Of a stretch of DNA of 64,000 nucleotides, positions 1 through 64,000 are shown piece after piece (positions within the stretch are counted from its first letter, which is position 1; every line of letters begins with the position of its first letter). Origin of the DNA: a virus. The notes beneath the pieces are model-generated. The model did not search any database. It saw only the letters and a list, made by a program, of their open reading frames with translations, and was not told where the DNA came from. The stretch spans positions 1 to 64,000 of the IMG/VR virus record IMGVR_UViG_3300042887_002641. One strand, given 5' to 3'. The translations under genes were made by a program, and so were the position numbers.

Positions 1-522
1 GGGCCTAAAAGCTCTGCTCAGACCCCTTCGAAACCCTCTGAAAGACGCAAAGGATCTGCGAAAAATCCTGCCGGTAGCGCAGGTACAAAAAGCGACAAAG
101 CAATACAGTTTTCTGCTAAAGTAGTAGAAGCTCTAAAAGCTAAAGTCAAAGAACACAACAGCAAATATTCTAAAAAAGTTTCTCTTTCTCAATTAAAGAA
201 AGTATACCGCAGAGGCGCAGGTGCTTTTAGTTCAAGCCATAGACCCGGAAAGACCAGAGGGCAATGGGCAATGGCCCGTGTAAATACGTTTTTAAGAATG
301 ATGGCTGGCAAACCAGTTAAAGATTCTTATCGCAAAGCTGATAGCGATGTAGCTAGAGCTTCAGAGATTGATATCTCTGATTCTTGGGAGCCAAATGATG
401 ATGACTTTTCTCAAGCAGATACTGATATTCAAGACTATAATCTTGATTATGATTTTGAAGATGAGAATGATTTATACTTAGATACAGAGCAAGAAAAAGC
501 AAACTGGTTAGAATATATTTAA
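1..522 (+). CDS. Conserved phage protein, 5'-truncated by the window edge
   Basis: The frame is open from base 1 to the stop at 520-522, so the gene begins upstream of the window; the ATG at 271 is internal, because the residues before it continue the same domain. The visible N-terminal part is basic and low complexity (Ser, Lys, Pro rich). Visible residues 69-88 carry a strongly patterned stretch beginning YRRGAGAFSSSHRP and continuing with WAMARVNTFLRM and SYRKADSD. From memory this pattern recurs in head-region proteins of large phages as a domain of unknown function (DUF5824-like). The last 45 residues are very acidic. Position ahead of the protease and capsid genes suggests a head-module component, perhaps the C-terminus of a portal or internal head protein. 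I do not know its role. Confidence 0.6.
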   Translation, partial: GPKSSAQTPSKPSERRKGSAKNPAGSAGTKSDKAIQFSAKVVEALKAKVKEHNSKYSKKVSLSQLKKVYRRGAGAFSSSHRPGKTRGQWAMARVNTFLRMMAGKPVKDSYRKADSDVARASEIDISDSWEPNDDDFSQADTDIQDYNLDYDFEDENDLYLDTEQEKANWLEYI

Positions 523-523
523 T

Positions 524-1531
524 ATGAAAAACAAAGAACTAGAAATAGATATCTCCTCTAAGATTATCGCCGCAGATAAAGAGAAGAAGACTCTCAATAA
601 ACCTTTTAGAACTCCTAAAGGGCCAAAAAAGTTCTCTGTTTATGTAAAGAACGACAAAGGTAATATCGTTAAAGTTAATTTCGGTGATCCAAACATGGAA
701 ATTAAAAGAGACGATCCCGCAAGAAGAAAGAGCTTTAGAGCTAGACACGGTTGCGATAAAAATCCCGGCCCTAAATGGAAAGCAAAATATTGGTCATGCA
801 GACAATGGAGAAGCTCCGCTCCAGTCGAAGGTTCAGTTGCTATGGAGTCAGAGGCTAATAAAGGCTTGTGGTACAATATCCAAAAGAAGAAACAACGTCT
901 TGGTAAAAATTATAAACCAGCAAAGCCGGGGGATAAAGACTATCCAGATAAAGAGGCTCTCAAAAAGGCTCAAGCAGAAGAAGTAGATTGGGATGGCATT
1001 ACATTTTTAGAAGAAGAACAGATTTTGGCTCTTTATCCTGAGTTAGCTCAGATTGTAGCTGAACCTGATGAAGAAATGGAAGAGATGGATGAAGAAGGAG
1101 AAATGGAAGAGTATAAAAATGAGTATTTAGAAATGTCTTTGGGTTCAATTGCTTCGATTAAGACTCATGCCGAAAATATTCTTAACGCCATTAATGATGA
1201 GAAAATTAAAGAAAACTTAACAGAACCTTTTTTGCAAGCCAAAATTGCTATCACAGAAGATTACATGATAATGATACATAATTATGTAATGTTCGCTCAA
1301 GAGAGCGATGCTTCTTATCCTATGGGACCAATGTTTATGGTTGGAAATATGGTTAAGAACGTAAACAAAGACTGTGATCATTATGGAAGCGAAGGAGTTA
1401 TAAAAGAAATTAAAGATTTACCCAATCGCATGGGTAAAGTGATTTCTTATGAAGTTACAAATGAAGGTCCAACATACAAAAAGGGAGATCTTCTTACTAA
1501 AACGCAAGACCAGTTAGTTCAAATAGGTTAA
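524..1531 (+). CDS. Conserved phage head-region protein with RRKSFRARHGC domain, function unknown
   Basis: The 335-residue protein starts one base after the preceding stop (TAATATG junction). Residues 66-77 read ARRKSFRARHGC, followed by YWSC at 89-92. This conserved domain is, from memory, common in head-region proteins of large marine phages. His75, Cys77 and Cys92 could form part of a metal site, but that is only a guess. Residues about 180-205 are almost entirely Glu, Asp and Met. The C-terminal 60 residues form a compact Gly and Lys-rich domain, possibly a small beta barrel. It lies two genes upstream of the Dps-like gene and just before the capsid assembly genes. It is likely virion or assembly related, but no enzymatic motif is visible. 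Confidence 0.6.
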   Translation: MKNKELEIDISSKIIAADKEKKTLNKPFRTPKGPKKFSVYVKNDKGNIVKVNFGDPNMEIKRDDPARRKSFRARHGCDKNPGPKWKAKYWSCRQWRSSAPVEGSVAMESEANKGLWYNIQKKKQRLGKNYKPAKPGDKDYPDKEALKKAQAEEVDWDGITFLEEEQILALYPELAQIVAEPDEEMEEMDEEGEMEEYKNEYLEMSLGSIASIKTHAENILNAINDEKIKENLTEPFLQAKIAITEDYMIMIHNYVMFAQESDASYPMGPMFMVGNMVKNVNKDCDHYGSEGVIKEIKDLPNRMGKVISYEVTNEGPTYKKGDLLTKTQDQLVQIG

Positions 1532-1534
1532 AGA

Positions 1535-1552
1535 GTGTATAAATACTAAAGG
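1535..1552 (+). promoter_or_regulatory. Putative late promoter (GTGTATAAATACTAAAGG)
   Basis: In the 23-base gap before the Dps-like gene the sequence reads GTGTATAAATACTAAAGG. It contains TATAAATA at 1538-1545, identical to the T4 late promoter core. The same GTGTA-plus-AT element recurs in most other real intergenic gaps of the window. An AAAGGAT just before the ATG at 1555 may serve as ribosome binding site. Confidence 0.5.
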
Positions 1553-1554
1553 AT

Positions 1555-1920
1555 ATGAATATACTGTCTGCAATGTTGGAGTTTCAAAATCAAGTCAAAA
1601 TTTTCCATTGGCAAACTTATGGTTATTCAGAGCATCAGAGTTTTGGAGAATTATATGATAGCCTTTCTGGACATATTGATGAATTTGTTGAAATTTTCAT
1701 GGGTAAATATGGGCGCATCATTGCAAAAGATTCATTTGTGCTAACTCTTCAAAATTACAAATCCGTTAGCCCATTGGAGGCAATGAATAATTTTATTTCT
1801 TTCCTTAACTCTGATCTACCTTCTCAGCTAGACCCTGCTAAGGATACTGATCTTCTAAATATCAGAGATGAAATTTTAGGAAGCGTTAATAAAACTAAAT
1901 ATTTACTAACTTTAAAATGA
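1555..1920 (+). CDS. Dps/ferritin-like small protein (DUF5856-like)
   Basis: The 121-residue, mostly helical protein has its N-terminal pattern in Dps/ferritin order: HW at 18-19, His27, and DxxxE at 42-46 inside HIDEFVEIFMGKYGR. The spacing from His27 to Asp42 (15) and from Asp42 to Glu46 (4) equals the spacing of the Dps ferroxidase ligands; the first His is three residues closer than in Dps. From memory such short proteins are listed as DUF5856 in phages and large viruses. It could bind iron or nucleic acid, or be a structural four-helix protein that kept the family signature. It is preceded by a promoter-like element and AAAGGAT, and its stop overlaps the next start (ATGA). Confidence 0.6.
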   Translation: MNILSAMLEFQNQVKIFHWQTYGYSEHQSFGELYDSLSGHIDEFVEIFMGKYGRIIAKDSFVLTLQNYKSVSPLEAMNNFISFLNSDLPSQLDPAKDTDLLNIRDEILGSVNKTKYLLTLK

Positions 1921-2213
1921 AAGAATTTATAAGAAACGGAGTTCCTTCAGTATCAATCAGTACTGTTAATTTTACAACTACCGGCGTTGTAATCCAGCCG
2001 CCAACTGTTGGTAGAATTTATATTACTGATGTTATTGCTACTAATTCTGCTATAACTTTAACTAATGCTTCTTCTGTTACTTCTGGAAATGTTTTAGCTT
2101 ATGTAGCTCAAGGTAATTGTAATTTTTCTGTACCTGTTAGAGTTCCTGATCTTTCAGGAGTAGCAATTTCTACAGCTAGTGCAATCGGCAGTATTAATTA
2201 TTTTCTAGAATAA
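1917..2213 (+). CDS. Small beta-rich protein, possibly a head decoration protein
   Basis: The 98-residue protein overlaps the upstream gene by four bases (ATGA), so the two are probably translationally coupled. The sequence alternates Val, Ile, Thr, Ser and Asn throughout, with no charged clusters and no Cys-based sites, as expected for an all-beta fold. No family is recognised. The gene lies directly before the prohead protease, a place where phages often encode small head proteins, so a capsid-surface or stabilising role is plausible, but this is from position only. Confidence 0.5.
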   Translation: MKEFIRNGVPSVSISTVNFTTTGVVIQPPTVGRIYITDVIATNSAITLTNASSVTSGNVLAYVAQGNCNFSVPVRVPDLSGVAISTASAIGSINYFLE

Positions 2214-2215
2214 AT

Positions 2216-3685
2216 ATGAATTTTGATTTTTCAACAACGTTTAGTTCCTCAATAAGACCTTTAGTATCTGAGGAAAAAGATAAATATCTATCATTAGCCA
2301 GTCTAGTTGACGTAGGAAATTTCATTCCTGAAGTCAATGCTGATTCTAATATGGATCTTTTGCCTATTGCATTTAATGCTTGTGTTGTAAATCGTGTTAA
2401 TAAAAATGGAGATGTAATTGATTCTTCTATTGCCGCTGAAGTATACAAAAATTTTATAAATAAACCAATTAACATTGAACATAATCGCTCAAATGTAGTT
2501 GGTGTTATTTTATCAGCAGGATTTTCTGAGTTTGGAACGGATTTGCCTCTTACAGAAGAGCAAGTAAAAGATAAAAAAGAGCCATACAACATTACTCTTG
2601 GCGGCGTTGTTTGGAAAATCGTAAATAAAGATCTAGCAAATGTAATAGAAGAGTCAAATGATCCTACTTCCAATAACTACATGAAAGTTAGTGCCTCTTG
2701 GGAGCTAGGATTTAATGATTTTGAGATAGCTGTTTTAGAAGGCGGCGAGAAAAATATAGAGAACGCTTCCATCATTTCTGACAAAGAAGAGATTGAAAAA
2801 ATTAAAGGTAAATTAACCGGATATGGCGGCAGCGGAAGAATAAGCGAAAATCAATCTGTTTACCGTAAAATTAAAGGAAGAGTGCTTCCTTTAGGAGTTG
2901 GCTTAACTGCGAATCCCGCCGCTGATGTCGCCGGTGTTAGTATTAAAAAACTAGAATCAGAAGAAATGATACAGCAAAAAGCAGAAGAAATTTCACAAAC
3001 CCTAGAATCTAATGTAATTATCGAAAGAAAGAATATGAAAATATCTGAAGTATCGCAAATTACTGATGAGTTGCTTAAAGAAGCAACCGCTTCTTCCATC
3101 AGAGATTTCATTGGAGAGCAACTCAAAGAAGCCTCTGAGAAATTTGCTGCTGAGAAGAAAGCAAAAGAAGACGCAATCAAGAATGCTGAAGAGAAGTACG
3201 CTAGTCTCTCTACTGATTCTGAAAACCTAAAGAAAGAACTTGAGACCCTCAAGCAATCTTTAGAAACCCTACAACAAGAAAAAGCTTCTAAGGAGAAGCA
3301 AGAACTATTCTCTTCCAGAATGGCTGGACTTGATGAAGAGTTTGATCTTGATTCAGAAGATAGGGAAGTAATTGCTAACGATATCAGAGATTTAGACGAT
3401 GATTCTTTCGCCGCCTACAAAAAGAAAATGGGCGTTCTAATGAAGGAGAAGAACAAAGCTTATAAAGCCTCTAAGATGCCAAAAGAAGAGAAAAAAGAGA
3501 CAATGGCTACAGAGGACAAGCAATCTGTTGCTTCTACCGAAAATGCTACTGTCGTTGATGACGCTATTAGCAACGGAACTCAGCAAACTGACAAGATTAC
3601 TGCTGGCGTTGTTGCTCCATCAAAGACAATTAAGCAAAAATATCAATCAGCTTTTAATGACGAAGGCTTCGTTATTACAAAATAA
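2216..3685 (+). CDS. Prohead maturation protease fused to a coiled-coil scaffold domain
   Basis: The protein has 489 residues in two halves. Residues 1 to about 240 resemble the herpes/HK97/T4-type serine prohead protease fold: the segment INIEHNRSNVVGVI places a likely catalytic His at 89, and MKVSASWE places a likely catalytic Ser at 159 (or 161), about 70 residues later as in this family. Residues about 245-450 are highly charged helix and coiled coil (Glu, Lys, Ala, Leu heptads at about 300-360), typical of a scaffold. The C-terminus ends in a short globular tail. The protein is inferred to nucleate capsid assembly around the coiled-coil part and then cleave head proteins. The gene sits immediately before the decoration and capsid genes. 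An in-frame ATG at 3035 (Met274) preceded by a purine-rich stretch could yield a separate 216-residue scaffold. Confidence 0.8.
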   Translation: MNFDFSTTFSSSIRPLVSEEKDKYLSLASLVDVGNFIPEVNADSNMDLLPIAFNACVVNRVNKNGDVIDSSIAAEVYKNFINKPINIEHNRSNVVGVILSAGFSEFGTDLPLTEEQVKDKKEPYNITLGGVVWKIVNKDLANVIEESNDPTSNNYMKVSASWELGFNDFEIAVLEGGEKNIENASIISDKEEIEKIKGKLTGYGGSGRISENQSVYRKIKGRVLPLGVGLTANPAADVAGVSIKKLESEEMIQQKAEEISQTLESNVIIERKNMKISEVSQITDELLKEATASSIRDFIGEQLKEASEKFAAEKKAKEDAIKNAEEKYASLSTDSENLKKELETLKQSLETLQQEKASKEKQELFSSRMAGLDEEFDLDSEDREVIANDIRDLDDDSFAAYKKKMGVLMKEKNKAYKASKMPKEEKKETMATEDKQSVASTENATVVDDAISNGTQQTDKITAGVVAPSKTIKQKYQSAFNDEGFVITK

Positions 3686-3716
3686 ACAAACAATAAATAT
3701 ATAATAGGAAAACACT

Positions 3717-4286
3717 ATGCCATATTCATCTACTAAAAGATTAATTAAACCATTTCGTGGTTATGGTGAGCATGAAGTTATCAACATGTTCGCTTTTGAT
3801 CTCGAAACTGTAAACAAAGGAACTTTCGTTAAAGTCCTTGGCTCAGGTTGGAGAAACACTGACGACGCTCTAAACATTCTATCAAATGGTGCTGTAGGAG
3901 CTTCTTACAGCAACGTCGTTTCTGATCGTTATTCCACCACTGCTCGCGTTACTACTGCTGGCACTGGAGACTTGGGCAAGGTTATCGGAATCCTTCTCAA
4001 TGACGTTCGTGAAACAGACGAAAACGGCGAGAAACTTATCTATAACCCTCGCAAAGCTGCTGAGTTGAGCGCAGTTGTCTCTGGACAAACTGTTCCCGTT
4101 CTCAAGCGCGGCATCATCTTGGCTTATGCAACTGGAGCTACCGCTGGTAACTCTGCTTTCATCAATGCTAATGGTGAATTGGAAACCAATGCTGTCATTT
4201 ATGGTGGTAGCGGTGGTGCTAAGGTTGGAACTTATTTAGGTTCTGCTGATACTGATGGCTATGCCTTATTGAACCTCGACCTATAA
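3717..4286 (+). CDS. Probable capsid decoration/stabilisation protein
   Basis: The 189-residue, Gly, Ala, Val and Thr-rich protein lies between the protease-scaffold and the major capsid gene, the usual place for a head decoration protein. The 31-base leader contains AATATATAATAGGAAAAC, with a credible AGGA ribosome site nine bases before the ATG. The second half contains short beta-rich repeats (GAKVGTYLG, VPVLKRGIILAYATG) like the beta-tulip or beta-barrel decorations seen in other phages. Codon use is more GC-rich than in the fibre genes, as in the neighbouring capsid gene, which fits high expression. The specific family was not recognised. Confidence 0.55.
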   Translation: MPYSSTKRLIKPFRGYGEHEVINMFAFDLETVNKGTFVKVLGSGWRNTDDALNILSNGAVGASYSNVVSDRYSTTARVTTAGTGDLGKVIGILLNDVRETDENGEKLIYNPRKAAELSAVVSGQTVPVLKRGIILAYATGATAGNSAFINANGELETNAVIYGGSGGAKVGTYLGSADTDGYALLNLDL

Positions 4287-4323
4287 TAACCAACAAGAAC
4301 AACTAACTAATTAACTAAATAAT

Positions 4324-5481
4324 ATGAGACTTAAATTAAAAAATACGCCAGAACAAGTAGAGCTAATCAAAAAGGTTGGTTCTCGCAATGTCGTTGAGTC
4401 CGCTGAAGCTATGGAGGCTTTGGCCGCTTTCGTTGGACCAGTTATCCAAAAGGTACTCGCTCAAGCTGGTACTGCCGGTATGATCTATAGAGATATGGAG
4501 TTTAATGAGGACGATAGTCCTTCTTATCCTCTTGATCTCTATTACAATGAGGCTGCTGGTCTAGTTTCCGTCTGGGCACAAAATGTTGCTGGTGGTCTAC
4601 CCTCCAACTACATGGATCAACCAGTTCAAGAGTTGAAGATTGCTACTTACCGTCTTGACTCTGCCGTTTCCTTCAACAAGAAGTATGCTCGCAAAGCTCG
4701 TCTTGACGTAGTTAGCGGAGCTTTGGATCGCATGGCTCAAGAGGTTCTTGTTAAGCAAGAGCGCAATGCTTGGGCTGTTATTCTTAAGGCTCTAGCCAAC
4801 GCCTCCACCAAGGATGGACGTTCAGTTGCTTTCGGAACTTCTGGAGCTTTGAAGCACATTCTCTCTCCTTCTCAAACTTTCTCTGGAGCTACATTTAATC
4901 TTCAAATGTTAAATGAATTGATCCTCCGCACCAAGAGAATTAATGTTTCTTTTGCTGGTGGTACTCCTTCTGATAATTCTGCTCGCGGCTTGACTGATCT
5001 TTTCGTCAGTCCTGAAGCTAAAGCTAAGATTCGTCAGTTCTCATTCAATCCTCTCTTTGGAACCAGTTCTACTACTCAAACTCAATTGTCTGAGGATGTT
5101 CGCACTGAGATCTTCAGAGGCGGTGGTATGGAAAGCCTCTTTGGCATCAATATCATTGAGTTGCTTGAGTTGGGTGCAAGCCAAAAGTATAACGTTCTTC
5201 TCAGTAACTTTACTGGTGCTAACACTTATCCTGATATTAACGGAAATACCGCTGCTGCTTTTGCCAGCACAGAGGAAATTGCTATCGGACTTGATCTAAG
5301 CCGCGATGCTTTCATTCGCCCAGTTGCTACAAACGCTGAGAGCGGTGGACAACTCACTGTTCTCCCTGATGATCAATTCATCACCCGCGCCGAGAAGACT
5401 GGATTCTACGGATTCCTAGAGGAAGGCCGTATCTGTATCGACGCTCGCGCTGTCGTCGGTATGAGATTCGATGACGTATAA
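4324..5481 (+). CDS. Major capsid protein, HK97-fold type
   Basis: The 385-residue protein follows the protease and decoration genes and is followed at once by a strong terminator. It shows the expected HK97-fold layout: a helical N-arm (residues 1-50), an extended E-loop region with VSVWAQNVAGG and NYMDQPVQ (80-100), a long helix rich in Ala, Arg and Lys (about 115-160, FNKKYARKARLDVV), and a C-terminal beta segment near LPDDQFITRAEKTGFYGFLE. No N-terminal delta domain precedes the arm, so scaffolding must come from a separate protein, here the coiled-coil half of the protease gene. Codon use is the most optimised in the window. The identification rests on synteny and layout. Confidence 0.85.
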   Translation: MRLKLKNTPEQVELIKKVGSRNVVESAEAMEALAAFVGPVIQKVLAQAGTAGMIYRDMEFNEDDSPSYPLDLYYNEAAGLVSVWAQNVAGGLPSNYMDQPVQELKIATYRLDSAVSFNKKYARKARLDVVSGALDRMAQEVLVKQERNAWAVILKALANASTKDGRSVAFGTSGALKHILSPSQTFSGATFNLQMLNELILRTKRINVSFAGGTPSDNSARGLTDLFVSPEAKAKIRQFSFNPLFGTSSTTQTQLSEDVRTEIFRGGGMESLFGINIIELLELGASQKYNVLLSNFTGANTYPDINGNTAAAFASTEEIAIGLDLSRDAFIRPVATNAESGGQLTVLPDDQFITRAEKTGFYGFLEEGRICIDARAVVGMRFDDV

Positions 5482-5498
5482 AATCTAAGTTAGGTTTT

Positions 5499-5530
5499 AA
5501 CCCCGGAGGCAACCCCTCCGGGGTTTTTTA
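5499..5530 (+). terminator. Rho-independent terminator after the capsid gene
   Basis: An 11-base stem starts AACCCCGGAGG (5499-5509) and closes with CCTCCGGGGTT (5515-5525) around a five-base loop, followed by a run of T. It is the strongest hairpin in the window and ends the head operon 18 bases after the capsid stop. Confidence 0.93.
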
Positions 5531-5565
5531 TTTTACATTTTTAACTATATGTATTAATATAAGGT

Positions 5566-5922
5566 ATGGCTAAAAAGAAGAAGCAAAAGATTGACGACTT
5601 GAGTCAAACTCACGCCAAGATCGAAGAAAAAGAGTATCAAACTCTTGACCAAATTCTTGGTGATTCTGGTGCTGATAAATATGGTACTTTTAGTGAAGAT
5701 GAGTATTGGAGTCAGCTAAATGCAATGACTAAAAGCGACCTTCAAAATCATGCTCTTAAGATGAATCTTATTCCTGTTGACAATATGAAGATGCTAAGAG
5801 AGCGATTGTTGAACGAGTTTCGCAGATACAATAATTCTTATTTGAGAGTATCCAGCACCAAGAAAGTTTTAGATACTAGTGTTTCTGATACTGTAAAGAA
5901 AATTTTAGCCGAAGGAAGATAA
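5566..5922 (+). CDS. Small charged protein with SAP-like helix-extended-helix segment
   Basis: The 118-residue protein has a very basic N-terminus (MAKKKKQK). Residues about 62-95 (MTKSDLQNHALKMNLIP onward to RERLLNEF) resemble a SAP-type helix-extended-helix nucleic-acid binding motif, in which a short Leu and Lys-rich helix precedes a turn and a second helix. The gene is the first after the capsid terminator; the gap holds a TTAATATAAGGT stretch before the ATG. It could be a head-completion protein or a DNA-binding virion protein. The SAP resemblance is weak and the function is unknown. Confidence 0.5.
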   Translation: MAKKKKQKIDDLSQTHAKIEEKEYQTLDQILGDSGADKYGTFSEDEYWSQLNAMTKSDLQNHALKMNLIPVDNMKMLRERLLNEFRRYNNSYLRVSSTKKVLDTSVSDTVKKILAEGR

Positions 5923-5931
5923 TACAAATAT

Positions 5932-6156
5932 ATGGAACAGACTAATCAACAGCAACCACAGCAACCTCCATCCGTAAGAGATCTGCCAGATCCTACGCCA
6001 CAAATTGCCCTAAATACTTTTGTGGGCTTGGGTCGTCAAAGCAGATTGAGCTATGATGAGCATGTATACCTTGACAAGTGTACTGCTGCTCTTCAAGCCG
6101 CAATTGGCAACGCAAAGGGACCAGAAATTCCTCCGTTCCCAAAGATGCAGGTCTAA
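5932..6156 (+). CDS. Small protein with Gln/Pro-rich N-terminus, unknown
   Basis: The 74-residue protein begins with a Gln and Pro-rich tail (residues 3-13), followed by a short helical domain with YDEHVYLDKCTAALQAAI. It follows the previous gene by nine bases and has an AAATATATG start. The flexible tail plus small helical body resembles bridging or assembly peptides, but no family is recognised. It is the last gene before the terminator that closes this short operon. Confidence 0.45.
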   Translation: MEQTNQQQPQQPPSVRDLPDPTPQIALNTFVGLGRQSRLSYDEHVYLDKCTAALQAAIGNAKGPEIPPFPKMQV

Positions 6157-6183
6157 ATATTAGATCAAAATATTAGAAACGCA

Positions 6184-6223
6184 ATCTTTAGCTCTCGATT
6201 TTTAGGGGGCTAAAGATTTTTTT
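6184..6223 (+). terminator. Rho-independent terminator before the fibre cassette
   Basis: ATCTTTAGC (6184-6192) pairs with GCTAAAGAT (6209-6217), followed by a T run. The T run passes directly into the GTGTAAATAATAAT promoter-like element at 6224, so end of one unit and start of the next are fused. Confidence 0.75.
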
Positions 6224-6242
6224 GTGTAAATAATAATAAGGT
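6224..6242 (+). promoter_or_regulatory. Putative late promoter upstream of the giant fibre gene
   Basis: GTGTAAATAATAATAAGG begins at the end of the terminator T run, about 30 bases before the ATG at 6256. It belongs to the recurrent GTGTA plus AT-rich family of this window. Confidence 0.5.
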
Positions 6243-6255
6243 ATAAGGTTTTAAA

Positions 6256-9200
6256 ATGGCGCAATTTGCTATAGATGAATTATTCACTACGGGCGTTCAG
6301 ATATCTGGTTTTATATTTGATCGTTCTTACAGTTTAGGAATTGCCGGTCAAGTCCTAACAGCTACGTCATCTGGAGTGATGTGGCAAGCAGATTCAAGTA
6401 ATACTGATCTTGCAGCTTTGAGTGGACAAATTGCTGCTACTGGAACCTTATTAAATAATAGGATAAATTCTCTTAGCGGTTACTCTGATGCGACCTTCGC
6501 GACGATAACGAACCTAGCTGCCACAGGTTCGACTCTTAACGCTAGGATTAATTCTCTAAGTGGTTATGCAGGTAGCACTTTCTTATCTGGTCAAGGAGTG
6601 GCTAATTGGACCGCTCGCTGGAACGGGACTAAAGAATTAATTACAGGTAGTATTTATGATTTAGGAACTGGAGTTGGAATAGGTACGACAAGTCCTTCTG
6701 CCAAACTAGAAGTTTTTAGCGGAAATGCTATTATTAGAAATGATAATCCCGGTGGCGTAGCTTCTTTATACATAAGAAATTGGGCAACAAATCCGGCCAC
6801 CCAATTAGTTTTTGGTAATTCAACTAGTGACGATTCAAGTACTACATTAGGTTTAAATGCTAATGTTTTTTCTATTACAAATTATGGTGATCCGGGAAGT
6901 TATATTAAATTTGGAACTCGTAATGCATCAACGGCTGAGATTAGAGTAACAATTGATCCAAGTGGAAGAGTTGGGATAGGTACAGAAATTCCATCTACAT
7001 TGTTATCAATTGGCGGTGCGGGTTCTACTACTGCTTTAAGTGGTATAACTTTTGGCGCAGATAGTCAAGCTAATTTATATAGAATATCTTCCTCAAGGAT
7101 TAAAACAGATGGTAATTTTACTATTGATGGTCAAGGAGGAGGAGCTTCTTCTTTAGTATTAAATAGAATTTCTGATTCTTATGAGAATGGAATGGCATTT
7201 ACTACAGCAGGTTCTGTCGATTGGTATTACTATGTAGACAATGCAAACACCAATTTACAGATACAAAGAGGTGGAGAAATTGACACTGCTCCAAGAGTTC
7301 GTTTTGATGGAGCTAATAGTAATATTTTATTTAATTTAGGAGGAGGAAATGTTGGCATAGGAACCGATACTCCAGCAGGAAGATTACATGTATCTGGAGC
7401 AGATGGTAATGTTCTTTTTTTAAAGCAAGGAGTTACTGGTTCTCAGGGGGGTATTTATTTTGAAAATGCAGATGGTTTTGCCACTTCTTCTGCTAGACTT
7501 TACTTCATAAGTGGTGATTCAGTTTTATTTACAAGAGGTCCAAGTAATTTGGCTTGGAGTGTGTCTCAAAATGCAAATGTTGGAATTGGAGTAAGTAATC
7601 CTTCTGAAAAATTAACAATCACTGGTGCCGTTAAGATTTTAACAAGAGATGGAGCTAATTTTAAAGTTGGTGATGGGTCAAATAATAATACATTTTTAGA
7701 AATTGACTATCCTGACATTTCTAGTGCTAATGCTTATTTTAGATTATTTAGAAATACAAATACAAACGGTGGGAAGTATTTTCAAATATTTAAAGGAGAT
7801 GGCACTGCTGGATCTCAAACTCTTTTAAATGCCAATGGAGATTCCCATATTAATGCAGTTGCAGGAAACCTTGGAATAGGAACAGATAATCCAATTTATA
7901 AGTTAGATGTAATTGGTACAGTAAGAGCAAGTGGAGAGTTAATTACTGAAGGAAATAATGCAAGAATTTCTTTATTTAGAACTAATGGAATAAATTATTT
8001 TGATTGGGCAACTGGTCAAAGTTTATATTTTAGCACCGAAAATACTGTTGGGGGAGGGGGAAGAAATACTCTAATGAGTATAACTTCTAATGGCAATGTC
8101 GGTATTTCAACAACAAGTCCTACTTATAGCTTGCAAATTGGACAAAATGCTTCTGGCAATAACATAGACTATTCTTTGGGTATTTTAAGACATGGTACAT
8201 TAACTTATCCCGGCACTTGGACTTCAACTCCAGCATTTAAAATTATTGATCTTGCGGACGGAGGACCATCTAGCGTTGATATTTACGGAATAATGAATCT
8301 TGAATTACCAAGATTCCAAGCATCAGATACAAATGCCGAAAAAGCTTCTCTTTTTCTTATTTCTTTTGATACTGCAATGGGACCACTAAGAATAGATGGT
8401 AAAGGAAATCAATGGATTGGATATGATAGAGTAACTACAGGAATAAATAATTCATCTTTTTCTTCTTTAATTTATGGAGGATTAGCAGTTGGAGATACTT
8501 ATCAGACTACTACTTTATCAAACGGACAAGCTATATTTCAAGGTAATGTAGGTATAGGTATTACTAATCCTAATGTAAGATTGGTAGTAGCTAACACAGG
8601 TGCAGCGACAAGTACTTCTACAGTTAGAATAATTGGAAGTACGGGAAATGGTGCTGGTCCACAAATTGAATTTTTCAAAGGTACAAATCAAAGATTTAGT
8701 ATAGGTGCATCTTCTGCAATTACCGGAGGCTTTTCTGAGGATCTACTTTTAGCGACACTTAATCCAAGTTCAATAATTTTAGCTGCTGGAGTTAGCGGAT
8801 TAGCAATTTTTAAACCTGATGGTAAAGTTGGAATTGGAACTATAAATCCACAAACACTTCTTTCTCTTGGTGGACTTGGATCAACTTCAGCAGCGAGCGG
8901 TATCACTTTTGGAGGAGATGCTCAAGCAAATTTATATAGATCTGCTGAAGATACAATTAAAACAGATGGCTCTTTAGAAGTCACTACTAATTTAAATATT
9001 GGAGCAGATCTTTATGTAGCTGATGAATTAGGAGTTGGCGTACCAATTGCTAATAAGAGAGTTAATTATGGCGCACAAATTGCTACTGCTAATGCCTCTA
9101 TTCAATTAGTTCTAGGAAGAACGGCTAGTGCTACTGGCCAAGGAGCAATTGGAGCAGATGCGAATAATACTTTTGCTGTATGGAATGTAAGCGGCGGACT

Positions 9201-12200
9201 TTCCAAGCAAATGGTGGTTTCTCAGCAAGGAAATGTTGGCATAGCAACAGATAATCCAGTTGCTAAACTTCATATTTCTGATCCAAGTAATAATGAACCT
9301 TGGATGTTGTTGGACATAAATGATACTTACTTTAAAAGAATAGTCTTTTCAGAGGAAAGAGCCGCTTATGGAAATACTGGTTATGGAGGTTATATTGGTT
9401 ATGATGCTGATGCAAACACGGTATCTCTTGGAACATATCATGCTAGTGGGCATTATCGATCTTTAAATATTAAAAGAGAAGATGGTAACATTGGTATAGG
9501 CACAACAAATCCAGTATCTAAATTAAATATATTTTCTGAGACTGGAACTTCTCAAATTTTTAATCAACTTCAATTAACTAATTTAGGTACACTTAACCCC
9601 GGCAATATAGTAGGCATAGGTTTTGCTGCTGGCGAATCGACTCAGTATGGAGTAAAAGGCTCTATTGGTTTTGAAAGAACAGATAATTACGGAAGAGGAT
9701 CTTTAATATTTTATACAAATAATACTGCCGGTACTGAATCAGTTTCTACAAGTAACGAAAGACTTCGTATTGCAGCAAATGGAAATGTAGGAATAAATAC
9801 TGTATCTCCTAATTCTACTTTAAGAATACATGGAAGTTTTTCTCAAAGAGCAAATGGAGGAGTATTTCAAGAATATAAAAATGTTACTACTTTTAATTTA
9901 GATAATTATGGTGTTGGCGGTTATGTAATTCAAACTCCTTTTAAATTAGGTGTTAATTATGAAATGTCAATTGTCCATGTAAAAGGATATAACTATGGAA
10001 ATTCTTCACTTTACGATTTTAAAGTTATTTTTTATGATTACGGTCCTAGCCATGCGCCCATCAATTATTCTTTAATTGATTTAGGAAATGATGGTTCGCC
10101 AAAATACCTTGCTAAAGATGCCAACAATAATTTAGCTATTTGTTTTGGAAATAGTGGAGATTCTAGTTATTTTAATAGATTTACTGTAGACTGCATTACA
10201 ACGAGAAATGGTTCTAGCGATTATTCTCAAGGTTGGTCAGCGTATCAAACTACTGGTTTAAATTATGGATTTGCTAGTACTGGAGTTTATCAATTAAATT
10301 CTCCAATAAATTTTAGAACTAGTAATTATGTAGGCATAGGTACAACAAATCCTCAATATAAATTAGATGTAAAAGGAGACGTATTTGTTCAAGGGAATTT
10401 AAGAGGAGATGATGGAGCTAGAGGTTATCTATTAGGTAAAGACACTTTAATAGGAGGAAGGTCTTATTTAGTATTAGATCCAGATAGTACTGATGGTGTT
10501 GGTGCTGGCAGTGATTATCTATATATAGCTCAAGAAAATACAACTGGAGTAATTAGTAATTCTGCAAATGGAGCAATTGTTTTTAGAGGCGGTTCAGAAA
10601 GAGTTCGTATAGACACTTCTAATGGTAATGTAGGTATTGGCACATTTAATCCGGGCTACTTATTAGATCTATATAAAGTTCCTGCTACTTCAGGCACTTT
10701 GCAGCCAATGCTAACGCTTAATTCTGATTATGCTAGTGCTACTACTACTAATTTTGGATCATCTATTGTATTTAAAGGAAGAACTGCTGGAAATGAACTT
10801 CAAGAAAATGCTCAAATAGCAGCTTACAATGAAAATGCAAATGATAATGGTTACGCTTTAGGATTTTATACTCGTCCTTCTGTTGCTGGTGGATTGCAGC
10901 AAAGATTAACTATTTTAAGAGGCGGAAATGTTGGTGTAGGTACAACAAATCCTCAGACCAAGCTAGATGTTCGTGGAACTCTTTCTGTATATCAATCAGC
11001 CGATAGTGATTACATTTATTTTGATCATGCGGGAGTTAATACTTGGCGCACAAGAGTAACAACAGATAATACAAGTACTTATGTTATCGGAAATGATGCT
11101 CCCGGAGTACCTCTTGCAAATAAAATATTAAATATAACTAATGCTGGCAAAGTTGGAATAGGTATAGTTAGTCCCGCAACATTACTTGGTATTGGAGGAG
11201 CAGGTTCTACAACCGCAGCAAGCGGATTAACTTTTGGAAATGATGCTCAAGCTAACCTATATCGTGTAGCAGAAGACACAATTAAAACAGATGGATCTCT
11301 TACAGTTGCTGGCTTAATTTATAACGGAAATAATGCTTATTATTCTTCTGTCGCTAAATCAACTACTGCAAATTGGGGTCAATATACGGTATTATTAGGA
11401 AATAATAGTTACTCTAATCAGCTTATACAAGTTACTGTTGATGGTGGTAATGTATCTTGGAATGGTATTTTTGTTGCTAATGCTTCTAATTCTTACCGTC
11501 CAACTGACATGTGGGGCAATGTTAAGTTATTAGAATGCTCTACTTATAACTGTAATACTGATGATGTTATATTAAATGTAATGTCTAACACTGCTCCAAA
11601 TGGTTATGGATCAGTAGCTTTAGTATTAAAAACTAATGGATTAGTAAATGGTAGTTATGGCACTGGATACGCTAATGTAATTACGGTAACGTCAACTGGC
11701 CCAACACCAAATTCTTTTGTATTATCTTCAAGTTCATGGACTTCGCCTTATACTTATGTCACTTCTACTTCTGAAAATACAAAACAAATATATACTACTG
11801 AATCAGGAAGAGTAGGAATAGGAACATTTGCTCCTGCTTATAAATTAGATATAACTGGTCCAGCTACAGCAAATGGATCTACTCTTAGATTAAATGATGC
11901 CGCTTCATTATCAGATTCAAAACATCTTTTATTAACTAGGCTTACAGCTACTGGATGGATTGGTGTCGCTGGTTCTCAAACAAATGACCCATTATGTATT
12001 TCAAGAAGTAATGGTTATGATTTAATAGTTGATTCAAATGGTAAAATTGGCGCAGGAATATCTGCAAATCTTTCAGGAAATGTTCATATTAAAAATGCTA
12101 GTGCAGGAGATCAAACTCTTTTAGTTTTAGAACACTCTGCTGGTTATGGCACAAATACAGAGAACAGAATTGATTTCTATGATGATGAAGCTCATAAAAT

Positions 12201-15200
12201 TGCAGCAAGAATAGCCCAATATTATTCAGCCGTAGCAGGTAACAGATGGGGATTAAAATTTTATACCAATTCTAGTGCTGCAATTAACTCTACTCCTGCT
12301 TTAACTTTGATGGGCAACAATAATGTTGGAGTTGGAACTACGAATCCAAATTATCAACTTACTGTAATTGGCGCAAATCAAGCAACCGCAAATGTAACTG
12401 ATGCAGGTAACAAAGGCGGCTCAATATTAGTAGCAAGTTCTTTAAATAACTCAAATCAAGGTGGTTCAGTATTGTTTGCAAATGTAAATGATGCTGGAAC
12501 ATATACTCCTCAGTGGGCAATTAAATCTTTGTTCTTGAATGGAAATGGATATGGATTAGGCGATTTAGCTTTTTCATCTAGAAGAGCTACTGGAGATACT
12601 AGTTTAACGGAGTCAGTTAGATTCACTTATGATGGAAAAGTTGGAATAGGAACAGCAAGTCCCGGTGCTAAATTAGATGTAAATGGAGATGTATATATTT
12701 CGCCTAATACTGCTGGCAAAAATACATTTATACTTTCAACCAATGCTTCTAATGATGCTCGTTTGTTAATGAGAAGTGATACTACTACCAAAGTAGATAT
12801 TCAAGCAAATGGCACATCTTATTTTAATGGTGGTAATGTAGGTATAGGAACTGCTTCTCCAACTACTCTCTTGTCGGTTGGTGGTGCCGGTTCTACAGGA
12901 CCAGCAAGTGGTATAACTTTTGGCGGAGATGCGCAAGCTAATCTTTATCGTTCGGCAGAAGATACTATTAGAACAGATGGTGCATTTATAGCAGGTGGCT
13001 ATATTAGAGCTTTAAGCTACGTTCAACTTTTAACTAATTTATATCCTGATTCTTATACAGATAATTTAAATCTTAATATAGGAAATCTTTCAGCAACTAA
13101 TTGGGAAACTGCAATTAAGATCAAACCCGGATCTTATGTAGGCATAGGCACTACTCAGCCAAGTGGCAAGCTTCATATCGTTTCTTCTATTGCTAATGAA
13201 ACTGTCCTAAGAGTAGATGGAACGAATGGAACTTTATTATCCGTTGTTGATGATTTAAGTGATTCGCTTTTCTCTGTTAATAATGGAGCAGGTCTTCCTG
13301 TGTTGGAAGTTTTTGCTGATGACCGTATTGTAGCTGGACAGTACAATAGCGGCGACTTTGTTTTAGTTAATAATAAAATAGGAATTGGCACGACCAATCC
13401 AGCTAATAAACTCTCTGTAATTGGCGCGGCAAGCATAGGTAGTAACTCTTTCAATGTCGCCGCTCCTGCAAATGGCTTAACTGTTGAAGGCAAAGTCGGA
13501 ATTGGTACAAGTTCCGTAGATTCATGGGCGCAATTAAAAGTTATTGGTACAACTGCTTTAGGTGGAATTACTTATGTTACTGATAAAATTCAAGCATTAA
13601 CTGCTTTCCCCGGTTCTGCTACTTCATTGTTATTAAATCCTGATGGTGGCAATGTAGGAATAAATACAACAAGCCCAGCGCAAAGATTGCACGTTCGTGG
13701 CGAGCAAGTTTATTTATATAATGATTTAAATACTAGTAATACATTCTTCTACGCAAGAAATTCTGGCGCGGGTAATGCTGGAATCAAAATGAAGAATATA
13801 GATGGCGAATGGACCATCATAGCAAATGATCGTTTACGTTTTATTGATGATGATGCGGGGGTTGAGAGATTAAGTATTTTAAGCAATGGTAATGTAGGTG
13901 TAGGTTTAACTATTCCTCAAAAACCTCTTGATGCTATTTCTTCAAGTAATGATTTCGTAACTGTTGGAGCAACGTCATTAGGCGTTGGAAATTGGTGCGG
14001 TATACATTTTGGATATAGAGAAGACAATAACTTATATAGAAAATCTGCCATTGTTTTTGAAAGAACAGATTTAACTTCAAGCAACGCTCAAGGCAAAGTT
14101 CACATTTTAAATGGACCTCAAGCTGGTTCTAGCAATGCTACTTTATCAGATGCAAAGATAACAATAAATGAAGCAGGTAAAGTTGGCATAGGCACAACAG
14201 AGCCATTAAATAAATTATCAGTAATAGCTTCTAATGGTACAGCTTATTATAACAGAACTGATCCAGTAGCTACATTCCAAGGGGCTTCTCCTTCTACGAT
14301 TTTAGTATCAGTAGATGGCAATGTTGATGGTTACTATGCTGAATTAAAATTAGGCAACGCTCAATCAACATATTATCCATATTCAGCTTATGTAAGAGGT
14401 ATACAAGGTGCTGGAATAGACTATTATAGACTTGAATTTGGTACATCAGCAGGATCTGCTGCTAATACCAGAATGACAATTGCGAATAACGGAAACGTTG
14501 GAATAGGATTAACAAACACACAACATAAACTACAAATTTCAGGCGGCTCTGTTGCTTTCACTAGCAGTACTGGTCTAGCTGTTGAAATGCTTGGAATTAC
14601 TTCTTTAAATGTCGCTTATGTTGGTCCTTATGCGACAACTACAGATGGAAATGCTCCATCATTAGTTTTATTTAATCATGGAGCTTCCGTACAGCAAACT
14701 TATTTCTATTCTAGCGGCAGAATAGCGATGGTTCTTAACAAAGAAGGTCGTTTAAATATAGCAGGAAATGCTGGAAATACTCCGCCAGCTTTATTAAATA
14801 TAGGTCCAACTTCCTCTGTGACCGCTGTAAGTGGAATGAGTTTTGGTAATGATGCTGAAGCTAATTTTTACAGATCCGCAGAAGACACAATTAAATCAGA
14901 TGGAAATTTAATAGTAGTAGGAAACGTTACTGCCGCAAATCTAGTATCTGGTAATGGTACTTTAAATTATATTACGAAATGGAATGGCACTAAATCAGTA
15001 ACAAATAGCCAAATCTTTGATGATGGTACTTATGTAGGTATAAATACAGTAAGTAATACTACTTATAGGCTTCAAGTTAATGGTAGTTTTGCGGCTACGA
15101 CAAAGAGTTTCGATATAACTCACCCAACAATTTCTGGCAAGAGATTGGCGCATGCCTCTTTAGAAGGCCCAGAAAACGGCGTCTATTTCAGAGGCCAAAA

Positions 15201-15450
15201 TAATAATAGCGAAATAAACCTACCTCATTATTGGTCAGGTTTAGTTCATGATGATTCAATAACCGTTGATTTAACATCAATAGGCAAACGCAAAGATGGT
15301 AAAATAAGAAACTATAGTGTAGATCAAATAGGCCACAACAAAGTGTACATTTATACAGATAGTGATGATAATATATATAATTATTACTATACAATTTTTG
15401 CAGAGCGTAAGGATGTTTCTAAACTTGTAACTGAAAGGTATACGGAATAA
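6256..15450 (+). CDS. Giant repeat tail fibre 1 with KSFDITHPT-type C-terminal domain
   Basis: The 3,064-residue protein is built almost entirely from about 28 copies of a short beta motif of the form NVGIGTTNPxxKLDV, each followed by 40-130 residues of variable beta structure. Such repeats are typical of trimeric phage fibres and of other very long surface fibres. The N-terminus (residues 1-30) probably attaches to the virion, followed by two copies of LAATGxxLNxRINSLSGY. Five of the seven GGAGST...ITFG...ANLYR modules lie here. The last ~120 residues start KSFDITHPTISGKRL and include HASLEGPENGVYFRG and IFAERKD, a C-terminal domain I recall from cyanophage fibre-like proteins; I see no S74 chaperone catalytic pair. 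The role inferred is receptor binding or a long side fibre. Codon use is AT-richer than in the capsid gene. Confidence 0.82.
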   Translation: MAQFAIDELFTTGVQISGFIFDRSYSLGIAGQVLTATSSGVMWQADSSNTDLAALSGQIAATGTLLNNRINSLSGYSDATFATITNLAATGSTLNARINSLSGYAGSTFLSGQGVANWTARWNGTKELITGSIYDLGTGVGIGTTSPSAKLEVFSGNAIIRNDNPGGVASLYIRNWATNPATQLVFGNSTSDDSSTTLGLNANVFSITNYGDPGSYIKFGTRNASTAEIRVTIDPSGRVGIGTEIPSTLLSIGGAGSTTALSGITFGADSQANLYRISSSRIKTDGNFTIDGQGGGASSLVLNRISDSYENGMAFTTAGSVDWYYYVDNANTNLQIQRGGEIDTAPRVRFDGANSNILFNLGGGNVGIGTDTPAGRLHVSGADGNVLFLKQGVTGSQGGIYFENADGFATSSARLYFISGDSVLFTRGPSNLAWSVSQNANVGIGVSNPSEKLTITGAVKILTRDGANFKVGDGSNNNTFLEIDYPDISSANAYFRLFRNTNTNGGKYFQIFKGDGTAGSQTLLNANGDSHINAVAGNLGIGTDNPIYKLDVIGTVRASGELITEGNNARISLFRTNGINYFDWATGQSLYFSTENTVGGGGRNTLMSITSNGNVGISTTSPTYSLQIGQNASGNNIDYSLGILRHGTLTYPGTWTSTPAFKIIDLADGGPSSVDIYGIMNLELPRFQASDTNAEKASLFLISFDTAMGPLRIDGKGNQWIGYDRVTTGINNSSFSSLIYGGLAVGDTYQTTTLSNGQAIFQGNVGIGITNPNVRLVVANTGAATSTSTVRIIGSTGNGAGPQIEFFKGTNQRFSIGASSAITGGFSEDLLLATLNPSSIILAAGVSGLAIFKPDGKVGIGTINPQTLLSLGGLGSTSAASGITFGGDAQANLYRSAEDTIKTDGSLEVTTNLNIGADLYVADELGVGVPIANKRVNYGAQIATANASIQLVLGRTASATGQGAIGADANNTFAVWNVSGGLSKQMVVSQQGNVGIATDNPVAKLHISDPSNNEPWMLLDINDTYFKRIVFSEERAAYGNTGYGGYIGYDADANTVSLGTYHASGHYRSLNIKREDGNIGIGTTNPVSKLNIFSETGTSQIFNQLQLTNLGTLNPGNIVGIGFAAGESTQYGVKGSIGFERTDNYGRGSLIFYTNNTAGTESVSTSNERLRIAANGNVGINTVSPNSTLRIHGSFSQRANGGVFQEYKNVTTFNLDNYGVGGYVIQTPFKLGVNYEMSIVHVKGYNYGNSSLYDFKVIFYDYGPSHAPINYSLIDLGNDGSPKYLAKDANNNLAICFGNSGDSSYFNRFTVDCITTRNGSSDYSQGWSAYQTTGLNYGFASTGVYQLNSPINFRTSNYVGIGTTNPQYKLDVKGDVFVQGNLRGDDGARGYLLGKDTLIGGRSYLVLDPDSTDGVGAGSDYLYIAQENTTGVISNSANGAIVFRGGSERVRIDTSNGNVGIGTFNPGYLLDLYKVPATSGTLQPMLTLNSDYASATTTNFGSSIVFKGRTAGNELQENAQIAAYNENANDNGYALGFYTRPSVAGGLQQRLTILRGGNVGVGTTNPQTKLDVRGTLSVYQSADSDYIYFDHAGVNTWRTRVTTDNTSTYVIGNDAPGVPLANKILNITNAGKVGIGIVSPATLLGIGGAGSTTAASGLTFGNDAQANLYRVAEDTIKTDGSLTVAGLIYNGNNAYYSSVAKSTTANWGQYTVLLGNNSYSNQLIQVTVDGGNVSWNGIFVANASNSYRPTDMWGNVKLLECSTYNCNTDDVILNVMSNTAPNGYGSVALVLKTNGLVNGSYGTGYANVITVTSTGPTPNSFVLSSSSWTSPYTYVTSTSENTKQIYTTESGRVGIGTFAPAYKLDITGPATANGSTLRLNDAASLSDSKHLLLTRLTATGWIGVAGSQTNDPLCISRSNGYDLIVDSNGKIGAGISANLSGNVHIKNASAGDQTLLVLEHSAGYGTNTENRIDFYDDEAHKIAARIAQYYSAVAGNRWGLKFYTNSSAAINSTPALTLMGNNNVGVGTTNPNYQLTVIGANQATANVTDAGNKGGSILVASSLNNSNQGGSVLFANVNDAGTYTPQWAIKSLFLNGNGYGLGDLAFSSRRATGDTSLTESVRFTYDGKVGIGTASPGAKLDVNGDVYISPNTAGKNTFILSTNASNDARLLMRSDTTTKVDIQANGTSYFNGGNVGIGTASPTTLLSVGGAGSTGPASGITFGGDAQANLYRSAEDTIRTDGAFIAGGYIRALSYVQLLTNLYPDSYTDNLNLNIGNLSATNWETAIKIKPGSYVGIGTTQPSGKLHIVSSIANETVLRVDGTNGTLLSVVDDLSDSLFSVNNGAGLPVLEVFADDRIVAGQYNSGDFVLVNNKIGIGTTNPANKLSVIGAASIGSNSFNVAAPANGLTVEGKVGIGTSSVDSWAQLKVIGTTALGGITYVTDKIQALTAFPGSATSLLLNPDGGNVGINTTSPAQRLHVRGEQVYLYNDLNTSNTFFYARNSGAGNAGIKMKNIDGEWTIIANDRLRFIDDDAGVERLSILSNGNVGVGLTIPQKPLDAISSSNDFVTVGATSLGVGNWCGIHFGYREDNNLYRKSAIVFERTDLTSSNAQGKVHILNGPQAGSSNATLSDAKITINEAGKVGIGTTEPLNKLSVIASNGTAYYNRTDPVATFQGASPSTILVSVDGNVDGYYAELKLGNAQSTYYPYSAYVRGIQGAGIDYYRLEFGTSAGSAANTRMTIANNGNVGIGLTNTQHKLQISGGSVAFTSSTGLAVEMLGITSLNVAYVGPYATTTDGNAPSLVLFNHGASVQQTYFYSSGRIAMVLNKEGRLNIAGNAGNTPPALLNIGPTSSVTAVSGMSFGNDAEANFYRSAEDTIKSDGNLIVVGNVTAANLVSGNGTLNYITKWNGTKSVTNSQIFDDGTYVGINTVSNTTYRLQVNGSFAATTKSFDITHPTISGKRLAHASLEGPENGVYFRGQNNNSEINLPHYWSGLVHDDSITVDLTSIGKRKDGKIRNYSVDQIGHNKVYIYTDSDDNIYNYYYTIFAERKDVSKLVTERYTE
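9097..9145 (+). repeat. 49-base exact repeat shared with fibre 2 (copy at 20864-20912)
   Basis: The bases beginning TCTATTCAATTAGTTC and ending CTGGCCAAGGAG are identical in both fibre genes, inside a longer similar block encoding DLYVADELGVGV and LGRTASATGQG (about 8995-9240 and 20757-21005). Perfect identity at nucleotide level, amid diverged flanks, suggests recent recombination or conversion. Confidence 0.85.
12847..13506 (+). repeat. ~660-base duplicated block shared with fibre 2 (copy at 18863-19522)
   Basis: The two blocks stay in register with a constant offset of 6,016 bases at the points compared, so no net indel was noticed. They encode the same run of modules, including ALSYVQL, NLNLNIGN, KIKPGSYVGIGT, SVVDDLSDSL and GLPVLEVFADDR, with scattered substitutions. 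Exact stretches include the ~20 bases around AAGATCAAACCCGGATCTTA. Confidence 0.85.
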
Positions 15451-15454
15451 AAAT

Positions 15455-18400
15455 ATGGGCGATATCGTAATTACACCAGCATCTAATGATGTAAATTCAA
15501 CAGCAGGGACGCTGACAGTCAGGACATCTGACTCGCAGCCTATTTCAATAAAAACTAATGATGTAAATAGACTTTATGTGACTTCTGCTGGAAACGTTGG
15601 AATAAATACAACCGCTCCCGCAGAAAAACTACAAGTATCTGGAAATGTTGTTGTAGGGCATGATGTTTACAATAGCTCATATGGTCAATACTTAAGATTT
15701 CCATTTGCTGGATTCAATTTGACAACGGGTGCTTTAAAAGCTTATTTGCAATTTGATTCTGTTGAGGATTACTCTGTTAATCTTGGCGATGCTTGGAAAT
15801 GGAAATTGGGAACAGTTGCAAGGGCTGGAAATGGTGGAAATTACAATTCACAATTTGAAATACTTAGAAGTACTAGAGCTGGAGTTACAGACAATACTGA
15901 TTTTGCTATAAGTAGAGATGGATGCGTTGGAATTGGAACGGTATTGCCTTCTGGAGGTTTGCATATTAATAATGCTCAGGGAGCTTTTTCTGAAGTAGTA
16001 AGACTTCAAAGAAATGGTGGAGTTTTTTATTCTGTTGGTCTTGATACTAACTTTTTAAATATTGCTTATAATGGAAATACAAATGGAAGTAATATTTTCG
16101 TTCTTAGAAATAATGGTTTTTTAGGTTTAGGAAATCTACAAACTGCTCTTTTTAATTTAGACATTGCTTCTACTCAAGGGCAGGGTATTCAATTAAGATA
16201 TGATACTACTACTGGTTATCGCGCTCAAATTACTCCTTATTGGAATAGTAATACAGACACAAGAATAGACTTTGCTATTAATAGATCAGCTAATCTAGTA
16301 GCTGATGTAATAATGTCGGTTGGTTATGCTAGTAATGTTGGCGTTGGCACGACAAGACCTGTACAAAAACTTCAAATTGAAGGTACAGTTGGAAATCCTG
16401 CTTCTATTGCCACAACTCAAAGTGGAATTTTCAGAATAAGCAATACTACAGACAATGCTGTCCTAGATTTTGGCATAAGGGCTGGCGGAAATGGTGCTTG
16501 GATTCAATCCACGGACGAAACAGATTTAAGTGCAAACTATCCATTGTTATTAAATCCAAATGGTGCAAATGTTGGTATTGGAACTACTATTGTCACAGGA
16601 AGATTAAATGTTACTAGAAATTCAAACACTTCTCAGCCTATTGGCTATTTTTCTGAATTATTCACAAATCCAGCGGCTACAAATATAATTTTATTAGAAA
16701 GAGGTAATAACGTATCCGCAGCAAATCAATTAAGTTCAAACGCCGGTTTAAGAATTAGAGATCACTCATCAAATTATTCTTTATCTGTAGAAGATCATCT
16801 TAGTAATTTAAATTTTGCAATAAGCGGATCAAGAGTTTTAATCGGCACAAGAACTACAAGTTCTCTTTTAAATATTGGCGGAGTAGGTTCAACAGCCCCA
16901 GCAAGCGGTATAACACTTGGAGGAGATGCTGTCGCTAATCTATACAGAAGCACGGCTTCTCAAATAAAAACAGATTCTCAATTAGTCGCTGCTGGCGGAT
17001 TTTATTCTACTAGCACTAGCAACTTCATGGAGAGTCTTTCTATAGGCACTTCAATAAATATAGAAGGTGGTCCAAACGAAGGTCTATTTTTAGGAGATAC
17101 AAGCAGATGGTACATTGGTACAACAGATAAGACTTATACTGTTAATGCGGATGGTGATTTGCATTTTAGAGATAGTACTAATTCTATAACTAGAATGATA
17201 ATTCAATATGCTAATGGTCACGTTGGCATAGGCTCAACAGATCCTGCTTATAGATTGGATGTTTATGATACTAACAAAAACATTGGAAGATTTTACAATA
17301 ATCAAACTTCTCTTGAATTCTTTTTAGGAAGTACTAATAATACATTATATACTGATCTCTTCTTAGTAACAAGCAACGGTAACGCTCAAATTTTTAAAAA
17401 TAGAAGCAATGCGGGTTGGGGAGGAGTTGACTCTCTTAACATTTATACAACTATTGGACCTATAGCATTTCATCCGTCAGGCGTACAAAATGCATTATAT
17501 TTAAATGAAATTGGTAATGTTGGTATAAATGTAGCAAATCCACCTAATAAATTGGTTTTATATGATAACAAAAATACTAGCACTTGGAATAGTAATTCTG
17601 CCGGTAATATTTCAAATATACAAGTAGTAAATTATCAAACTGGATTAAATATACCTGCGGTAATTGAATTAGTTCAAAATGATCATTCTTCTGTAAGGTT
17701 GGCTGGTTATAAGGTTGATGCAACAAGTTATTGGTTAAGTAATTTTGGCATTTCTGTCAGAAAAGCTGACACTAATATGCATCAAGTTTTTACGGCTCAA
17801 TATGATGGGAATATTGGTATAGGTACAACAAGTCCTACTCAAAAATTAGACATAGTAGGCAGTTACGGAACTCCTGATGACAATGCGGGTATGCTAAAAA
17901 TTAGAGGCCCCGGTGTAGGTCCTACTCAACTCAATTTCGGTATTAGCGCAGATGGAGGATATGGATGGATTCAAGCAACAGATATTGCTGTTGACAATGA
18001 TAGGAATATAATTTTAGCACCACTTGGAGGCAATGTTGGTATAGGCACAACAAGTCCTAGCACGTTGTTAAATGTACATGGTGCCAATCCATTTGTTAGA
18101 ATTAATAATACAAGTGCGGATGATCATGGAATTAAAATAAGTTACAATAATTCTGAAACACACGGATTAAATTTAATTTATAATGCAAACAGTGCTATCT
18201 CTTCTATAGATAATACCTATCCAGTAAGTGCTGCACAAGTTTACGGAGACATACGATTTAGACAAAATGTAGCAGGGACGATGACTACTCGTATGACCAT
18301 CAAAGGAGATGGTGGTAATGTTGGTATTGGGACAACTTCTCCATTAGCTCCATTACATGTTGGTCTTGGAGGGGATTGGCCTTCAAGCACTGGGACAAGT

Positions 18401-21400
18401 GCAATGGTTTTTATTAAGCAAAAATCATCAAATGTAGGTTTAGTAATCCAAGAGCCGGGAAATGCTAGTTTTGATAGAGCTTTACATCTTTATACAAATG
18501 CTTCATTAGCTACAATTGATGCTACTTATAGAGATACTGGACCTTATCCTGATATAGCTTTTGTGACTAGCGGAACGGAAAGAGTAAGAATCAATTCTGC
18601 TGGTAATGTATTAATTAGGACTACGACATCAACTACTAACGGTGGTCTTTTGCAAATTGGTCAAGTACCAAATACTACAGCATCTAGTATAGGTTTTAAT
18701 AATGACGATAATGCGGTAATAAGTGCAAAATATAATTTAGTGTTTCAAATTGATAACACCAATTCTGTTGCTAGTAGATCATATGAGTGGAACAAAGGTG
18801 GAAAAGGTTATGGTGACGGTACTAATTTGATGACACTAAATGCGGCAGGTAAACTTGGAATAGGAACGGCTTCTCCAACTACTCTCTTGTCAGTTGGTGG
18901 TGCGGGTTCTACAACAGCAGCAAGTGGCATAACATTTGGTGCAGATGCTCAAGCTAATCTTTATCGTGGCGCGGAAGATACTCTTAGAACAGATGGAGCA
19001 TTAATTGCAGGGGGATATCTAAGGGCTTTAAGTTATGTTCAACTTGTAACTGATTTATATCCGGGTTCTTATACAGATAATTTAAATCTTAACATAGGGA
19101 ATACCGCAGGAAATGCTTGGGAAACCGCAATCAAGATCAAACCCGGATCTTATGTTGGAATTGGAACGACAAATCCAACAGGTAAACTTCATGTCGTTTC
19201 TTCTGTCGCTGGCGAAACAGTTTTTAGAACAGACGGTACAAACGGAACCCTATTCTCAGTCGTTGATGACCTCAGTGATTCGTTAATGTCAGTAAACAAT
19301 TCCGCAGGTCTTCCAGTCCTAGAAGTCTTTGCTGATGATAGGGTTGTCGCTGGGCAATATGGAAGTGGAGACTTCGTTTTAATTAATAATAAAATTGGTG
19401 TTGGTACGAGTAACCCAGCAAATAAATTATCAGTAATTGGAGCCGCGAGCATTGGCTCAAATAGCTACAATGTATCTGCTCCAGCGAATGGATTAATTGT
19501 TGAAGGTAGTGTCGGTATAGGTACTACAAGTCCTAGTAGTAAACTTCATGTATATGATAATGGTGGTTCATTTATAACAGATTTAGACGCCACATATCAT
19601 ATGGGTATATTGAATGAATACGTTTCAACATATGTATCTAGAACTAAATTTGGCAGATGGAATAGTACTTCAAATTTAGAACTATATTATGATATTGCTG
19701 GTACTGAAGAAGCAAGAATTACAAGAAATTTCGCCGCTGCTGTTTTAAAATTTAATAGAGGCGTTAATACCGACATGATAATTGATGGTAATGGTAATGT
19801 TGGTATTGGAACAACAAATCCCTCACAAAAATTAGATGTTCGTGGAAATATAAAGTTAGGCGCAGACGGTGCAGGTAACTATATTTATTATGTAAAAGAT
19901 ACAGAAGGAACGATAATTAACACTTCAAGATCAGATGTAAGTCAGCAAGGTTTACTTAGATCAGATGGTTGGGGTAATTTTACAGTAGATAAAAGTATTG
20001 GTGTTGGATATAGTTTAGGAAGCTCGTTTGCTTCTTCTACTATTGGAAATGGTAATTTATATGTTGCTAATACTATAGGAATAAATACAACAAATCCAGC
20101 CGAAAAACTAGACGTTAGAGGTGGAATCCTAAGAACGAATAGTAGAATTAGTAATTCTGAAGGTTATCCGCTTGGCCACTATTCTCCCGGAGAAACGGTA
20201 TTTGAAATAGACCCCACATGGAGCCAAGCTGAACTTCAAAAATATTTTAATAGTAGTAGTGTCACTTGGGTAGCAGTAGCTGATGCTCCCGGGGGTTATT
20301 GTATTTATATTGATGGATCAGCTAATGTTGGTGGATTTGCTGATTCTGGCTTCCCTTATATTCCAGTAGACACTAGTGATATTTTCTACATGGAATGTTG
20401 GATTCAAAATGTAGGAACAAATCAAGGTCACTACATGGGAAGCCAAGATTTCGATCACAATTTTAGTAGTTTAGGAGGCAATCCCGGTTCTTATGGTTAT
20501 TGGGTAATGAGTAATTATAGTCCCGGTACTAGTTGGACTAAAGTAAGTGGTTATATTACTGGATTTGGAAGCTCAGTTGGTCAATTTGTATCTGGTACAA
20601 AATATTGGACTCCTCAAGCTTTATTCAATTATACAGCAGGAACTGGAACAAGAGCCTGTCGTATTTCTGGATGGAAAATTATAAAAGTTTATCACCCCGG
20701 CAATAGAACCTTTACAGGAAGTATAAGCGCAGGTACAAGTATTAGTGCTGGTACTAATCTTACTGTTGGTGCTGATCTTTATGTTGCTGATGAGTTAGGT
20801 GTTGGAGTTGCTATTGCTAATAAGAGAGTAAACTATGGAGCGCAAATAAACGCAGCAAGTGCTTCTATTCAATTAGTTCTAGGAAGAACGGCTAGTGCTA
20901 CTGGCCAAGGAGGAATTGGTGCAGATGAAAATTCTACATTTGCGGTTTGGAATGTAAGCGGAGGGGTCAATAGACAATTTGCCATTTCTCAAAGAGGTAA
21001 TTTAGGTTTAGCTACTTCAACTGCTGCTCCTAGTTCCAGATTAACAATTGGTACAGATTTTGCAGGAGCTTCTGGTATTTCTATTGACACAAATGGCACT
21101 TCTAATTCAGCAATTGTTGTTAGAAAAAATTCTAGTATGGCGGCTTATGGAATCCTTCCTTGGGATTCTGAAGTTTATTTAAGCGCAGGAATATATTATA
21201 GAGAAGGAACTTGGACTCATCATAATGCTAATAGTAATAATCAGTTATTTGTAATGTCTCCGGGTGGAGGAACTAAATGGTACGCTTCAAATGACGGTGC
21301 AGGTTCTTGGAATGTTGCAAGTGCTGTTACTCTATGGGATGACTCTGTTCATTGGAAATCTTCAATTAGATCTACAAGGGCAATAGACTGCTATATAAGT

Positions 21401-22174
21401 GGAGCAAGTCTCGCTGTTGGAACAGATAGCGCGACATCTAGATTAACTGTTCTCGCAGCCGCTCTTACTACAACTTCAAAAAATACATATGCAGCCGCAA
21501 TTGGAAATAGTAATAATACTGATTTAACTTTGGGCGCAGATGGTTCTTATGCCTATATTCAAAGCTGGGGTTCCAAGCCTTTATATGTAAATAATCAAGG
21601 AAATGCTATTCTATTTGGAGATAATGTAGGAATTGGCACTTTAAGTCCAAGCGGAAGACTTCATGTTGGTACGCCTTCTTATTCTAGTTCAAACAGGCCA
21701 TTTATTGTAAATAATGGCGTTCAATCTGTAAATGCTAGACTTTATGATACAGCAGTTATACAACAAGATGACGTAACTACTTTAAGATTAGTAGAAAGAA
21801 ATTCAGCAGTAGCGAATCAAATACTTTCTTTTGCTATTGGCGATGGTGTTGCAAGAATAGCTTGTACCGCTCAACCAATGCAGTTTTATGTTAATGGCGG
21901 AGACGGTATTGGAGATTATGGATACTTAGGCTTAAATGGTACAAAAGCTATTGAAATTAGCACATCTGCAAACGTTGGAATTGGCAACGTAACTCCAAAT
22001 GCCGCAAGATTACATATTAAAGGCGATAGCTTTAACCCTGTTTTAAGAGTGGAAACTGCATTATTAGCAGGAGCAGCAGGAGGAACGGCTGGCAAAACAT
22101 TTGTTGGTTGGTTGCCAATTCAAACTGGCGCACTTAGTCCCGGAGACACAGTTTACATCCCATTATATAAATAA
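15455..22174 (+). CDS. Giant repeat tail fibre 2, paralogue of the preceding fibre
   Basis: The 2,239-residue protein starts four bases after fibre 1. It has its own N-terminus (MGDIVITPASNDVNSTAG) and about 22 NVGIGTTxPxxKLxV motifs, so it is a separate gene and not a broken half of fibre 1. Residues about 1570-1750 (20160-20700) form a non-repeat insert resembling a jelly-roll carbohydrate-binding module (WSQAELQKYF, FYMECWIQN, ISGWKIIKVY). It lacks the KSFDITHPT domain and ends in a short tail, GDTVYIPLYK. Long blocks are shared with fibre 1 (12847-13506 against 18863-19522, and 9097-9145 against 20864-20912), implying past duplication or gene conversion. It probably forms a second, shorter fibre or a partner segment of fibre 1. 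Confidence 0.8.
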   Translation: MGDIVITPASNDVNSTAGTLTVRTSDSQPISIKTNDVNRLYVTSAGNVGINTTAPAEKLQVSGNVVVGHDVYNSSYGQYLRFPFAGFNLTTGALKAYLQFDSVEDYSVNLGDAWKWKLGTVARAGNGGNYNSQFEILRSTRAGVTDNTDFAISRDGCVGIGTVLPSGGLHINNAQGAFSEVVRLQRNGGVFYSVGLDTNFLNIAYNGNTNGSNIFVLRNNGFLGLGNLQTALFNLDIASTQGQGIQLRYDTTTGYRAQITPYWNSNTDTRIDFAINRSANLVADVIMSVGYASNVGVGTTRPVQKLQIEGTVGNPASIATTQSGIFRISNTTDNAVLDFGIRAGGNGAWIQSTDETDLSANYPLLLNPNGANVGIGTTIVTGRLNVTRNSNTSQPIGYFSELFTNPAATNIILLERGNNVSAANQLSSNAGLRIRDHSSNYSLSVEDHLSNLNFAISGSRVLIGTRTTSSLLNIGGVGSTAPASGITLGGDAVANLYRSTASQIKTDSQLVAAGGFYSTSTSNFMESLSIGTSINIEGGPNEGLFLGDTSRWYIGTTDKTYTVNADGDLHFRDSTNSITRMIIQYANGHVGIGSTDPAYRLDVYDTNKNIGRFYNNQTSLEFFLGSTNNTLYTDLFLVTSNGNAQIFKNRSNAGWGGVDSLNIYTTIGPIAFHPSGVQNALYLNEIGNVGINVANPPNKLVLYDNKNTSTWNSNSAGNISNIQVVNYQTGLNIPAVIELVQNDHSSVRLAGYKVDATSYWLSNFGISVRKADTNMHQVFTAQYDGNIGIGTTSPTQKLDIVGSYGTPDDNAGMLKIRGPGVGPTQLNFGISADGGYGWIQATDIAVDNDRNIILAPLGGNVGIGTTSPSTLLNVHGANPFVRINNTSADDHGIKISYNNSETHGLNLIYNANSAISSIDNTYPVSAAQVYGDIRFRQNVAGTMTTRMTIKGDGGNVGIGTTSPLAPLHVGLGGDWPSSTGTSAMVFIKQKSSNVGLVIQEPGNASFDRALHLYTNASLATIDATYRDTGPYPDIAFVTSGTERVRINSAGNVLIRTTTSTTNGGLLQIGQVPNTTASSIGFNNDDNAVISAKYNLVFQIDNTNSVASRSYEWNKGGKGYGDGTNLMTLNAAGKLGIGTASPTTLLSVGGAGSTTAASGITFGADAQANLYRGAEDTLRTDGALIAGGYLRALSYVQLVTDLYPGSYTDNLNLNIGNTAGNAWETAIKIKPGSYVGIGTTNPTGKLHVVSSVAGETVFRTDGTNGTLFSVVDDLSDSLMSVNNSAGLPVLEVFADDRVVAGQYGSGDFVLINNKIGVGTSNPANKLSVIGAASIGSNSYNVSAPANGLIVEGSVGIGTTSPSSKLHVYDNGGSFITDLDATYHMGILNEYVSTYVSRTKFGRWNSTSNLELYYDIAGTEEARITRNFAAAVLKFNRGVNTDMIIDGNGNVGIGTTNPSQKLDVRGNIKLGADGAGNYIYYVKDTEGTIINTSRSDVSQQGLLRSDGWGNFTVDKSIGVGYSLGSSFASSTIGNGNLYVANTIGINTTNPAEKLDVRGGILRTNSRISNSEGYPLGHYSPGETVFEIDPTWSQAELQKYFNSSSVTWVAVADAPGGYCIYIDGSANVGGFADSGFPYIPVDTSDIFYMECWIQNVGTNQGHYMGSQDFDHNFSSLGGNPGSYGYWVMSNYSPGTSWTKVSGYITGFGSSVGQFVSGTKYWTPQALFNYTAGTGTRACRISGWKIIKVYHPGNRTFTGSISAGTSISAGTNLTVGADLYVADELGVGVAIANKRVNYGAQINAASASIQLVLGRTASATGQGGIGADENSTFAVWNVSGGVNRQFAISQRGNLGLATSTAAPSSRLTIGTDFAGASGISIDTNGTSNSAIVVRKNSSMAAYGILPWDSEVYLSAGIYYREGTWTHHNANSNNQLFVMSPGGGTKWYASNDGAGSWNVASAVTLWDDSVHWKSSIRSTRAIDCYISGASLAVGTDSATSRLTVLAAALTTTSKNTYAAAIGNSNNTDLTLGADGSYAYIQSWGSKPLYVNNQGNAILFGDNVGIGTLSPSGRLHVGTPSYSSSNRPFIVNNGVQSVNARLYDTAVIQQDDVTTLRLVERNSAVANQILSFAIGDGVARIACTAQPMQFYVNGGDGIGDYGYLGLNGTKAIEISTSANVGIGNVTPNAARLHIKGDSFNPVLRVETALLAGAAGGTAGKTFVGWLPIQTGALSPGDTVYIPLYK
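18863..19522 (+). repeat. Second copy of the ~660-base duplicated fibre block
   Basis: This is the partner of 12847-13506, in register at the same reading frame. Substitutions are spread evenly and mostly conservative at protein level. Confidence 0.85.
20864..20912 (+). repeat. Second copy of the 49-base exact repeat
   Basis: This is the partner of 9097-9145, within the DLYVADELGVGV block of fibre 2. Confidence 0.85.
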
Positions 22175-22180
22175 AATTCT

Positions 22181-22456
22181 ATGGAAAATATCGAATATAA
22201 AATATACAAATATGAGTTATGCCCAAGTGAATCTCCAAATTCTACTATTGTAGGATTTTTAATCACGGACACTAATTCTAGCAAATATACAAATATTGAA
22301 CATACTTTGCCATTCTCTGAGACCAATAATTTAACTGAAGAAGAGATCTGCCAAATGGCATTTAATAAATTAAAACCACAAATTGATGCGATTATTACAA
22401 GATTCCAAACTGCAAATAATCCAGTAATAGGAAAAGTCTTTTTGCCTTCTTCTTAA
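22181..22456 (+). CDS. Small protein between fibre and lectin genes, unknown
   Basis: The 91-residue protein starts seven bases after the fibre 2 stop and ends 12 bases before the first lectin-like gene. It is mildly acidic, with beta-like N-terminal residues and a C-terminal helix (TEEEICQMAFNKLKPQIDAII). It has no transmembrane segment or recognised motif. Its place directly after a fibre gene is where fibre-assembly chaperones are often encoded, so that role is possible, but the sequence itself does not show it. Confidence 0.5.
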   Translation: MENIEYKIYKYELCPSESPNSTIVGFLITDTNSSKYTNIEHTLPFSETNNLTEEEICQMAFNKLKPQIDAIITRFQTANNPVIGKVFLPSS

Positions 22457-22467
22457 TATAATAAAAT

Positions 22468-24570
22468 ATGAGCGTCAAGCAGGGAAACATAGGAATAGTT
22501 AAAGATAATTTGCTGTTTTATTACAACAGTAAAGTTATTCAAGGCTTTAGGGGAGAAGCTACTTCTAATTTAGCTAATGCTATTTCTATTGGCGCACAAG
22601 GAGGAAGTTTAACTGTAGCTACCTCATATCCATCTTTTTCAGAAGACTTAAGTGATGGTAATTTTTTCAAAAATGTACCTAGCGGAGGCGTTTTATATCA
22701 TCAAGTTACTAATCCTGCTTTTTCTAATAATACTATTTTATACAACAACAATGGAGGGTTAACTTCTGGCTCTCTTATTCCTATATCTGGTCCTTATCTT
22801 GTTTTTTCATTTTATGCTTATTTAACTCAAGTTTATAATGGATACAATGGAGGTCTTGCAGGATATATAAATACTTATATTGCAAGTTCTGTAACTGGAT
22901 TTGTTAGTTCTTTTTATGGATCTTATGGATGGTATTTTTATGTAAATGGTGTGCTTGATCAAAACTGGTCATACAATACAGCATATTTAAATAAATGGGT
23001 TAGAGTAGTTGCTGTCGTGAATAATGGGGCACTTGATTCTACTGTAAAGTATTTTTCTAATTGGTATATTTACAATGACAGATTAACTAGTGGAGCAATG
23101 TATATTGCAAAATTTCAAGTTGAACAAAAAGCTTACGTCACTCCAGCGGTTAAATATGATTACTTGACAAACTTAAGCAATAGAGGAGAAACGACTACAA
23201 ATCTAATATCAAATCCTGATTTTACTTCAACCACAGGTTGGAATAATAATGGAAATATAACAACTACTATTGAGACAATCAATTCAAAAACTTATATAAA
23301 AGTAGTTTCTAACCAAGGCAGTAGTACTCCGGGTATTCTTTCTGATTCTATAAGCGTAACTGCTGGCTCTATTTATACTCTTAGTGCATTTGGTTATAGA
23401 TCTGGTTCAGCAGAAGCTTATTTATATGTTTACAATGTAAGCAGTGGAACAGATATCTTATGGACTGGGGCACCTTTTGGAACTACAGATGGTTGGGTGG
23501 TCAGTAAATTTAAAATACCGGCAGGGTGTTCAACTATTAAAGTAGGAGTGTTATGGAGCGTTCCTTCTATTGGAGATATTTTCTATGTAGAAAAAATACA
23601 ATTAGAACAAAAAGAATATCAAACCGCATTTGTTAATGGTTCTCGCACAGCAAATACTATTACTGGCGGCGGCGGGTTAATAGATTTAAGTGGAAATAGA
23701 TTTAATGCTAGTCTTGATAATAGTGTTTTTGATACTAATGGGATTTATTATAATGGAATTGGCACTTATGTTGATACAGGATTTGATATCACAAATCTTG
23801 ACCCATCTCAAGCATTTACAATAGAAGCTATTGTAAATTTTGATGCTCCAAGAGTTTATTCGCCTACATCTTTTACAATATCAAGCGTTAATACTACCAC
23901 AAATTATATAACAACAAGTGTTACCCATAATTTAGTAGCAGGAGATAGAATTGGCTTTTCAGTTTCAGGAGGTTCGTTGCCAAGTCCACTTCAAGATTCA
24001 AGTACAGTAGTTCCATACTATATAATTAATCCTACGTCTAATACTTTTCAAGTATCAACTAGTTCTGGTGGCTCTGCCGTTGATTTAACAACAACTGGAT
24101 CAGGAACAATTAGTGCTTCAATTCCATATAGAAATGGAGTATTATTTGGTAGAGCAGGATATGGTGGTATTTGTATTTATTATAATATTAGTCCCGCTGG
24201 AGTTATTACTGTATTTGGATACGTTAGAACAACTGTTGGTGGATATCAGAATACACCCGTTCCAACAATATCATCTGGCGTAAATTACTTAATAACTGTA
24301 GTCAATAATCCAGTAAACAATAGTTTTACTATTTATTTAAATGGCGTTTCTCAAGGTCAATATTCTGCTGCTACTGGAAGTACTTACGCTAATGGAATAA
24401 CTGGAAATTTTTATATTGGATTGGGAGGTCAAGCGGATGGTGGAGGAACATTAGCTTATCCTCCATTTAAAGGTTATTGCAATATGCAAAGCATTTACAG
24501 AAAAGCATTTTCAGAAAAAGAAATTTATCAAAATTATATAGCTCACAAGAAAACACATAATTTACCATAA
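22468..24570 (+). CDS. LamG/concanavalin-like tail protein with carbohydrate-binding module
   Basis: The 700-residue protein is first of three tandem lectin-like proteins. The N-terminus (LLFYYNSKVIQGFRG, SNLAN) resembles that of the next gene. Residues about 245-390 begin NLISNPDFTSTTGWN and look like a CBM4/9-type jelly roll. From about 400, DLSGNRFNASLD, YYNGIGTYVDTG and FTIEAIVNFD open a LamG/concanavalin-like domain. That domain is interrupted at about 465-551 by an inserted beta module containing THNLVAGDRIGFSVSGG, and resumes with FYIGLGGQADGG and the closing helix YRKAFSEKEIYQNYIAHKK. The likely role is glycan or surface binding by the virion. Confidence 0.75.
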   Translation: MSVKQGNIGIVKDNLLFYYNSKVIQGFRGEATSNLANAISIGAQGGSLTVATSYPSFSEDLSDGNFFKNVPSGGVLYHQVTNPAFSNNTILYNNNGGLTSGSLIPISGPYLVFSFYAYLTQVYNGYNGGLAGYINTYIASSVTGFVSSFYGSYGWYFYVNGVLDQNWSYNTAYLNKWVRVVAVVNNGALDSTVKYFSNWYIYNDRLTSGAMYIAKFQVEQKAYVTPAVKYDYLTNLSNRGETTTNLISNPDFTSTTGWNNNGNITTTIETINSKTYIKVVSNQGSSTPGILSDSISVTAGSIYTLSAFGYRSGSAEAYLYVYNVSSGTDILWTGAPFGTTDGWVVSKFKIPAGCSTIKVGVLWSVPSIGDIFYVEKIQLEQKEYQTAFVNGSRTANTITGGGGLIDLSGNRFNASLDNSVFDTNGIYYNGIGTYVDTGFDITNLDPSQAFTIEAIVNFDAPRVYSPTSFTISSVNTTTNYITTSVTHNLVAGDRIGFSVSGGSLPSPLQDSSTVVPYYIINPTSNTFQVSTSSGGSAVDLTTTGSGTISASIPYRNGVLFGRAGYGGICIYYNISPAGVITVFGYVRTTVGGYQNTPVPTISSGVNYLITVVNNPVNNSFTIYLNGVSQGQYSAATGSTYANGITGNFYIGLGGQADGGGTLAYPPFKGYCNMQSIYRKAFSEKEIYQNYIAHKKTHNLP

Positions 24571-24571
24571 T

Positions 24572-26779
24572 ATGAGTACAGTTAATAAAGGTTTACAAAT
24601 ATCAAGAACAGGATTAAGCTTATATTATAATGTAAATGATCCAAAAAGTTTTCGTGGACCAGATAGTGCAAATTTAGCTAATGGAGTTTATTTAGGTTTT
24701 TCAGGAGACCGTTGGTTAAAAGTTACTAGTTATCCAAGAGCAGGAAGATTGCCATTTAAATTAGAAAGTGATGTTTATAAACTCGTAAGTGGAAATAATT
24801 ATTGGGGCAATGCAAGTGATTTTAGCGTTGCTTATGGCAAAACTTATATAGTAAGCTTTTGGTATTATCAAACGGCTCCAAATATCGTTACTCTTTCGTC
24901 AAGTAGATTTTTTGGAACTCCAAGAGGAGGATCTGGAATATATAATAATGTTTCTACTGAAATGTATAGTACTTTTGATCTTACTATAGTGGGAAAATGG
25001 ACTTTTGGTTATTCTATTATTTGTACAAATGTTCCAGTTGATAGTTATTCATATTTCAGAGGAACTTATACTTTGCCTTCTTATAATGATGATAATCCAG
25101 CCGGGGATGTTTATATTGCTAATTTTAAATTTGAAGAAGCTGATTTTCCAACAGCTTTTAATACTACTGCAAGAACAAATTCTTTAGCTGGCGGTGGAGG
25201 TTTAGTCGATTTAAGTGGAAATAATAAAAGCATAGATTTAACATCTATGTTGTTTGATGATGAGGGTCCATTATTTGATGGAATTAATAGCTATACAATG
25301 AGTATCAGTTCTGCACAAAACTCATCAGGAGCTATTATTGATAATAGATATGATTTTAGTTTACAATTTTGGTTAAGACCAAATTCTAGTAATTTTCCTC
25401 TAAATGCATGCGGAGATAAAAGAATTACTATTTTCGAATTGCCGGGAACTGGCCTTCCGGGTGCTTATTATTTAGGATTGTTTGCATACTTAACTAGTGC
25501 ATCTGCTAACTCTAGTACAACTAGTTTAATAGCTCAAATAAGATCAGCAGCAGATAATACTCATACCTCTTCAGATACAGGAACATCAACAAGCACAACA
25601 ATCAATAGAAATGAATGGACTCACATTGTAATAACTTATACTGGTTTTGTAATAAGAATTTATAAAAATGGTGTTCTGGATTCTACATCTTCTGCCTTAA
25701 CTAATAATTCATATTTTTGGGATGGTGCTATAAACATGGGTTATATTGCAAATAACTGTGGACCCTCTTTATTGCATGGAAAAATACAAGAAGTAAAAGT
25801 CTATAAAAAAGCATTAAATGCTTCTGAAGTTTATAACGATTATTTAGTAAGCAAAAACATATATATCCTAAAAGCTTCTCGCTATTCAAATTATGGATCT
25901 TCTCTGACGAATCCCGCTTATTCTGCATTAGATATTACTAGAAAACGCGGAGATGTCGCAAGTGGCTTGTATTATATAATTACTTCAAATGGTGTAAAAC
26001 AAGTATATTGTGACATGACTACAAGAGATGAATATGGGCAAACTGGTTGGATGCTTGTAGGAAGTTGGGATACTGATTATCAATGGAGTTTAAAAGCAAA
26101 TAGTTCCGATTCAGTTTTTGGAACTACTGCAATGAATTGTGTTTCTTCTAATTTTGGTAATATGAAAATTAACCATTTTAGAATTTTAGCTTCTGCTGCT
26201 GCTACTACGGTAACAAGCAGCGCAAGTGCAGATTGGTATTATCAATGGAATACAAAAGTAAGATGGAAAGAAGTTTGGGCACCAGATGCTAGTAGAACTC
26301 AATACTATAGTAGTTATGGAAACAATGTATCACTACCAAGAGGATCTTTAAAAGCTTTTGATTTAAGTTATAATTTAAAATTCTCTGTAAAAAATAGTTT
26401 TCATAAATATAACGGATTAAGTGATTATGGTTTTACTCCTACAGCAGACGTTTCAAATACAGGAATTACAAATGCCCCAGTGGTTGGCTTATGCAGATTT
26501 CATGAAGCTTTATTGTATGCTGGTAGACCATTCGGAGCATTTAATTTAACTAGAACTGGCGATTTTGAAGCAGGTACAGGTGCTGATGCTGATGGTACTC
26601 TTGCTATTGGAATATCAACAACAAGTGATAACTATACTGGTCAAGATCGTGATGTAAATGTCGCTGCCAAAGTAGGATATGATGATAATATAGTTTGGTC
26701 AGCTTATACTACTTCGGTAACATCTGCTGTAACTACAGCAAATAATATTAGTACAAAACTATGGTGGTGGATTAAATAA
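24572..26779 (+). CDS. LamG-like tail protein with C-terminal fibrinogen-like domain
   Basis: The 735-residue protein starts at a TAATATG junction. Residues 1-200 parallel the previous gene (LSLYYNVNDPKSFRG, SANLAN). Residues about 215-430 form a LamG/concanavalin-like domain (DLSGNNKSIDL, FDGINSYTMS, WTHIVITYTG, KVYKKALNASEVYNDYL). From about 455 the protein changes: SGLYYI at 464-469 and QVYCDM at 477-482, followed by GWMLVGSW, match the opening of fibrinogen-like (FReD) domains, where Gly, Tyr, the Cys at 480 and a Trp are conserved. The rest (to 735) is Trp, Tyr and Gly-rich and ends in LWWWIK. FReD domains commonly bind sugars or acetylated groups in animals; a receptor-binding role in the phage tail is inferred. 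Confidence 0.75.
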   Translation: MSTVNKGLQISRTGLSLYYNVNDPKSFRGPDSANLANGVYLGFSGDRWLKVTSYPRAGRLPFKLESDVYKLVSGNNYWGNASDFSVAYGKTYIVSFWYYQTAPNIVTLSSSRFFGTPRGGSGIYNNVSTEMYSTFDLTIVGKWTFGYSIICTNVPVDSYSYFRGTYTLPSYNDDNPAGDVYIANFKFEEADFPTAFNTTARTNSLAGGGGLVDLSGNNKSIDLTSMLFDDEGPLFDGINSYTMSISSAQNSSGAIIDNRYDFSLQFWLRPNSSNFPLNACGDKRITIFELPGTGLPGAYYLGLFAYLTSASANSSTTSLIAQIRSAADNTHTSSDTGTSTSTTINRNEWTHIVITYTGFVIRIYKNGVLDSTSSALTNNSYFWDGAINMGYIANNCGPSLLHGKIQEVKVYKKALNASEVYNDYLVSKNIYILKASRYSNYGSSLTNPAYSALDITRKRGDVASGLYYIITSNGVKQVYCDMTTRDEYGQTGWMLVGSWDTDYQWSLKANSSDSVFGTTAMNCVSSNFGNMKINHFRILASAAATTVTSSASADWYYQWNTKVRWKEVWAPDASRTQYYSSYGNNVSLPRGSLKAFDLSYNLKFSVKNSFHKYNGLSDYGFTPTADVSNTGITNAPVVGLCRFHEALLYAGRPFGAFNLTRTGDFEAGTGADADGTLAIGISTTSDNYTGQDRDVNVAAKVGYDDNIVWSAYTTSVTSAVTTANNISTKLWWWIK

Positions 26780-26780
26780 T

Positions 26781-28835
26781 ATGTCATTAACATACTCTCC
26801 AAAAATTATATTAGATGGTCTAGTTTTATGCTTAGACCCATCACAAAATAAATCATATCCAAGCGCAAATTTATCAGTAAAAGATGGTTTGATTTTGTGG
26901 TTAGATTCATCTGACGATAGTTCTTTTAGCTATAGTTCAGGAACTTTAGTAAGTCAATGGCGTGATAAAAGTGGATTAAATAATCATGCAAATCAATCCA
27001 CCGCTGCCAATCAACCAACTAGAAATTCTAGTACAAATTCTAGAAAAACAGTAACTTTTGATGGAACAAATGATTCTTTAAGTACTTCTAATTCATTAGA
27101 TTTAAGTGTTACTCATACAATATTCGCTATAGCTAGTCAAACAACAGGCACCGAGGATGCTGGATTAGTTTCTATAAATAATTCATTAAATAATGGACTT
27201 ACTTTACATAATGGAAGTACTTATTATGCATATTATGGTGATGGTGGTAAATATGCGACTAGTTCAATTACTACATCTACGACTTATATTTTTACAAAAG
27301 TTTTTAAAGGCACTTCTAGCACTACAAGGCAAGTATATTTAAATGGAACTTCTGCAACAACAACAGGTGTCATTGCAAATTCTGATGCTTCAGGTGTAAT
27401 TAGATTAGGTCAACAATCAACTTATTTAAATGGAAAGATTGCTGAAGTAATTATTTTTAATAGAGAATTAACAGCTACAGAATTAAAACAAGTCCACACA
27501 TATCTTGGACAAAAATGGGGTATATCTAATACTGATAGAAGTATAGTTGATTTAGCGGGAAATGATGACAATGGATTATTTGGCAATGGAACTGTGGCAA
27601 ATATGCCGCTTTATGATTATTATAACAAAGGAACTTTGAAATTTGATGGTTCCAATGATTATGTGAGTGTAGGAGCTAACGCAATTCTTCGGGGTAATAG
27701 TATAAGTTTAGGAGTTTTTTTTAAGACTATAAATAATGGACAATCGGTTCAATTTATAGCCGGATATGGAGATACTGGTGTACAGGGTTATTGGTTAGGA
27801 GTAGTTGGCGGACCTATACGATTTTTTGTAGGTAATGGATCAACATCTCTTCAGTTAAATTCAGGCATATCTCCTAATAATGACCAAATTTACTATGTAG
27901 TTGGCACATACGATGGAACAAATCAACGAATTTATGTTGATGGCGTATTAATGGCATCTTCGACTTCTGTCAATGGAAGTCTGAGTTATACTGGAATGAC
28001 TGATGGATTTTTGATTGGACAAGTCCAAGGATTTACTGGCGGTAGATACTTAACTGGAAACATATATGCTATGCAAGTATATAATAAAGCATTAAGTGCC
28101 GCAGAAGTATTACAAAATTATGAAGCTCAAAAGTCAAAATTTGCAAATACAATTGTACAAAATGGTCTTGTATTAAATCTTGATGCTGGCAATCCATATA
28201 GTTATGCTGGAGCAGGTACAACATGGTATGATGTTAGCGGAAATGCAATAAATGCATCTGCAAGTGGAACATCTTCTTATATTAATTTATACGGTGGTTT
28301 ATTAAGTTTTCCTAATAATAATAGTTATTATAATACTTCAACAGTTTCTGCGTTGAATTTAGGATCAGCTTCATTTAGCATGGAGTGTTGGGTTTATTTA
28401 GATGCGGCAACTGCATCAGATAATACTTATAGAGGAATAATAAGCTTAGGCACAAATTCAAGTAACTTTGTATATATTGCAAAATGGAGATCTGGTTTAT
28501 ATACAGGATTATATGTTCAGTATAAAGCAGGTGGATCAACTATTACAGGTGTTTATCAAGCTAATGAATACAATCCAGTTTCAAAATGGACTCATGTTAT
28601 AGCAACAAAATCTGGTAGTTCTTTAACTCTTTATGTGAATGGTTCTATCGTATATACAATAAATGATTTAAATACAACCTTTACTGGAAATAGCTCTGTT
28701 TATGTCGCGCAAGCGCATAGTGACGTTGCTTCTTTATATGGTTATGTTGGAGAGGCAAGAGTTTATAATATTTCTTTATCTGCTGCTCAGGTCTTGCAAA
28801 ATTACAATGCTACAAAAGGAAGATTTGGATTATAA
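26781..28835 (+). CDS. Tail protein with three LamG/concanavalin-like domains
   Basis: The 684-residue protein starts at a TAATATG junction. Three lectin-like domains follow each other: about 32-240 (DGLILWLDSSDDSSFS to ELKQVHTYLGQKWG), about 250-450 (LKFDGSNDYVSVG to LSAAEVLQNYEAQKSKF) and about 456-684 (NGLVLNLDAGNPYSYAG to LSAAQVLQNYNATKGRF). Each has the usual WTHV or YYVVGTYDGTN strand and a closing helix. The first 30 residues (GLVLCLDPSQNKSYPS) repeat the opening of such a domain but stop short, as if a fourth copy was deleted. The first domain resembles the lectin module inside the tip protein of the minus strand. The likely role is glycan binding. Confidence 0.75.
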   Translation: MSLTYSPKIILDGLVLCLDPSQNKSYPSANLSVKDGLILWLDSSDDSSFSYSSGTLVSQWRDKSGLNNHANQSTAANQPTRNSSTNSRKTVTFDGTNDSLSTSNSLDLSVTHTIFAIASQTTGTEDAGLVSINNSLNNGLTLHNGSTYYAYYGDGGKYATSSITTSTTYIFTKVFKGTSSTTRQVYLNGTSATTTGVIANSDASGVIRLGQQSTYLNGKIAEVIIFNRELTATELKQVHTYLGQKWGISNTDRSIVDLAGNDDNGLFGNGTVANMPLYDYYNKGTLKFDGSNDYVSVGANAILRGNSISLGVFFKTINNGQSVQFIAGYGDTGVQGYWLGVVGGPIRFFVGNGSTSLQLNSGISPNNDQIYYVVGTYDGTNQRIYVDGVLMASSTSVNGSLSYTGMTDGFLIGQVQGFTGGRYLTGNIYAMQVYNKALSAAEVLQNYEAQKSKFANTIVQNGLVLNLDAGNPYSYAGAGTTWYDVSGNAINASASGTSSYINLYGGLLSFPNNNSYYNTSTVSALNLGSASFSMECWVYLDAATASDNTYRGIISLGTNSSNFVYIAKWRSGLYTGLYVQYKAGGSTITGVYQANEYNPVSKWTHVIATKSGSSLTLYVNGSIVYTINDLNTTFTGNSSVYVAQAHSDVASLYGYVGEARVYNISLSAAQVLQNYNATKGRFGL

Positions 28836-28836
28836 A

Positions 28837-28853
28837 GTGTAAAAAATATTAGA
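28837..28853 (+). promoter_or_regulatory. Putative late promoter (GTGTAAAAAATATTAG)
   Basis: The element begins two bases after the lectin gene stop, in a 47-base gap before the Ig-domain gene. It belongs to the recurrent GTGTA family. Confidence 0.4.
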
Positions 28854-28882
28854 ATAACTTAATTTTAGATTAAAATAAGAAA

Positions 28883-29710
28883 ATGAATACAATATTTATC
28901 CCCGTTTACCCAAAACCATCTGGCGCAAATGTGACGCAACTTTGCGTTGATTTTAACGCATTTGACCCTCATGATGGAATTAGATTTTCAGTCGTAATGA
29001 AAAATCCTGAAGGATTAGTTTTAGATAAAACTTTTACTAATCTTGCGGGAGATGACTGGCAAGATTGGCCCCCTGAGCAAACAGCCGCAGCAGATTATAA
29101 TTATGTAAAAAATGTAGTATTACAAAACTTAGGATATACTGAAGCAGTCGCTCCATACTTTACTACTCAGCCTGAAAATTTAAAAGTTCTTAGTGGTTCT
29201 CCCGCTGTATTTACTGTAGTAGCTTCTGGAGATGCTCCTATTTCTTATCAATGGTATAAGAATCAAGAACTTATTTCAGGAGCAAATTTAGAAGTTCTTA
29301 CTATAAATTCAGTCTCCGAAACTAATATAGGAACCTATTATGTAAAAGCTCAAAACCCTGTAGGAAGTACAAATAGTAATTTAGCTTCATTGAATACTTT
29401 TGTAGCTCCATTTATCTTATCGAATCCAAGTGACTTATCTATGCCTTCTGGAGCAAACGCATATTTCTCTGCTGTATTTGATGGAGATCAACCAATTACT
29501 ATTGAGTGGTTTAAAGACGATCAATCTATTCCAGATTCTAATTCCTCTCAGTATGTCATAAGTGGAGTCACACAAGATAATGTAGGATTCTATAAAGCAA
29601 AAGCTACTAATATAGCTGGATCAATAGAAACATCTGAAGCAAGTCTCTCTATTATTGAACCAACTCCTCCAACTCCTCCTGAGCCAGTTCCAACGGGAAT
29701 TATGCCTTAA
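28883..29710 (+). CDS. Virion surface protein with two Ig-like domains
   Basis: The 275-residue protein has an N-terminal ~90-residue beta domain of unknown type (VYPKPSGANVTQLCVDF; Trp-rich stretch at about 58-63). Two I-set-type Ig-like domains follow. The first runs about 92-172, with PENLKVLSGSPAVF, ISYQWYKNQ and the closing IGTYYVKAQNPVG. The second runs about 174-257, with PSDLSMPSGANAYF, ITIEWFKDDQ and VGFYKAKATNIAGS. Both keep the core Trp and the Tyr of the F strand but lack the Cys pair. The C-terminus is a Pro-rich tail. Such domains decorate phage capsids and tails and can bind host surfaces weakly. The gene has its own promoter-like element and is closed by a terminator, ending the fibre cassette. 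Confidence 0.8.
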   Translation: MNTIFIPVYPKPSGANVTQLCVDFNAFDPHDGIRFSVVMKNPEGLVLDKTFTNLAGDDWQDWPPEQTAAADYNYVKNVVLQNLGYTEAVAPYFTTQPENLKVLSGSPAVFTVVASGDAPISYQWYKNQELISGANLEVLTINSVSETNIGTYYVKAQNPVGSTNSNLASLNTFVAPFILSNPSDLSMPSGANAYFSAVFDGDQPITIEWFKDDQSIPDSNSSQYVISGVTQDNVGFYKAKATNIAGSIETSEASLSIIEPTPPTPPEPVPTGIMP

Positions 29711-29730
29711 TTTTTAAAATATCTCTTCTC

Positions 29731-29753
29731 AAGCCCCGAAAGGGGCTTTTTTT
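29731..29753 (+). terminator. Rho-independent terminator closing the fibre cassette
   Basis: AAGCCCC (29731-29737) pairs with GGGGCTT (29742-29748) around a GAAA tetraloop, followed by seven T. The T run leads straight into GTGTAATAATG. Confidence 0.93.
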
Positions 29754-29764
29754 GTGTAATAATG
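29754..29764 (+). promoter_or_regulatory. Putative late promoter abutting the first neck gene
   Basis: GTGTAATAATG follows the terminator T run directly and overlaps the ATG at 29762. If this is a -10-type element, transcription would begin near the second ATG (29768), giving a leaderless or nearly leaderless message. Confidence 0.45.
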
Positions 29765-30142
29765 TGTATGAATTTAACAGGTACACAAGGAAACTCTTTT
29801 TATAAGAGACTTGTTGCCCGTGACTCTGATGGAGTTGTCATAAACTTATCAGGCTTCACGGCTTCTGGCTATGTAAGAGCAAGTTATGGGGCAGGATATA
29901 CAAACGACAATGTGTATGTACCAAGCTCTGGTATTTTATTAGACTTAAATCCAAAAATCATATCAGGAGCCGCAGGAGAAAGTTTTGTCAGCGGATATAT
30001 CGATATCAGCATAGGTAGAACAGGAATGGCGGCTTTACCATCTAGTTACTTATTATACGATGTTCAAGTTTTCTCGGGAGAAAATTATGCTCGTACTGTT
30101 GAAGGTGGCTATTTTGTAATTAATCCAGAAATAACATACTAA
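29762..30142 (+). CDS. Neck or baseplate-adaptor-like beta protein
   Basis: The protein has 126 residues from ATG 29762, or 124 from ATG 29768; the promoter-like element overlapping the first ATG makes the second start attractive. The sequence is beta-rich: GNSFYKRLVARDSDGVVINLSGF resembles the N-terminal adaptor pattern of phage baseplate proteins, in which a charged directive strand is followed by a polymer-like beta barrel (SSYLLYDVQVFSGENYARTVEGGYFVINPE). It opens the neck operon. It could attach fibres to the virion or be a neck component. Confidence 0.5.
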   Translation: MCMNLTGTQGNSFYKRLVARDSDGVVINLSGFTASGYVRASYGAGYTNDNVYVPSSGILLDLNPKIISGAAGESFVSGYIDISIGRTGMAALPSSYLLYDVQVFSGENYARTVEGGYFVINPEITY

Positions 30143-30143
30143 T

Positions 30144-30638
30144 ATGAAAATCGTAGACATGGCTCAAGAACTCTATTTCGAATTAGGTCAACCAAGTGAT
30201 CTATCAGTACCAGCTATTAGTTATTGGCTTAGGAGCAATATAGGTATTCTTAATAATAAACTGAACAAAGACATTATTATAGACGACGCTTCTTTGGAGC
30301 TTGTGCCCAATTTGGGAGAAACAGAAAAGTCTATTTATAAAAAGATCTATGAATGTTATTTTTACGATCTAAAAGTCAAGCAAACTTTAAATGCAATAAA
30401 TGGAGATAGCTTGTTGGAAGTTACAGATGGCGGTGGAACTGTTCGCAGAATCAACCGAAACGAAACCAGTAAAATATACTTAGAAGCAAAGAAAAATTCA
30501 CTTAATGAATTAACTGCGATGGTTAATGATTACAATATTAACGACGTTGGTCCTCTACAAGTTGCTGGCGACGATACTGTAGCTGGTTCTTATATTACTG
30601 ATAAGTATTATTCAATCAGACCATTTAATAGAGTTTAA
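30144..30638 (+). CDS. Probable head-tail connector (adaptor) protein
   Basis: The 164-residue helical protein starts at a TAATATG junction. Its N-terminus (MAQELYFELGQPSDLSVPAISYWLRSN in two helices) and the central helix (KSIYKKIYECYFYDLKVKQTL) resemble the small all-helical adaptor proteins that sit under the portal. It is the first helical gene of the block that leads to the tail tube, matching adaptor, stopper, tail-completion and terminator order in siphoviruses. No sequence family was recognised, so the assignment is by size, fold type and order. Confidence 0.5.
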   Translation: MKIVDMAQELYFELGQPSDLSVPAISYWLRSNIGILNNKLNKDIIIDDASLELVPNLGETEKSIYKKIYECYFYDLKVKQTLNAINGDSLLEVTDGGGTVRRINRNETSKIYLEAKKNSLNELTAMVNDYNINDVGPLQVAGDDTVAGSYITDKYYSIRPFNRV

Positions 30639-30640
30639 TT

Positions 30641-31081
30641 ATGGCATCTTTAATAACAGACGCACAAAGACTTAGTTTTGGATCAAGTTATAATGATCTT
30701 TTTGATACATTATCTAGGGATATTGTCGTCTACAAAGAGCCTATTAAAAATATAACTTCTGTTAACGAAACTCCAGTATTTGGTTATCCAACAGATCAAC
30801 TGCCTGATAGCGTAACTTATACGCCAGTCTCTGGTGTTTATAAAGCTAGAATATTTTATGGTAGTCCAGATGAAGACATTGTGTCTTTAAATTCTGAGAT
30901 TAAAAATCCTAATACTACTGCAAGAATAAGAGTCCGCTTAGAAGCCAAAGATTACATTGAAAATGGTAAAACAGAAAGAATAACTTTCGACAATAAATCT
31001 TGGAATGTGCAATATGGTTTTGTAGTTAAAAGATATATTGATGAACCTTATTACGAGTACATGATGAAGGAAATAATGTAA
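30641..31081 (+). CDS. Probable head-closure (stopper) protein
   Basis: The 146-residue protein starts two bases after the adaptor stop and ends exactly at the first base of the next gene (TAATG overlap). It is beta-rich after a short N-terminal helix: SRDIVVYKEPIKNI, GVYKARIFYG and ARIRVRLEAKDYI suggest a small SH3-like barrel, as in stopper proteins of long-tailed phages. Its length and second place in the neck block fit. Assignment rests on order and predicted fold. Confidence 0.45.
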   Translation: MASLITDAQRLSFGSSYNDLFDTLSRDIVVYKEPIKNITSVNETPVFGYPTDQLPDSVTYTPVSGVYKARIFYGSPDEDIVSLNSEIKNPNTTARIRVRLEAKDYIENGKTERITFDNKSWNVQYGFVVKRYIDEPYYEYMMKEIM

Positions 31082-31695
31082 TGGCTACAATAAATAAGAC
31101 AATTTTAAATAGAGAAGTCAAAAAACTTCTTTTCAGTAAAGACATTCAGAATTTAGCCTACCAAAGAGCCGAAAAAGAATTTCAAAGACTTAAAAATCAA
31201 ACAATAAAAGAATTTGATCAGCACCCAGTTACTGTCGAATTAGAAATGGGAGCCGAAGGAAAAAACATCTCAAAAACTTTACCCGGAACAAAACCTGACT
31301 CTAATTTATTTTCATTTATTGGATTTGATCAAGACTCTCAGCCTACGCAGCAGGTAAGGCAAGCTTTAGAAGAAGAAATTCTACTAAATAGAACTCCAAA
31401 AACAAGAACTACAGAAACAGGTGTTCAATTCGAATTCCCTGTTTCAGTTCCTACATTAAAGTCAATAGAACAAAAAACTCCATTACCTTGGGAAGCTGGA
31501 AGAAGCTGGGTTAGAGGAATTGAAAGAGGCATTTCTGGATTGGGATATTACTTGTCTGGAAAATTTAAATCTCCTGAGCCTAGCCGATCTGGCGGCGGTA
31601 TTCAGGCAGATGACAAAGTTAGATCAGGCTCTTTTTCTACTGTGAAATACTTGAGTACAATACTAAAAAATCTAAAGGATAAACTCAAACAATGA
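31081..31695 (+). CDS. Probable tail-completion/neck protein
   Basis: The 204-residue protein overlaps both neighbours (TAATG at its start, ATGA at its end), so it is tightly coupled. Residues 1-60 are a charged helix (KDIQNLAYQRAEKEFQRLKN) followed by HPVTVELEMG, a layout seen in HK97 gp10-like proteins that join head and tail. The middle contains TETGVQFEFPVSVPTLKSIE, and the end is basic. Membership of the gp10-like family is a tentative call from position and layout. Confidence 0.45.
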   Translation: MATINKTILNREVKKLLFSKDIQNLAYQRAEKEFQRLKNQTIKEFDQHPVTVELEMGAEGKNISKTLPGTKPDSNLFSFIGFDQDSQPTQQVRQALEEEILLNRTPKTRTTETGVQFEFPVSVPTLKSIEQKTPLPWEAGRSWVRGIERGISGLGYYLSGKFKSPEPSRSGGGIQADDKVRSGSFSTVKYLSTILKNLKDKLKQ

Positions 31696-32540
31696 AACCG
31701 CAATTTGACAATCAAATATCTTCATCGTTTTTAATGTGGTTTGATCACACTCTGCTATCCAAGGGTGAGGCTTACTATAACGTAAATACTACATTTCCTG
31801 CTAATTCTTCTTATGTGAATGGTTTTTATGCTTATAATGGTCCTTATAAAGGATTAGTATATGACTCTTCAATTGCTGGAGCAACAGTAATGACGGGAGT
31901 TAGCATAAATGGCGCAAATTACAATTTAGGTCAAAGCCCTCTAAGTGGTATAAACTATTCAGAAGGTCAGATTTATTTAAGTTCTGGATCTCTTAATGTT
32001 TCTGGAACTTATTCGGTTAAAGAGTTTAACGTGTTGATGACATCTCAACCAGAAGAAGTGTTATTATTTGAAACTCAATACGTTAGAAGAAATAAAACCC
32101 CTGCTGGGTCTTTAAAGGATTCTTTAAAAGAAAATGCGATAACTTACCCTGTAATTTTCATCAAAAATAATGGAAGCACAAATGATCCTTGGGCTTTCGG
32201 CGGAACAGACGAAACGAGAGTAGACTTTAGGGCCATTGTTATTGTTGATTCACAATATACATTAGATGCAGTTTGTTCATTATTTAGAGATAGAAATTAC
32301 GACAACGTTCCTCTAATTGATCCAACATACAATCCATTTAATGTTTTAGGCAGCTTTAAGAGCGGGGTAGTTTTTAATTATAATAACATTACAAGCGGCA
32401 AAGACTACTGCATGATAGATAGAGTTTCCGTCTCAAAGGTCGCAGGTGTAAGAGATAGAGAGAACAATATTAATCCCGGTTCTTATTATGGACTAATTGA
32501 TTTCGAGTTAGTTAAATTTAGAGAGCCAAGACAAACATAA
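31692..32540 (+). CDS. Probable tail terminator or tail-tube-adjacent protein
   Basis: The 282-residue protein overlaps the upstream gene by four bases. It is beta-rich with aromatic strands (AYNGPYKGLVYDSS, VKEFNVLMTSQPEEVLLFE). The second half has ETRVDFRAIVIVDSQYTLDAVCSLFRDR and FELVKFREPRQ, a strand-helix-strand pattern that would suit a tail terminator. It is larger than most terminators, owing to an extra N-terminal ~110 residues. It is the last gene before the tail tube genes, the usual place of the terminator. Confidence 0.45.
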   Translation: MKPQFDNQISSSFLMWFDHTLLSKGEAYYNVNTTFPANSSYVNGFYAYNGPYKGLVYDSSIAGATVMTGVSINGANYNLGQSPLSGINYSEGQIYLSSGSLNVSGTYSVKEFNVLMTSQPEEVLLFETQYVRRNKTPAGSLKDSLKENAITYPVIFIKNNGSTNDPWAFGGTDETRVDFRAIVIVDSQYTLDAVCSLFRDRNYDNVPLIDPTYNPFNVLGSFKSGVVFNYNNITSGKDYCMIDRVSVSKVAGVRDRENNINPGSYYGLIDFELVKFREPRQT

Positions 32541-32544
32541 AAAT

Positions 32545-34206
32545 ATGCCAAGAAATAGAGTAATTTACCAAAATGAAGCATTATACGTTGGCCCTTCGCC
32601 AGCCATATCTGGTCACTATAAGTTTGTTACAGGAAGCAATGTAAATGTTCCTACTCAAAAATTAAATCAATTAGATCCTCTTGCTACAAGAACTTTAGCC
32701 TCTGGAGCAGGAACCACCACGGCTAGTCTTGCTACTATGCAAGCAGGTTTGCTTCCAAATTTAGCTAATTTAGATCGTATACAAAGTATTAATTACAACT
32801 TTAATATTACGAGAAGAGATGTAAATCAATTTGGAAATTTAGCCGCAATAGACAAAATCATTATAGAGCAACCAGTAATAAATATTGATTTTAATTACTA
32901 TCAAAACGGTCTTAAGAATGAAGAAGAATTAGGTTTCACTACGACTTCTTTGAAGAGAAGTGCTGCTGTAAATTTAACAATTACTGCTTCTGGGCAATCT
33001 GAATTTGGAATTACTGCGGCTTCTATTGCTGATGGCGGTCAAGGTTATTTAAATTCATTTACTTTAACATTGCCACAAGCCGGTGGAAATATGCCTCCTG
33101 TACTTTCTTTTGGCGTGGCTACTGGAGGATTATATGCGGGTCAAGCAACAGGAGTCTCAATAACTGATAAAGGATCAGGAGTTATTTATATAAATAATTC
33201 TCAAATCGCAACCACAGTTTCTATTGTTAATATTCCAGTTAATGTCGGGATTGGCGGTACGAGCAATCAATCAACTTTTTCTCCAACTTTAGCAAATAAC
33301 TATCCAGAAGGTACTTCTAGTATTGTAGATATAACCTGTTTAAGCGGAATACTTACAAAAGCAAGTGACGAAAAAAATTTGTTTGTAAGAACTGTGCCTC
33401 AAGGAAATGACGTAAGTGTTGCGACAACCGGCACACTGGATCAAGCCATTATCGCTTTTGGAAATACTGTTATTACAAATTACGCTATTAATGCAGCAGT
33501 AGGAGACATCCCAAATGTGGCAATTAGTAATGAAGCTAGAAATTTTTCTATAGTTACTGGAGACAACGATTTTAAATCTAGTTCTGCTGGTAGACGTTAT
33601 CCATTGCCTTCAATAGACGAAGAAGGAACAAGAGTAAATGGGACATATTCTCTTCCAGATTTTAACAGCAGATCAGACCTATCACAAAATATATCTGCAT
33701 TTAGACCCGGAGGCATCATCCTTGATTTAACTCCATTTTATGCTTCTGGAGGATTAGGAATTGATACAAGGTCTTCTTCTTTAAACGCTCAAAGTTTCAG
33801 TTTATCAATGGCTTTATCTAGAGAATCTTTAAGTAAACTTGGAAATACTTTTAATTTCGCAAAAGAAATTACTTTTCCAGTTAGCTACTCTTTCTCTGTC
33901 AATGTTTTGGTATCAGAACTAGCAACTGGTAATTTAGTTGATGTAGTTTCTAGTAAAGATATTAAATTCAATACTTCAGTCTCTTTTATTAAACCCGGAA
34001 CTGAAGTTTCAAGTTATGGTAAGATAACTGGTGTAAGATATTTAATTAAATCAGCGCAGTTAGAATCTTTAGACTTTAGTTCCTCAATTGGAGCTAACAA
34101 AACAGCTACTTTAACCTTTGGAGGTCAAATGAGTTCTCCTCAAGATTCCACTAAAGGTGTATTTATGCAGGGAGATTATTGGATGCAAAGACAAGAAATC
34201 ATATAA
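32545..34206 (+). CDS. Tail tube-like protein 1, enlarged by an inserted domain
   Basis: The 553-residue protein starts MPRNRVIYQNEAL, almost the same as the next gene. Shared blocks include YNFNITRRDVNQFG, AAIDKIIIEQP, ITNYAINAAVGDIP and the C-terminal LDFSSSIGANKTATLTFGGQ. Compared with its paralogue it carries about 112 extra residues between Phe131 and Cys265, including GGQGY (164-168), the GxGY beta repeat that also appears in the small tail proteins on the minus strand. The tube role is inferred from the paralogue, gene order and all-beta character. This copy may be a decorated, minor or terminal tube subunit. Confidence 0.65.
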   Translation: MPRNRVIYQNEALYVGPSPAISGHYKFVTGSNVNVPTQKLNQLDPLATRTLASGAGTTTASLATMQAGLLPNLANLDRIQSINYNFNITRRDVNQFGNLAAIDKIIIEQPVINIDFNYYQNGLKNEEELGFTTTSLKRSAAVNLTITASGQSEFGITAASIADGGQGYLNSFTLTLPQAGGNMPPVLSFGVATGGLYAGQATGVSITDKGSGVIYINNSQIATTVSIVNIPVNVGIGGTSNQSTFSPTLANNYPEGTSSIVDITCLSGILTKASDEKNLFVRTVPQGNDVSVATTGTLDQAIIAFGNTVITNYAINAAVGDIPNVAISNEARNFSIVTGDNDFKSSSAGRRYPLPSIDEEGTRVNGTYSLPDFNSRSDLSQNISAFRPGGIILDLTPFYASGGLGIDTRSSSLNAQSFSLSMALSRESLSKLGNTFNFAKEITFPVSYSFSVNVLVSELATGNLVDVVSSKDIKFNTSVSFIKPGTEVSSYGKITGVRYLIKSAQLESLDFSSSIGANKTATLTFGGQMSSPQDSTKGVFMQGDYWMQRQEII

Positions 34207-34230
34207 TAATTTCTCAAAACAGAATAAAAA

Positions 34231-34246
34231 ATGTAATAATAAAAAG
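34231..34246 (+). promoter_or_regulatory. Weak promoter-like element (ATGTAATAATAAAAAG)
   Basis: It resembles GTGTAATAATAAG with A in place of the first G, and lies in the 60-base gap between the two tube genes, about 36 bases before the second ATG. An AAAGGATT follows. It could give the second tube gene its own high-level transcript. Confidence 0.35.
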
Positions 34247-34266
34247 AAATTTAAAGGATTAAAAAT

Positions 34267-35454
34267 ATGCCAAGAAATCGTGTAATTTACCAATCAGAAG
34301 CACTATTCAACACAAAAGACATTGTTGACGTAGCGGCTTCTGCACCACCACAAACTGGAAATTTATATATTAACCAGTTTTCTCGCGTCCAATCTTGTAA
34401 TTATAATTTCAATATTGCAAGAAGAGACGTTAACCAATTCGGCGATCTAGCTGCTATTGATCGTATTATTCTAGAGCAACCCACCGTAGGAGTTGATTTC
34501 ACTTATTTGCTAACAGACATGGGCAACGAAAAGAACCTTGGATTTTCAGTAATTAGCAATGGAATTACTACTATTTCTGATATCACTAGCGCAAATGCTA
34601 CTCAATCTTGCTTATCTGGAATTCTAACCAGCGGATTCATTAATACTAAAAATTATTTCATCAGAACAGTTTCTGAAGGTAATGATGCTTCTTCTTTTGC
34701 TAATGATACTGTTGCTAACCAAACAATAGGAAGCACAATTGGATTAGGAAACGGTTTCTTAACTAATTACTCTATTAACGCTGCTGTAGGAGACTTCCCA
34801 ACCACTTCTGTCAGCTTGGAGTGCTTAAACATGAATTTCAGCAATGGAAATTCAGGTGCTGCTCCCGGTGTTACTCCTGCTGGAGCTATTGCTGGAGGTG
34901 CGTTTATTCTACCTCAAGCTACAGGCAATCCTAATGGTGAAAACGCTTTGGGAAAGATTTCTGCTCTTAGACATGGAGATATATCATTCTCTTTATCAAA
35001 GACTCAGGGTCAATCTTATGGCGGTACTGATTTAACTACTTCTGCCGCTATTCAAAACTTCTCAATCTCAATGGGTCTAAATAGAACTCCATTGCAAAAG
35101 ATCGGAAGCAGATATGCTTATTCAAGAGAAATTGATTTCCCAGTTACTGTAACTCTTTCTGTTACAGCTTTGGTACAAGATCTTACTACTGGTAACTTGG
35201 TCGATCTAGTAAATGTAGATGGTCTCTATGACGCAGTTATCAAACTCGCTGCTCCTGCTGTTGCTAACAGTGATTTGAATCCTGATGAAGGCGTTGGATA
35301 TGTACTCAAGAGACTTAACTTGGATTCACAAGACTTCTCTTCTTCAATCGGAGCCAATAAACAGGTCACGCTAAACTTCTCTACTCAAGTTGGCTCTCCT
35401 CAACAAAATGACAGAGGATTGTTCATGCTTGAGACATTGCCTCTCGACGCATAA
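34267..35454 (+). CDS. Probable major tail tube protein
   Basis: The 395-residue, all-beta protein is a paralogue of the preceding gene. It has an AAAGGATT ribosome site, its own leader and a strong terminator directly downstream, which suits a very abundant protein; its codon use is also more capsid-like. It keeps the MPRNRVIYQ start, FNIARRDVNQFG, FLTNYSINAAVGDFP and LDSQDFSSSIGANKQVTL, but not the inserted domain of the first copy. The order tube, chaperones, tape measure is the standard siphovirus order. I infer that it forms the hexameric tube stack. Confidence 0.72.
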   Translation: MPRNRVIYQSEALFNTKDIVDVAASAPPQTGNLYINQFSRVQSCNYNFNIARRDVNQFGDLAAIDRIILEQPTVGVDFTYLLTDMGNEKNLGFSVISNGITTISDITSANATQSCLSGILTSGFINTKNYFIRTVSEGNDASSFANDTVANQTIGSTIGLGNGFLTNYSINAAVGDFPTTSVSLECLNMNFSNGNSGAAPGVTPAGAIAGGAFILPQATGNPNGENALGKISALRHGDISFSLSKTQGQSYGGTDLTTSAAIQNFSISMGLNRTPLQKIGSRYAYSREIDFPVTVTLSVTALVQDLTTGNLVDLVNVDGLYDAVIKLAAPAVANSDLNPDEGVGYVLKRLNLDSQDFSSSIGANKQVTLNFSTQVGSPQQNDRGLFMLETLPLDA

Positions 35455-35471
35455 GCTAAAATATTAACTTC

Positions 35472-35504
35472 AAAGCCCCAGCCTAAAAACTGGGGCTTTT
35501 TTGT
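35472..35504 (+). terminator. Rho-independent terminator after the tail tube gene
   Basis: AAAGCCCCAG (35472-35481) pairs with CTGGGGCTTT (35490-35499) around an eight-base A-rich loop, followed by T. It separates the tube gene from the chaperone and tape-measure genes and may set their expression ratio. Confidence 0.93.
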
Positions 35505-35512
35505 TTTTATGC

Positions 35513-35530
35513 GTGTAAAGATTATTAGGT
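35513..35530 (+). promoter_or_regulatory. Putative late promoter (GTGTAAAGATTATTAGG)
   Basis: It follows the tube terminator and lies about 38 bases upstream of the next ATG; AAAGG sequences follow as possible ribosome sites. Confidence 0.45.
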
Positions 35531-35550
35531 AAAGGTATTTCAAAGGTATT

Positions 35551-35769
35551 ATGGCTATGGATATAAAAATGAAAGAGTTTATTCTCTTTCAAAATCGGCG
35601 TAAAGTTATTAATCTATATAAAAACTTTTTAATCTTACTTGAAGATTTAAAAGAAGATGGTTATAATATCTCTGAAGATAAGTATCAAAGGCTAAGAAAA
35701 AAAGTTCTTGATTCTGGCAATGATACTATCAGACAGTTCGAAGAAGAACTAAATAATATAGATTTATAA
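35551..35769 (+). CDS. Small helical protein upstream of the tail chaperone genes
   Basis: The 72-residue, highly charged and apparently all-helical protein contains NRRKVINLYKNFLILLEDLK and RQFEEELNN. Three in-frame ATGs (35551, 35557, 35569) are possible starts; the first is nearest to AAAGGTATT. Its stop overlaps the next start by one base (TAATG), so translation is coupled to the larger chaperone-like gene. It may help tail assembly; no family is recognised. Confidence 0.5.
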   Translation: MAMDIKMKEFILFQNRRKVINLYKNFLILLEDLKEDGYNISEDKYQRLRKKVLDSGNDTIRQFEEELNNIDL

Positions 35770-36509
35770 TGAAAACGATATACGAATTTGCAATAAATAA
35801 AGAAGGCGTTGTAAAAGAGACAGAAGAGTCTGTAAACGAGGCTGGTCAAAAAGTCACGATTACCAAAGATGTAACTACTCAGATTCCTCATAACTATTTT
35901 ATCAAAAAGCCTACTAGAGCTTTGTTTGACGAAGCTGAATTGTTTTATGGCGTTAAGCTTTCTGAAGGAGTAAAAGCTGGTCTTCTTACTCGTACTCTAC
36001 TAAATAAGAGATATGTTGATGATGGTGGAATTTTAGCAGATAGAACTAAAAACGCAGAAGCAGATGCTTATAAGGATTTGTATGATGCTCAAAACGAGTT
36101 GCAAAGACTTCTTGCTTTAGAAGAGAAAGATCGACCAGATTATTTTACAGCTAAAAAAGAAGAGCTAGAAACCAAGATTACTGTAATTAAAAACTCTCTA
36201 ACAGAACTAGAGGTACAAAAAGAGTCGTTGTTTGACAATACCGCAGAAACAAGGGCGCGTAATAAAGTAATTACTTGGTGGATATTATTTTTGTCATACT
36301 ATGAGAAAAACGGGGAGAAACAACCATTCTTTGGTGAAGGAGATTATGAAGCCCGAATGAACAGGTATGACGAAATCTTTGAATCAGAAGATCCTCATCT
36401 AGTAAAAGTAGCTAACGCTTTCATTTACTTTATTAGTTTCTGGTACGTCGGTAGAGCAAATTCGAAGGAGGACTTCGATGTGCTAAAGTTAGAACAAAAA
36501 ATCTTTTAA
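35769..36509 (+). CDS. Putative tail assembly chaperone A
   Basis: The 246-residue protein sits between the tube gene and the tape measure, where siphoviruses encode G/GT-type assembly chaperones. The middle (about 95-160) is coiled coil (KKEELETKITVIKNSLTEL), followed by FDNTAETRARNKVITWW, which aligns with LENTCETYSGKRMNEFY of the next gene, so the two are paralogues. Unlike lambda G/GT, the two are separate cistrons with a terminator between them, so a programmed frameshift is not needed. It is soluble and charged with a hydrophobic aromatic C-terminal helix (IYFISFWYVG). The role, binding the tape measure before tube polymerisation, is inferred from position. Confidence 0.55.
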   Translation: MKTIYEFAINKEGVVKETEESVNEAGQKVTITKDVTTQIPHNYFIKKPTRALFDEAELFYGVKLSEGVKAGLLTRTLLNKRYVDDGGILADRTKNAEADAYKDLYDAQNELQRLLALEEKDRPDYFTAKKEELETKITVIKNSLTELEVQKESLFDNTAETRARNKVITWWILFLSYYEKNGEKQPFFGEGDYEARMNRYDEIFESEDPHLVKVANAFIYFISFWYVGRANSKEDFDVLKLEQKIF

Positions 36510-36530
36510 TTTCTTGCGTTAATTAATCCT

Positions 36531-36557
36531 AGCCCCTGCGAGAGCGGGGGCTTTTTA
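36531..36557 (+). terminator. Terminator between the two chaperone-like genes
   Basis: AGCCCCTGC (36531-36539) pairs with GCGGGGGCT (36544-36552) around GAGA, followed by TTTT. The next ATG is only five bases later (36562), so the hairpin may attenuate transcription rather than end it, or lower translation of chaperone B. Confidence 0.8.
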
Positions 36558-36561
36558 GTAT

Positions 36562-37578
36562 ATGGATCTAGAAGCTTTTAATAAAAATCTAAAATCTCTT
36601 TATTGGGATATAGTAACTGGGTCTTCTTCATTTAAATTAAATGGTAAGACTTACTATGTTAAGCATATGTCTCCAAAAGACGCAGGAACAATTGAAGTTC
36701 AAGAAAATTACTATTATAACAAAGCTAAATCCCAAGGTATTCCAACAAACGAAGAAAAGATAAAAGAGCTAATTAAAGAAAATATATACAACGAAAAAGA
36801 CGATAAAAAGATAGAAAATAATAGACTTACTCTTGCGAATTTAATGAAAACTCGCCGCAAATTATACTTAACTAGAGACTTGGAGAATATTGATAGGCAG
36901 ATGAAAGAGATAACTGAAGAAACTAATCGGTTACAGCAAAAGAAAGACGATCTCCTAGAAAACACTTGCGAGACTTATTCGGGCAAAAGAATGAATGAGT
37001 TTTATATTTATTATTCTGTATACGTTGATGAAAAATGCGAAAAACAGGCTTTTACATTAGAAGAATTTGAAGATATAGATCAAGTTGAATTATTTAATTT
37101 AGTTGGTGCATATTCTAAATGCGCCCAAAAGTTCAATAACCATAATATAAAAAGAATAGGAGTTAGCGGATTTTTCCTTAATTATTTTTACTTAGCAGAG
37201 GATAATCCCTTCTTTTTCTTTGGTAAGCCAGTTACTCATTTGACATTCTATCAGGTTGAATTGTTTGGATACGCTAGATACTTCAAAGACTTGATGAGCA
37301 AGTCTAGCGTCAAGCATCCTGATGAATATAATGATGATGTAGATAAGATTATTGATTGGTATGAGTCTAGCAGTAATCTTGAAAAATTACATGAAGATAA
37401 GAACGCTGCTTCAGGTAAAGAAACAGCGGTTCAGGCAGTTTCTGTCATGGGAGCTACCAAGGAAGACCTAAAGAAATTAAAGCAAGACAATACTGGAGCC
37501 ATCTCTCTAGATGAAGCCGCAAAGAAAAAAGGCGGCTCATTAAGTTTTGAAGATTTAATCAAATTACACGGCGTTTAA
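36562..37578 (+). CDS. Putative tail assembly chaperone B
   Basis: The 338-residue protein is a paralogue of the preceding one by its coiled-coil plus ENTCETY block (about 110-150). Its N-terminus (SSFKLNGKTYYVKHMSPKDAG) is a short beta domain, and the C-terminal 90 residues are helical and charged (KEDLKKLKQDN, GGSLSFEDLIKLHGV). The last part resembles a peptide-like tail that may contact the tape measure encoded next. There is no Shine-Dalgarno between the terminator and the ATG. The role is inferred from position and paralogy. Confidence 0.55.
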   Translation: MDLEAFNKNLKSLYWDIVTGSSSFKLNGKTYYVKHMSPKDAGTIEVQENYYYNKAKSQGIPTNEEKIKELIKENIYNEKDDKKIENNRLTLANLMKTRRKLYLTRDLENIDRQMKEITEETNRLQQKKDDLLENTCETYSGKRMNEFYIYYSVYVDEKCEKQAFTLEEFEDIDQVELFNLVGAYSKCAQKFNNHNIKRIGVSGFFLNYFYLAEDNPFFFFGKPVTHLTFYQVELFGYARYFKDLMSKSSVKHPDEYNDDVDKIIDWYESSSNLEKLHEDKNAASGKETAVQAVSVMGATKEDLKKLKQDNTGAISLDEAAKKKGGSLSFEDLIKLHGV

Positions 37579-37594
37579 GTGTAATTATTCTTAG
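37579..37594 (+). promoter_or_regulatory. Putative late promoter upstream of the tape measure gene
   Basis: GTGTAATTATTCTTAG starts at the first base after the chaperone B stop and lies 28 bases before the tape measure ATG; TTTAAGGATAT follows as a likely ribosome site. Confidence 0.45.
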
Positions 37595-37606
37595 GTTTAA
37601 GGATAT

Positions 37607-40600
37607 ATGGCTACATCAGCAGGAAATATTCCCATTTCAGCGACATTTGCTGCCGCGCAACTTGAAAAAGATGTGTTGTCGGCGTTGAACCGTATCCAGA
37701 GCAAGAGTAATCTTTCTCTAAATACAAGAAATTTTTCTCAACCACTGGGTAAAATTACTGGTTTAGCTAATGAATTCCAAAAGTCTTTGGAAGCTTCAAA
37801 TGCCCGTGTAGTCGCATTCGGAGCTTCTGCTGGTCTTATTTTTGCAGTTCAAAAGTCATTTTCCTCTTTAGTAAATACTACTATCGAAGTAGAAAAGTCT
37901 CTTACTGATATCAATGTAGTATTAAATACATCTTCTAAGGGTATCAAGCAATTTGGAGATCAGTTATTTAGTGTAGCAAAAAATACTGGATCGGCTTTTA
38001 AAGATGTAGCCAGTGCTGCAACAGAATTTTCAAGACAAGGTTTGGGATTAGAAGAGACATTAAAGAGAACAAGAGATGCTCTTATCTTAACTCGTCTTTC
38101 TGGTCTTGATGTCGTTTCTAGTACTGAGGCTCTTACTGCTGCTGTAAACTCATTTACAAAAGAAGCTCTCACTACAACTGATGTAGTAAATAAGTTAGCC
38201 GCCGTTGACGCTAAATTCGCAGTTAGTTCTAGAGACTTGTCCGAAGCTATTCAGCGTGTAGGTTCTTCAGCCAGCGAAGCTGGAGTTAGTTTTGATGAAT
38301 TGTTAGGTATTGTTACTTCTGTTCAGCAAACAACTGCCCGTGGTGGTGCTGTAATCGGTAACGCTTTAAAGACTATTTTTACAAGAATAGAAAGACCTCA
38401 AGTTATCAGTGATTTGAAAGACTTTGGTATTGCTGTTACTGATATTTCAGGAAATGCTTTGCCAACGATTAAAGTTATTGAAAACTTGGCTCAGTCATTT
38501 CAAAATTTAAATCCTGTTATTAAATCTCAAGTTGCTGAACTTGTTGGTGGTGTTTATCAAATTAACATTTTAAAAGCGGCATTAGCAGACGTATCAAAAC
38601 AAAATTCTGCATTCGCAGAAGCTACAAGAACTTCCTCTAAGGCAGCAGACGAAGCTATCTTAAAGAATAAAGCATTAAACGAAAGTCTTTCTGCTTTGCT
38701 TAATGAAACAACTATTAATTTTACAAAATTTGCTACCTCAATTGGAGAAGCAAGCGTTGGACCCGGAATTAGAAAAGTTTTGGGCTATATTAATTCAAGC
38801 TTAGAGTCTTACAATGAAAAAGACGCAGAGGGAGTTGGCGAAAAAATTGCGACTGGTGTATTAAGTGGTGTTACTAATTTTATAACTGGTCCCGGTTTAG
38901 GTATTGGAGCGTTTGCAATTGGAAAACTATTAGCTAACTTTACTAAATTCGCTGGAGATGCAACTAAAAATCTTTTGGGACTTAATACTCTTGGAAGACA
39001 ACAAGCTGTTTTACAATCAGAAATTGGTAAAATTCTTTCTGATAATCCCGATCTAATTAAAGACATTATTTCTGGATCTAGAACTCGCTTGCAAGTAGAG
39101 CAGCAAATAAAACAAACTCTTATAGAACAAGCTGCTTTAGCAGAACAGATTAAAAATTCTTCTATTGATATAGGCGGTAGATTTTTAGCTTCAGGCTTAA
39201 GAGTTTCTGAAAAGAATACTATTGTTGGAAGAAGAAGCGCAGAAGGGTATATTCCAGCTAAACAGCAAGCCGCAGAGATGGTTGGAGCTATGCAAGGTGG
39301 TTATACTCCCGGTAGAGTAGTTGCTGCTCCAAAGTCAATTGGCGGAATAATGAATACTGCCGAAACAGTTAAATATATTCCCGGTTTCGCTCAACCTTAT
39401 ATTCTTCCTCCTCAAGGATCTCGCGCAGCAACTCAATTAGCTTCAAAATCCATGGCTAAAAATGGAATTAATCCTTACATGGCTAAAGGATTCATTCCTA
39501 ATTTTGCTCCAAAACCTTTAACCAATCCTTCTTATGGAGATAATGATTGGTGGCTTGGGTCTGGTCTATCTGCTCCCGTTTCTCTTTCTCAAATTACAAC
39601 TGGAACATCGGCAGCTTGGAGTCAAGATAAAGGTTTTTATAAAACTGATGGTTCTGCTTTTACTGCAAATGATTTAAATACATTTGTGAGAAGAGGGGCT
39701 ACTTATGGAGACATTAGAAAGTATGTTCCAGATAGTCTTTTAAAAGATGATCCAAGATGGAAATCTGGAGCTATATCAGATTTAAACGCTATTAGACGCG
39801 ACTTTGCACCCGGAAAGAAAATAGCAGGTCAAGAAAATATCAAAGAAGGAATTAAGCAAGTTTATGATCCTTATGTTCCTCCTGCTTCAATGCTTGTATT
39901 TGATTTAGATGCAAAAAATAAGGAACTATTTGCAGATGAAAAGACCGAAGAAATATTAACTAAGAGAAAAGAAGACGGAAGAGCTTTTAAGATTAAATCT
40001 TATGCTTTAAATTCGTCTTCTCAAAACGAAGAAAAAACTAATCTAATTACACAAACAGCAGATTTCTCTCGCAGAACAACAAAACAAATTGCTAATTATA
40101 TTAGACCCGGAGAATATTCGGATGCTTCTGTTGATGAATTTTTTAATAAGGCAGGTAAAAATTATTCTGTTCTTGCTGGTACTATTTTTGAAGCTTCTAC
40201 TAATTTAGCCGCTAATTACACAAGAGATCAATCTGGTGGTGGTGTTGGAGATTTTGACGTAATTGGGGGAAATATTGGAAATGTAAGACAGTTTTTCCCC
40301 GGATTTGGAGATCAATATGGAGATTATAAATTAAGAAATAATGATGATGCTGTAAGATCGTTTATTGGTAAAGTTAAGAAGAAATTCGGCCTACAAATGG
40401 CAGAGCATTTTAAGGCTCAAGAAAAAAAGGTAAGTCAACTTAGTACTGGATTTTCAAAAGGTTTTATACCAAATTTTGCTCAAAAAGACTTTCAAACAGT
40501 AAATACTGCTAGATTAATGGGAATTAATTTAGCACAAATGGATATTAATCCCGAAACAGTATTTAGAGAGTCTTTGCAAAACGCTGTCGCTCACGGTCAA

Positions 40601-43600
40601 TCAGGACAAGAAAAGGGAGTTTTCATTGGAGTAAGCGGATATGGAAAGCCAAATGAGTTTGCAATTAGTGATGTTGGCACTGGAATGTCTCCAGAAGATG
40701 TATTCACTAAATTTTTACCATATGCTCAAACAGGAAATGAAGGAGGTAATAAAGGATTATCTGGATTTGGAATGGGAAAAGCTTCTATTTTCATGGGTTC
40801 CAAGAAGTTCCTTCTTGATACTATAAAAGAAATAAATGGTAGAAAGATAAGAACAATTGTTTCTGGAACCCCAGAAGGATGGAATAATTTCATACAAAAG
40901 GGCAAAATAAGTTTAGATGAAACTCTTTTTAATCAACCAAGAGGTGATTTAAATTTTGATGGGTTAAAAATGTTTTGGAGAGAAGTCAATCCAGAAAAAA
41001 AGAATACTCCAATAATGGGAACCACTTTCGCTGCTTCTCCTTCTAAAGAGGGTTATATATCTTATGGAAGTTATTTAGAGAATAGAGCAGGAAAAGTAGC
41101 AGAACTTCCATTTAAATTTACTACTGCTTCTTCTGGTTTATTGAGGCAAACAATTAATACTAGAAATGAAGATCCTAGCTATAGAAAATATTATTTTTCT
41201 AAATTTGATCCTAGTAAATCTTCAGTACAAAGAACTTTAACGGCAGAAGGTGGAGAAGTAGATATATTGTTTGATCCTCAAGGAGATCCTCAAAAAACTT
41301 ATGGATACGCTCAGATTCCCATGCTGTCAGAGGGAATGAAGTATGCTAACTATAAAGTAGAAGGAGTAGACTATATTCCTAAAAGTTTAATGTTTAATGT
41401 TAGGAGTAATGTTGGTGCAGGTGATCCAAATTATCCTTGGAATACTGACAGAACTGAGTTAAGAGGGCCATTAGGCAAAATGGCAAAATCTGCCGTACAG
41501 GATTTAGCTGCACAATTAAAACGCGCTCAAGAAGATAGCGTTAGGAATGTCCCTTCTTATCAAATGGGTTCTGATCTTGAGCTTCTTGATGTTTCTTCTT
41601 CTTTGCCTAAAGGAACAATGGAGAGTATTGCTGGAAATCCTAAATTCCAAAATTTTGGTGCTGCTTTAAAAAGCGTTTTTGAACAAACAATTGGACAGGC
41701 TTCTGAGATTTTTGATCCAAGAATGGCTAATGCTTCATTTAGAGGTTTAGCTGTTGGAGCTAATTGGATGGGTTTAAATACTGCTTCATCAAAAGAAGTA
41801 GGTACGAAATCTATAGTTGAACCATTTGCTCATGTAGAGACAGTTATAGATAGAATTAGAAAGATTTCTCAAGAAAAAGCTAAACAAGGAAAGAAAATAA
41901 AATCAGTTGGTAAATTTAGAGACATCTATTCTAGAGAAATATTAGATACTGTTTTTCATGAAGCCGCTCACCAAGTTAATAGAACAGAAGGAGAAGCTCA
42001 TGCTAAATCAATGGCAAGCGTTTGGGCAGCTAACGCAGAGCAAGTGGGTTCTTATTTAAAAGAAATTCAAGGTTCTCTGACTCCCGAGTTGATGAACTTC
42101 ATCATTTCTACTTATAAGCAAAACAAATCTATTATTGATGAGGGCAAAGCTTCAAAGTTTAGAGATTTCGTATCTAATTATTCATCGGGTCATATTCCTA
42201 ACTTTGCTAGAATGCAATTAGGAAAACCCGGATTTTTTGGAACATTTTCTGCATTAAGAGGAAATCTAGGAGTAAAACAATTCCCAGATAACGAATCATC
42301 TACAAAATCTAATGTAGCAAATGAATACTTAGCTTCACAAGAACTTGGCCAGATGATTGATGCAGAACAATTAAACCCAATTTTTGAAACTCCTAAGATT
42401 TACGGAGCATTGTCAAAAGCTATACAAAAGAGTGCTATTTATAAAGAGATTTTTTCTGGAAAAACAGCACAAGAAATTTCTGAAAATTTAGACGAATATA
42501 CTGGAGAAAGAAGAGGATTTGTCCAACTCGCAGAAATCATAGCCGACAGAGCTACTTCTCAAATTAATGCAGGAGGTAGAATGGAGGCAGTTGATTTAAC
42601 TCAAAACCTTGGCAATATGATGTATAATCAAGTAGCTGAAGGTATCTTGTCGAAGATTTCTAGAAGAAATTATGAGAAATTACTAAAGTCTATTGAATCA
42701 AAAGACAACAAAGATGCAGAAGCTCAAATTGACAGAATTTTAAGCTCTATTTTTACTAAAGGTGGTAAAGTTAGTATAGTTGATACAGGAATGTTTAATC
42801 TAGGAAGCGGCCTAGCTTCTAAGAGAAAATCTTCTTTAGGTAGTCTCGGATACGAAGATGATTTTAGATTTGCTTCAGGTTATATTCCTAATTTTAATCC
42901 AGTTATGGAGGCAATGAATAGAGAGATGTCTGCTGGATATTCTGCTTCTCAGGTTAGATTAGGTAGAAGCGATAAATTAAAGACTAGCTTCAATCCAATG
43001 GGATTGGGTGTTTATAATTCTACAGAAGGATCTCTTAATAATGGAATTGGCTTGGCAGAGAAAGCTGGAATAGACCCTAAGACAAAAGGAATGTCTGCAA
43101 GAGGACATATTCCTAATTTTGCTGAGTTTGGGGGCGCAGATGCTTTTATATTAATTGCTGCTTTTGGAACTCTTAGTACTGCTTTAAAAGAAGTTGCAGG
43201 AAGCCTTAGAACTTTAAAAGGTAGTTCTGATACTTTAATTAAATCAAATGCTTCTGCTGCCGCTTCTTATTCTCAACAGATAGGACAAATACCAAAAGAC
43301 TTCAAAAAGAGTCAAAAAGCAATATCCGATGAGATTGAAAGAACATTTACAAATGTAAATAAAACGACTTTAAAGCTTCAAGGCACTGCTACTGGTCCTT
43401 TAGTAGGGAAAACAACTAGAGATCAATTTGGTATTGTTACAAGCTCTCCTGTTGCTGCGTCTCCAGAACAAGTAGCTAGATTAGAAGAGTTAAGAAAACA
43501 ACAATCTGAACTAAGAAAAAAAGCAAGAGAAGAATTATCTGCTGCTAGAGAAGGACGAAGACAAGCGCAAGAAAATATAAGACAGGCTCAAGCTCCTGTA

Positions 43601-46600
43601 TTTTCAAGAGCAAGTTTTGCGTCTGGAGGGCAAGCAGATAGATACGTTAGAGGGCTTGGCACTCAAATTGGTTTAATTGGTAGTGTAGCTTCAAATATTG
43701 GTGGACAATTCATATCTCCAGAAAATAAAACAGGAAGAGCCGCAGCTTCTGGCTTAGGAGACATAGCTTCTTTTGCTGGCTTAGGGGCACAGTTTGGCCC
43801 TTACGGAGCAATAGCAGGAGTAATTTTAGGAGCTGGATCTGCTCTTATTAAATTAAAAGATGCCAAAGCTGAAGAGGCTATTGATAAAATTAATAAATCT
43901 TTGGGAGAGACAAAAGAAAGATCTGCTGAGTTTTCTGGTGCCGCTCAAAATTACTCTACTTCTTTAGAAGGTTTACAAAACGCTTTAAATGATCCTAAGA
44001 CAAAGCCTGAAGCACTATTAAAGTTTCAAAATAATTTAACAGAAGCTTTAAATAGTATTCCTGAACAGTTCAGAAGTAAAGTGTTAGCCGCAGGGACGGA
44101 GATAAGTAAGGTTACTGAAGCTATTGGTGAAGTAAATAAAGAAATGGCCAATACGCAAAAGAATTTAGAGCGACAATTAGCTATCACGCAATTTATTGAA
44201 AAGCAATCTTCTTTTTTGGGTAGAAGTAGTTTAAAGCCAAAAGATCAAGAAGTGTTTAATAGATTATTCACCTCTTCTATTAGATCAGAAGATATAACTA
44301 AAAAATTTACTGGAGAAAATGCCGCAGCAGACTTTTCTAAATTTATTGATTCTTTAAAATCTCAAGCAATTATTTATAGTCAAGAGACTATTGGGCCTTA
44401 TGGTTCCCGCATAGGCGCACAACCAATGGTTAATAAAGAGAGCGTAGAAAATATAAAAGCTCAGTTAAAACAGAATACAGTTATTCCTGAAGAAATAATT
44501 GATCAGCTTGACAAAGCTTTTGCTGAATTTGATACTGTAGCATTAAGTTCTTTATTCGACTCGCTCAAAAAAGCAGGAATAGACGTTTTTGATTTCGCCA
44601 AAAGATCGAAAAACCTTGGAGAAATTTTAGCAGAAAACACTAAGAGACTTAAAGAAAATGAAGAAGTTCTTAAATCTTTAAATTCTCAATACAATAGCAT
44701 CAATCTTCAAATCTCTAATCAAATTGATATAGAAAAAAATCGCGCTCAAACTATTAGAGAGATAAATAAAATTCAAGCAGAAGGCGCGGTTTCAATCCAA
44801 AGAGCTAGAGTTAAAGGTCTTTTAGAATCAGCTACTCCATTTATTAGCGAGTCTTCAAAATCGGACATCCAAAATCAATTAGATCTAAATGAGATAACTT
44901 CTAGACAAAATTCTAAAATTCAAGAGGCTTCTAATAAACTTTTAGATTCTTTCTCAAATACGATAATTAAAAAATCAGAAGAAGCTAGATCAAAAGTTAT
45001 TCCTGCTATTGAGGGTGCCAAGTCTGAAAATGCTATTCAACAAGAAAGAGCCGTCTTCCAAAATCAAATTCAGAAATTAACTCCTTTAATTGCTGAATCA
45101 TTAAAACAAATAAATTCTGGTGGTAATATAGGAGATATACAAACAAATTTAATAAATAACATAAGAGGATTTTCTCAATTCAAGCCAGAAGAAAGAGATG
45201 TTCTTGTGCAAACTCTTGAAGTATCTTTTGGAGAGTTTCAAAATACTCTCGCCGAAATAAAAGCTCAAGGCGATATAGATATTCAAATTCAAGAAGCCCA
45301 AAGAGAATATCAAAAACAGTCTTTGGAGCTAAATCAAAGACTTTCTTTTGCTGGTGGCGCACAAGCTTTGAGTTCCACTGGTAAAGCGGGGGTTTCTGAA
45401 CTTTTTGATAATATTTCTGAATTAGTTTCAGAATTTAGACAAACTAACGTTGCTGGAAATGCTGCTCAAAGGGGATCTAGTGCTTTTAAATTGCTTGATG
45501 TATTAACTAATCAATTACAATTAAATAGAAGCATTGGTCAACCAAGCGGATTCATTGGACCCAGTGCCAGTGGAAGTGCTTTTAATAATCAAGTGTCTTC
45601 TGATTTAAATCCTTTGGTAGGAACAGCTATTGCTGGCAGAGTGCAGCAAATAAGAGAAAGCGTAGATTTAGCTCGCAGAGTTACTGAAATTCAAATGGGT
45701 AAACCAACAGCCGGTACTGCTTTAGGAACGGCTTTTGACCAAGCAAAAGAAGGCGCAGTTAAAACTGCTTTAGATCAAATTACTTCTCAGTTTAAGTTAG
45801 AGAATATGGGGAACTATCTTGACGTATTACAACAAGAAGCTAGATTCTTAAATGACCTAACACAAGATCAAAATTCTATTTTAGAAAAAACATTGCCAAC
45901 TACTATAAATGAGAACTTTAATAGAGTTATAACAGAACAAGTAGGCAGCAAATTAGATAGCTTAACTACTTCATTACAGGGAGTTATTAACAAATTAGGA
46001 GTTGCTACAAAAAGAAACGCTCTTGAATCCGAAATGTTTAATAAGCTTCCTGCTGACGTATCTCCAGCAGATAGACAAGCAATATTGAATAGAATAGCTG
46101 CGTCACAAAATTTAAGAGATACAGAAGGGTCCATATCTATGCAGACTAACAACGCCGAAGCAGGAATAAGACTAGCAAGAGAAAAAGAGATTAAAAAATT
46201 ACAAGATTATTTTAAGAGTTTTGATTTAGTAACAGTAACCGGAGCAGAAGGAGCTTTTACAGAAGCTTATAAAAATTTAATTGGAGATCCATCTAAAGTT
46301 TCAAGAGATGATTATGGGAATATTACTGGAGGTGTTAGCTATGGAAAAGGCTATTACGGGACTGGTACTTCTAGAGAAACTATAAATAATGCAGTTGTGT
46401 TGCAGGAAGATCTAGGCTCTTCCTATGAAGATCAATTAAGAAATCAAAAAAGATTAGAGCAATTAATCGCTTCACGCGAAAAATCAATTGGTCGTCCAGA
46501 GATTAACCTCTCAGGAACCTATAAAGGATTAACTCAAGATATAAATAGAGATTTTAAAGTCTCTATGGCAGAGGAGACTGTAAAGTCTATTAAATCTGCA

Positions 46601-48478
46601 CAAGAAGAGTTAAGAAGATTAGACTCGGCTTCTCCTTTAATGTCAGTAGGCAATAAATCAACTGCGCCTTCTTTACAAGATATCATTGATAAATATGGTT
46701 TAGCAGATCAAGGCGGTGCTAAAAGAAATTTACCAACTCAATTAGCTCAAGGAAGAGCAAATCTAGATAGTATCAATAATTTGCTTTTGGCTAGATTAGA
46801 AAATGATAAACAGCTTGTCGATCTTAACGAAAAAGTAAATAACCTTTTAAAAGAAGACCTAAATGATACAAAGAAAAGAGAAGACCTAATTAAACTTCAG
46901 ACTGAGCTAAGAAAGAAAACTTTAGAGCAAGAAGGTAAGGTCGCAGAAGAGTTGTATAATTTATATTACAAAGGTTCGTTTGGAGAAACTTTCTTTAAGG
47001 ATGAAAGAGCGGCTTTTGCTAATGCTAGAATTGAAAATGAAGCTCGTCAAGGAAGAGTAGCTATTGGAGCTATAACAGAAAAAAATACTACTTACAATAG
47101 AGCCGATTTTGCTAGAGATACTGGTCAATTGATCGACACTTTCCAAACTGATTTCAAATCAGGTATTGCTAGTGCATTTGGTGAAGCTATCAAAGGAACT
47201 AAAACTCTTAAGGATGCATTTAGAGATATGTTCCAAGGCATCTTAAATAGAATGCTTGATAAGTCTTTAGAGATGGGAGTTGATGCTTTATTTGCTTTTG
47301 GTAAAGCTGCAACTGGCAGAAAAGATGGTGGATTAATCAGAGGTTATAATTCTGGAGGTATGGTTGTTGGTGGCTCTGGAATGAAAGATGATGTACCCGC
47401 TATGATGAGTGGCGGCGAATACGTTATCAAGAAGTCTTCTGTTAAAAAATACGGTTCTGATTATTTAAGAGCCTTGAATGGCGGACTTGTTCCCAAATAT
47501 GCAGTAGGTGGGTTCTCAATGGGTCCATTACAAAATGAGTTCTTATATGATAATCCTGATCGTCCAACTTCTGGGGAGTTTGCTGTTGATTCTAGACTAT
47601 CAGCCGCAGCTTTAACTGACGAGAATAATCCTCAAAATAGATTAAGACAAGATCGCTATGAAAAACTTGATCAATACTTGCAAGACAGATCGCAGTATGA
47701 GAAAGACAAACAGCAAGCTATTAAAAATTACAAAAATCAAGTAAATAGCACTTTCTATTCAGGTTTAACTGCTGCTGCTGTTCAATTAGGTGCTGCTGGT
47801 CTTACGGTTGGAGCAGCTAATATGAGAACTAATGCAGCAACATCTGCTGCAAGAGGTCTAGAACCCGGAGGCAACTTAACTCAAGCTCAATTAAACGCTC
47901 AATATGCAAGAAATCTTAGGTCAAATGGCGGCTATATAGCTAGATTTGCTGGCGGTGGATCAACAGGTAAAGATAATATTCCTGCCTTGTTAATGGGCGG
48001 CGAATATGTCATGAACAAGAAAGCTGTAGATATGTACGGCAGAGACTTCATGAATCAATTGAATACTGGTACATTGCCTAAGTATGCCAGCGGAGGAATG
48101 GTTGGTACAAGTTATACAGCAGGTCAAAATACTCCTGAATCTAGCGTGACCGAACTAGTCGCTGCTCTTAATACATTGAATGAAAACCTTTCCAAGGGCA
48201 ATGACATCACCCAAGCTGAGTCAGGTAAAATTTCTGCTGCTGGAGCAAATCAAGAATCTGGAATGTCTGTAGTTAATAACATTTCAATTAATGTTGCTCA
48301 AAGCGGCGAAGTCACTTCTGAAGCTAATGCTACCACTCAAAATGGTGGCTCCAATACTAATAAAGATCAGAACAATATTCAAAACAATGCTAAACTCGCT
48401 GAACTACTCAGAAGCAAAGTCGTTGAAGTATTGGTCGAGCAGAAGAGACCCGGAGGATTACTTTACGCCAGCAGATAA
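37607..48478 (+). CDS. Giant tail tape measure protein with internal enzyme-like domain array
   Basis: The protein has 3,623 residues. Residues ~40-340 match the TP901-type tape measure core (VVAFGASAGLIFAVQKSF, EAIQRVGSSASEAGVSFDEL, IGNALKTIFTRIERP). Hydrophobic Gly-rich segments lie at ~414-445, 1841-1865, 2046-2082 and 3381-3406. Five GxIPNF(A/N) motifs start at 628, 952, 1528, 1758 and 1833. Between them are a PD-(D/E)XK-like segment (Glu862, Asp882, DYK 906-908), a GHKL-type ATPase (ESLQN 988-992, DVGTGM 1022-1027, GFGMG 1053-1057), an HExxH zinc-peptidase-like segment (HEAAH 1451-1455, Glu1463) and a possible kinase-like segment. Residues ~1900-3230 are long coiled coils. Two GGEYV(I/M) modules close the C-terminus. 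The coiled coil sets tail length; the array may be delivered into the cell. The gene's 3' end overlaps the converging minus-strand gene by 21 bases. Confidence 0.88.
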   Translation: MATSAGNIPISATFAAAQLEKDVLSALNRIQSKSNLSLNTRNFSQPLGKITGLANEFQKSLEASNARVVAFGASAGLIFAVQKSFSSLVNTTIEVEKSLTDINVVLNTSSKGIKQFGDQLFSVAKNTGSAFKDVASAATEFSRQGLGLEETLKRTRDALILTRLSGLDVVSSTEALTAAVNSFTKEALTTTDVVNKLAAVDAKFAVSSRDLSEAIQRVGSSASEAGVSFDELLGIVTSVQQTTARGGAVIGNALKTIFTRIERPQVISDLKDFGIAVTDISGNALPTIKVIENLAQSFQNLNPVIKSQVAELVGGVYQINILKAALADVSKQNSAFAEATRTSSKAADEAILKNKALNESLSALLNETTINFTKFATSIGEASVGPGIRKVLGYINSSLESYNEKDAEGVGEKIATGVLSGVTNFITGPGLGIGAFAIGKLLANFTKFAGDATKNLLGLNTLGRQQAVLQSEIGKILSDNPDLIKDIISGSRTRLQVEQQIKQTLIEQAALAEQIKNSSIDIGGRFLASGLRVSEKNTIVGRRSAEGYIPAKQQAAEMVGAMQGGYTPGRVVAAPKSIGGIMNTAETVKYIPGFAQPYILPPQGSRAATQLASKSMAKNGINPYMAKGFIPNFAPKPLTNPSYGDNDWWLGSGLSAPVSLSQITTGTSAAWSQDKGFYKTDGSAFTANDLNTFVRRGATYGDIRKYVPDSLLKDDPRWKSGAISDLNAIRRDFAPGKKIAGQENIKEGIKQVYDPYVPPASMLVFDLDAKNKELFADEKTEEILTKRKEDGRAFKIKSYALNSSSQNEEKTNLITQTADFSRRTTKQIANYIRPGEYSDASVDEFFNKAGKNYSVLAGTIFEASTNLAANYTRDQSGGGVGDFDVIGGNIGNVRQFFPGFGDQYGDYKLRNNDDAVRSFIGKVKKKFGLQMAEHFKAQEKKVSQLSTGFSKGFIPNFAQKDFQTVNTARLMGINLAQMDINPETVFRESLQNAVAHGQSGQEKGVFIGVSGYGKPNEFAISDVGTGMSPEDVFTKFLPYAQTGNEGGNKGLSGFGMGKASIFMGSKKFLLDTIKEINGRKIRTIVSGTPEGWNNFIQKGKISLDETLFNQPRGDLNFDGLKMFWREVNPEKKNTPIMGTTFAASPSKEGYISYGSYLENRAGKVAELPFKFTTASSGLLRQTINTRNEDPSYRKYYFSKFDPSKSSVQRTLTAEGGEVDILFDPQGDPQKTYGYAQIPMLSEGMKYANYKVEGVDYIPKSLMFNVRSNVGAGDPNYPWNTDRTELRGPLGKMAKSAVQDLAAQLKRAQEDSVRNVPSYQMGSDLELLDVSSSLPKGTMESIAGNPKFQNFGAALKSVFEQTIGQASEIFDPRMANASFRGLAVGANWMGLNTASSKEVGTKSIVEPFAHVETVIDRIRKISQEKAKQGKKIKSVGKFRDIYSREILDTVFHEAAHQVNRTEGEAHAKSMASVWAANAEQVGSYLKEIQGSLTPELMNFIISTYKQNKSIIDEGKASKFRDFVSNYSSGHIPNFARMQLGKPGFFGTFSALRGNLGVKQFPDNESSTKSNVANEYLASQELGQMIDAEQLNPIFETPKIYGALSKAIQKSAIYKEIFSGKTAQEISENLDEYTGERRGFVQLAEIIADRATSQINAGGRMEAVDLTQNLGNMMYNQVAEGILSKISRRNYEKLLKSIESKDNKDAEAQIDRILSSIFTKGGKVSIVDTGMFNLGSGLASKRKSSLGSLGYEDDFRFASGYIPNFNPVMEAMNREMSAGYSASQVRLGRSDKLKTSFNPMGLGVYNSTEGSLNNGIGLAEKAGIDPKTKGMSARGHIPNFAEFGGADAFILIAAFGTLSTALKEVAGSLRTLKGSSDTLIKSNASAAASYSQQIGQIPKDFKKSQKAISDEIERTFTNVNKTTLKLQGTATGPLVGKTTRDQFGIVTSSPVAASPEQVARLEELRKQQSELRKKAREELSAAREGRRQAQENIRQAQAPVFSRASFASGGQADRYVRGLGTQIGLIGSVASNIGGQFISPENKTGRAAASGLGDIASFAGLGAQFGPYGAIAGVILGAGSALIKLKDAKAEEAIDKINKSLGETKERSAEFSGAAQNYSTSLEGLQNALNDPKTKPEALLKFQNNLTEALNSIPEQFRSKVLAAGTEISKVTEAIGEVNKEMANTQKNLERQLAITQFIEKQSSFLGRSSLKPKDQEVFNRLFTSSIRSEDITKKFTGENAAADFSKFIDSLKSQAIIYSQETIGPYGSRIGAQPMVNKESVENIKAQLKQNTVIPEEIIDQLDKAFAEFDTVALSSLFDSLKKAGIDVFDFAKRSKNLGEILAENTKRLKENEEVLKSLNSQYNSINLQISNQIDIEKNRAQTIREINKIQAEGAVSIQRARVKGLLESATPFISESSKSDIQNQLDLNEITSRQNSKIQEASNKLLDSFSNTIIKKSEEARSKVIPAIEGAKSENAIQQERAVFQNQIQKLTPLIAESLKQINSGGNIGDIQTNLINNIRGFSQFKPEERDVLVQTLEVSFGEFQNTLAEIKAQGDIDIQIQEAQREYQKQSLELNQRLSFAGGAQALSSTGKAGVSELFDNISELVSEFRQTNVAGNAAQRGSSAFKLLDVLTNQLQLNRSIGQPSGFIGPSASGSAFNNQVSSDLNPLVGTAIAGRVQQIRESVDLARRVTEIQMGKPTAGTALGTAFDQAKEGAVKTALDQITSQFKLENMGNYLDVLQQEARFLNDLTQDQNSILEKTLPTTINENFNRVITEQVGSKLDSLTTSLQGVINKLGVATKRNALESEMFNKLPADVSPADRQAILNRIAASQNLRDTEGSISMQTNNAEAGIRLAREKEIKKLQDYFKSFDLVTVTGAEGAFTEAYKNLIGDPSKVSRDDYGNITGGVSYGKGYYGTGTSRETINNAVVLQEDLGSSYEDQLRNQKRLEQLIASREKSIGRPEINLSGTYKGLTQDINRDFKVSMAEETVKSIKSAQEELRRLDSASPLMSVGNKSTAPSLQDIIDKYGLADQGGAKRNLPTQLAQGRANLDSINNLLLARLENDKQLVDLNEKVNNLLKEDLNDTKKREDLIKLQTELRKKTLEQEGKVAEELYNLYYKGSFGETFFKDERAAFANARIENEARQGRVAIGAITEKNTTYNRADFARDTGQLIDTFQTDFKSGIASAFGEAIKGTKTLKDAFRDMFQGILNRMLDKSLEMGVDALFAFGKAATGRKDGGLIRGYNSGGMVVGGSGMKDDVPAMMSGGEYVIKKSSVKKYGSDYLRALNGGLVPKYAVGGFSMGPLQNEFLYDNPDRPTSGEFAVDSRLSAAALTDENNPQNRLRQDRYEKLDQYLQDRSQYEKDKQQAIKNYKNQVNSTFYSGLTAAAVQLGAAGLTVGAANMRTNAATSAARGLEPGGNLTQAQLNAQYARNLRSNGGYIARFAGGGSTGKDNIPALLMGGEYVMNKKAVDMYGRDFMNQLNTGTLPKYASGGMVGTSYTAGQNTPESSVTELVAALNTLNENLSKGNDITQAESGKISAAGANQESGMSVVNNISINVAQSGEVTSEANATTQNGGSNTNKDQNNIQNNAKLAELLRSKVVEVLVEQKRPGGLLYASR
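40130..40420 (+). other. PD-(D/E)XK nuclease-like segment inside the tape measure
   Basis: Residues about 842-938 of the tape measure read IFEAS with Glu862, then GDFDVIG with Asp882 and Asp884, then GDYKLRN with Asp906 and Lys908. Order and spacing (E ... D ... 22-24 residues ... DxK) fit the active-site core of the PD-(D/E)XK superfamily. It lies between IPNFA motifs 1 and 2. Confidence 0.5.
40520..41500 (+). other. GHKL/MORC-like ATPase segment inside the tape measure
   Basis: Residues about 972-1298 contain the N-box ESLQNA (Glu988, Asn992), the DxGxGM box (Asp1022) and the glycine lid GFGMGKAS (1053-1060), in the order and spacing of Hsp90, MutL and MORC ATPases. A downstream beta and helix part (about 1130-1298, with FMFNVRS-like strands and TDRTELRGPLG) may be the transducer region. 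Confidence 0.68.
41830..42170 (+). other. HExxH metallopeptidase-like segment inside the tape measure
   Basis: Residues about 1408-1522 form helices around HEAAHQVN (His1451, Glu1452, His1455) and GEAHA with Glu1463 eight residues after the second His. This fits a compact gluzincin-like zinc site, as seen in peptidase domains of phage polyvalent proteins. It ends just before IPNFA motif 3. Confidence 0.5.
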
Positions 48479-49285
48479 TTCTTTAATCTTAGAATCTATA
48501 GTTAGTATAGCCTGATTATAGATTTGCTCTATATTGTTGTCTTTGGCTAATGGTAGATTAAGAAAAGGAGTCTTGTCTACCTTTACAATGAAGGCTTGAT
48601 TCAGGTATTCCTTGCCCGTAGCCTTATTTAATGTAATGCGGTATCGTTTTATATAGACTTCTCCTGTAAGGAAGTCGTCTTTAATCTTTTCATTTAACAT
48701 TACAAGAGTAGAAGCGTTTTCTCGCTTTACGTCCAATACAGAAAAAAACTTAAGAGCCTTCTTGTTGTCTTTACCCAAAATCAAGCTTACTTTTGCGCCT
48801 TTACCAGATCCGCCTTCTAATTCTGCTTCAGTAAAATTTTGAGTAAATTTTCCATTGTTAATTAAATGGAGTTCAGTAATACCGCCATCACTATTGACAG
48901 CTTTAATTTGAAGGACAGCTTTTTGGTTTTTATCTATGGACGATTCAAAGTAAGAATTTTTACCAATAGTTACATATTCATTTACTTTGTATCCAGATCC
49001 AGATTCAGTAATGTCATTAATTAATGCAGCATAGTAAAGAGCAAAATAGCAATCAATAGTGTCTCCATCTAAGATTAAATCTTTAATTGTGCCGCTAAAT
49101 TTAATTAATAAACTTGATTCTACAGTAAAAGGCTTGCTGTAGTTAATGACGGCAGTTCGCACAACAGAGAACTTCTCTGGGTTGCCAATAATTTCTATTT
49201 CTTTACTGGGTTCTATTGTAGACCAGTTTGCTAGGTTGTTAGAATATATGTATTCGTCGCCAAAAGAAAATAATACATCCGTCAT
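48458..49285 (-). CDS. Small tail-tip protein with GxGY beta repeat
   Basis: The 275-residue protein is last gene of the minus-strand block. The N-terminal ~90 residues are beta-rich (TVESSLLIKFSGTIK). Residues 92-175 contain GSGYKVNEYVTIG at 96-108, SDGGITELHLINNG and GGSGKGAKVSL. This matches the GxGYtxxPtVxI/GGxVxxIxVxxxG repeat common in tail proteins of marine phages. The last 45 residues form a helix (NNIEQIYNQAILTIDSKIKEL) like the tail-assembly segments at the ends of fibre-associated proteins. Its 3' end overlaps the tape measure 3' end by 21 bases, head to head. It may be a fibre or tip cap. Confidence 0.6.
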   Translation of the reverse strand: MTDVLFSFGDEYIYSNNLANWSTIEPSKEIEIIGNPEKFSVVRTAVINYSKPFTVESSLLIKFSGTIKDLILDGDTIDCYFALYYAALINDITESGSGYKVNEYVTIGKNSYFESSIDKNQKAVLQIKAVNSDGGITELHLINNGKFTQNFTEAELEGGSGKGAKVSLILGKDNKKALKFFSVLDVKRENASTLVMLNEKIKDDFLTGEVYIKRYRITLNKATGKEYLNQAFIVKVDKTPFLNLPLAKDNNIEQIYNQAILTIDSKIKELSAGVK

Positions 49286-49288
49286 ATG

Positions 49289-49987
49289 TTACATTATATT
49301 GCCAATCACTGCTTTTACAATAGGATGTTTTGCGCTTTCTGATTCATATCCACTTATTTTAATCTCTGGATCTGAAATATAACCACAACCTAATTTCTCC
49401 ATTGTTAAAGAAAGTAGCTCTCCTTTTGAGCCTCTAACAGCATGAGCAGAAGCGGTTAAGCCGTAGTTGTATTCGGTTTCTTCAGGAGGAGAGATGGTGA
49501 CGCAAGGAACAGGTTCTGAGCATCCATATCCGGGGTCAATAATTTGTATATCAACAATATTATGAAAGGCGTTAAACTTGTTTATCTTTTCGCAATCATG
49601 AATGTGTTGCATTTCAGTTCTACAAGAGAGTTCTCTTAGAAACTTTTTGTTATTTTTAATGACTTCTGTTTGTTTATTGTTGGGAGTCTCTAGAGAGATA
49701 ATGAAGTCAATATCAAGCTTCTGCAATAAAGTGTTTCTTTTTGCAGTCATTTCTTTAACTTTTTTATCAATGAGATTTTCTTTTTTCCATATAGAGTTTC
49801 CATCAGGAAGAAATTTTCTATGTTCTAATATGCTTTGGTCAATGTGTTTTTCTAAAGGTACAATGTAGTCTACAACTTCATACTCTATTCCTACAAGCTT
49901 TAGGCGATCTAAATTTTCCATCAAGTCGAGAGAAGATTGGAGGTATTTGTGACTGCCATTTATAAAATATACGATGTAGTGTTTCAT
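49289..49987 (-). CDS. Tail assembly chaperone-like protein with GxGY beta domain
   Basis: The 232-residue protein follows the tip attachment gene by one base. Residues about 1-65 are a small alpha/beta part (HYIVYFINGSHKYLQSSL). Residues 81-125 read AKRNTLLQKLDIDFIISLE, continuing to KKFLREL. This is like the phage tail assembly chaperone motif, in which RxxLLxxxD is followed about 30 residues later by Arg-rich helix ends. Residues 144-228 carry GYGC at 153-156 and two GxGY/GxGI-type beta repeats. It may chaperone or cap the tip protein or a fibre. The fold reading is tentative. Confidence 0.55.
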   Translation of the reverse strand: MKHYIVYFINGSHKYLQSSLDLMENLDRLKLVGIEYEVVDYIVPLEKHIDQSILEHRKFLPDGNSIWKKENLIDKKVKEMTAKRNTLLQKLDIDFIISLETPNNKQTEVIKNNKKFLRELSCRTEMQHIHDCEKINKFNAFHNIVDIQIIDPGYGCSEPVPCVTISPPEETEYNYGLTASAHAVRGSKGELLSLTMEKLGCGYISDPEIKISGYESESAKHPIVKAVIGNIM

Positions 49988-49988
49988 T

Positions 49989-52900
49989 TTAGTAAGTTAT
50001 TACTACTGATAGTTCTAGTGCTTGGATATGGAAATTATATAATGGAAATGATCTATTGTTAGATCTTGCGGACAAATGTGCAAAAGCTAAGTTTTTAGCA
50101 CTCTTGAATTTCCAGAAAGTTGGATTAGTTATTGATGCATCAGCAGAATAAGAAGAAGCGTTGGCGTAATAATTTGCATAAGGAACATTTTTTAATGTAA
50201 CCTTAATTATGTTATCGTCTCCCGGTATTATTTGGGTTTTATCTACTTCACTAGCTACAAAATCTTCTCCAATAAAGCAATATACCTTTATAGCTTTTGT
50301 TTTGTTGACGCTTCCAATTGTAAAGAAAATAGACAAAGATTCATTTTCTAATACTGGAACTCCAGCATAGAAAGAAGAATTTGCTATACCAAAATTAAAC
50401 GAATTAGCTGTTTGCTGATTTATAGTATAAACAGTGAAATTGTTTGGTTCTGCATTTATCAACATTTGAACATTTTTAGTATTGACTCCAAGTTCAGAAA
50501 AGTTGTTTTCAGGAGTAACGTTTATAGCATTGAAAGATGAATTGAGCAATCCATCATTTAATAAACTATTAAAATTGCTTTTTGCATTTTCTTCAGTGTT
50601 TGAATTTGAGGCGTTTATAGGAATTAAATAAGTATTTGTATAATCAGGAATTAAACTCTTTATATTTCCAGTAAACGTGCTATTAGTTAATCTTGTTATA
50701 GAGATGTCGAAAAACTCTTCGTTTCCTTCGCCAAAAGAGCTATTTGTTATTTTAGCTTTAGACTTAAAAGCATTAGCTGTTTCTGATTCTACTGCTCTTA
50801 AAGAAACAGTATTTGCGTCAGGAACTAAAGCTCTTGTAAAAATTTTATTGCCATTTAAAACATAAGCTCTCTTGCCAGTGGGTATTTTCGGTGATAATGA
50901 TGCATTTGGTATATTATCTCTATTTTGTAAAGAGAGTTTGTAATAAGCCATAGTGCCGTCTGGATCTGAAGATAATACTCTATCATCTTTAGCTCCTGCT
51001 GCTAGGTTTGCGTTTGTAGTAGGCTTATAAATTACGCTCTTTCTAGAAATTGCATAAGCTGGTGAAGGGAGCGTATTTACGCTAGTATCAAATATATTTT
51101 CAGTTAGTACAGTTTTATTAATTGTAAAATGGAGATATCTAGTATCAGCATCTTTTAATACAGACTCTAGAGAGAAAGATAATGGAGTAGATGATTCTTG
51201 TTTTATAACAATTGGGTCACTAATTTGAGGGTAAATTTTACCTATGTTATTATCTTTATCAATGAAAGAAGAATAATAGTCTAAGATATTTCTTGCTGTT
51301 GCTGCATTTGAGTTAAACTGCCAAGCGAACATGAATGAATCTACAGCTATCAAATAAGCATTATATTGAGTAGAATCAAATCCCTTACCGTTGTCATCGC
51401 TTAAGTCATTGAAATTAAATATAGATTGGTTATTTGATATTGTTATAAAGTGAGAGTCAATGATTTCTTTTCCAGTATTATCGTTAACAGACAATGGGCT
51501 TCCATCAGGATTGTGATTTATTGAATTTTTTCCAAATTCAAATATATTTTCACTAGGCATTAGTAATAGATAAAAAGCGTTAATAAAAGAACTCGCTGTA
51601 TCTTGCTGAATAGTAAATTTTAATCTATTTGATCCTTGGCTTGTAACAATAGAGTAGGTCGCTCTTGTGTCTTTTAAAATTGCATTTAAAGATTTTTTTA
51701 AATCAGCATCTTGATTGTCGTAAGTTACTAGTAAAAATCCATCTACATTCTTAAAATCATTAGAAGTAGATTTCATTCCAACATCTGTAAATGTCATTTT
51801 ATCAATTGCCAAAGAGAAGTTCCTATACTTAGCAAAAACATTTGAAGTTTTGTAGTTGTATATATTGTCACTAGTTTGATCTTCATCAAACGTTAAATAG
51901 TCTTCCCAGTTTGAAACATTAAGGTACTTGTTGTAAACAGTGCCGAAAGCGTCTTTTGTGTCTACTTTCTCTGGTATTATTGCTATTCTATAAGGGTAAT
52001 CAAGATTGTTGAATTTATTTGGATTCTTTATGAATTGCAAGGGGATGTTGAACGATAAAGACTCTGGAGGTTTAACAGATTGAATTTGAGAAGGTGCTGT
52101 TGACTGAAAGTATTGTGCTTTCGTTAAATCAATTGGAGAGGTAAAAGCATAAACTTTATTATTCAAAGTGATAGATGAACTTGTATTTACATCGTCATAA
52201 GTAATCGCAACAACTGGAGAGACAAATAATTCATTTGAGTTTTGAGAATTTGAAGCTTCAACATAAGTTAATGGAGAGCTATTATTAATATTTGCTCCAT
52301 AAATTCTTATAGAACCTTTGATGTTGCTCTTGTCTAGAACAGTGTTTACATAAGATTCATAAATATCGATTGGAACAAATTTAAAATCACTAGAGCTATT
52401 TGGGTTAAAGTCTGATCCATAAAAGGCTTTGTTAAATATCTTGAAGCCTATCGTAGTGTCTTTTATAGAAGAGTCATAAAAGATTTCAATCAATACTTTG
52501 CTTTGATCTATTACTCCATTAGCCTCTGCAACGCCAAGAGTAAATAATGCTCTTGAAGGCGCAGAAGCTTCTGGTGCTGGTGGTTTTGCTGGTGTGATAT
52601 TTAATCCAGATTCTATTTGAGCATACTTTAAGTGATACATCTGCGAGCCAATTACTGTATAATTACTTCCCTCTGTAGACTCTTGTATTCTAAATACTCT
52701 ATAAAAATCATAATCGCTATCAGTAGATCCATTAAGGTTTCCAGAGTTTTCTAAAGCCCAAGTTATTGATTTAGGAGACATTCCAGACGCTCCAGTAAAA
52801 TAAGATAGTCCAGTTACGTTTAATCCAGAAGCCATTACTGGTGCTAGACCCGTAATTCTAATTGAATCATAATATTGACCAGTAATTAAGTTGCCGCTTC

Positions 52901-55900
52901 CTACTATGAATGAATTAGTAAGAGGCTTTCTATAATCATTATAATCAAGGTTACTAGTAACGATACTGTCTCCTGCTGCGTCTTTAAAGCTAGGATCTAG
53001 ATTATACTTGGGAGAAAGTATGGTTAGCTTATAATTTTGATTTCCAGAAAAGTTAAAATCAAGTTTTCTATCTAGAGTTAGTATTCCAGTAGTTACATTT
53101 GTGTCTCCAGAAATGTTAATATTATTTAATCTTCCGCCTACTGTTTTATATTTTCTATTGTAATCGTAAACTTTAATTACGTCTCCGGGTTTTAAGTATA
53201 CGCACTCTGGACCAGCTTCAAAAGAAACTGTTTCTGTTTCATTGTATTCTGAAGCTAATAACCACCTGCCAAGTCTTTGAGCTTGACCTCTGCTTGTGCA
53301 TCCAAAGGCGGTTAATTCAGTTTCTTTAAAACCAAATTTCCTGACAGCCTCAATATTTTCTACATATTCTACTGCTGGTTTATAAAAATTATTCTTATCA
53401 ATATATCTAATATAGACTACAGAATTTCTATCTTTTAATGATGTAGATTCGTAAGTAAAATTACCATCAGATACATTTGAATTAGTGAAAGAATAAATAG
53501 GGGTATCTTCTGGCATATCATTTATGGCGTAAATGAATCCATTTGAATAATAGAACATTCCCCTAAATACAGAAGCCATATCAGACAACACTTTAAGAGC
53601 ATCGTCTTGTGTTTGTAAATAAACATTACATGTAAATCTTGGTTCTACTCCTCCAAATCCATCTGAAACAAGTTCATCGCAATATTTAGCTATTTGATAA
53701 AGAGACCATTTGTCTACGTCATTTTCTGTGACATAGTTACCTACTCCATATCTTTTGTTTGTTAAAAGATCGTAGAAGCACCAAGCTGGATTGTCCGTCC
53801 ATTCTTTTTCAGTTTTAAATTCTCCATCCCAATAATCATTTGATGTAGAATAAGGTAAAACTCCTGCTGCATCATAAACAGTGGTTTTTCTAGAAAGACC
53901 TTCTGAGAAAAGATTTCTTGCAAATGCTTTAGACAAAGAAAGTCTATCAAAATCAATTTGATTTACTCTAATAGAATCAGCATAGCCTTCTATTTTGCCG
54001 CCGAAACCAGCGGGTGATGTAAAGATTTCTATTTGATTATTATTAGTTATGAAATAAGAAGGAATAAAAGGTCCAGTTTTTGTATTTACTGCGTCGTAAA
54101 TTTGTCCAGCAGCAAGAGGAATAAGTACTTTAATTTCACTCTGAGAAGAGCTTAAACTTACTGAAGTAGAAGAACCGTCAAATGTTTTATGGTATTCCTG
54201 TTTATTGTAGGTATTTAAGGCTTCTTGAGCAAGTGGAGCTATCTGTGCCCTTTGATTTATTTCATTTTGCCAAACAGGATCTGTAGCGGGTCTATATAAA
54301 GCTCCAACACAAAGAGTTTGATAAGCAGCGTAATTTGAAATATTTATATTGCATTGAATCTGCTTTTCTAGGTTAACTAGAACGTCTATTTCTGCATTCA
54401 ATATGTCTGGGAAGTATTCTTTAGTAAGTCTTCTTTCAATAACAGGAACAAAAGTTGAAGACCTTCCTCCTGTCTGTTGTGAGGCTGCATTAAAATTGCA
54501 GTATATATATTTATAACAAGTTTCTGGTAAGTTATTAATATTGCTACTGTACGAAGTATCTTCTTTAAAGCTTACTGCTTTTACTAAATAAAAATCTTTT
54601 AGTTCTTGCGCTAATGCTCTTTCGTTTCCGTCAGCCGTTGCTCTTCTGACTGTTATATAGTCATTAGTCCAAGTCCTATCTGATATATTTATGTTATTTA
54701 CTTTGCTTGCGTTTGTGGTGTACGATATGCTTGGTTTTACTACTTTTGGAAGTATATAAAAACTAATTCTTGTGAAATTTTCTTTAAGTTTGGTTGTCGA
54801 ATATTTCGCTGGATCTAGGGCTTTTGTTATGGTGTAATTTTTGCTTTCATTTGGAGAAATAACTGTAAGTATTAGACTTACGTTTTCTCCAGATATAGTC
54901 ATAGAAAGATTAAACTGATTACTTCTATGAATTAGAGTATAATTTCCGTCTCCAATGCTTCCTAGTTTAATAAAGAAATCGCAATAAAAACTGCAAAATC
55001 CTTGATCTTTTAAAGAAAAGTTTTGTGGGGTTTTCCAATTTTTCCAATATCTCTGAGGTATTAAATCAAATTCATAATAATCCGAAGTAGCCAAACTGCC
55101 TCCAGCATAACTATAAGCCTTTGTTCTTTGTCCATTGGCGCATAGAGTTTTAAGAGGCATCTTCAAATAAGTGTTTGATGCTACATTAAGAACGTTTGTA
55201 TTATATGATCCAGCTACAGATGTAGAGTAAGATAGATTGCTAGAAATTAGATTCCATTTTTTATTTAACCAATTTCTTATCTTGATTCCATCTGATTTTG
55301 ATAAAGCTTTATTGTAAACCAATATTTCAAAAACAGTGCATCTACTTGTACTCGCTGAAGAATTAATAGCTAAACCTTTTGGAGCAGCTACTGCATTTAT
55401 AGGTCTTACAAAGTAGTTAGTATTTTGCCAGAAAATATTTACATCTTTTAAATTGCTTACGCTTGTTCCTACGATATAGGTATTTGTATCATTGGCATCA
55501 TTCCAATAATTAGAACGGTTGAATTGATAAAAATTAACAGGCATTACTCCATAGATTTGACTACCTACTGTAAAAGCATTATTAAATTTACCATCAAACC
55601 CCAAAACAAAAGTATTTTCCAAACTATAAGAAGAAATTATCCTATTCCTTTCTGTGTTGGTTGCGCTGTCGTGCCATTTACAGACAGCAAATACAGTATA
55701 GTTATTACTAGCGTCAGCTAATGGACTTGTTTCGGTTTGGTAAACGAATCTTGCTTTCTGAGTGGTCGTAAATGAAACACCATAAGTTCCATTCGGGCTT
55801 TGCTCTGAATATGTTGATCCGTATGTTGGCTTGTTAGCACTTCCATTTGGAGATGCGTAAGTTCCATTTCCTAAAACGCATTTTATAGTTGATCCAGCTA

Positions 55901-57359
55901 CAGTATTGGGCCAATTAGTTACTGATCCTGTTGAAGTGGTTAAAGAAGCATTACTTGCGTCAAACTGAGCAATTAGTCCATCTGTAATTGGAGGGTTAAC
56001 ATTGTCTGAATTTGTATATACGTTATTTTCTCCAACAAAGAAATCTGTTGTAATTACTTTATCAGTCTTAGCGAATGAATTAGTGGCTGTAATTGAAAGC
56101 GGAGTCGTATTTCCATAGGTTTTTGTTATTGGATCATAATTAGCAGGAACCTTAACCTTTAATAGTTTAACATCATAAGATCTTTCTGGAATCTTTGAGA
56201 AATAGGCAGCATTAAACTTAGAAGTTACAATAGCAGAATTCGTATATCTAAACGAAGAAGAATATATTTCAGTAATGCTTTCTAGATTTATAAAAGAAGC
56301 TCTTGAAGAATAAGTGTCTTCTGGAGTAATCTTTAATACTGATATATCCCAACCTAACCAATTTTCATTTTCGTTCAATGATAGAAACTTGGAAGAGGTG
56401 TCAAAAATAATTTGTTTAGAATATCCTTGAGTAATTTTTCCTTTCGACTCTAGTTCGAATATTTGAGGGAAAGTGTCCACTGTGACAGCTAAGTCTTTAG
56501 AATCATCAATTACTTTGGCTTTGTCTGAAATTAGATCAAGTACTGCGGAGTTGCTATTATAGCCTTCTTTGTAAATTGGCGAAATTCTAATTCTTATTTT
56601 AAAGTTATGACGGATTACAGAACCCACCCCAGCATCTAATGTTTGTCCATTAGTTAATTCAACATCTCTACTTGCTGGATCTAATGTAAATGTGCTGCTG
56701 CTTTGATTGGCACTTGTTACTCCTTCTATTTTTAAAGTGCCTTCTGATATTGGTTTTAAATCCTGATATTTTAAACTGACATAAAGAGAAGAAATTCTAA
56801 AATTAAGAGAAATCTTTTTGCATTCCCTGTTTAAAATGCGATAAGTTCTTTGATAATCAAGAGTTTCATCTTCAGTTGAAGCTAGTAGATTTGGACCTCT
56901 AAGTCTCTCTCCTATTGAGCGGATATAAGAAACATTGTCAAACTCTCCTCCAGATGAAGTCCCTTCTGGGGTTCCATTAGTTGCTTGAATGTTTATTTGC
57001 TGGAAGTTGTATTTATCTTGGCTGTCTAAAAGAGGGGTTTGATTCCATTGAACTGATCTTAAATATTTTGATTCTCCATCGCTACCCACAACTGATGGGT
57101 ATTCATTATAAGTAACTTTTTTAAATCCTAGGTCTCCAACTTGACCTGAAAAGCTATATTGTCCCTCAAGAAGACCTTCAATTGGTCCCTCTGACAAAAG
57201 ATCTTTTACTTTAGCAAATTGGTATACGTTATAAGTAAGTCCATCATATACAAATCCTTCAGCATCTTCATATGCAGCAGTTGGCGTTGGGGCTGCACTT
57301 GCTCCACCTCCACCTCCACCAAAACCTTTTATGTATTTAAAATCTTCAAGATTGTTCAT
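49989..57359 (-). CDS. Lambda J-like tail tip attachment protein with inserted lectin domain
   Basis: The protein has 2,456 residues, twice the size of lambda J. The N-terminal part (after a Gly-rich linker at 14-20) has YQFAKVKDLLSEGPIEGL and SVQWNQTPLLD, the classic start of the J family. Residues about 1100-1450 hold the central J core: NPAWCFYDLLTNKRYGVG, the ALKVLSDMASVFRGMFYYSNG block and GDVIKVYD. Between them, about 455-705, sits a concanavalin/LamG-like module (DGLIAQFDASNASLTTSTG to IRNWLNKKWNL) similar to the first lectin domain of the gene at 26781. Residues about 1450-2456 are beta-rich and probably bind receptor. It acts at the tail tip, in receptor recognition and control of ejection. 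Confidence 0.85.
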   Translation of the reverse strand: MNNLEDFKYIKGFGGGGGGASAAPTPTAAYEDAEGFVYDGLTYNVYQFAKVKDLLSEGPIEGLLEGQYSFSGQVGDLGFKKVTYNEYPSVVGSDGESKYLRSVQWNQTPLLDSQDKYNFQQINIQATNGTPEGTSSGGEFDNVSYIRSIGERLRGPNLLASTEDETLDYQRTYRILNRECKKISLNFRISSLYVSLKYQDLKPISEGTLKIEGVTSANQSSSTFTLDPASRDVELTNGQTLDAGVGSVIRHNFKIRIRISPIYKEGYNSNSAVLDLISDKAKVIDDSKDLAVTVDTFPQIFELESKGKITQGYSKQIIFDTSSKFLSLNENENWLGWDISVLKITPEDTYSSRASFINLESITEIYSSSFRYTNSAIVTSKFNAAYFSKIPERSYDVKLLKVKVPANYDPITKTYGNTTPLSITATNSFAKTDKVITTDFFVGENNVYTNSDNVNPPITDGLIAQFDASNASLTTSTGSVTNWPNTVAGSTIKCVLGNGTYASPNGSANKPTYGSTYSEQSPNGTYGVSFTTTQKARFVYQTETSPLADASNNYTVFAVCKWHDSATNTERNRIISSYSLENTFVLGFDGKFNNAFTVGSQIYGVMPVNFYQFNRSNYWNDANDTNTYIVGTSVSNLKDVNIFWQNTNYFVRPINAVAAPKGLAINSSASTSRCTVFEILVYNKALSKSDGIKIRNWLNKKWNLISSNLSYSTSVAGSYNTNVLNVASNTYLKMPLKTLCANGQRTKAYSYAGGSLATSDYYEFDLIPQRYWKNWKTPQNFSLKDQGFCSFYCDFFIKLGSIGDGNYTLIHRSNQFNLSMTISGENVSLILTVISPNESKNYTITKALDPAKYSTTKLKENFTRISFYILPKVVKPSISYTTNASKVNNINISDRTWTNDYITVRRATADGNERALAQELKDFYLVKAVSFKEDTSYSSNINNLPETCYKYIYCNFNAASQQTGGRSSTFVPVIERRLTKEYFPDILNAEIDVLVNLEKQIQCNINISNYAAYQTLCVGALYRPATDPVWQNEINQRAQIAPLAQEALNTYNKQEYHKTFDGSSTSVSLSSSQSEIKVLIPLAAGQIYDAVNTKTGPFIPSYFITNNNQIEIFTSPAGFGGKIEGYADSIRVNQIDFDRLSLSKAFARNLFSEGLSRKTTVYDAAGVLPYSTSNDYWDGEFKTEKEWTDNPAWCFYDLLTNKRYGVGNYVTENDVDKWSLYQIAKYCDELVSDGFGGVEPRFTCNVYLQTQDDALKVLSDMASVFRGMFYYSNGFIYAINDMPEDTPIYSFTNSNVSDGNFTYESTSLKDRNSVVYIRYIDKNNFYKPAVEYVENIEAVRKFGFKETELTAFGCTSRGQAQRLGRWLLASEYNETETVSFEAGPECVYLKPGDVIKVYDYNRKYKTVGGRLNNINISGDTNVTTGILTLDRKLDFNFSGNQNYKLTILSPKYNLDPSFKDAAGDSIVTSNLDYNDYRKPLTNSFIVGSGNLITGQYYDSIRITGLAPVMASGLNVTGLSYFTGASGMSPKSITWALENSGNLNGSTDSDYDFYRVFRIQESTEGSNYTVIGSQMYHLKYAQIESGLNITPAKPPAPEASAPSRALFTLGVAEANGVIDQSKVLIEIFYDSSIKDTTIGFKIFNKAFYGSDFNPNSSSDFKFVPIDIYESYVNTVLDKSNIKGSIRIYGANINNSSPLTYVEASNSQNSNELFVSPVVAITYDDVNTSSSITLNNKVYAFTSPIDLTKAQYFQSTAPSQIQSVKPPESLSFNIPLQFIKNPNKFNNLDYPYRIAIIPEKVDTKDAFGTVYNKYLNVSNWEDYLTFDEDQTSDNIYNYKTSNVFAKYRNFSLAIDKMTFTDVGMKSTSNDFKNVDGFLLVTYDNQDADLKKSLNAILKDTRATYSIVTSQGSNRLKFTIQQDTASSFINAFYLLLMPSENIFEFGKNSINHNPDGSPLSVNDNTGKEIIDSHFITISNNQSIFNFNDLSDDNGKGFDSTQYNAYLIAVDSFMFAWQFNSNAATARNILDYYSSFIDKDNNIGKIYPQISDPIVIKQESSTPLSFSLESVLKDADTRYLHFTINKTVLTENIFDTSVNTLPSPAYAISRKSVIYKPTTNANLAAGAKDDRVLSSDPDGTMAYYKLSLQNRDNIPNASLSPKIPTGKRAYVLNGNKIFTRALVPDANTVSLRAVESETANAFKSKAKITNSSFGEGNEEFFDISITRLTNSTFTGNIKSLIPDYTNTYLIPINASNSNTEENAKSNFNSLLNDGLLNSSFNAINVTPENNFSELGVNTKNVQMLINAEPNNFTVYTINQQTANSFNFGIANSSFYAGVPVLENESLSIFFTIGSVNKTKAIKVYCFIGEDFVASEVDKTQIIPGDDNIIKVTLKNVPYANYYANASSYSADASITNPTFWKFKSAKNLAFAHLSARSNNRSFPLYNFHIQALELSVVITY

Positions 57360-57360
57360 T

Positions 57361-58086
57361 TTATATATTATTTATTTGAGCTTTTACGTCTGCTGCCGTT
57401 GATTTATTATCTAACTCAATGTTATTGACAGATACTTCAACTGTCTGAGATCCTATTTTCATTCTACCGTAACCAATTGGAACTGGACCGCCTTCTCCAA
57501 GAATGTTAGAAGGTCCATCAAATAAGTAGTTTGGCTTGCTGCCGTCTTCTTGTATTTTTCTAAAATCATCAAATTTTGGAGGCGACATCATTAATAATGT
57601 AATACCTGTTACAGCTAATCCTATACCTGCTCCAATCATCGCTCCTGCAATCGTTGCGCTTGTTGTAGAACCAGCAACAAAGCCTAATGCAGCAGGTGCA
57701 AAAACGCCTGTAGCTATTAACAAAACGCCAAGAACTAAAGCTAAGACTCCTTTGGTTGTATTGTTTCCGCCTCCCCCACCAGCACCCCTAATAATTGGAA
57801 CGATATCTAAGGTTTCTAGCTTTTCATTAATCATTACTAATTCAGAATTGAGAATAGAGTCTGGTTTTTCTAGAGAAATATTTTCTGGATTCATTATTTC
57901 TCTCTTATTAACAAGCACTTTGTACTCTACGCTTTTTTCTGCTGCTCCTATTAGATATTTTAAGAGCTTGCCTTTAGACAAGACCTGAATAGCTCGCAAT
58001 GCTTCCTTTATGGAATTTACTTTTAAATTCCAACTTTCTCTTCCTACTTGTTCTGCTATTTCTCCGTGTAAGGTAATACTAGTCAT
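57361..58086 (-). CDS. Lambda I-like tail assembly protein
   Basis: The 241-residue protein starts MTSITLHGEIAEQVG, the beta-grasp-like opening of the lambda I family, with the helix SIKEALRAIQVL. A Gly-rich linker (101-107) leads to two hydrophobic segments at about 113-138 and 144-167, likely membrane-inserting hairpins, then a conserved C-terminal tail with GPVPIGYGRMKIGSQ, typical of the family. It is located between the K-like and J-like genes, its start overlapping the K-like stop by eight bases, as in lambda order. The hydrophobic hairpin may help pierce or contact the membrane. Confidence 0.85.
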   Translation of the reverse strand: MTSITLHGEIAEQVGRESWNLKVNSIKEALRAIQVLSKGKLLKYLIGAAEKSVEYKVLVNKREIMNPENISLEKPDSILNSELVMINEKLETLDIVPIIRGAGGGGGNNTTKGVLALVLGVLLIATGVFAPAALGFVAGSTTSATIAGAMIGAGIGLAVTGITLLMMSPPKFDDFRKIQEDGSKPNYLFDGPSNILGEGGPVPIGYGRMKIGSQTVEVSVNNIELDNKSTAADVKAQINNI

Positions 58087-58825
58087 AAAGGTGATGTCTC
58101 ATTATATAAATTACCCATTTTTTGTATTGGTTAGAAAGCTTTTCGGTAAGAGAACGCTTATTTCCGGGATGATGCAAAATAGTGTCTTCTCCAATATAAA
58201 CAGCGCAGTGTATTGGAAAATTATAAGCTTTTGTTCTCATTATTAGAACATCATTCTTTTTAAAATCAAAAACTTCTTTAAATCCGTTATATTCAAAATA
58301 CCTTTTTAAGTAATTATCTTTTTCTTTTAATGCTCCTTCTTCGTCTATAAATCTCTTGGTCGAGACCTCGTTATATTCTTCTTCAGATACAGATTCTTTT
58401 AGAACTTCTAATTCTGGGCATAGATGGATATTTAAATCGTGACAGAAATAATCTTTTACTAGCCAAAGGCAATCAGCAAATCCTAAAAGGAAAGGTCTTT
58501 TAGTGTATTGGATTTTGTATCCATTGGGATAATAGTTATGGAAAGTTCCGCTCTGTTTATTGTAAACTATACAAGGTAAACCTAGTCTTTCCGAAACAAT
58601 TATATCTGCATCAGAAATAGAATCAAAATTAATATGAGAATGATAATAAGCCGCAAAATTAGATTGGCTATAAATATCCATCGCAAATTCAGTAGCTGAA
58701 TTAATAAGGTTATCTTTCTTTTGTACCTCTAGTCCGTTATCTGTATGTACTAAAACGCCACATACTTCATTATTAGAAGTATTAGCGTGTTCTATGATTT
58801 TATTTTTAAGCTCTTCTGTTAGCAT
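58079..58825 (-). CDS. Lambda K-like protein 2 (JAMM plus NlpC/P60)
   Basis: The 248-residue protein is paralogous to the gene just upstream on the minus strand. The N-terminal JAMM/MPN-type part has Glu20 in NEVCGVLV and HSH at 62-64, but the loop to Ser71/Asp74 is one residue shorter than the usual HxHx7SxxD, so zinc binding may be altered. The C-terminal NlpC/P60 part has Cys119 in FADCLWLV, His206 in PIHCAVYIG and His218 in ILHHP, giving an intact catalytic set. Such proteins cleave tail or cell-wall peptides at the tip during assembly or entry. It overlaps the upstream copy by seven bases. Confidence 0.8.
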   Translation of the reverse strand: MLTEELKNKIIEHANTSNNEVCGVLVHTDNGLEVQKKDNLINSATEFAMDIYSQSNFAAYYHSHINFDSISDADIIVSERLGLPCIVYNKQSGTFHNYYPNGYKIQYTKRPFLLGFADCLWLVKDYFCHDLNIHLCPELEVLKESVSEEEYNEVSTKRFIDEEGALKEKDNYLKRYFEYNGFKEVFDFKKNDVLIMRTKAYNFPIHCAVYIGEDTILHHPGNKRSLTEKLSNQYKKWVIYIMRHHLYD

Positions 58826-59577
58826 AATTGTTTACTCCTTGCAAAACAATAGATTCTTCTCTTCTCTGCGTCTGTTAGTTTTTCTATTACTGACTTTTTA
58901 TTTCTTGGTTGATGTAGGATATAACCTTGTTCAAGGTAAATACCAAAATGAGAAGGATAGTTATCTAAATACTTGAACACAATAATATCATGTTTTTTAG
59001 CGTTTTCTATACCTTCTATTTTAATGAAGTTTTCTTTTTCAAAAAACTTATCAAAGTCCTCTGATTCACAAAACGCGATCAACTTGTTTTTAACAAATTC
59101 TGGATAGTTTTTGTCCCAATCTGCGCCTCTTTCGTAATGAAAAATTTTAACTCCAAATTCTTCGTTATAGTAATTTTCTACTATTGATAAACAGTCAGAT
59201 TGATTTATAACAAAGTTTTTATTTATGTATTTATTATAGTAGTTTTCTGGAGAATATTCTTCAAAAGAGTCTTTTTTTAGTATATATACTACATTCTTTA
59301 GATTAAGTTTATGGCTTATTTGTTTGTCTAGTTCTGAAAAAGAGTTATCTTGTATGCAGTGTGAATGATAAATTCCAGTAATTCTGCCATTCATCGTTGC
59401 TTTCAAGTAGTCCATTTGACATACAATGAATTCGTTTTCTTTATCTTGGGCAACATTCCTGCATGGAAATGCTTCTAGGATATTTTTTCTATTCAGCACT
59501 AAAAGACCGCAGCATTCTTCAGGATTTTCCTTTAGTGCGTGTTCTTTTATTTTTGCTTTTATTTCATCCGAAACCAT
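58819..59577 (-). CDS. Lambda K-like protein 1 (JAMM plus NlpC/P60)
   Basis: The 252-residue protein has a JAMM part with Glu21 in NPEECCGLL, HSH at 71-73, Ser81 and Asp84 in the standard HxHx7SxxD spacing. The NlpC/P60 part has Cys129 (NQSDCLSIV), His210 (PSHFGIYL) and His222 (ILHQP), so both catalytic sites look complete. The start overlaps the L-like stop by one base (TAATG). Most relatives have a single K gene; here two diverged copies are adjacent. It is inferred to act at the tail tip as a peptidoglycan endopeptidase and a tail-protein processing enzyme. Confidence 0.85.
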   Translation of the reverse strand: MVSDEIKAKIKEHALKENPEECCGLLVLNRKNILEAFPCRNVAQDKENEFIVCQMDYLKATMNGRITGIYHSHCIQDNSFSELDKQISHKLNLKNVVYILKKDSFEEYSPENYYNKYINKNFVINQSDCLSIVENYYNEEFGVKIFHYERGADWDKNYPEFVKNKLIAFCESEDFDKFFEKENFIKIEGIENAKKHDIIVFKYLDNYPSHFGIYLEQGYILHQPRNKKSVIEKLTDAEKRRIYCFARSKQLC

Positions 59578-60698
59578 TACAATGCTCCTCTATTGTAATT
59601 AGATACTCCATAGAATCCGCCAAAAGGTAAAGCATTTTCTCCAAATCTAATCTTACATCCTTTTATACTCTTAGAGCATTGGTCAGCTATCCAGTATTGT
59701 CCATTTGGAGGTGGGATATTCATGGGAACGTTTGTCTTGGCAACAAAATAGAAATTAATATTTTTCTTATTAATAACTACTACGTCGCCTTTGTTATAAG
59801 TTGTTGAGAGTTTCCAAGATTCTATTTTATTAGTTCCTACTGTTGTGCCAGAAAAGATTGGCATCTTTGAGATTATTTGATCATCTTCAGTGGCGCAAAC
59901 AGGAGCTTTTTCTCCAGTAGAATCGCTTTTATTTGGTATTGGAGTTATAGTGCCATGAGTATCTTCAGTTAGTTTTTCTTTATATTCATAGAGACAGCCT
60001 TCTCCTCTATATTGCCAAGGACAAATATAACTTAATACTCTTCGTTTAGGGAGTTTAGCTCTGTCTAGATCTATAGCACTTGATAGTTCAAATTGAATAC
60101 TATTTTTGTTTTCAGAAGATTTTCTATCAAAATAATAAATATCCCTAGGAAACTCGCAATTAGGATCAGGATCAAATCCTTCTGGTATTATAAGTCTATC
60201 TGGCGACAGAGGAGAGGTTCCGTCGTTTTGATAGAAATTTGATCTGTCAAGAAATTTAGCAAATGTTCTAATTCTAGTAAACTTAGCTCCAATTAAATCT
60301 CCAAAATTAACAGTTCCTCTAAATAAGCTAAACACATCAAGCATATCATCAGAAAAACTGATCTGAACTTTAGGCTTAGGAAATACGCCTCTTGAAGCTA
60401 TTTCAAAACCCTCTGTAGAAAGCGGAGCAGGTAGATACGCATTTCCTTTCCAGTAAATGATGTTTCTTCCGAGCTTTAAATTATTATGAAGGCGAATTAC
60501 CCTATAATTAAAAACACCAGTTTCTGCTCCCGGCAATGATATTTGAAAATTCTTAATGTTAACTACAAACTGAGAAGCAGTATCAAATCCAATTTCAGTT
60601 AAGTCTACTTCAAATAAAGAAATTATCGAAGAAGGCTCAAGAGAAAAGAACTCTCTGTTTACTTTTAAAGATGAATCTTTGTCTTGTTGAGTAGCCAT
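59577..60698 (-). CDS. Lambda L-like minor tail protein with four-Cys cluster and inserted binding module
   Basis: The 373-residue protein's N-terminal two thirds follow the L family (FSLEPSSIISLFEVDL, VKVQIS-like strands, FDRKSSENKNSIQFELSS). The conserved Cys region is Cys226 and Cys235 in ICPWQYRGEGCLYEY, with Cys341 and Cys348 in DQCSKSIKGCKIRF, ending FGGFYG. In lambda L four Cys in this region hold an iron-sulfur cluster. Between the two Cys pairs lies an insertion (about 285-340), WKLSTTYNKGDVVVINKK followed by NIPPPNGQYW, resembling a small carbohydrate-binding module (type 5/12). Its position after the M-like gene fits lambda order. Confidence 0.85.
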   Translation of the reverse strand: MATQQDKDSSLKVNREFFSLEPSSIISLFEVDLTEIGFDTASQFVVNIKNFQISLPGAETGVFNYRVIRLHNNLKLGRNIIYWKGNAYLPAPLSTEGFEIASRGVFPKPKVQISFSDDMLDVFSLFRGTVNFGDLIGAKFTRIRTFAKFLDRSNFYQNDGTSPLSPDRLIIPEGFDPDPNCEFPRDIYYFDRKSSENKNSIQFELSSAIDLDRAKLPKRRVLSYICPWQYRGEGCLYEYKEKLTEDTHGTITPIPNKSDSTGEKAPVCATEDDQIISKMPIFSGTTVGTNKIESWKLSTTYNKGDVVVINKKNINFYFVAKTNVPMNIPPPNGQYWIADQCSKSIKGCKIRFGENALPFGGFYGVSNYNRGAL

Positions 60699-60702
60699 AG
60701 GA

Positions 60703-61257
60703 TTATGCTGGTACTTCTTCGAACGTAGCCTTTATGGAAAAGTTATTAAAAAATGGATTAGATGAACTCCATCTTCTACAAACAAATAGCTTGGCATCAG
60801 TTGATGCAACTGAATAAGGCGCAGATGGGTAGTAAATGAAAGCTGTTTTCGCAGATCTAGCACTTAAAAAGTGCAGTATTGCAGTACATTCATCTAGAGT
60901 TAATCCATCAAAGTTTAATTCAAAATTAAGAAGATTAAAGTTTATTTGATCGCTAACTCTCTTTTCGTATCCATCTCCATATTTTATTACATTAACTTTG
61001 GGATCAAAATTTGCTTGAGTTTGATAAGAAGGCTTCCAAATAAACAAAGGGTAGTCTTTCTTGACGACTGGGTGTTGAAAATATCCTCCCCAGTAAGCAT
61101 CAGTATTAGAGATTACATTAGAATAGACTGGAGGATTATTTGTGGGTACGCCAGCTTTGGCATAATAGTATCGATTATCTGTATACACAATAATGTCATG
61201 CTTATTGTATGCGACAGAATTGCTCCATGAGCTAATATTAAAAATTGAACTAGACAT
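60703..61257 (-). CDS. Lambda M-like minor tail protein with N-terminal binding module
   Basis: The 184-residue protein is first gene of the minus-strand block. Residues about 8-58 (WSNSVAYNKHDIIVYTDNR, then NNPP) form a small type 5/12 carbohydrate-binding-like module, the same as that in the L-like protein. The rest is M-like: FIWKPSYQTQ, NVIKYGDGYEKR (89-100), LNFELNFDGLTLDECTAIL and CRRWSSSNPF. This protein links the tape measure end to the tip complex. AAAAGGT lies directly upstream of the ATG at 61257, and a GTGTAATAATAAG element 20 bases further upstream. Confidence 0.82.
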   Translation of the reverse strand: MSSSIFNISSWSNSVAYNKHDIIVYTDNRYYYAKAGVPTNNPPVYSNVISNTDAYWGGYFQHPVVKKDYPLFIWKPSYQTQANFDPKVNVIKYGDGYEKRVSDQINFNLLNFELNFDGLTLDECTAILHFLSARSAKTAFIYYPSAPYSVASTDAKLFVCRRWSSSNPFFNNFSIKATFEEVPA

Positions 61258-61276
61258 ACCTTTTACCTTTTACCAA

Positions 61277-61289
61277 CTTATTATTACAC
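61277..61289 (-). promoter_or_regulatory. Putative late promoter of the minus-strand tail-tip block
   Basis: On the minus strand this reads GTGTAATAATAAG, about 20 bases before the M-like ATG. It is the mirror of the plus-strand element six bases away, with which it forms an imperfect inverted repeat. Confidence 0.55.
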
Positions 61290-61295
61290 TTTTTT

Positions 61296-61308
61296 GTGTA
61301 AATAATAA
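61296..61308 (+). promoter_or_regulatory. Putative late promoter of the plus-strand tube-like genes
   Basis: GTGTAAATAATAA ends six bases before the ATG at 61315. If it is a -10-type element the message would be leaderless or nearly so. It is partner of the minus-strand element at 61277-61289. Confidence 0.55.
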
Positions 61309-61314
61309 AATAAG

Positions 61315-62133
61315 ATGGCATTATCTCGACTAAATAAGCAGAACTTGGATTTTTACTTGAATCAAAGCCAAGTTCATGGCGTTCAGGAGATTCAGGCTTC
61401 CTATCAAATGCCAGTTCAACATACCAAATATCTTGGTATGAATAGCAGCTTTTACACTCCAGAAGGAGCAAAGGCTGCTAATTTGTCTGTGACTAGTTTA
61501 TTAACAACGTCCAATGATTTTCTTGGTTGCACAGGGGAAGCTGGAAATTATGGCTTCGTAACCAAGAAGGCTAATCCTAGTTCTAATATCCTATTTGGAT
61601 TTCAAAGTGGATATTTAACTTCTTATACTTGCGGTGCCCAAATCGGAGAAATTCCTACTGTTAGAGCAGATTTTCAAATTTTTAATGATGCTGGTTCAAT
61701 TTCTTCGGCGGGTTCTTTTAATCAAACTAGCTCAACAGCATTGGTAAACTCAAACACTATTGATATAGGAATAAATGATTTCACAACAAATAGAGTCAAT
61801 TCTTTCAATTTAAGCATAGCAGTTAATAGAAATCCCGCCTATTACTTAGGCTCTTCCACTCCTTTTTCTGTTAAAAGTATTTACCCTCTTGAAGTGAGTT
61901 GTGATTTTAATATAGCTCAAGACAACTATGTGCTTCAAAAGCTGTCTGATTTGTCTTATAACTTGAAGAATATAAGTAATTTTTATATTAACACTAAAGA
62001 TTTTAATGGTAATTCAGTAAACTTTAATTTTGGAAGTTCGTTATGTTATTTCATTGACGTTTCCGAAGACTTCTCTGCTAGTGTAAATTCTCCTGTAGGA
62101 ATAACGGTAAGGTACAGGGGCTATCTGAAATAA
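61315..62133 (+). CDS. Tail tube-like protein 3
   Basis: The 272-residue, all-beta protein aligns by pattern with the two tube genes: GVQEIQASYQMPVQH matches RVQSCNYNFNIARRD, GYLTSYTCGAQIGEIP matches GFLTNYSINAAVGDFP, and FNLSIAVNRNPAYYLGSS matches FSISMGLNRTPLQKIGSR. It follows the divergent promoter pair, with a start six bases after the plus element. Being encoded beyond the tip genes, it may be a distal tail or tube-to-tip adaptor subunit instead of the bulk tube. Confidence 0.6.
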   Translation: MALSRLNKQNLDFYLNQSQVHGVQEIQASYQMPVQHTKYLGMNSSFYTPEGAKAANLSVTSLLTTSNDFLGCTGEAGNYGFVTKKANPSSNILFGFQSGYLTSYTCGAQIGEIPTVRADFQIFNDAGSISSAGSFNQTSSTALVNSNTIDIGINDFTTNRVNSFNLSIAVNRNPAYYLGSSTPFSVKSIYPLEVSCDFNIAQDNYVLQKLSDLSYNLKNISNFYINTKDFNGNSVNFNFGSSLCYFIDVSEDFSASVNSPVGITVRYRGYLK

Positions 62134-62142
62134 GGCAAAAGG

Positions 62143-62946
62143 ATGAAATATTTTAATGAGTGTGAAGTAATATTTAATTCGCGTTTTGGGTCAGGACTAG
62201 TTCTGGCTCAGAATACTTCTATTGGAGTAAATAGAAACATAAATTCTACTTATGTAATCGGAAGACAAAACTCGTCTCAGATGTTTAAAACTAAAGCAGA
62301 TGAGACTAATATTGAGTTTACTTATTTTCCAAACATCTCTGATCCTATATATAAATGTTTCGATTACATAAAAACAGGAATTTTTACTGGTAGCTTTCCT
62401 GAAGCAGTTGTTCCTGTTCAGGTTGTTTTGGCAGGGGTAAGTGGGTCTTTTTATCCTTCTAGATATTCATTGACAGTAAATCCTAATTCAAAAGTACAAG
62501 CTTCTGTTTCTCTTTCTAGTTTTTCTAATCTTTCTGGAAGTATTAATGACAAAACTGCAATTAATAATTTAGCCAGCGGATCAGGCATAGCTCATTCGTG
62601 GAATGCTAAAGTCTCAGGAACAGCCGCTCTTTATAATGTTTTAGACTTCAACTACGGCATCTCTATCAACTGGAATCCAATTTATTCAGTCGGTCAACAA
62701 AGACCAAGACAAGTTGATTTGTCCGCTGGAGAAGAAACGTTTGATTTTACTGTAGAAAATTTTAATTCAAATTTCTCTAACGCAGACTTATCAACAGCAG
62801 AAAACGCCAAGATAAACATAACTACTTTTGGCGATCAATCAATAATGATTATCAACACTTCAGGAAGTAAGATTGACTCTTCCAATCTATCAATTAATAT
62901 TGACGATTTCGCTAAAAATAAAATATCATTAAAAAGGAGTTTCTAA
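62143..62946 (+). CDS. Tail tube-like protein 4
   Basis: The 267-residue protein starts nine bases after the preceding gene with an AAAAGG ribosome site. It is all-beta; FYPSRYSLTVNPNSKVQASVS corresponds to the GYLTSY block of the neighbours, and YGISINWNPIYSVGQQRPR to the NRNPxxxLGS block. The C-terminus ends in a charged tail (INIDDFAKNKISLKRSF). It probably forms part of the same structural set as the flanking genes. The function is inferred from resemblance. Confidence 0.52.
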   Translation: MKYFNECEVIFNSRFGSGLVLAQNTSIGVNRNINSTYVIGRQNSSQMFKTKADETNIEFTYFPNISDPIYKCFDYIKTGIFTGSFPEAVVPVQVVLAGVSGSFYPSRYSLTVNPNSKVQASVSLSSFSNLSGSINDKTAINNLASGSGIAHSWNAKVSGTAALYNVLDFNYGISINWNPIYSVGQQRPRQVDLSAGEETFDFTVENFNSNFSNADLSTAENAKINITTFGDQSIMIINTSGSKIDSSNLSINIDDFAKNKISLKRSF

Positions 62947-64000
62947 ATGTTTTTCAACTATAAAAATTGCACATTTAAGCTAAGTGGCGTAGACATACTA
63001 GCCACTAATGTAAATATGTCTCTTGATTCAAGTAACACTCCTGTTTATAATGAAGAATTTAAAAAGAACTCTTATACATATTCTCCAGAAGATACAGTAG
63101 ATACAAGTTTTTCTATTTCTTATTACTTGACAGGAAAAGACTTTGTTAAGGAATATCTTTTAGGCGCAAATTCTGAGCAGGGTATTTCTGGAAATTTTTG
63201 TGGTCTATATTTCCAAAGTGGTTACGTTACAAGCTATTCTATAAAAGGGTCTCCAGATTCTTTAGCTAAAGTAGATCTTGAGCTTAAAGTTTTTGAAACA
63301 TTAAAAGGCTCTTTTTCTCCTACTGCCCCGGCCAATGTGCCAGAAATTACACCCTTAAATTTTTCAAATTTTTATCTGTCTGGAAATCTAGATGGTACTG
63401 CTTTTGATTCTAACGGTTATAATTTTACAAATTTTAGCTATCAATACCAAAGAGAGGTCCAGAAGTACAATAAAGAAGGAGCTTCTACTTTTGATCAAAG
63501 CGGTAGGGCTTATCTTGGAAAGAGGTCTCAATCGGTTTCTTTTGAGATAGATAACTTTAATGTTTCTCTCCCATATTCTGGAGTTCCTTGCGACTTTTAT
63601 ATTTCGCTTCAAACAGGGGCAGTTCCTCTTGATACATTGTCTTTTGCGGGAATAATTTCCTCTAAAAGATCTTCTGTCGAGTCTCAAGGATACATAAGAT
63701 CTGAGTTTTCTTTAAAACAAGACTTCTCGCATTTTAGACCAGCAATAACTGATTTCACTCCAAGAGTTATATTGCCCGGAGCCACCGTGACAATAAATGG
63801 AAGTAATTTTATAAACGTTAAAAGGATTCTTTTTGGAAACACAGAGGCAGCTTCTTTTACTCCGGTTTCTACTTCTTTGCTTACTGCGGTTGCTCCTACA
63901 AGTTTAAAAGGTGCTGCTGCTATTTTCATAGAGACAGAAGAGACGACTTCTTCTTCTATTTTTAACTTTAAAACAAGTGTATCTGTTAATGATATAAGAT
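62947..64000 (+). CDS. Tail tube-like protein 5 with IPT/TIG-like domain, truncated by window end
   Basis: The frame opens at ATG 62947, directly after the previous stop, with AAAAAGGAG upstream (62931-62939), and stays open for over 350 codons to the window end. Residues about 70-115 include YFQSGYVTSYSIKGSP, the same pattern as FQSGYLTSY in the gene at 61315, so it belongs to the same family. From about residue 265 the sequence DFTPRVILPGATVTINGSNF, then VKRILFGN and AVAPTSLKGAAAIFI, is a clear IPT/TIG-type Ig-like domain, often used as a tube decoration. The minus-strand open frames here are shadows. Confidence 0.68.
   Translation, partial: MFFNYKNCTFKLSGVDILATNVNMSLDSSNTPVYNEEFKKNSYTYSPEDTVDTSFSISYYLTGKDFVKEYLLGANSEQGISGNFCGLYFQSGYVTSYSIKGSPDSLAKVDLELKVFETLKGSFSPTAPANVPEITPLNFSNFYLSGNLDGTAFDSNGYNFTNFSYQYQREVQKYNKEGASTFDQSGRAYLGKRSQSVSFEIDNFNVSLPYSGVPCDFYISLQTGAVPLDTLSFAGIISSKRSSVESQGYIRSEFSLKQDFSHFRPAITDFTPRVILPGATVTINGSNFINVKRILFGNTEAASFTPVSTSLLTAVAPTSLKGAAAIFIETEETTSSSIFNFKTSVSVNDIR

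Follow-up and report, generated by a model that had tools for sequence, protein, structure and literature searches.

A peptide motif bounding exchangeable, putatively enzymatic cassettes in the tape measure protein of an uncultured virus

Tape measure proteins (TMPs) are usually regarded as rulers and DNA conduits, and a long array of segments with enzyme-like patterns inside one of them raises the question of what these segments are and what the short peptide that separates them does. The array lies in IMG/VR virus record IMGVR_UViG_3300042887_002641, of which positions 1 to 64,000 (the window) were analysed. The TMP is encoded by an open reading frame of 3,623 aa (nt 37607..48478, on the + strand like all the features described below), assigned to this class from its PhageMin_Tail domain at aa 124-310 (nt 37976..38536; E 4.6e-28), its matches to phrog TMP families (phrog_4211, 1.8e-51) and its position as a long ruler protein among tail genes, including those for minor tail protein L and Phage-tail_3. 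The virus is probably an uncultured, long-tailed siphophage of the lambda type. An earlier, sequence-only reading had noted five near-identical GxIPNF(A/N) motifs within this protein, and a sequence scan found them where that reading had placed them: GFIPNFA at aa 628-634 (nt 39488..39508), GFIPNFA at aa 952-958 (nt 40460..40480), GHIPNFA at aa 1528-1534 (nt 42188..42208), GYIPNFN at aa 1758-1764 (nt 42878..42898) and GHIPNFA at aa 1833-1839 (nt 43103..43123). These are the sole matches in the 74.9-kb record when both strands are searched. A chance origin is rejected, since 5,000 shuffles of the protein gave a mean of 0.003 motifs and a maximum of 1, and the reversed pattern has no match in the record. 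Moreover, the reading frame is open across the entire array, and an assembly artefact is ruled out because the same array is carried by independently assembled contigs (L126 and L127, 100% identical; L128, 99.3%).

In a close relative of the window, L129, an unrelated third segment is found exactly between motifs 3 and 4, which form the left and right breakpoints of the swap, with flanks that are 96-98% identical. Over successive motif-bounded blocks, starting from the N-terminal scaffold ahead of the array, the identity between the two is 97.4, 72.8, 97.7, 42, 96.0 and 89.2%, and the breaks in identity fall within the motif codons. Among 1,005 homology-block ends from the whole family, 50.6% are no more than 15 nt away from a motif, whereas random positions give 6.1%; the ends peak at +18 to +21 nt of the motif and the starts at 0 to +1 nt. 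Judged from these alignments, the motif is the exact edge at which cassettes are exchanged; its role as a recombination boundary is the strongest fact of the analysis, and one that the first reading did not contain. The motif codons show a synonymous diversity equal to the background, which means that selection acts on the peptide, and the possibility that the motif is a DNA recombination site was rejected on the same ground. As for the cassettes, the dN/dS values, with a median of 0.16 in 53 pairs and a value of 0.10 when segment 2 of the window is set against L129, indicate that they are under purifying selection. Both the L129 swap and the family-wide block ends bear out the expectation that inter-motif segments differ between phages, and the segments proved to be mutually unrelated, separate modules, as had been proposed. 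Because cassettes are replaced independently, a single continuous fold across aa 628-1840 is incompatible with these observations and was rejected.

The motif marks several hundred TMPs in uncultured viral contigs. No member of the family was found in the cultured-phage collection, and the cassettes and linkers have no relatives among cultured phages, apart from Arthrobacter phage Atuin, which gives a weak match to GHKL; the TMP N-terminus matched 143 cultured-phage records, all at less than 60% identity. Just two real arrays were found in bacterial genomes, both on MAG contigs, and they are probably binned viral DNA. The TMP N-terminal profile is matched by 189 of the 189 motif ORFs that extend 400 aa or more ahead of the first motif, and PhageMin_Tail scored above cut-off in all 8 contigs tested. 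In the shared architecture a constant N-terminal scaffold comes first, then the cassettes, split by GFIPNFA and one to five in number (of 76 complete ORFs, 74 have 1-5 cargo segments), then a conserved closing linker and, last, the remainder of the ruler. In the consensus, GFIPNFA is preceded by small residues at positions -3 and -2 (A 37%, A/S 84%); the spacing of the motif is highly irregular, from 50 to more than 1,000 aa. Cargo length is modestly correlated with ruler length (rho 0.44), so that a complete decoupling of the two is unsupported. PADLOC returned nothing useful.

On its left side the array of the window is preceded by an anchor region (aa ~547-627, nt 39245..39487) that was matched, by position and by eye, to the 82-90-aa D1/D3 linkers preceding the cargo in relatives, and that shows GYIPAK where the first motif of the relatives would stand. 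On the right side, the segment between the last two motifs (aa 1765-1832, nt 42899..43102), which the sequence-only reading had counted among the enzymes, is instead a conserved 75-aa linker (AMNREMSAGYSASQVRLG..NPMGLGVYN..) with 115 members, present in most of the family and usually the final segment of the arrays. The remaining tape measure (aa 1840-3623, nt 43124..48478) contains two C-terminal GGEYV..LN.G..PKYA.GG repeats. Motifs resembling those of the array (GGLVPKYA, GGYIARFA, GTLPKYA) recur in the C-terminal part of the family TMPs, at 0.61 per 1,000 aa against 0.11 in shuffled sequences, and a related G-x-h-P-x-[FY]-A pattern is found there.

Within the window itself, enzyme assignments for the three cassettes come from weak profile or motif matches. 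Cassette 1 (nt 39509..40459) is a candidate PD-(D/E)xK-like nuclease, whose core spans aa 858-908 (G858, E862, D884 and D906-x-K908; nt 40178-40330). Its E/D/(D/E)xK signature is conserved at 96/94/100/99% in 122 domains, and a segment carrying it is nearly universal across the family. The AlphaFold model of this segment is partial (mean pLDDT 72), with the stretch following motif 1 predicted to be disordered; in it, E235 lies in a helix and D257 and D279-K281 in strands, the helix-strand-strand order of PD-(D/E)xK enzymes. The signature supports the description of the segment as nuclease-like; comparison with the PDB and viral structure libraries (Foldseek), with PDB sequences and with Pfam gave no significant match; the top structural matches, G-protein chains at TM 0.2, were dismissed as noise.

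Cassette 2 combines two candidate activities. Its N-terminal part (aa 983-1075, nt 40553..40831; Pfam 2.1e-4 / 3.8e-5) is of the GHKL ATPase type, a claim supported by the N-box RESLQNAVAH, the DVGTG motif and the lid GLSGFGMGKAS, all seen directly, by HATPase_c_3 at 3.8e-5, a value under the curated cut-off of Pfam, and by weak matches to SpoIIAB and histidine-kinase models. The C-terminal part shows the HExxH peptidase pattern that had been pointed out, as HEAAH at aa 1451-1455 (nt 41957..41971) followed by EGEAHA, and is a candidate zincin-type metallopeptidase, with phrog_6361 weakly matching aa 1443-1492. In the family set, 4 segments contain HExxH (0.15 expected), and most arrays lack it. 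Cassette 3 (nt 42209..42877), the one replaced in L129 by an unrelated and possibly GNAT-like cassette, is protein-kinase-like with a degenerate catalytic loop. Aligned to L120, L059, L029 and L049, it keeps K, E and DxG, but DLHGxN has become QNLGNM; the earlier suggestion of a kinase is borne out as kinase-like, the catalytic loop having lost its Asp and His, and the full residue set of kinases (Lys, Glu, catalytic-loop Asp and metal-binding Asp) was not found. The model of segments 2 and 3 together has a pLDDT of 32, and its fold search, returning a histidine-kinase CA domain and many kinases, was not counted as evidence since all matches had E >1.

Several cassettes of relatives are unmistakable enzymes, as the first reading had supposed for the segments in general; in the window this view has to be revised for the degenerate kinase-like cassette and for the fourth segment, the linker. 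A CCA-adding enzyme has been found among the relatives (L291; Pfam 8e-20, NCBIfam 1.4e-52, PDB 2e-22) with its catalytic motifs intact, and an SNase cassette, at 2e-9, is over the cut-off and occurs a second time in L374. GNAT and GHKL domains are also present among the family cassettes, together with motif-level assignments to ART, HAD, kinase-like, P-loop and zincin domains; for the ART, HAD and kinase assignments in relatives, the PDB sequence search gave no significant matches. Many cassettes match no known family. One protein of the family combines CCA-adding enzyme, HAD-like, ART-like and nuclease-like domains, and the TMP of the window, with its GHKL (Pfam), nuclease-like, HExxH and kinase-like domains, likewise shows a feature of polyvalent proteins, at least two unrelated enzymatic domains per polypeptide.

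From sequence, the segment is likely to represent a cargo bay of exchangeable enzyme cassettes within a siphophage tape measure, riding the tail into the host. The cassettes would travel inside the tail tube, in as few copies per virion as TMPs usually have, and would enter the host together with the tape measure at DNA injection. There they could work as catalysts, with host DNA, proteins or tRNA as their targets, during the first minutes and ahead of phage gene expression, and host-specific needs for defence and takeover would drive their turnover. The motif would lie in a flexible linker and exert its effect at the level of the protein, where it could signal docking or threading, mark a release site, or do both. 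The tail tube is about 4 nm wide, so that folded domains would need to travel unfolded or as small domains. Delivery of the cassettes into the cell may be strongly inferred, and it is made plausible by the TMP-fused virion RNA polymerase of P23-45, which acts in the phage (PMC10770324), and by the lambda TMP, which during injection is labelled by the inner-membrane protein ManZ and bound by SNIPE (PMC13190303). That known TMPs enter the envelope also argues against the improbable alternative that the domains work in the producing cell or in the virion, in assembly, TMP maturation or DNA handling in the tail; the building of a tail offers no obvious role for a CCA-adding enzyme, a GNAT or an SNase, and rapid cassette turnover at one place fits host interaction better than assembly. 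Still less probable is an invasion of the TMP gene by selfish, intein- or homing-endonuclease-like domains spread by the nuclease-like domain. The near universality of that segment would agree with it, and nucleases of phages are known from exchange boundaries (PMC10448857), but no intein, Hint or homing-nuclease family is among the Pfam matches listed for the cargo segments, many arrays hold further unrelated enzymes such as the CCA-adding enzyme, GNAT and SNase, and the synonymously varied motif codons offer no fixed DNA target for homing.

As regards the motif, it is quite possible that it serves as a structural element for docking or threading, contacting the tail tube lumen, a tail assembly chaperone or neighbouring TMP copies, with cassettes tolerated between the motifs and left unreleased. 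The similar C-terminal motifs and the location in a TMP of every array with enough upstream sequence are consistent with this role; a spacing of 50 to more than 1,000 aa, on the other hand, is unlike periodic contact with a helical tube. It is rather doubtful that the motifs are proteolytic release sites, at which a phage or host protease, or the zincin of the array, would cut at or next to (A/S)x-GFIPNFA as in a polyprotein. A compact consensus with small residues before GFIPNFA, conservation at the protein level, predicted disorder after motif 1 and the HExxH domain within the array would suit cleavage, and MPTase processing has been proposed for polyvalent proteins (PMC5512222). However, the same features fit a docking motif or a linker, HExxH is limited to so few arrays that it cannot be a general protease, and the C-terminal G-x-h-P-x-[FY]-A pattern points to a structural origin of the motif; the sequence evidence does not favour cleavage over docking or a linker role. 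A wider reading, to be taken as tentative, is that a large uncultured siphophage clade may possess a general tail-borne effector system, in which the TMP would be a polyprotein-like magazine and GFIPNFA a universal load-and-release signal, any cassette between two motifs being packed, delivered to the cytoplasm and freed, while phages would exchange the cassettes with one another as weapons against the defences of the host.

The array also bears on mosaicism, a survey of which suspected exchange in TMPs with genuine recent cases unconfirmed (PMC10684548): here is a clear, family-wide case, with a peptide that predicts the exchange sites. The motif offers a sequence-only rule for finding tail-delivered enzymes, and with the family come many cargo families not described before. 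A testable question also arises: can a folded enzyme travel through the tail tube and then be freed by a short signal? Should the motif prove to be a portable delivery tag, phage tails or injection particles could be loaded with proteins by means of it.

Among known systems, the polyvalent proteins found in phages and conjugative elements (Iyer et al. 2017, PMC5512222) offer the best comparison: the TMP array is most readily understood as their equivalent, built of cassettes and borne in the tail, and the likeness drawn by the sequence-only reading is apt. Many unrelated activities per polypeptide and an inferred co-delivery with DNA are common to both, and they share several classes of enzyme: peptidases, ARTs, protein-kinase-like domains, GNATs and Pol-beta nucleotidyltransferases (ART and kinase by motif in the present family). 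In contrast, the carrier here is the tail tape measure (the word 'tape' does not occur in the text of PMC5512222), a single invariant peptide separates the cassettes and lies at the boundaries of exchange, the ends of the array have conserved linkers, and no large polyvalent-associated (LPD) domain is among the Pfam matches listed for the cargo segments. The TMP-fused virion RNA polymerase of P23-45 (PMC10770324) is likewise a catalytic domain on the N-terminal side of a siphophage TMP, proposed to function in DNA entry; it is, however, a single RNA polymerase confined to a narrow group of phages, without motif array or cassette exchange, whereas the arrays carry other enzyme types, with no RNA polymerase profile among the Pfam matches listed. 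Mycobacteriophage TMP motifs 1-3 (TM4 mt3; PMC1796659) are enzymatic modules embedded in the TMPs of some relatives only, but they are small, have a peptidoglycan-type activity on the envelope and lack a punctuating peptide. The TMP-related effectors of contractile injection systems (Sle1, Tme; PMC13277306) likewise combine a tail-like particle, a TMP-like protein inside it and a functional module that varies; in their case the module is C-terminal, in a dedicated effector of a non-replicating particle, and here it takes the form of internal multi-cassette arrays in the phage's own TMP. Finally, polymorphic toxin systems (PMC3482391) also shuffle enzymatic cassettes behind a constant carrier, whereas the cassettes described here are internal, bounded on both sides and several per protein, and are not restricted to the C-terminus.

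The tape measure protein (TMP) of the window (3,623 aa, ORF 37607-48478), which matches PhageMin_Tail and several TMP families, contains five GxIPNF(A/N) motifs at residues 628, 952, 1528, 1758 and 1833, as the sequence-only reading had described, against 0.003 on average in shuffled versions; no further copies occur elsewhere in the 74.9-kb record. Across the family of related uncultured viral sequences (L-numbers) the motif and its surroundings have the consensus A-[A/S]-x-G-F-[I/V]-P-N-F-A and, since the codons of 648 motifs vary synonymously as much as the remainder of the same genes, it is the peptide that is conserved. No published description of the motif was found in the literature. 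A similar element, G-x-h-P-x-[FY]-A, is found in the C-terminal part of the family TMPs and is enriched after the array family-wide, a likeness suggesting that the motif grew out of a general tape-measure element. In the window TMP, residues 3242-3500 (47330-48110) hold two copies of a C-terminal repeat, GGEYV[IM]xKxxVxxYG...LNxGxxPKYAxGG, that ends in a GxIPNFA-like stretch.

Between the window TMP and that of its close relative L129, identity is 97.4% ahead of motif 1, 72.8% between motifs 1 and 2, 97.7% between 2 and 3, 96.0% between 4 and 5 and 89.2% past motif 5, the segments between motifs 3 and 4 being unrelated (42%); the two thus share a near-clonal backbone in which one cassette was swapped out and a diverged homologue took the place of another. 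Homology breaks off within the motif codons: blastn stops at 42205 and restarts at 42869, with motifs at 42188 and 42878. The first cassette of L129 shares 95% identity with that of L279, the rest of whose array differs, and more clean swaps, with flanks ~90-99% identical, separate L056 from L087, L168 from L244, L006 from L111 and L166 from L224. Moreover, of 1,005 homologous-block ends gathered family-wide without using motif positions, 50.6% lie no more than 15 nt from a motif centre, versus 6.1% of random positions; relative to the first base of the motif, ends are most frequent at +18 to +21 nt and starts at 0 to +1 nt. The per-ORF average share is 0.50, the same as pooled, so the signal is not driven by a few pairs, although the pairs are not independent of one another. 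As judged from these alignments, the motif is the cassette boundary, and the segments do differ between phages, the point that the sequence-only reading had proposed to test.

Scans of uncultured viral contigs returned GFIPNFA, GYIPNFA and GFVPNFA in at least 120 stretches each and GHIPNFA in 99, counts that give no prevalence among tape measures, all sequences being retrieved by the motif itself. ORFs with at least two motifs are nearly all alike: the first motif lies 540-640 aa into the protein, and there are typically 2-8 in total, irregularly spaced. All 189 ORFs having at least 400 aa ahead of the first motif match a TMP N-terminus profile built from part of them (the rest being independent), and PhageMin_Tail exceeded its cut-off in 8 of 8 separately examined contigs. 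Inter-motif lengths are bimodal, ~54-90 aa for linkers and ~100-1,250 aa for cargo. Complete ORFs share a common plan. The TMP N-terminus is followed by one to five segments of cargo, which a left linker of 82-90 aa precedes in many of them, and a right linker then leads into the remaining ruler. The right linker is usually (also in the window) of the 75-aa RE.aAG..s.IR....L...NP.GL.V.NT.DEP type and otherwise of a second type. Among 76 complete ORFs, the number of cargo segments is one in 41, two in 16, three in nine, four in six and five in two; the array of the window is among the larger ones. On the minus strand of contig IMGVR_UViG_3300021958_000045 (79,989 bases; L435/L436), a TMP frame of 10,566 aa, about twice the P23-45 TMP (5,002 aa), holds 16 motifs and HAD-like, CCA-adding enzyme, ART-like and two nuclease-like cassettes.

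The cassettes of the window have weaker family assignments than some of their relatives'. Segment 1 (residues 635-951), a member of the commonest cargo family, is a predicted PD-(D/E)xK-like nuclease: over 122 domains from an iterative profile search, Glu is conserved at 96%, Asp at 94% and (Asp/Glu)-x-Lys at 100/99% (GxxFE...FD...DAK), and the model, which is confident in its core (pLDDT ~90 through much of residues 190-310) and disordered past the motif, places these residues in the helix, strand, strand arrangement of such nucleases. The nuclease proposed earlier therefore keeps its catalytic pattern as a motif-based prediction, its fold being unconfirmed by PDB structure search, viral structure search or Pfam. 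The proposed GHKL ATPase was recovered at the start of segment 2 (959-1527), where the N-box, DVGTG and a GxGxG-type lid can be seen (HATPase_c_3 3.8e-5, below the cut-off set by Pfam), and the suggested peptidase, HEAAH...EGEAHA at its end, stays a candidate zincin by pattern. Segment 3 (1535-1757), tentatively read as a kinase, aligns with a kinase-like cassette family (33% identity, E 5e-4) and is perhaps inactive, because the catalytic-loop Asp and His are lost. Segment 4 is the right linker, a non-enzyme.

Median dN/dS is 0.16 over 53 homologous cassette pairs, and ~0.10 between segment 2 of the window and L129; by sequence criteria, the cassettes encode functional proteins, of which many are enzymes. 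The clearest, in L291, is a complete CCA-adding enzyme/poly(A) polymerase flanked by two GL[VI]PNFA motifs in a 10,566-aa tape measure frame (Pfam 8e-20, NCBIfam 1.4e-52, PDB 3wfo 2e-22), with GGxxRD, DxD, RRD and EDxxR all intact; CCA-adding enzymes are Pol-beta nucleotidyltransferases. SNase is above its curated cut-off in L104 (2e-9) and occurs again in L374, and GNAT acetyltransferases, L190 included, reach 7e-5. At pattern level, HAD (DWDGT/DFDxT) is found in 8 segments and protein-kinase-like DLHGxN in 4, versus 0 in shuffles for both, and HExxH in 4 versus 0.15; P-loop (GPAGTGKT), ART-like (LYRG) and additional zincin cassettes are candidates by eye. PDB sequence searches gave no confirmation of the ART, HAD and kinase-like cassettes, and many cassettes match no known family. 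A 668-aa P-loop cassette (L052:4163-6166, minus strand) has a region over the HIGH_NTase1_ass cut-off (cytidyltransferase-related, 6.1e-8).

Judging by its structural genes, the window phage is tailed, and probably lambda-type and siphoviral: they include minor tail protein L (59577-60698, minus strand; Phage_tail_L 8.6e-36), a 2,456-aa protein with a Phage-tail_3 domain (49989-57359, minus strand), two adjacent giant tail-fibre-like proteins of 3,064 and 2,239 aa sharing repeat families phrog_9942 and phrog_18345 (6256-22174) and a protein with two immunoglobulin I-set-type domains (28883-29710; 2.5e-21), akin to Hoc-like decoration proteins. The genes just past the TMP (48458-61257), the tail-tip-type ones (Phage-tail_3, minor tail protein L) among them, are encoded on the minus strand and converge on the TMP gene; their lambda counterparts are co-directional with the tape measure.

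TMPs are present in few copies per virion. The cassettes would be delivered into the host with the DNA, in few copies and thus suited to catalysts, by analogy with siphophage tape measures, which exit the tail and enter the envelope (PMC10770324, PMC13190303), with P23-45, whose TMP-fused RNA polymerase is active at infection (PMC10770324), and with the lambda TMP, which during injection encounters ManYZ in the inner membrane and to which the defence nuclease SNIPE binds (PMC13190303). The motif itself may be a site of release, a signal for docking or threading, or simply a linker that is tolerated; each of these roles fits.

The family thus presents, at the level of sequence, a tape measure with modular, motif-bounded, exchangeable and selected enzyme cassettes. 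For tape measures, a survey of mosaicism among phage proteins had been unable to verify genuine recent exchange (PMC10684548), which this family supplies. Polyvalent proteins have a similar repertoire, their protein-directed classes being peptidases, ARTs, kinases, GNATs and Pol-beta nucleotidyltransferases, but their description does not mention tape measures, the carrier here (PMC5512222). The P23-45 TMP-RNA polymerase fusion is alike in the position of the enzyme, and polymorphic toxins in exchange behaviour, although the cassettes described here lie inside the protein and have a boundary on either side. Motif-array TMPs are far from each single precedent.
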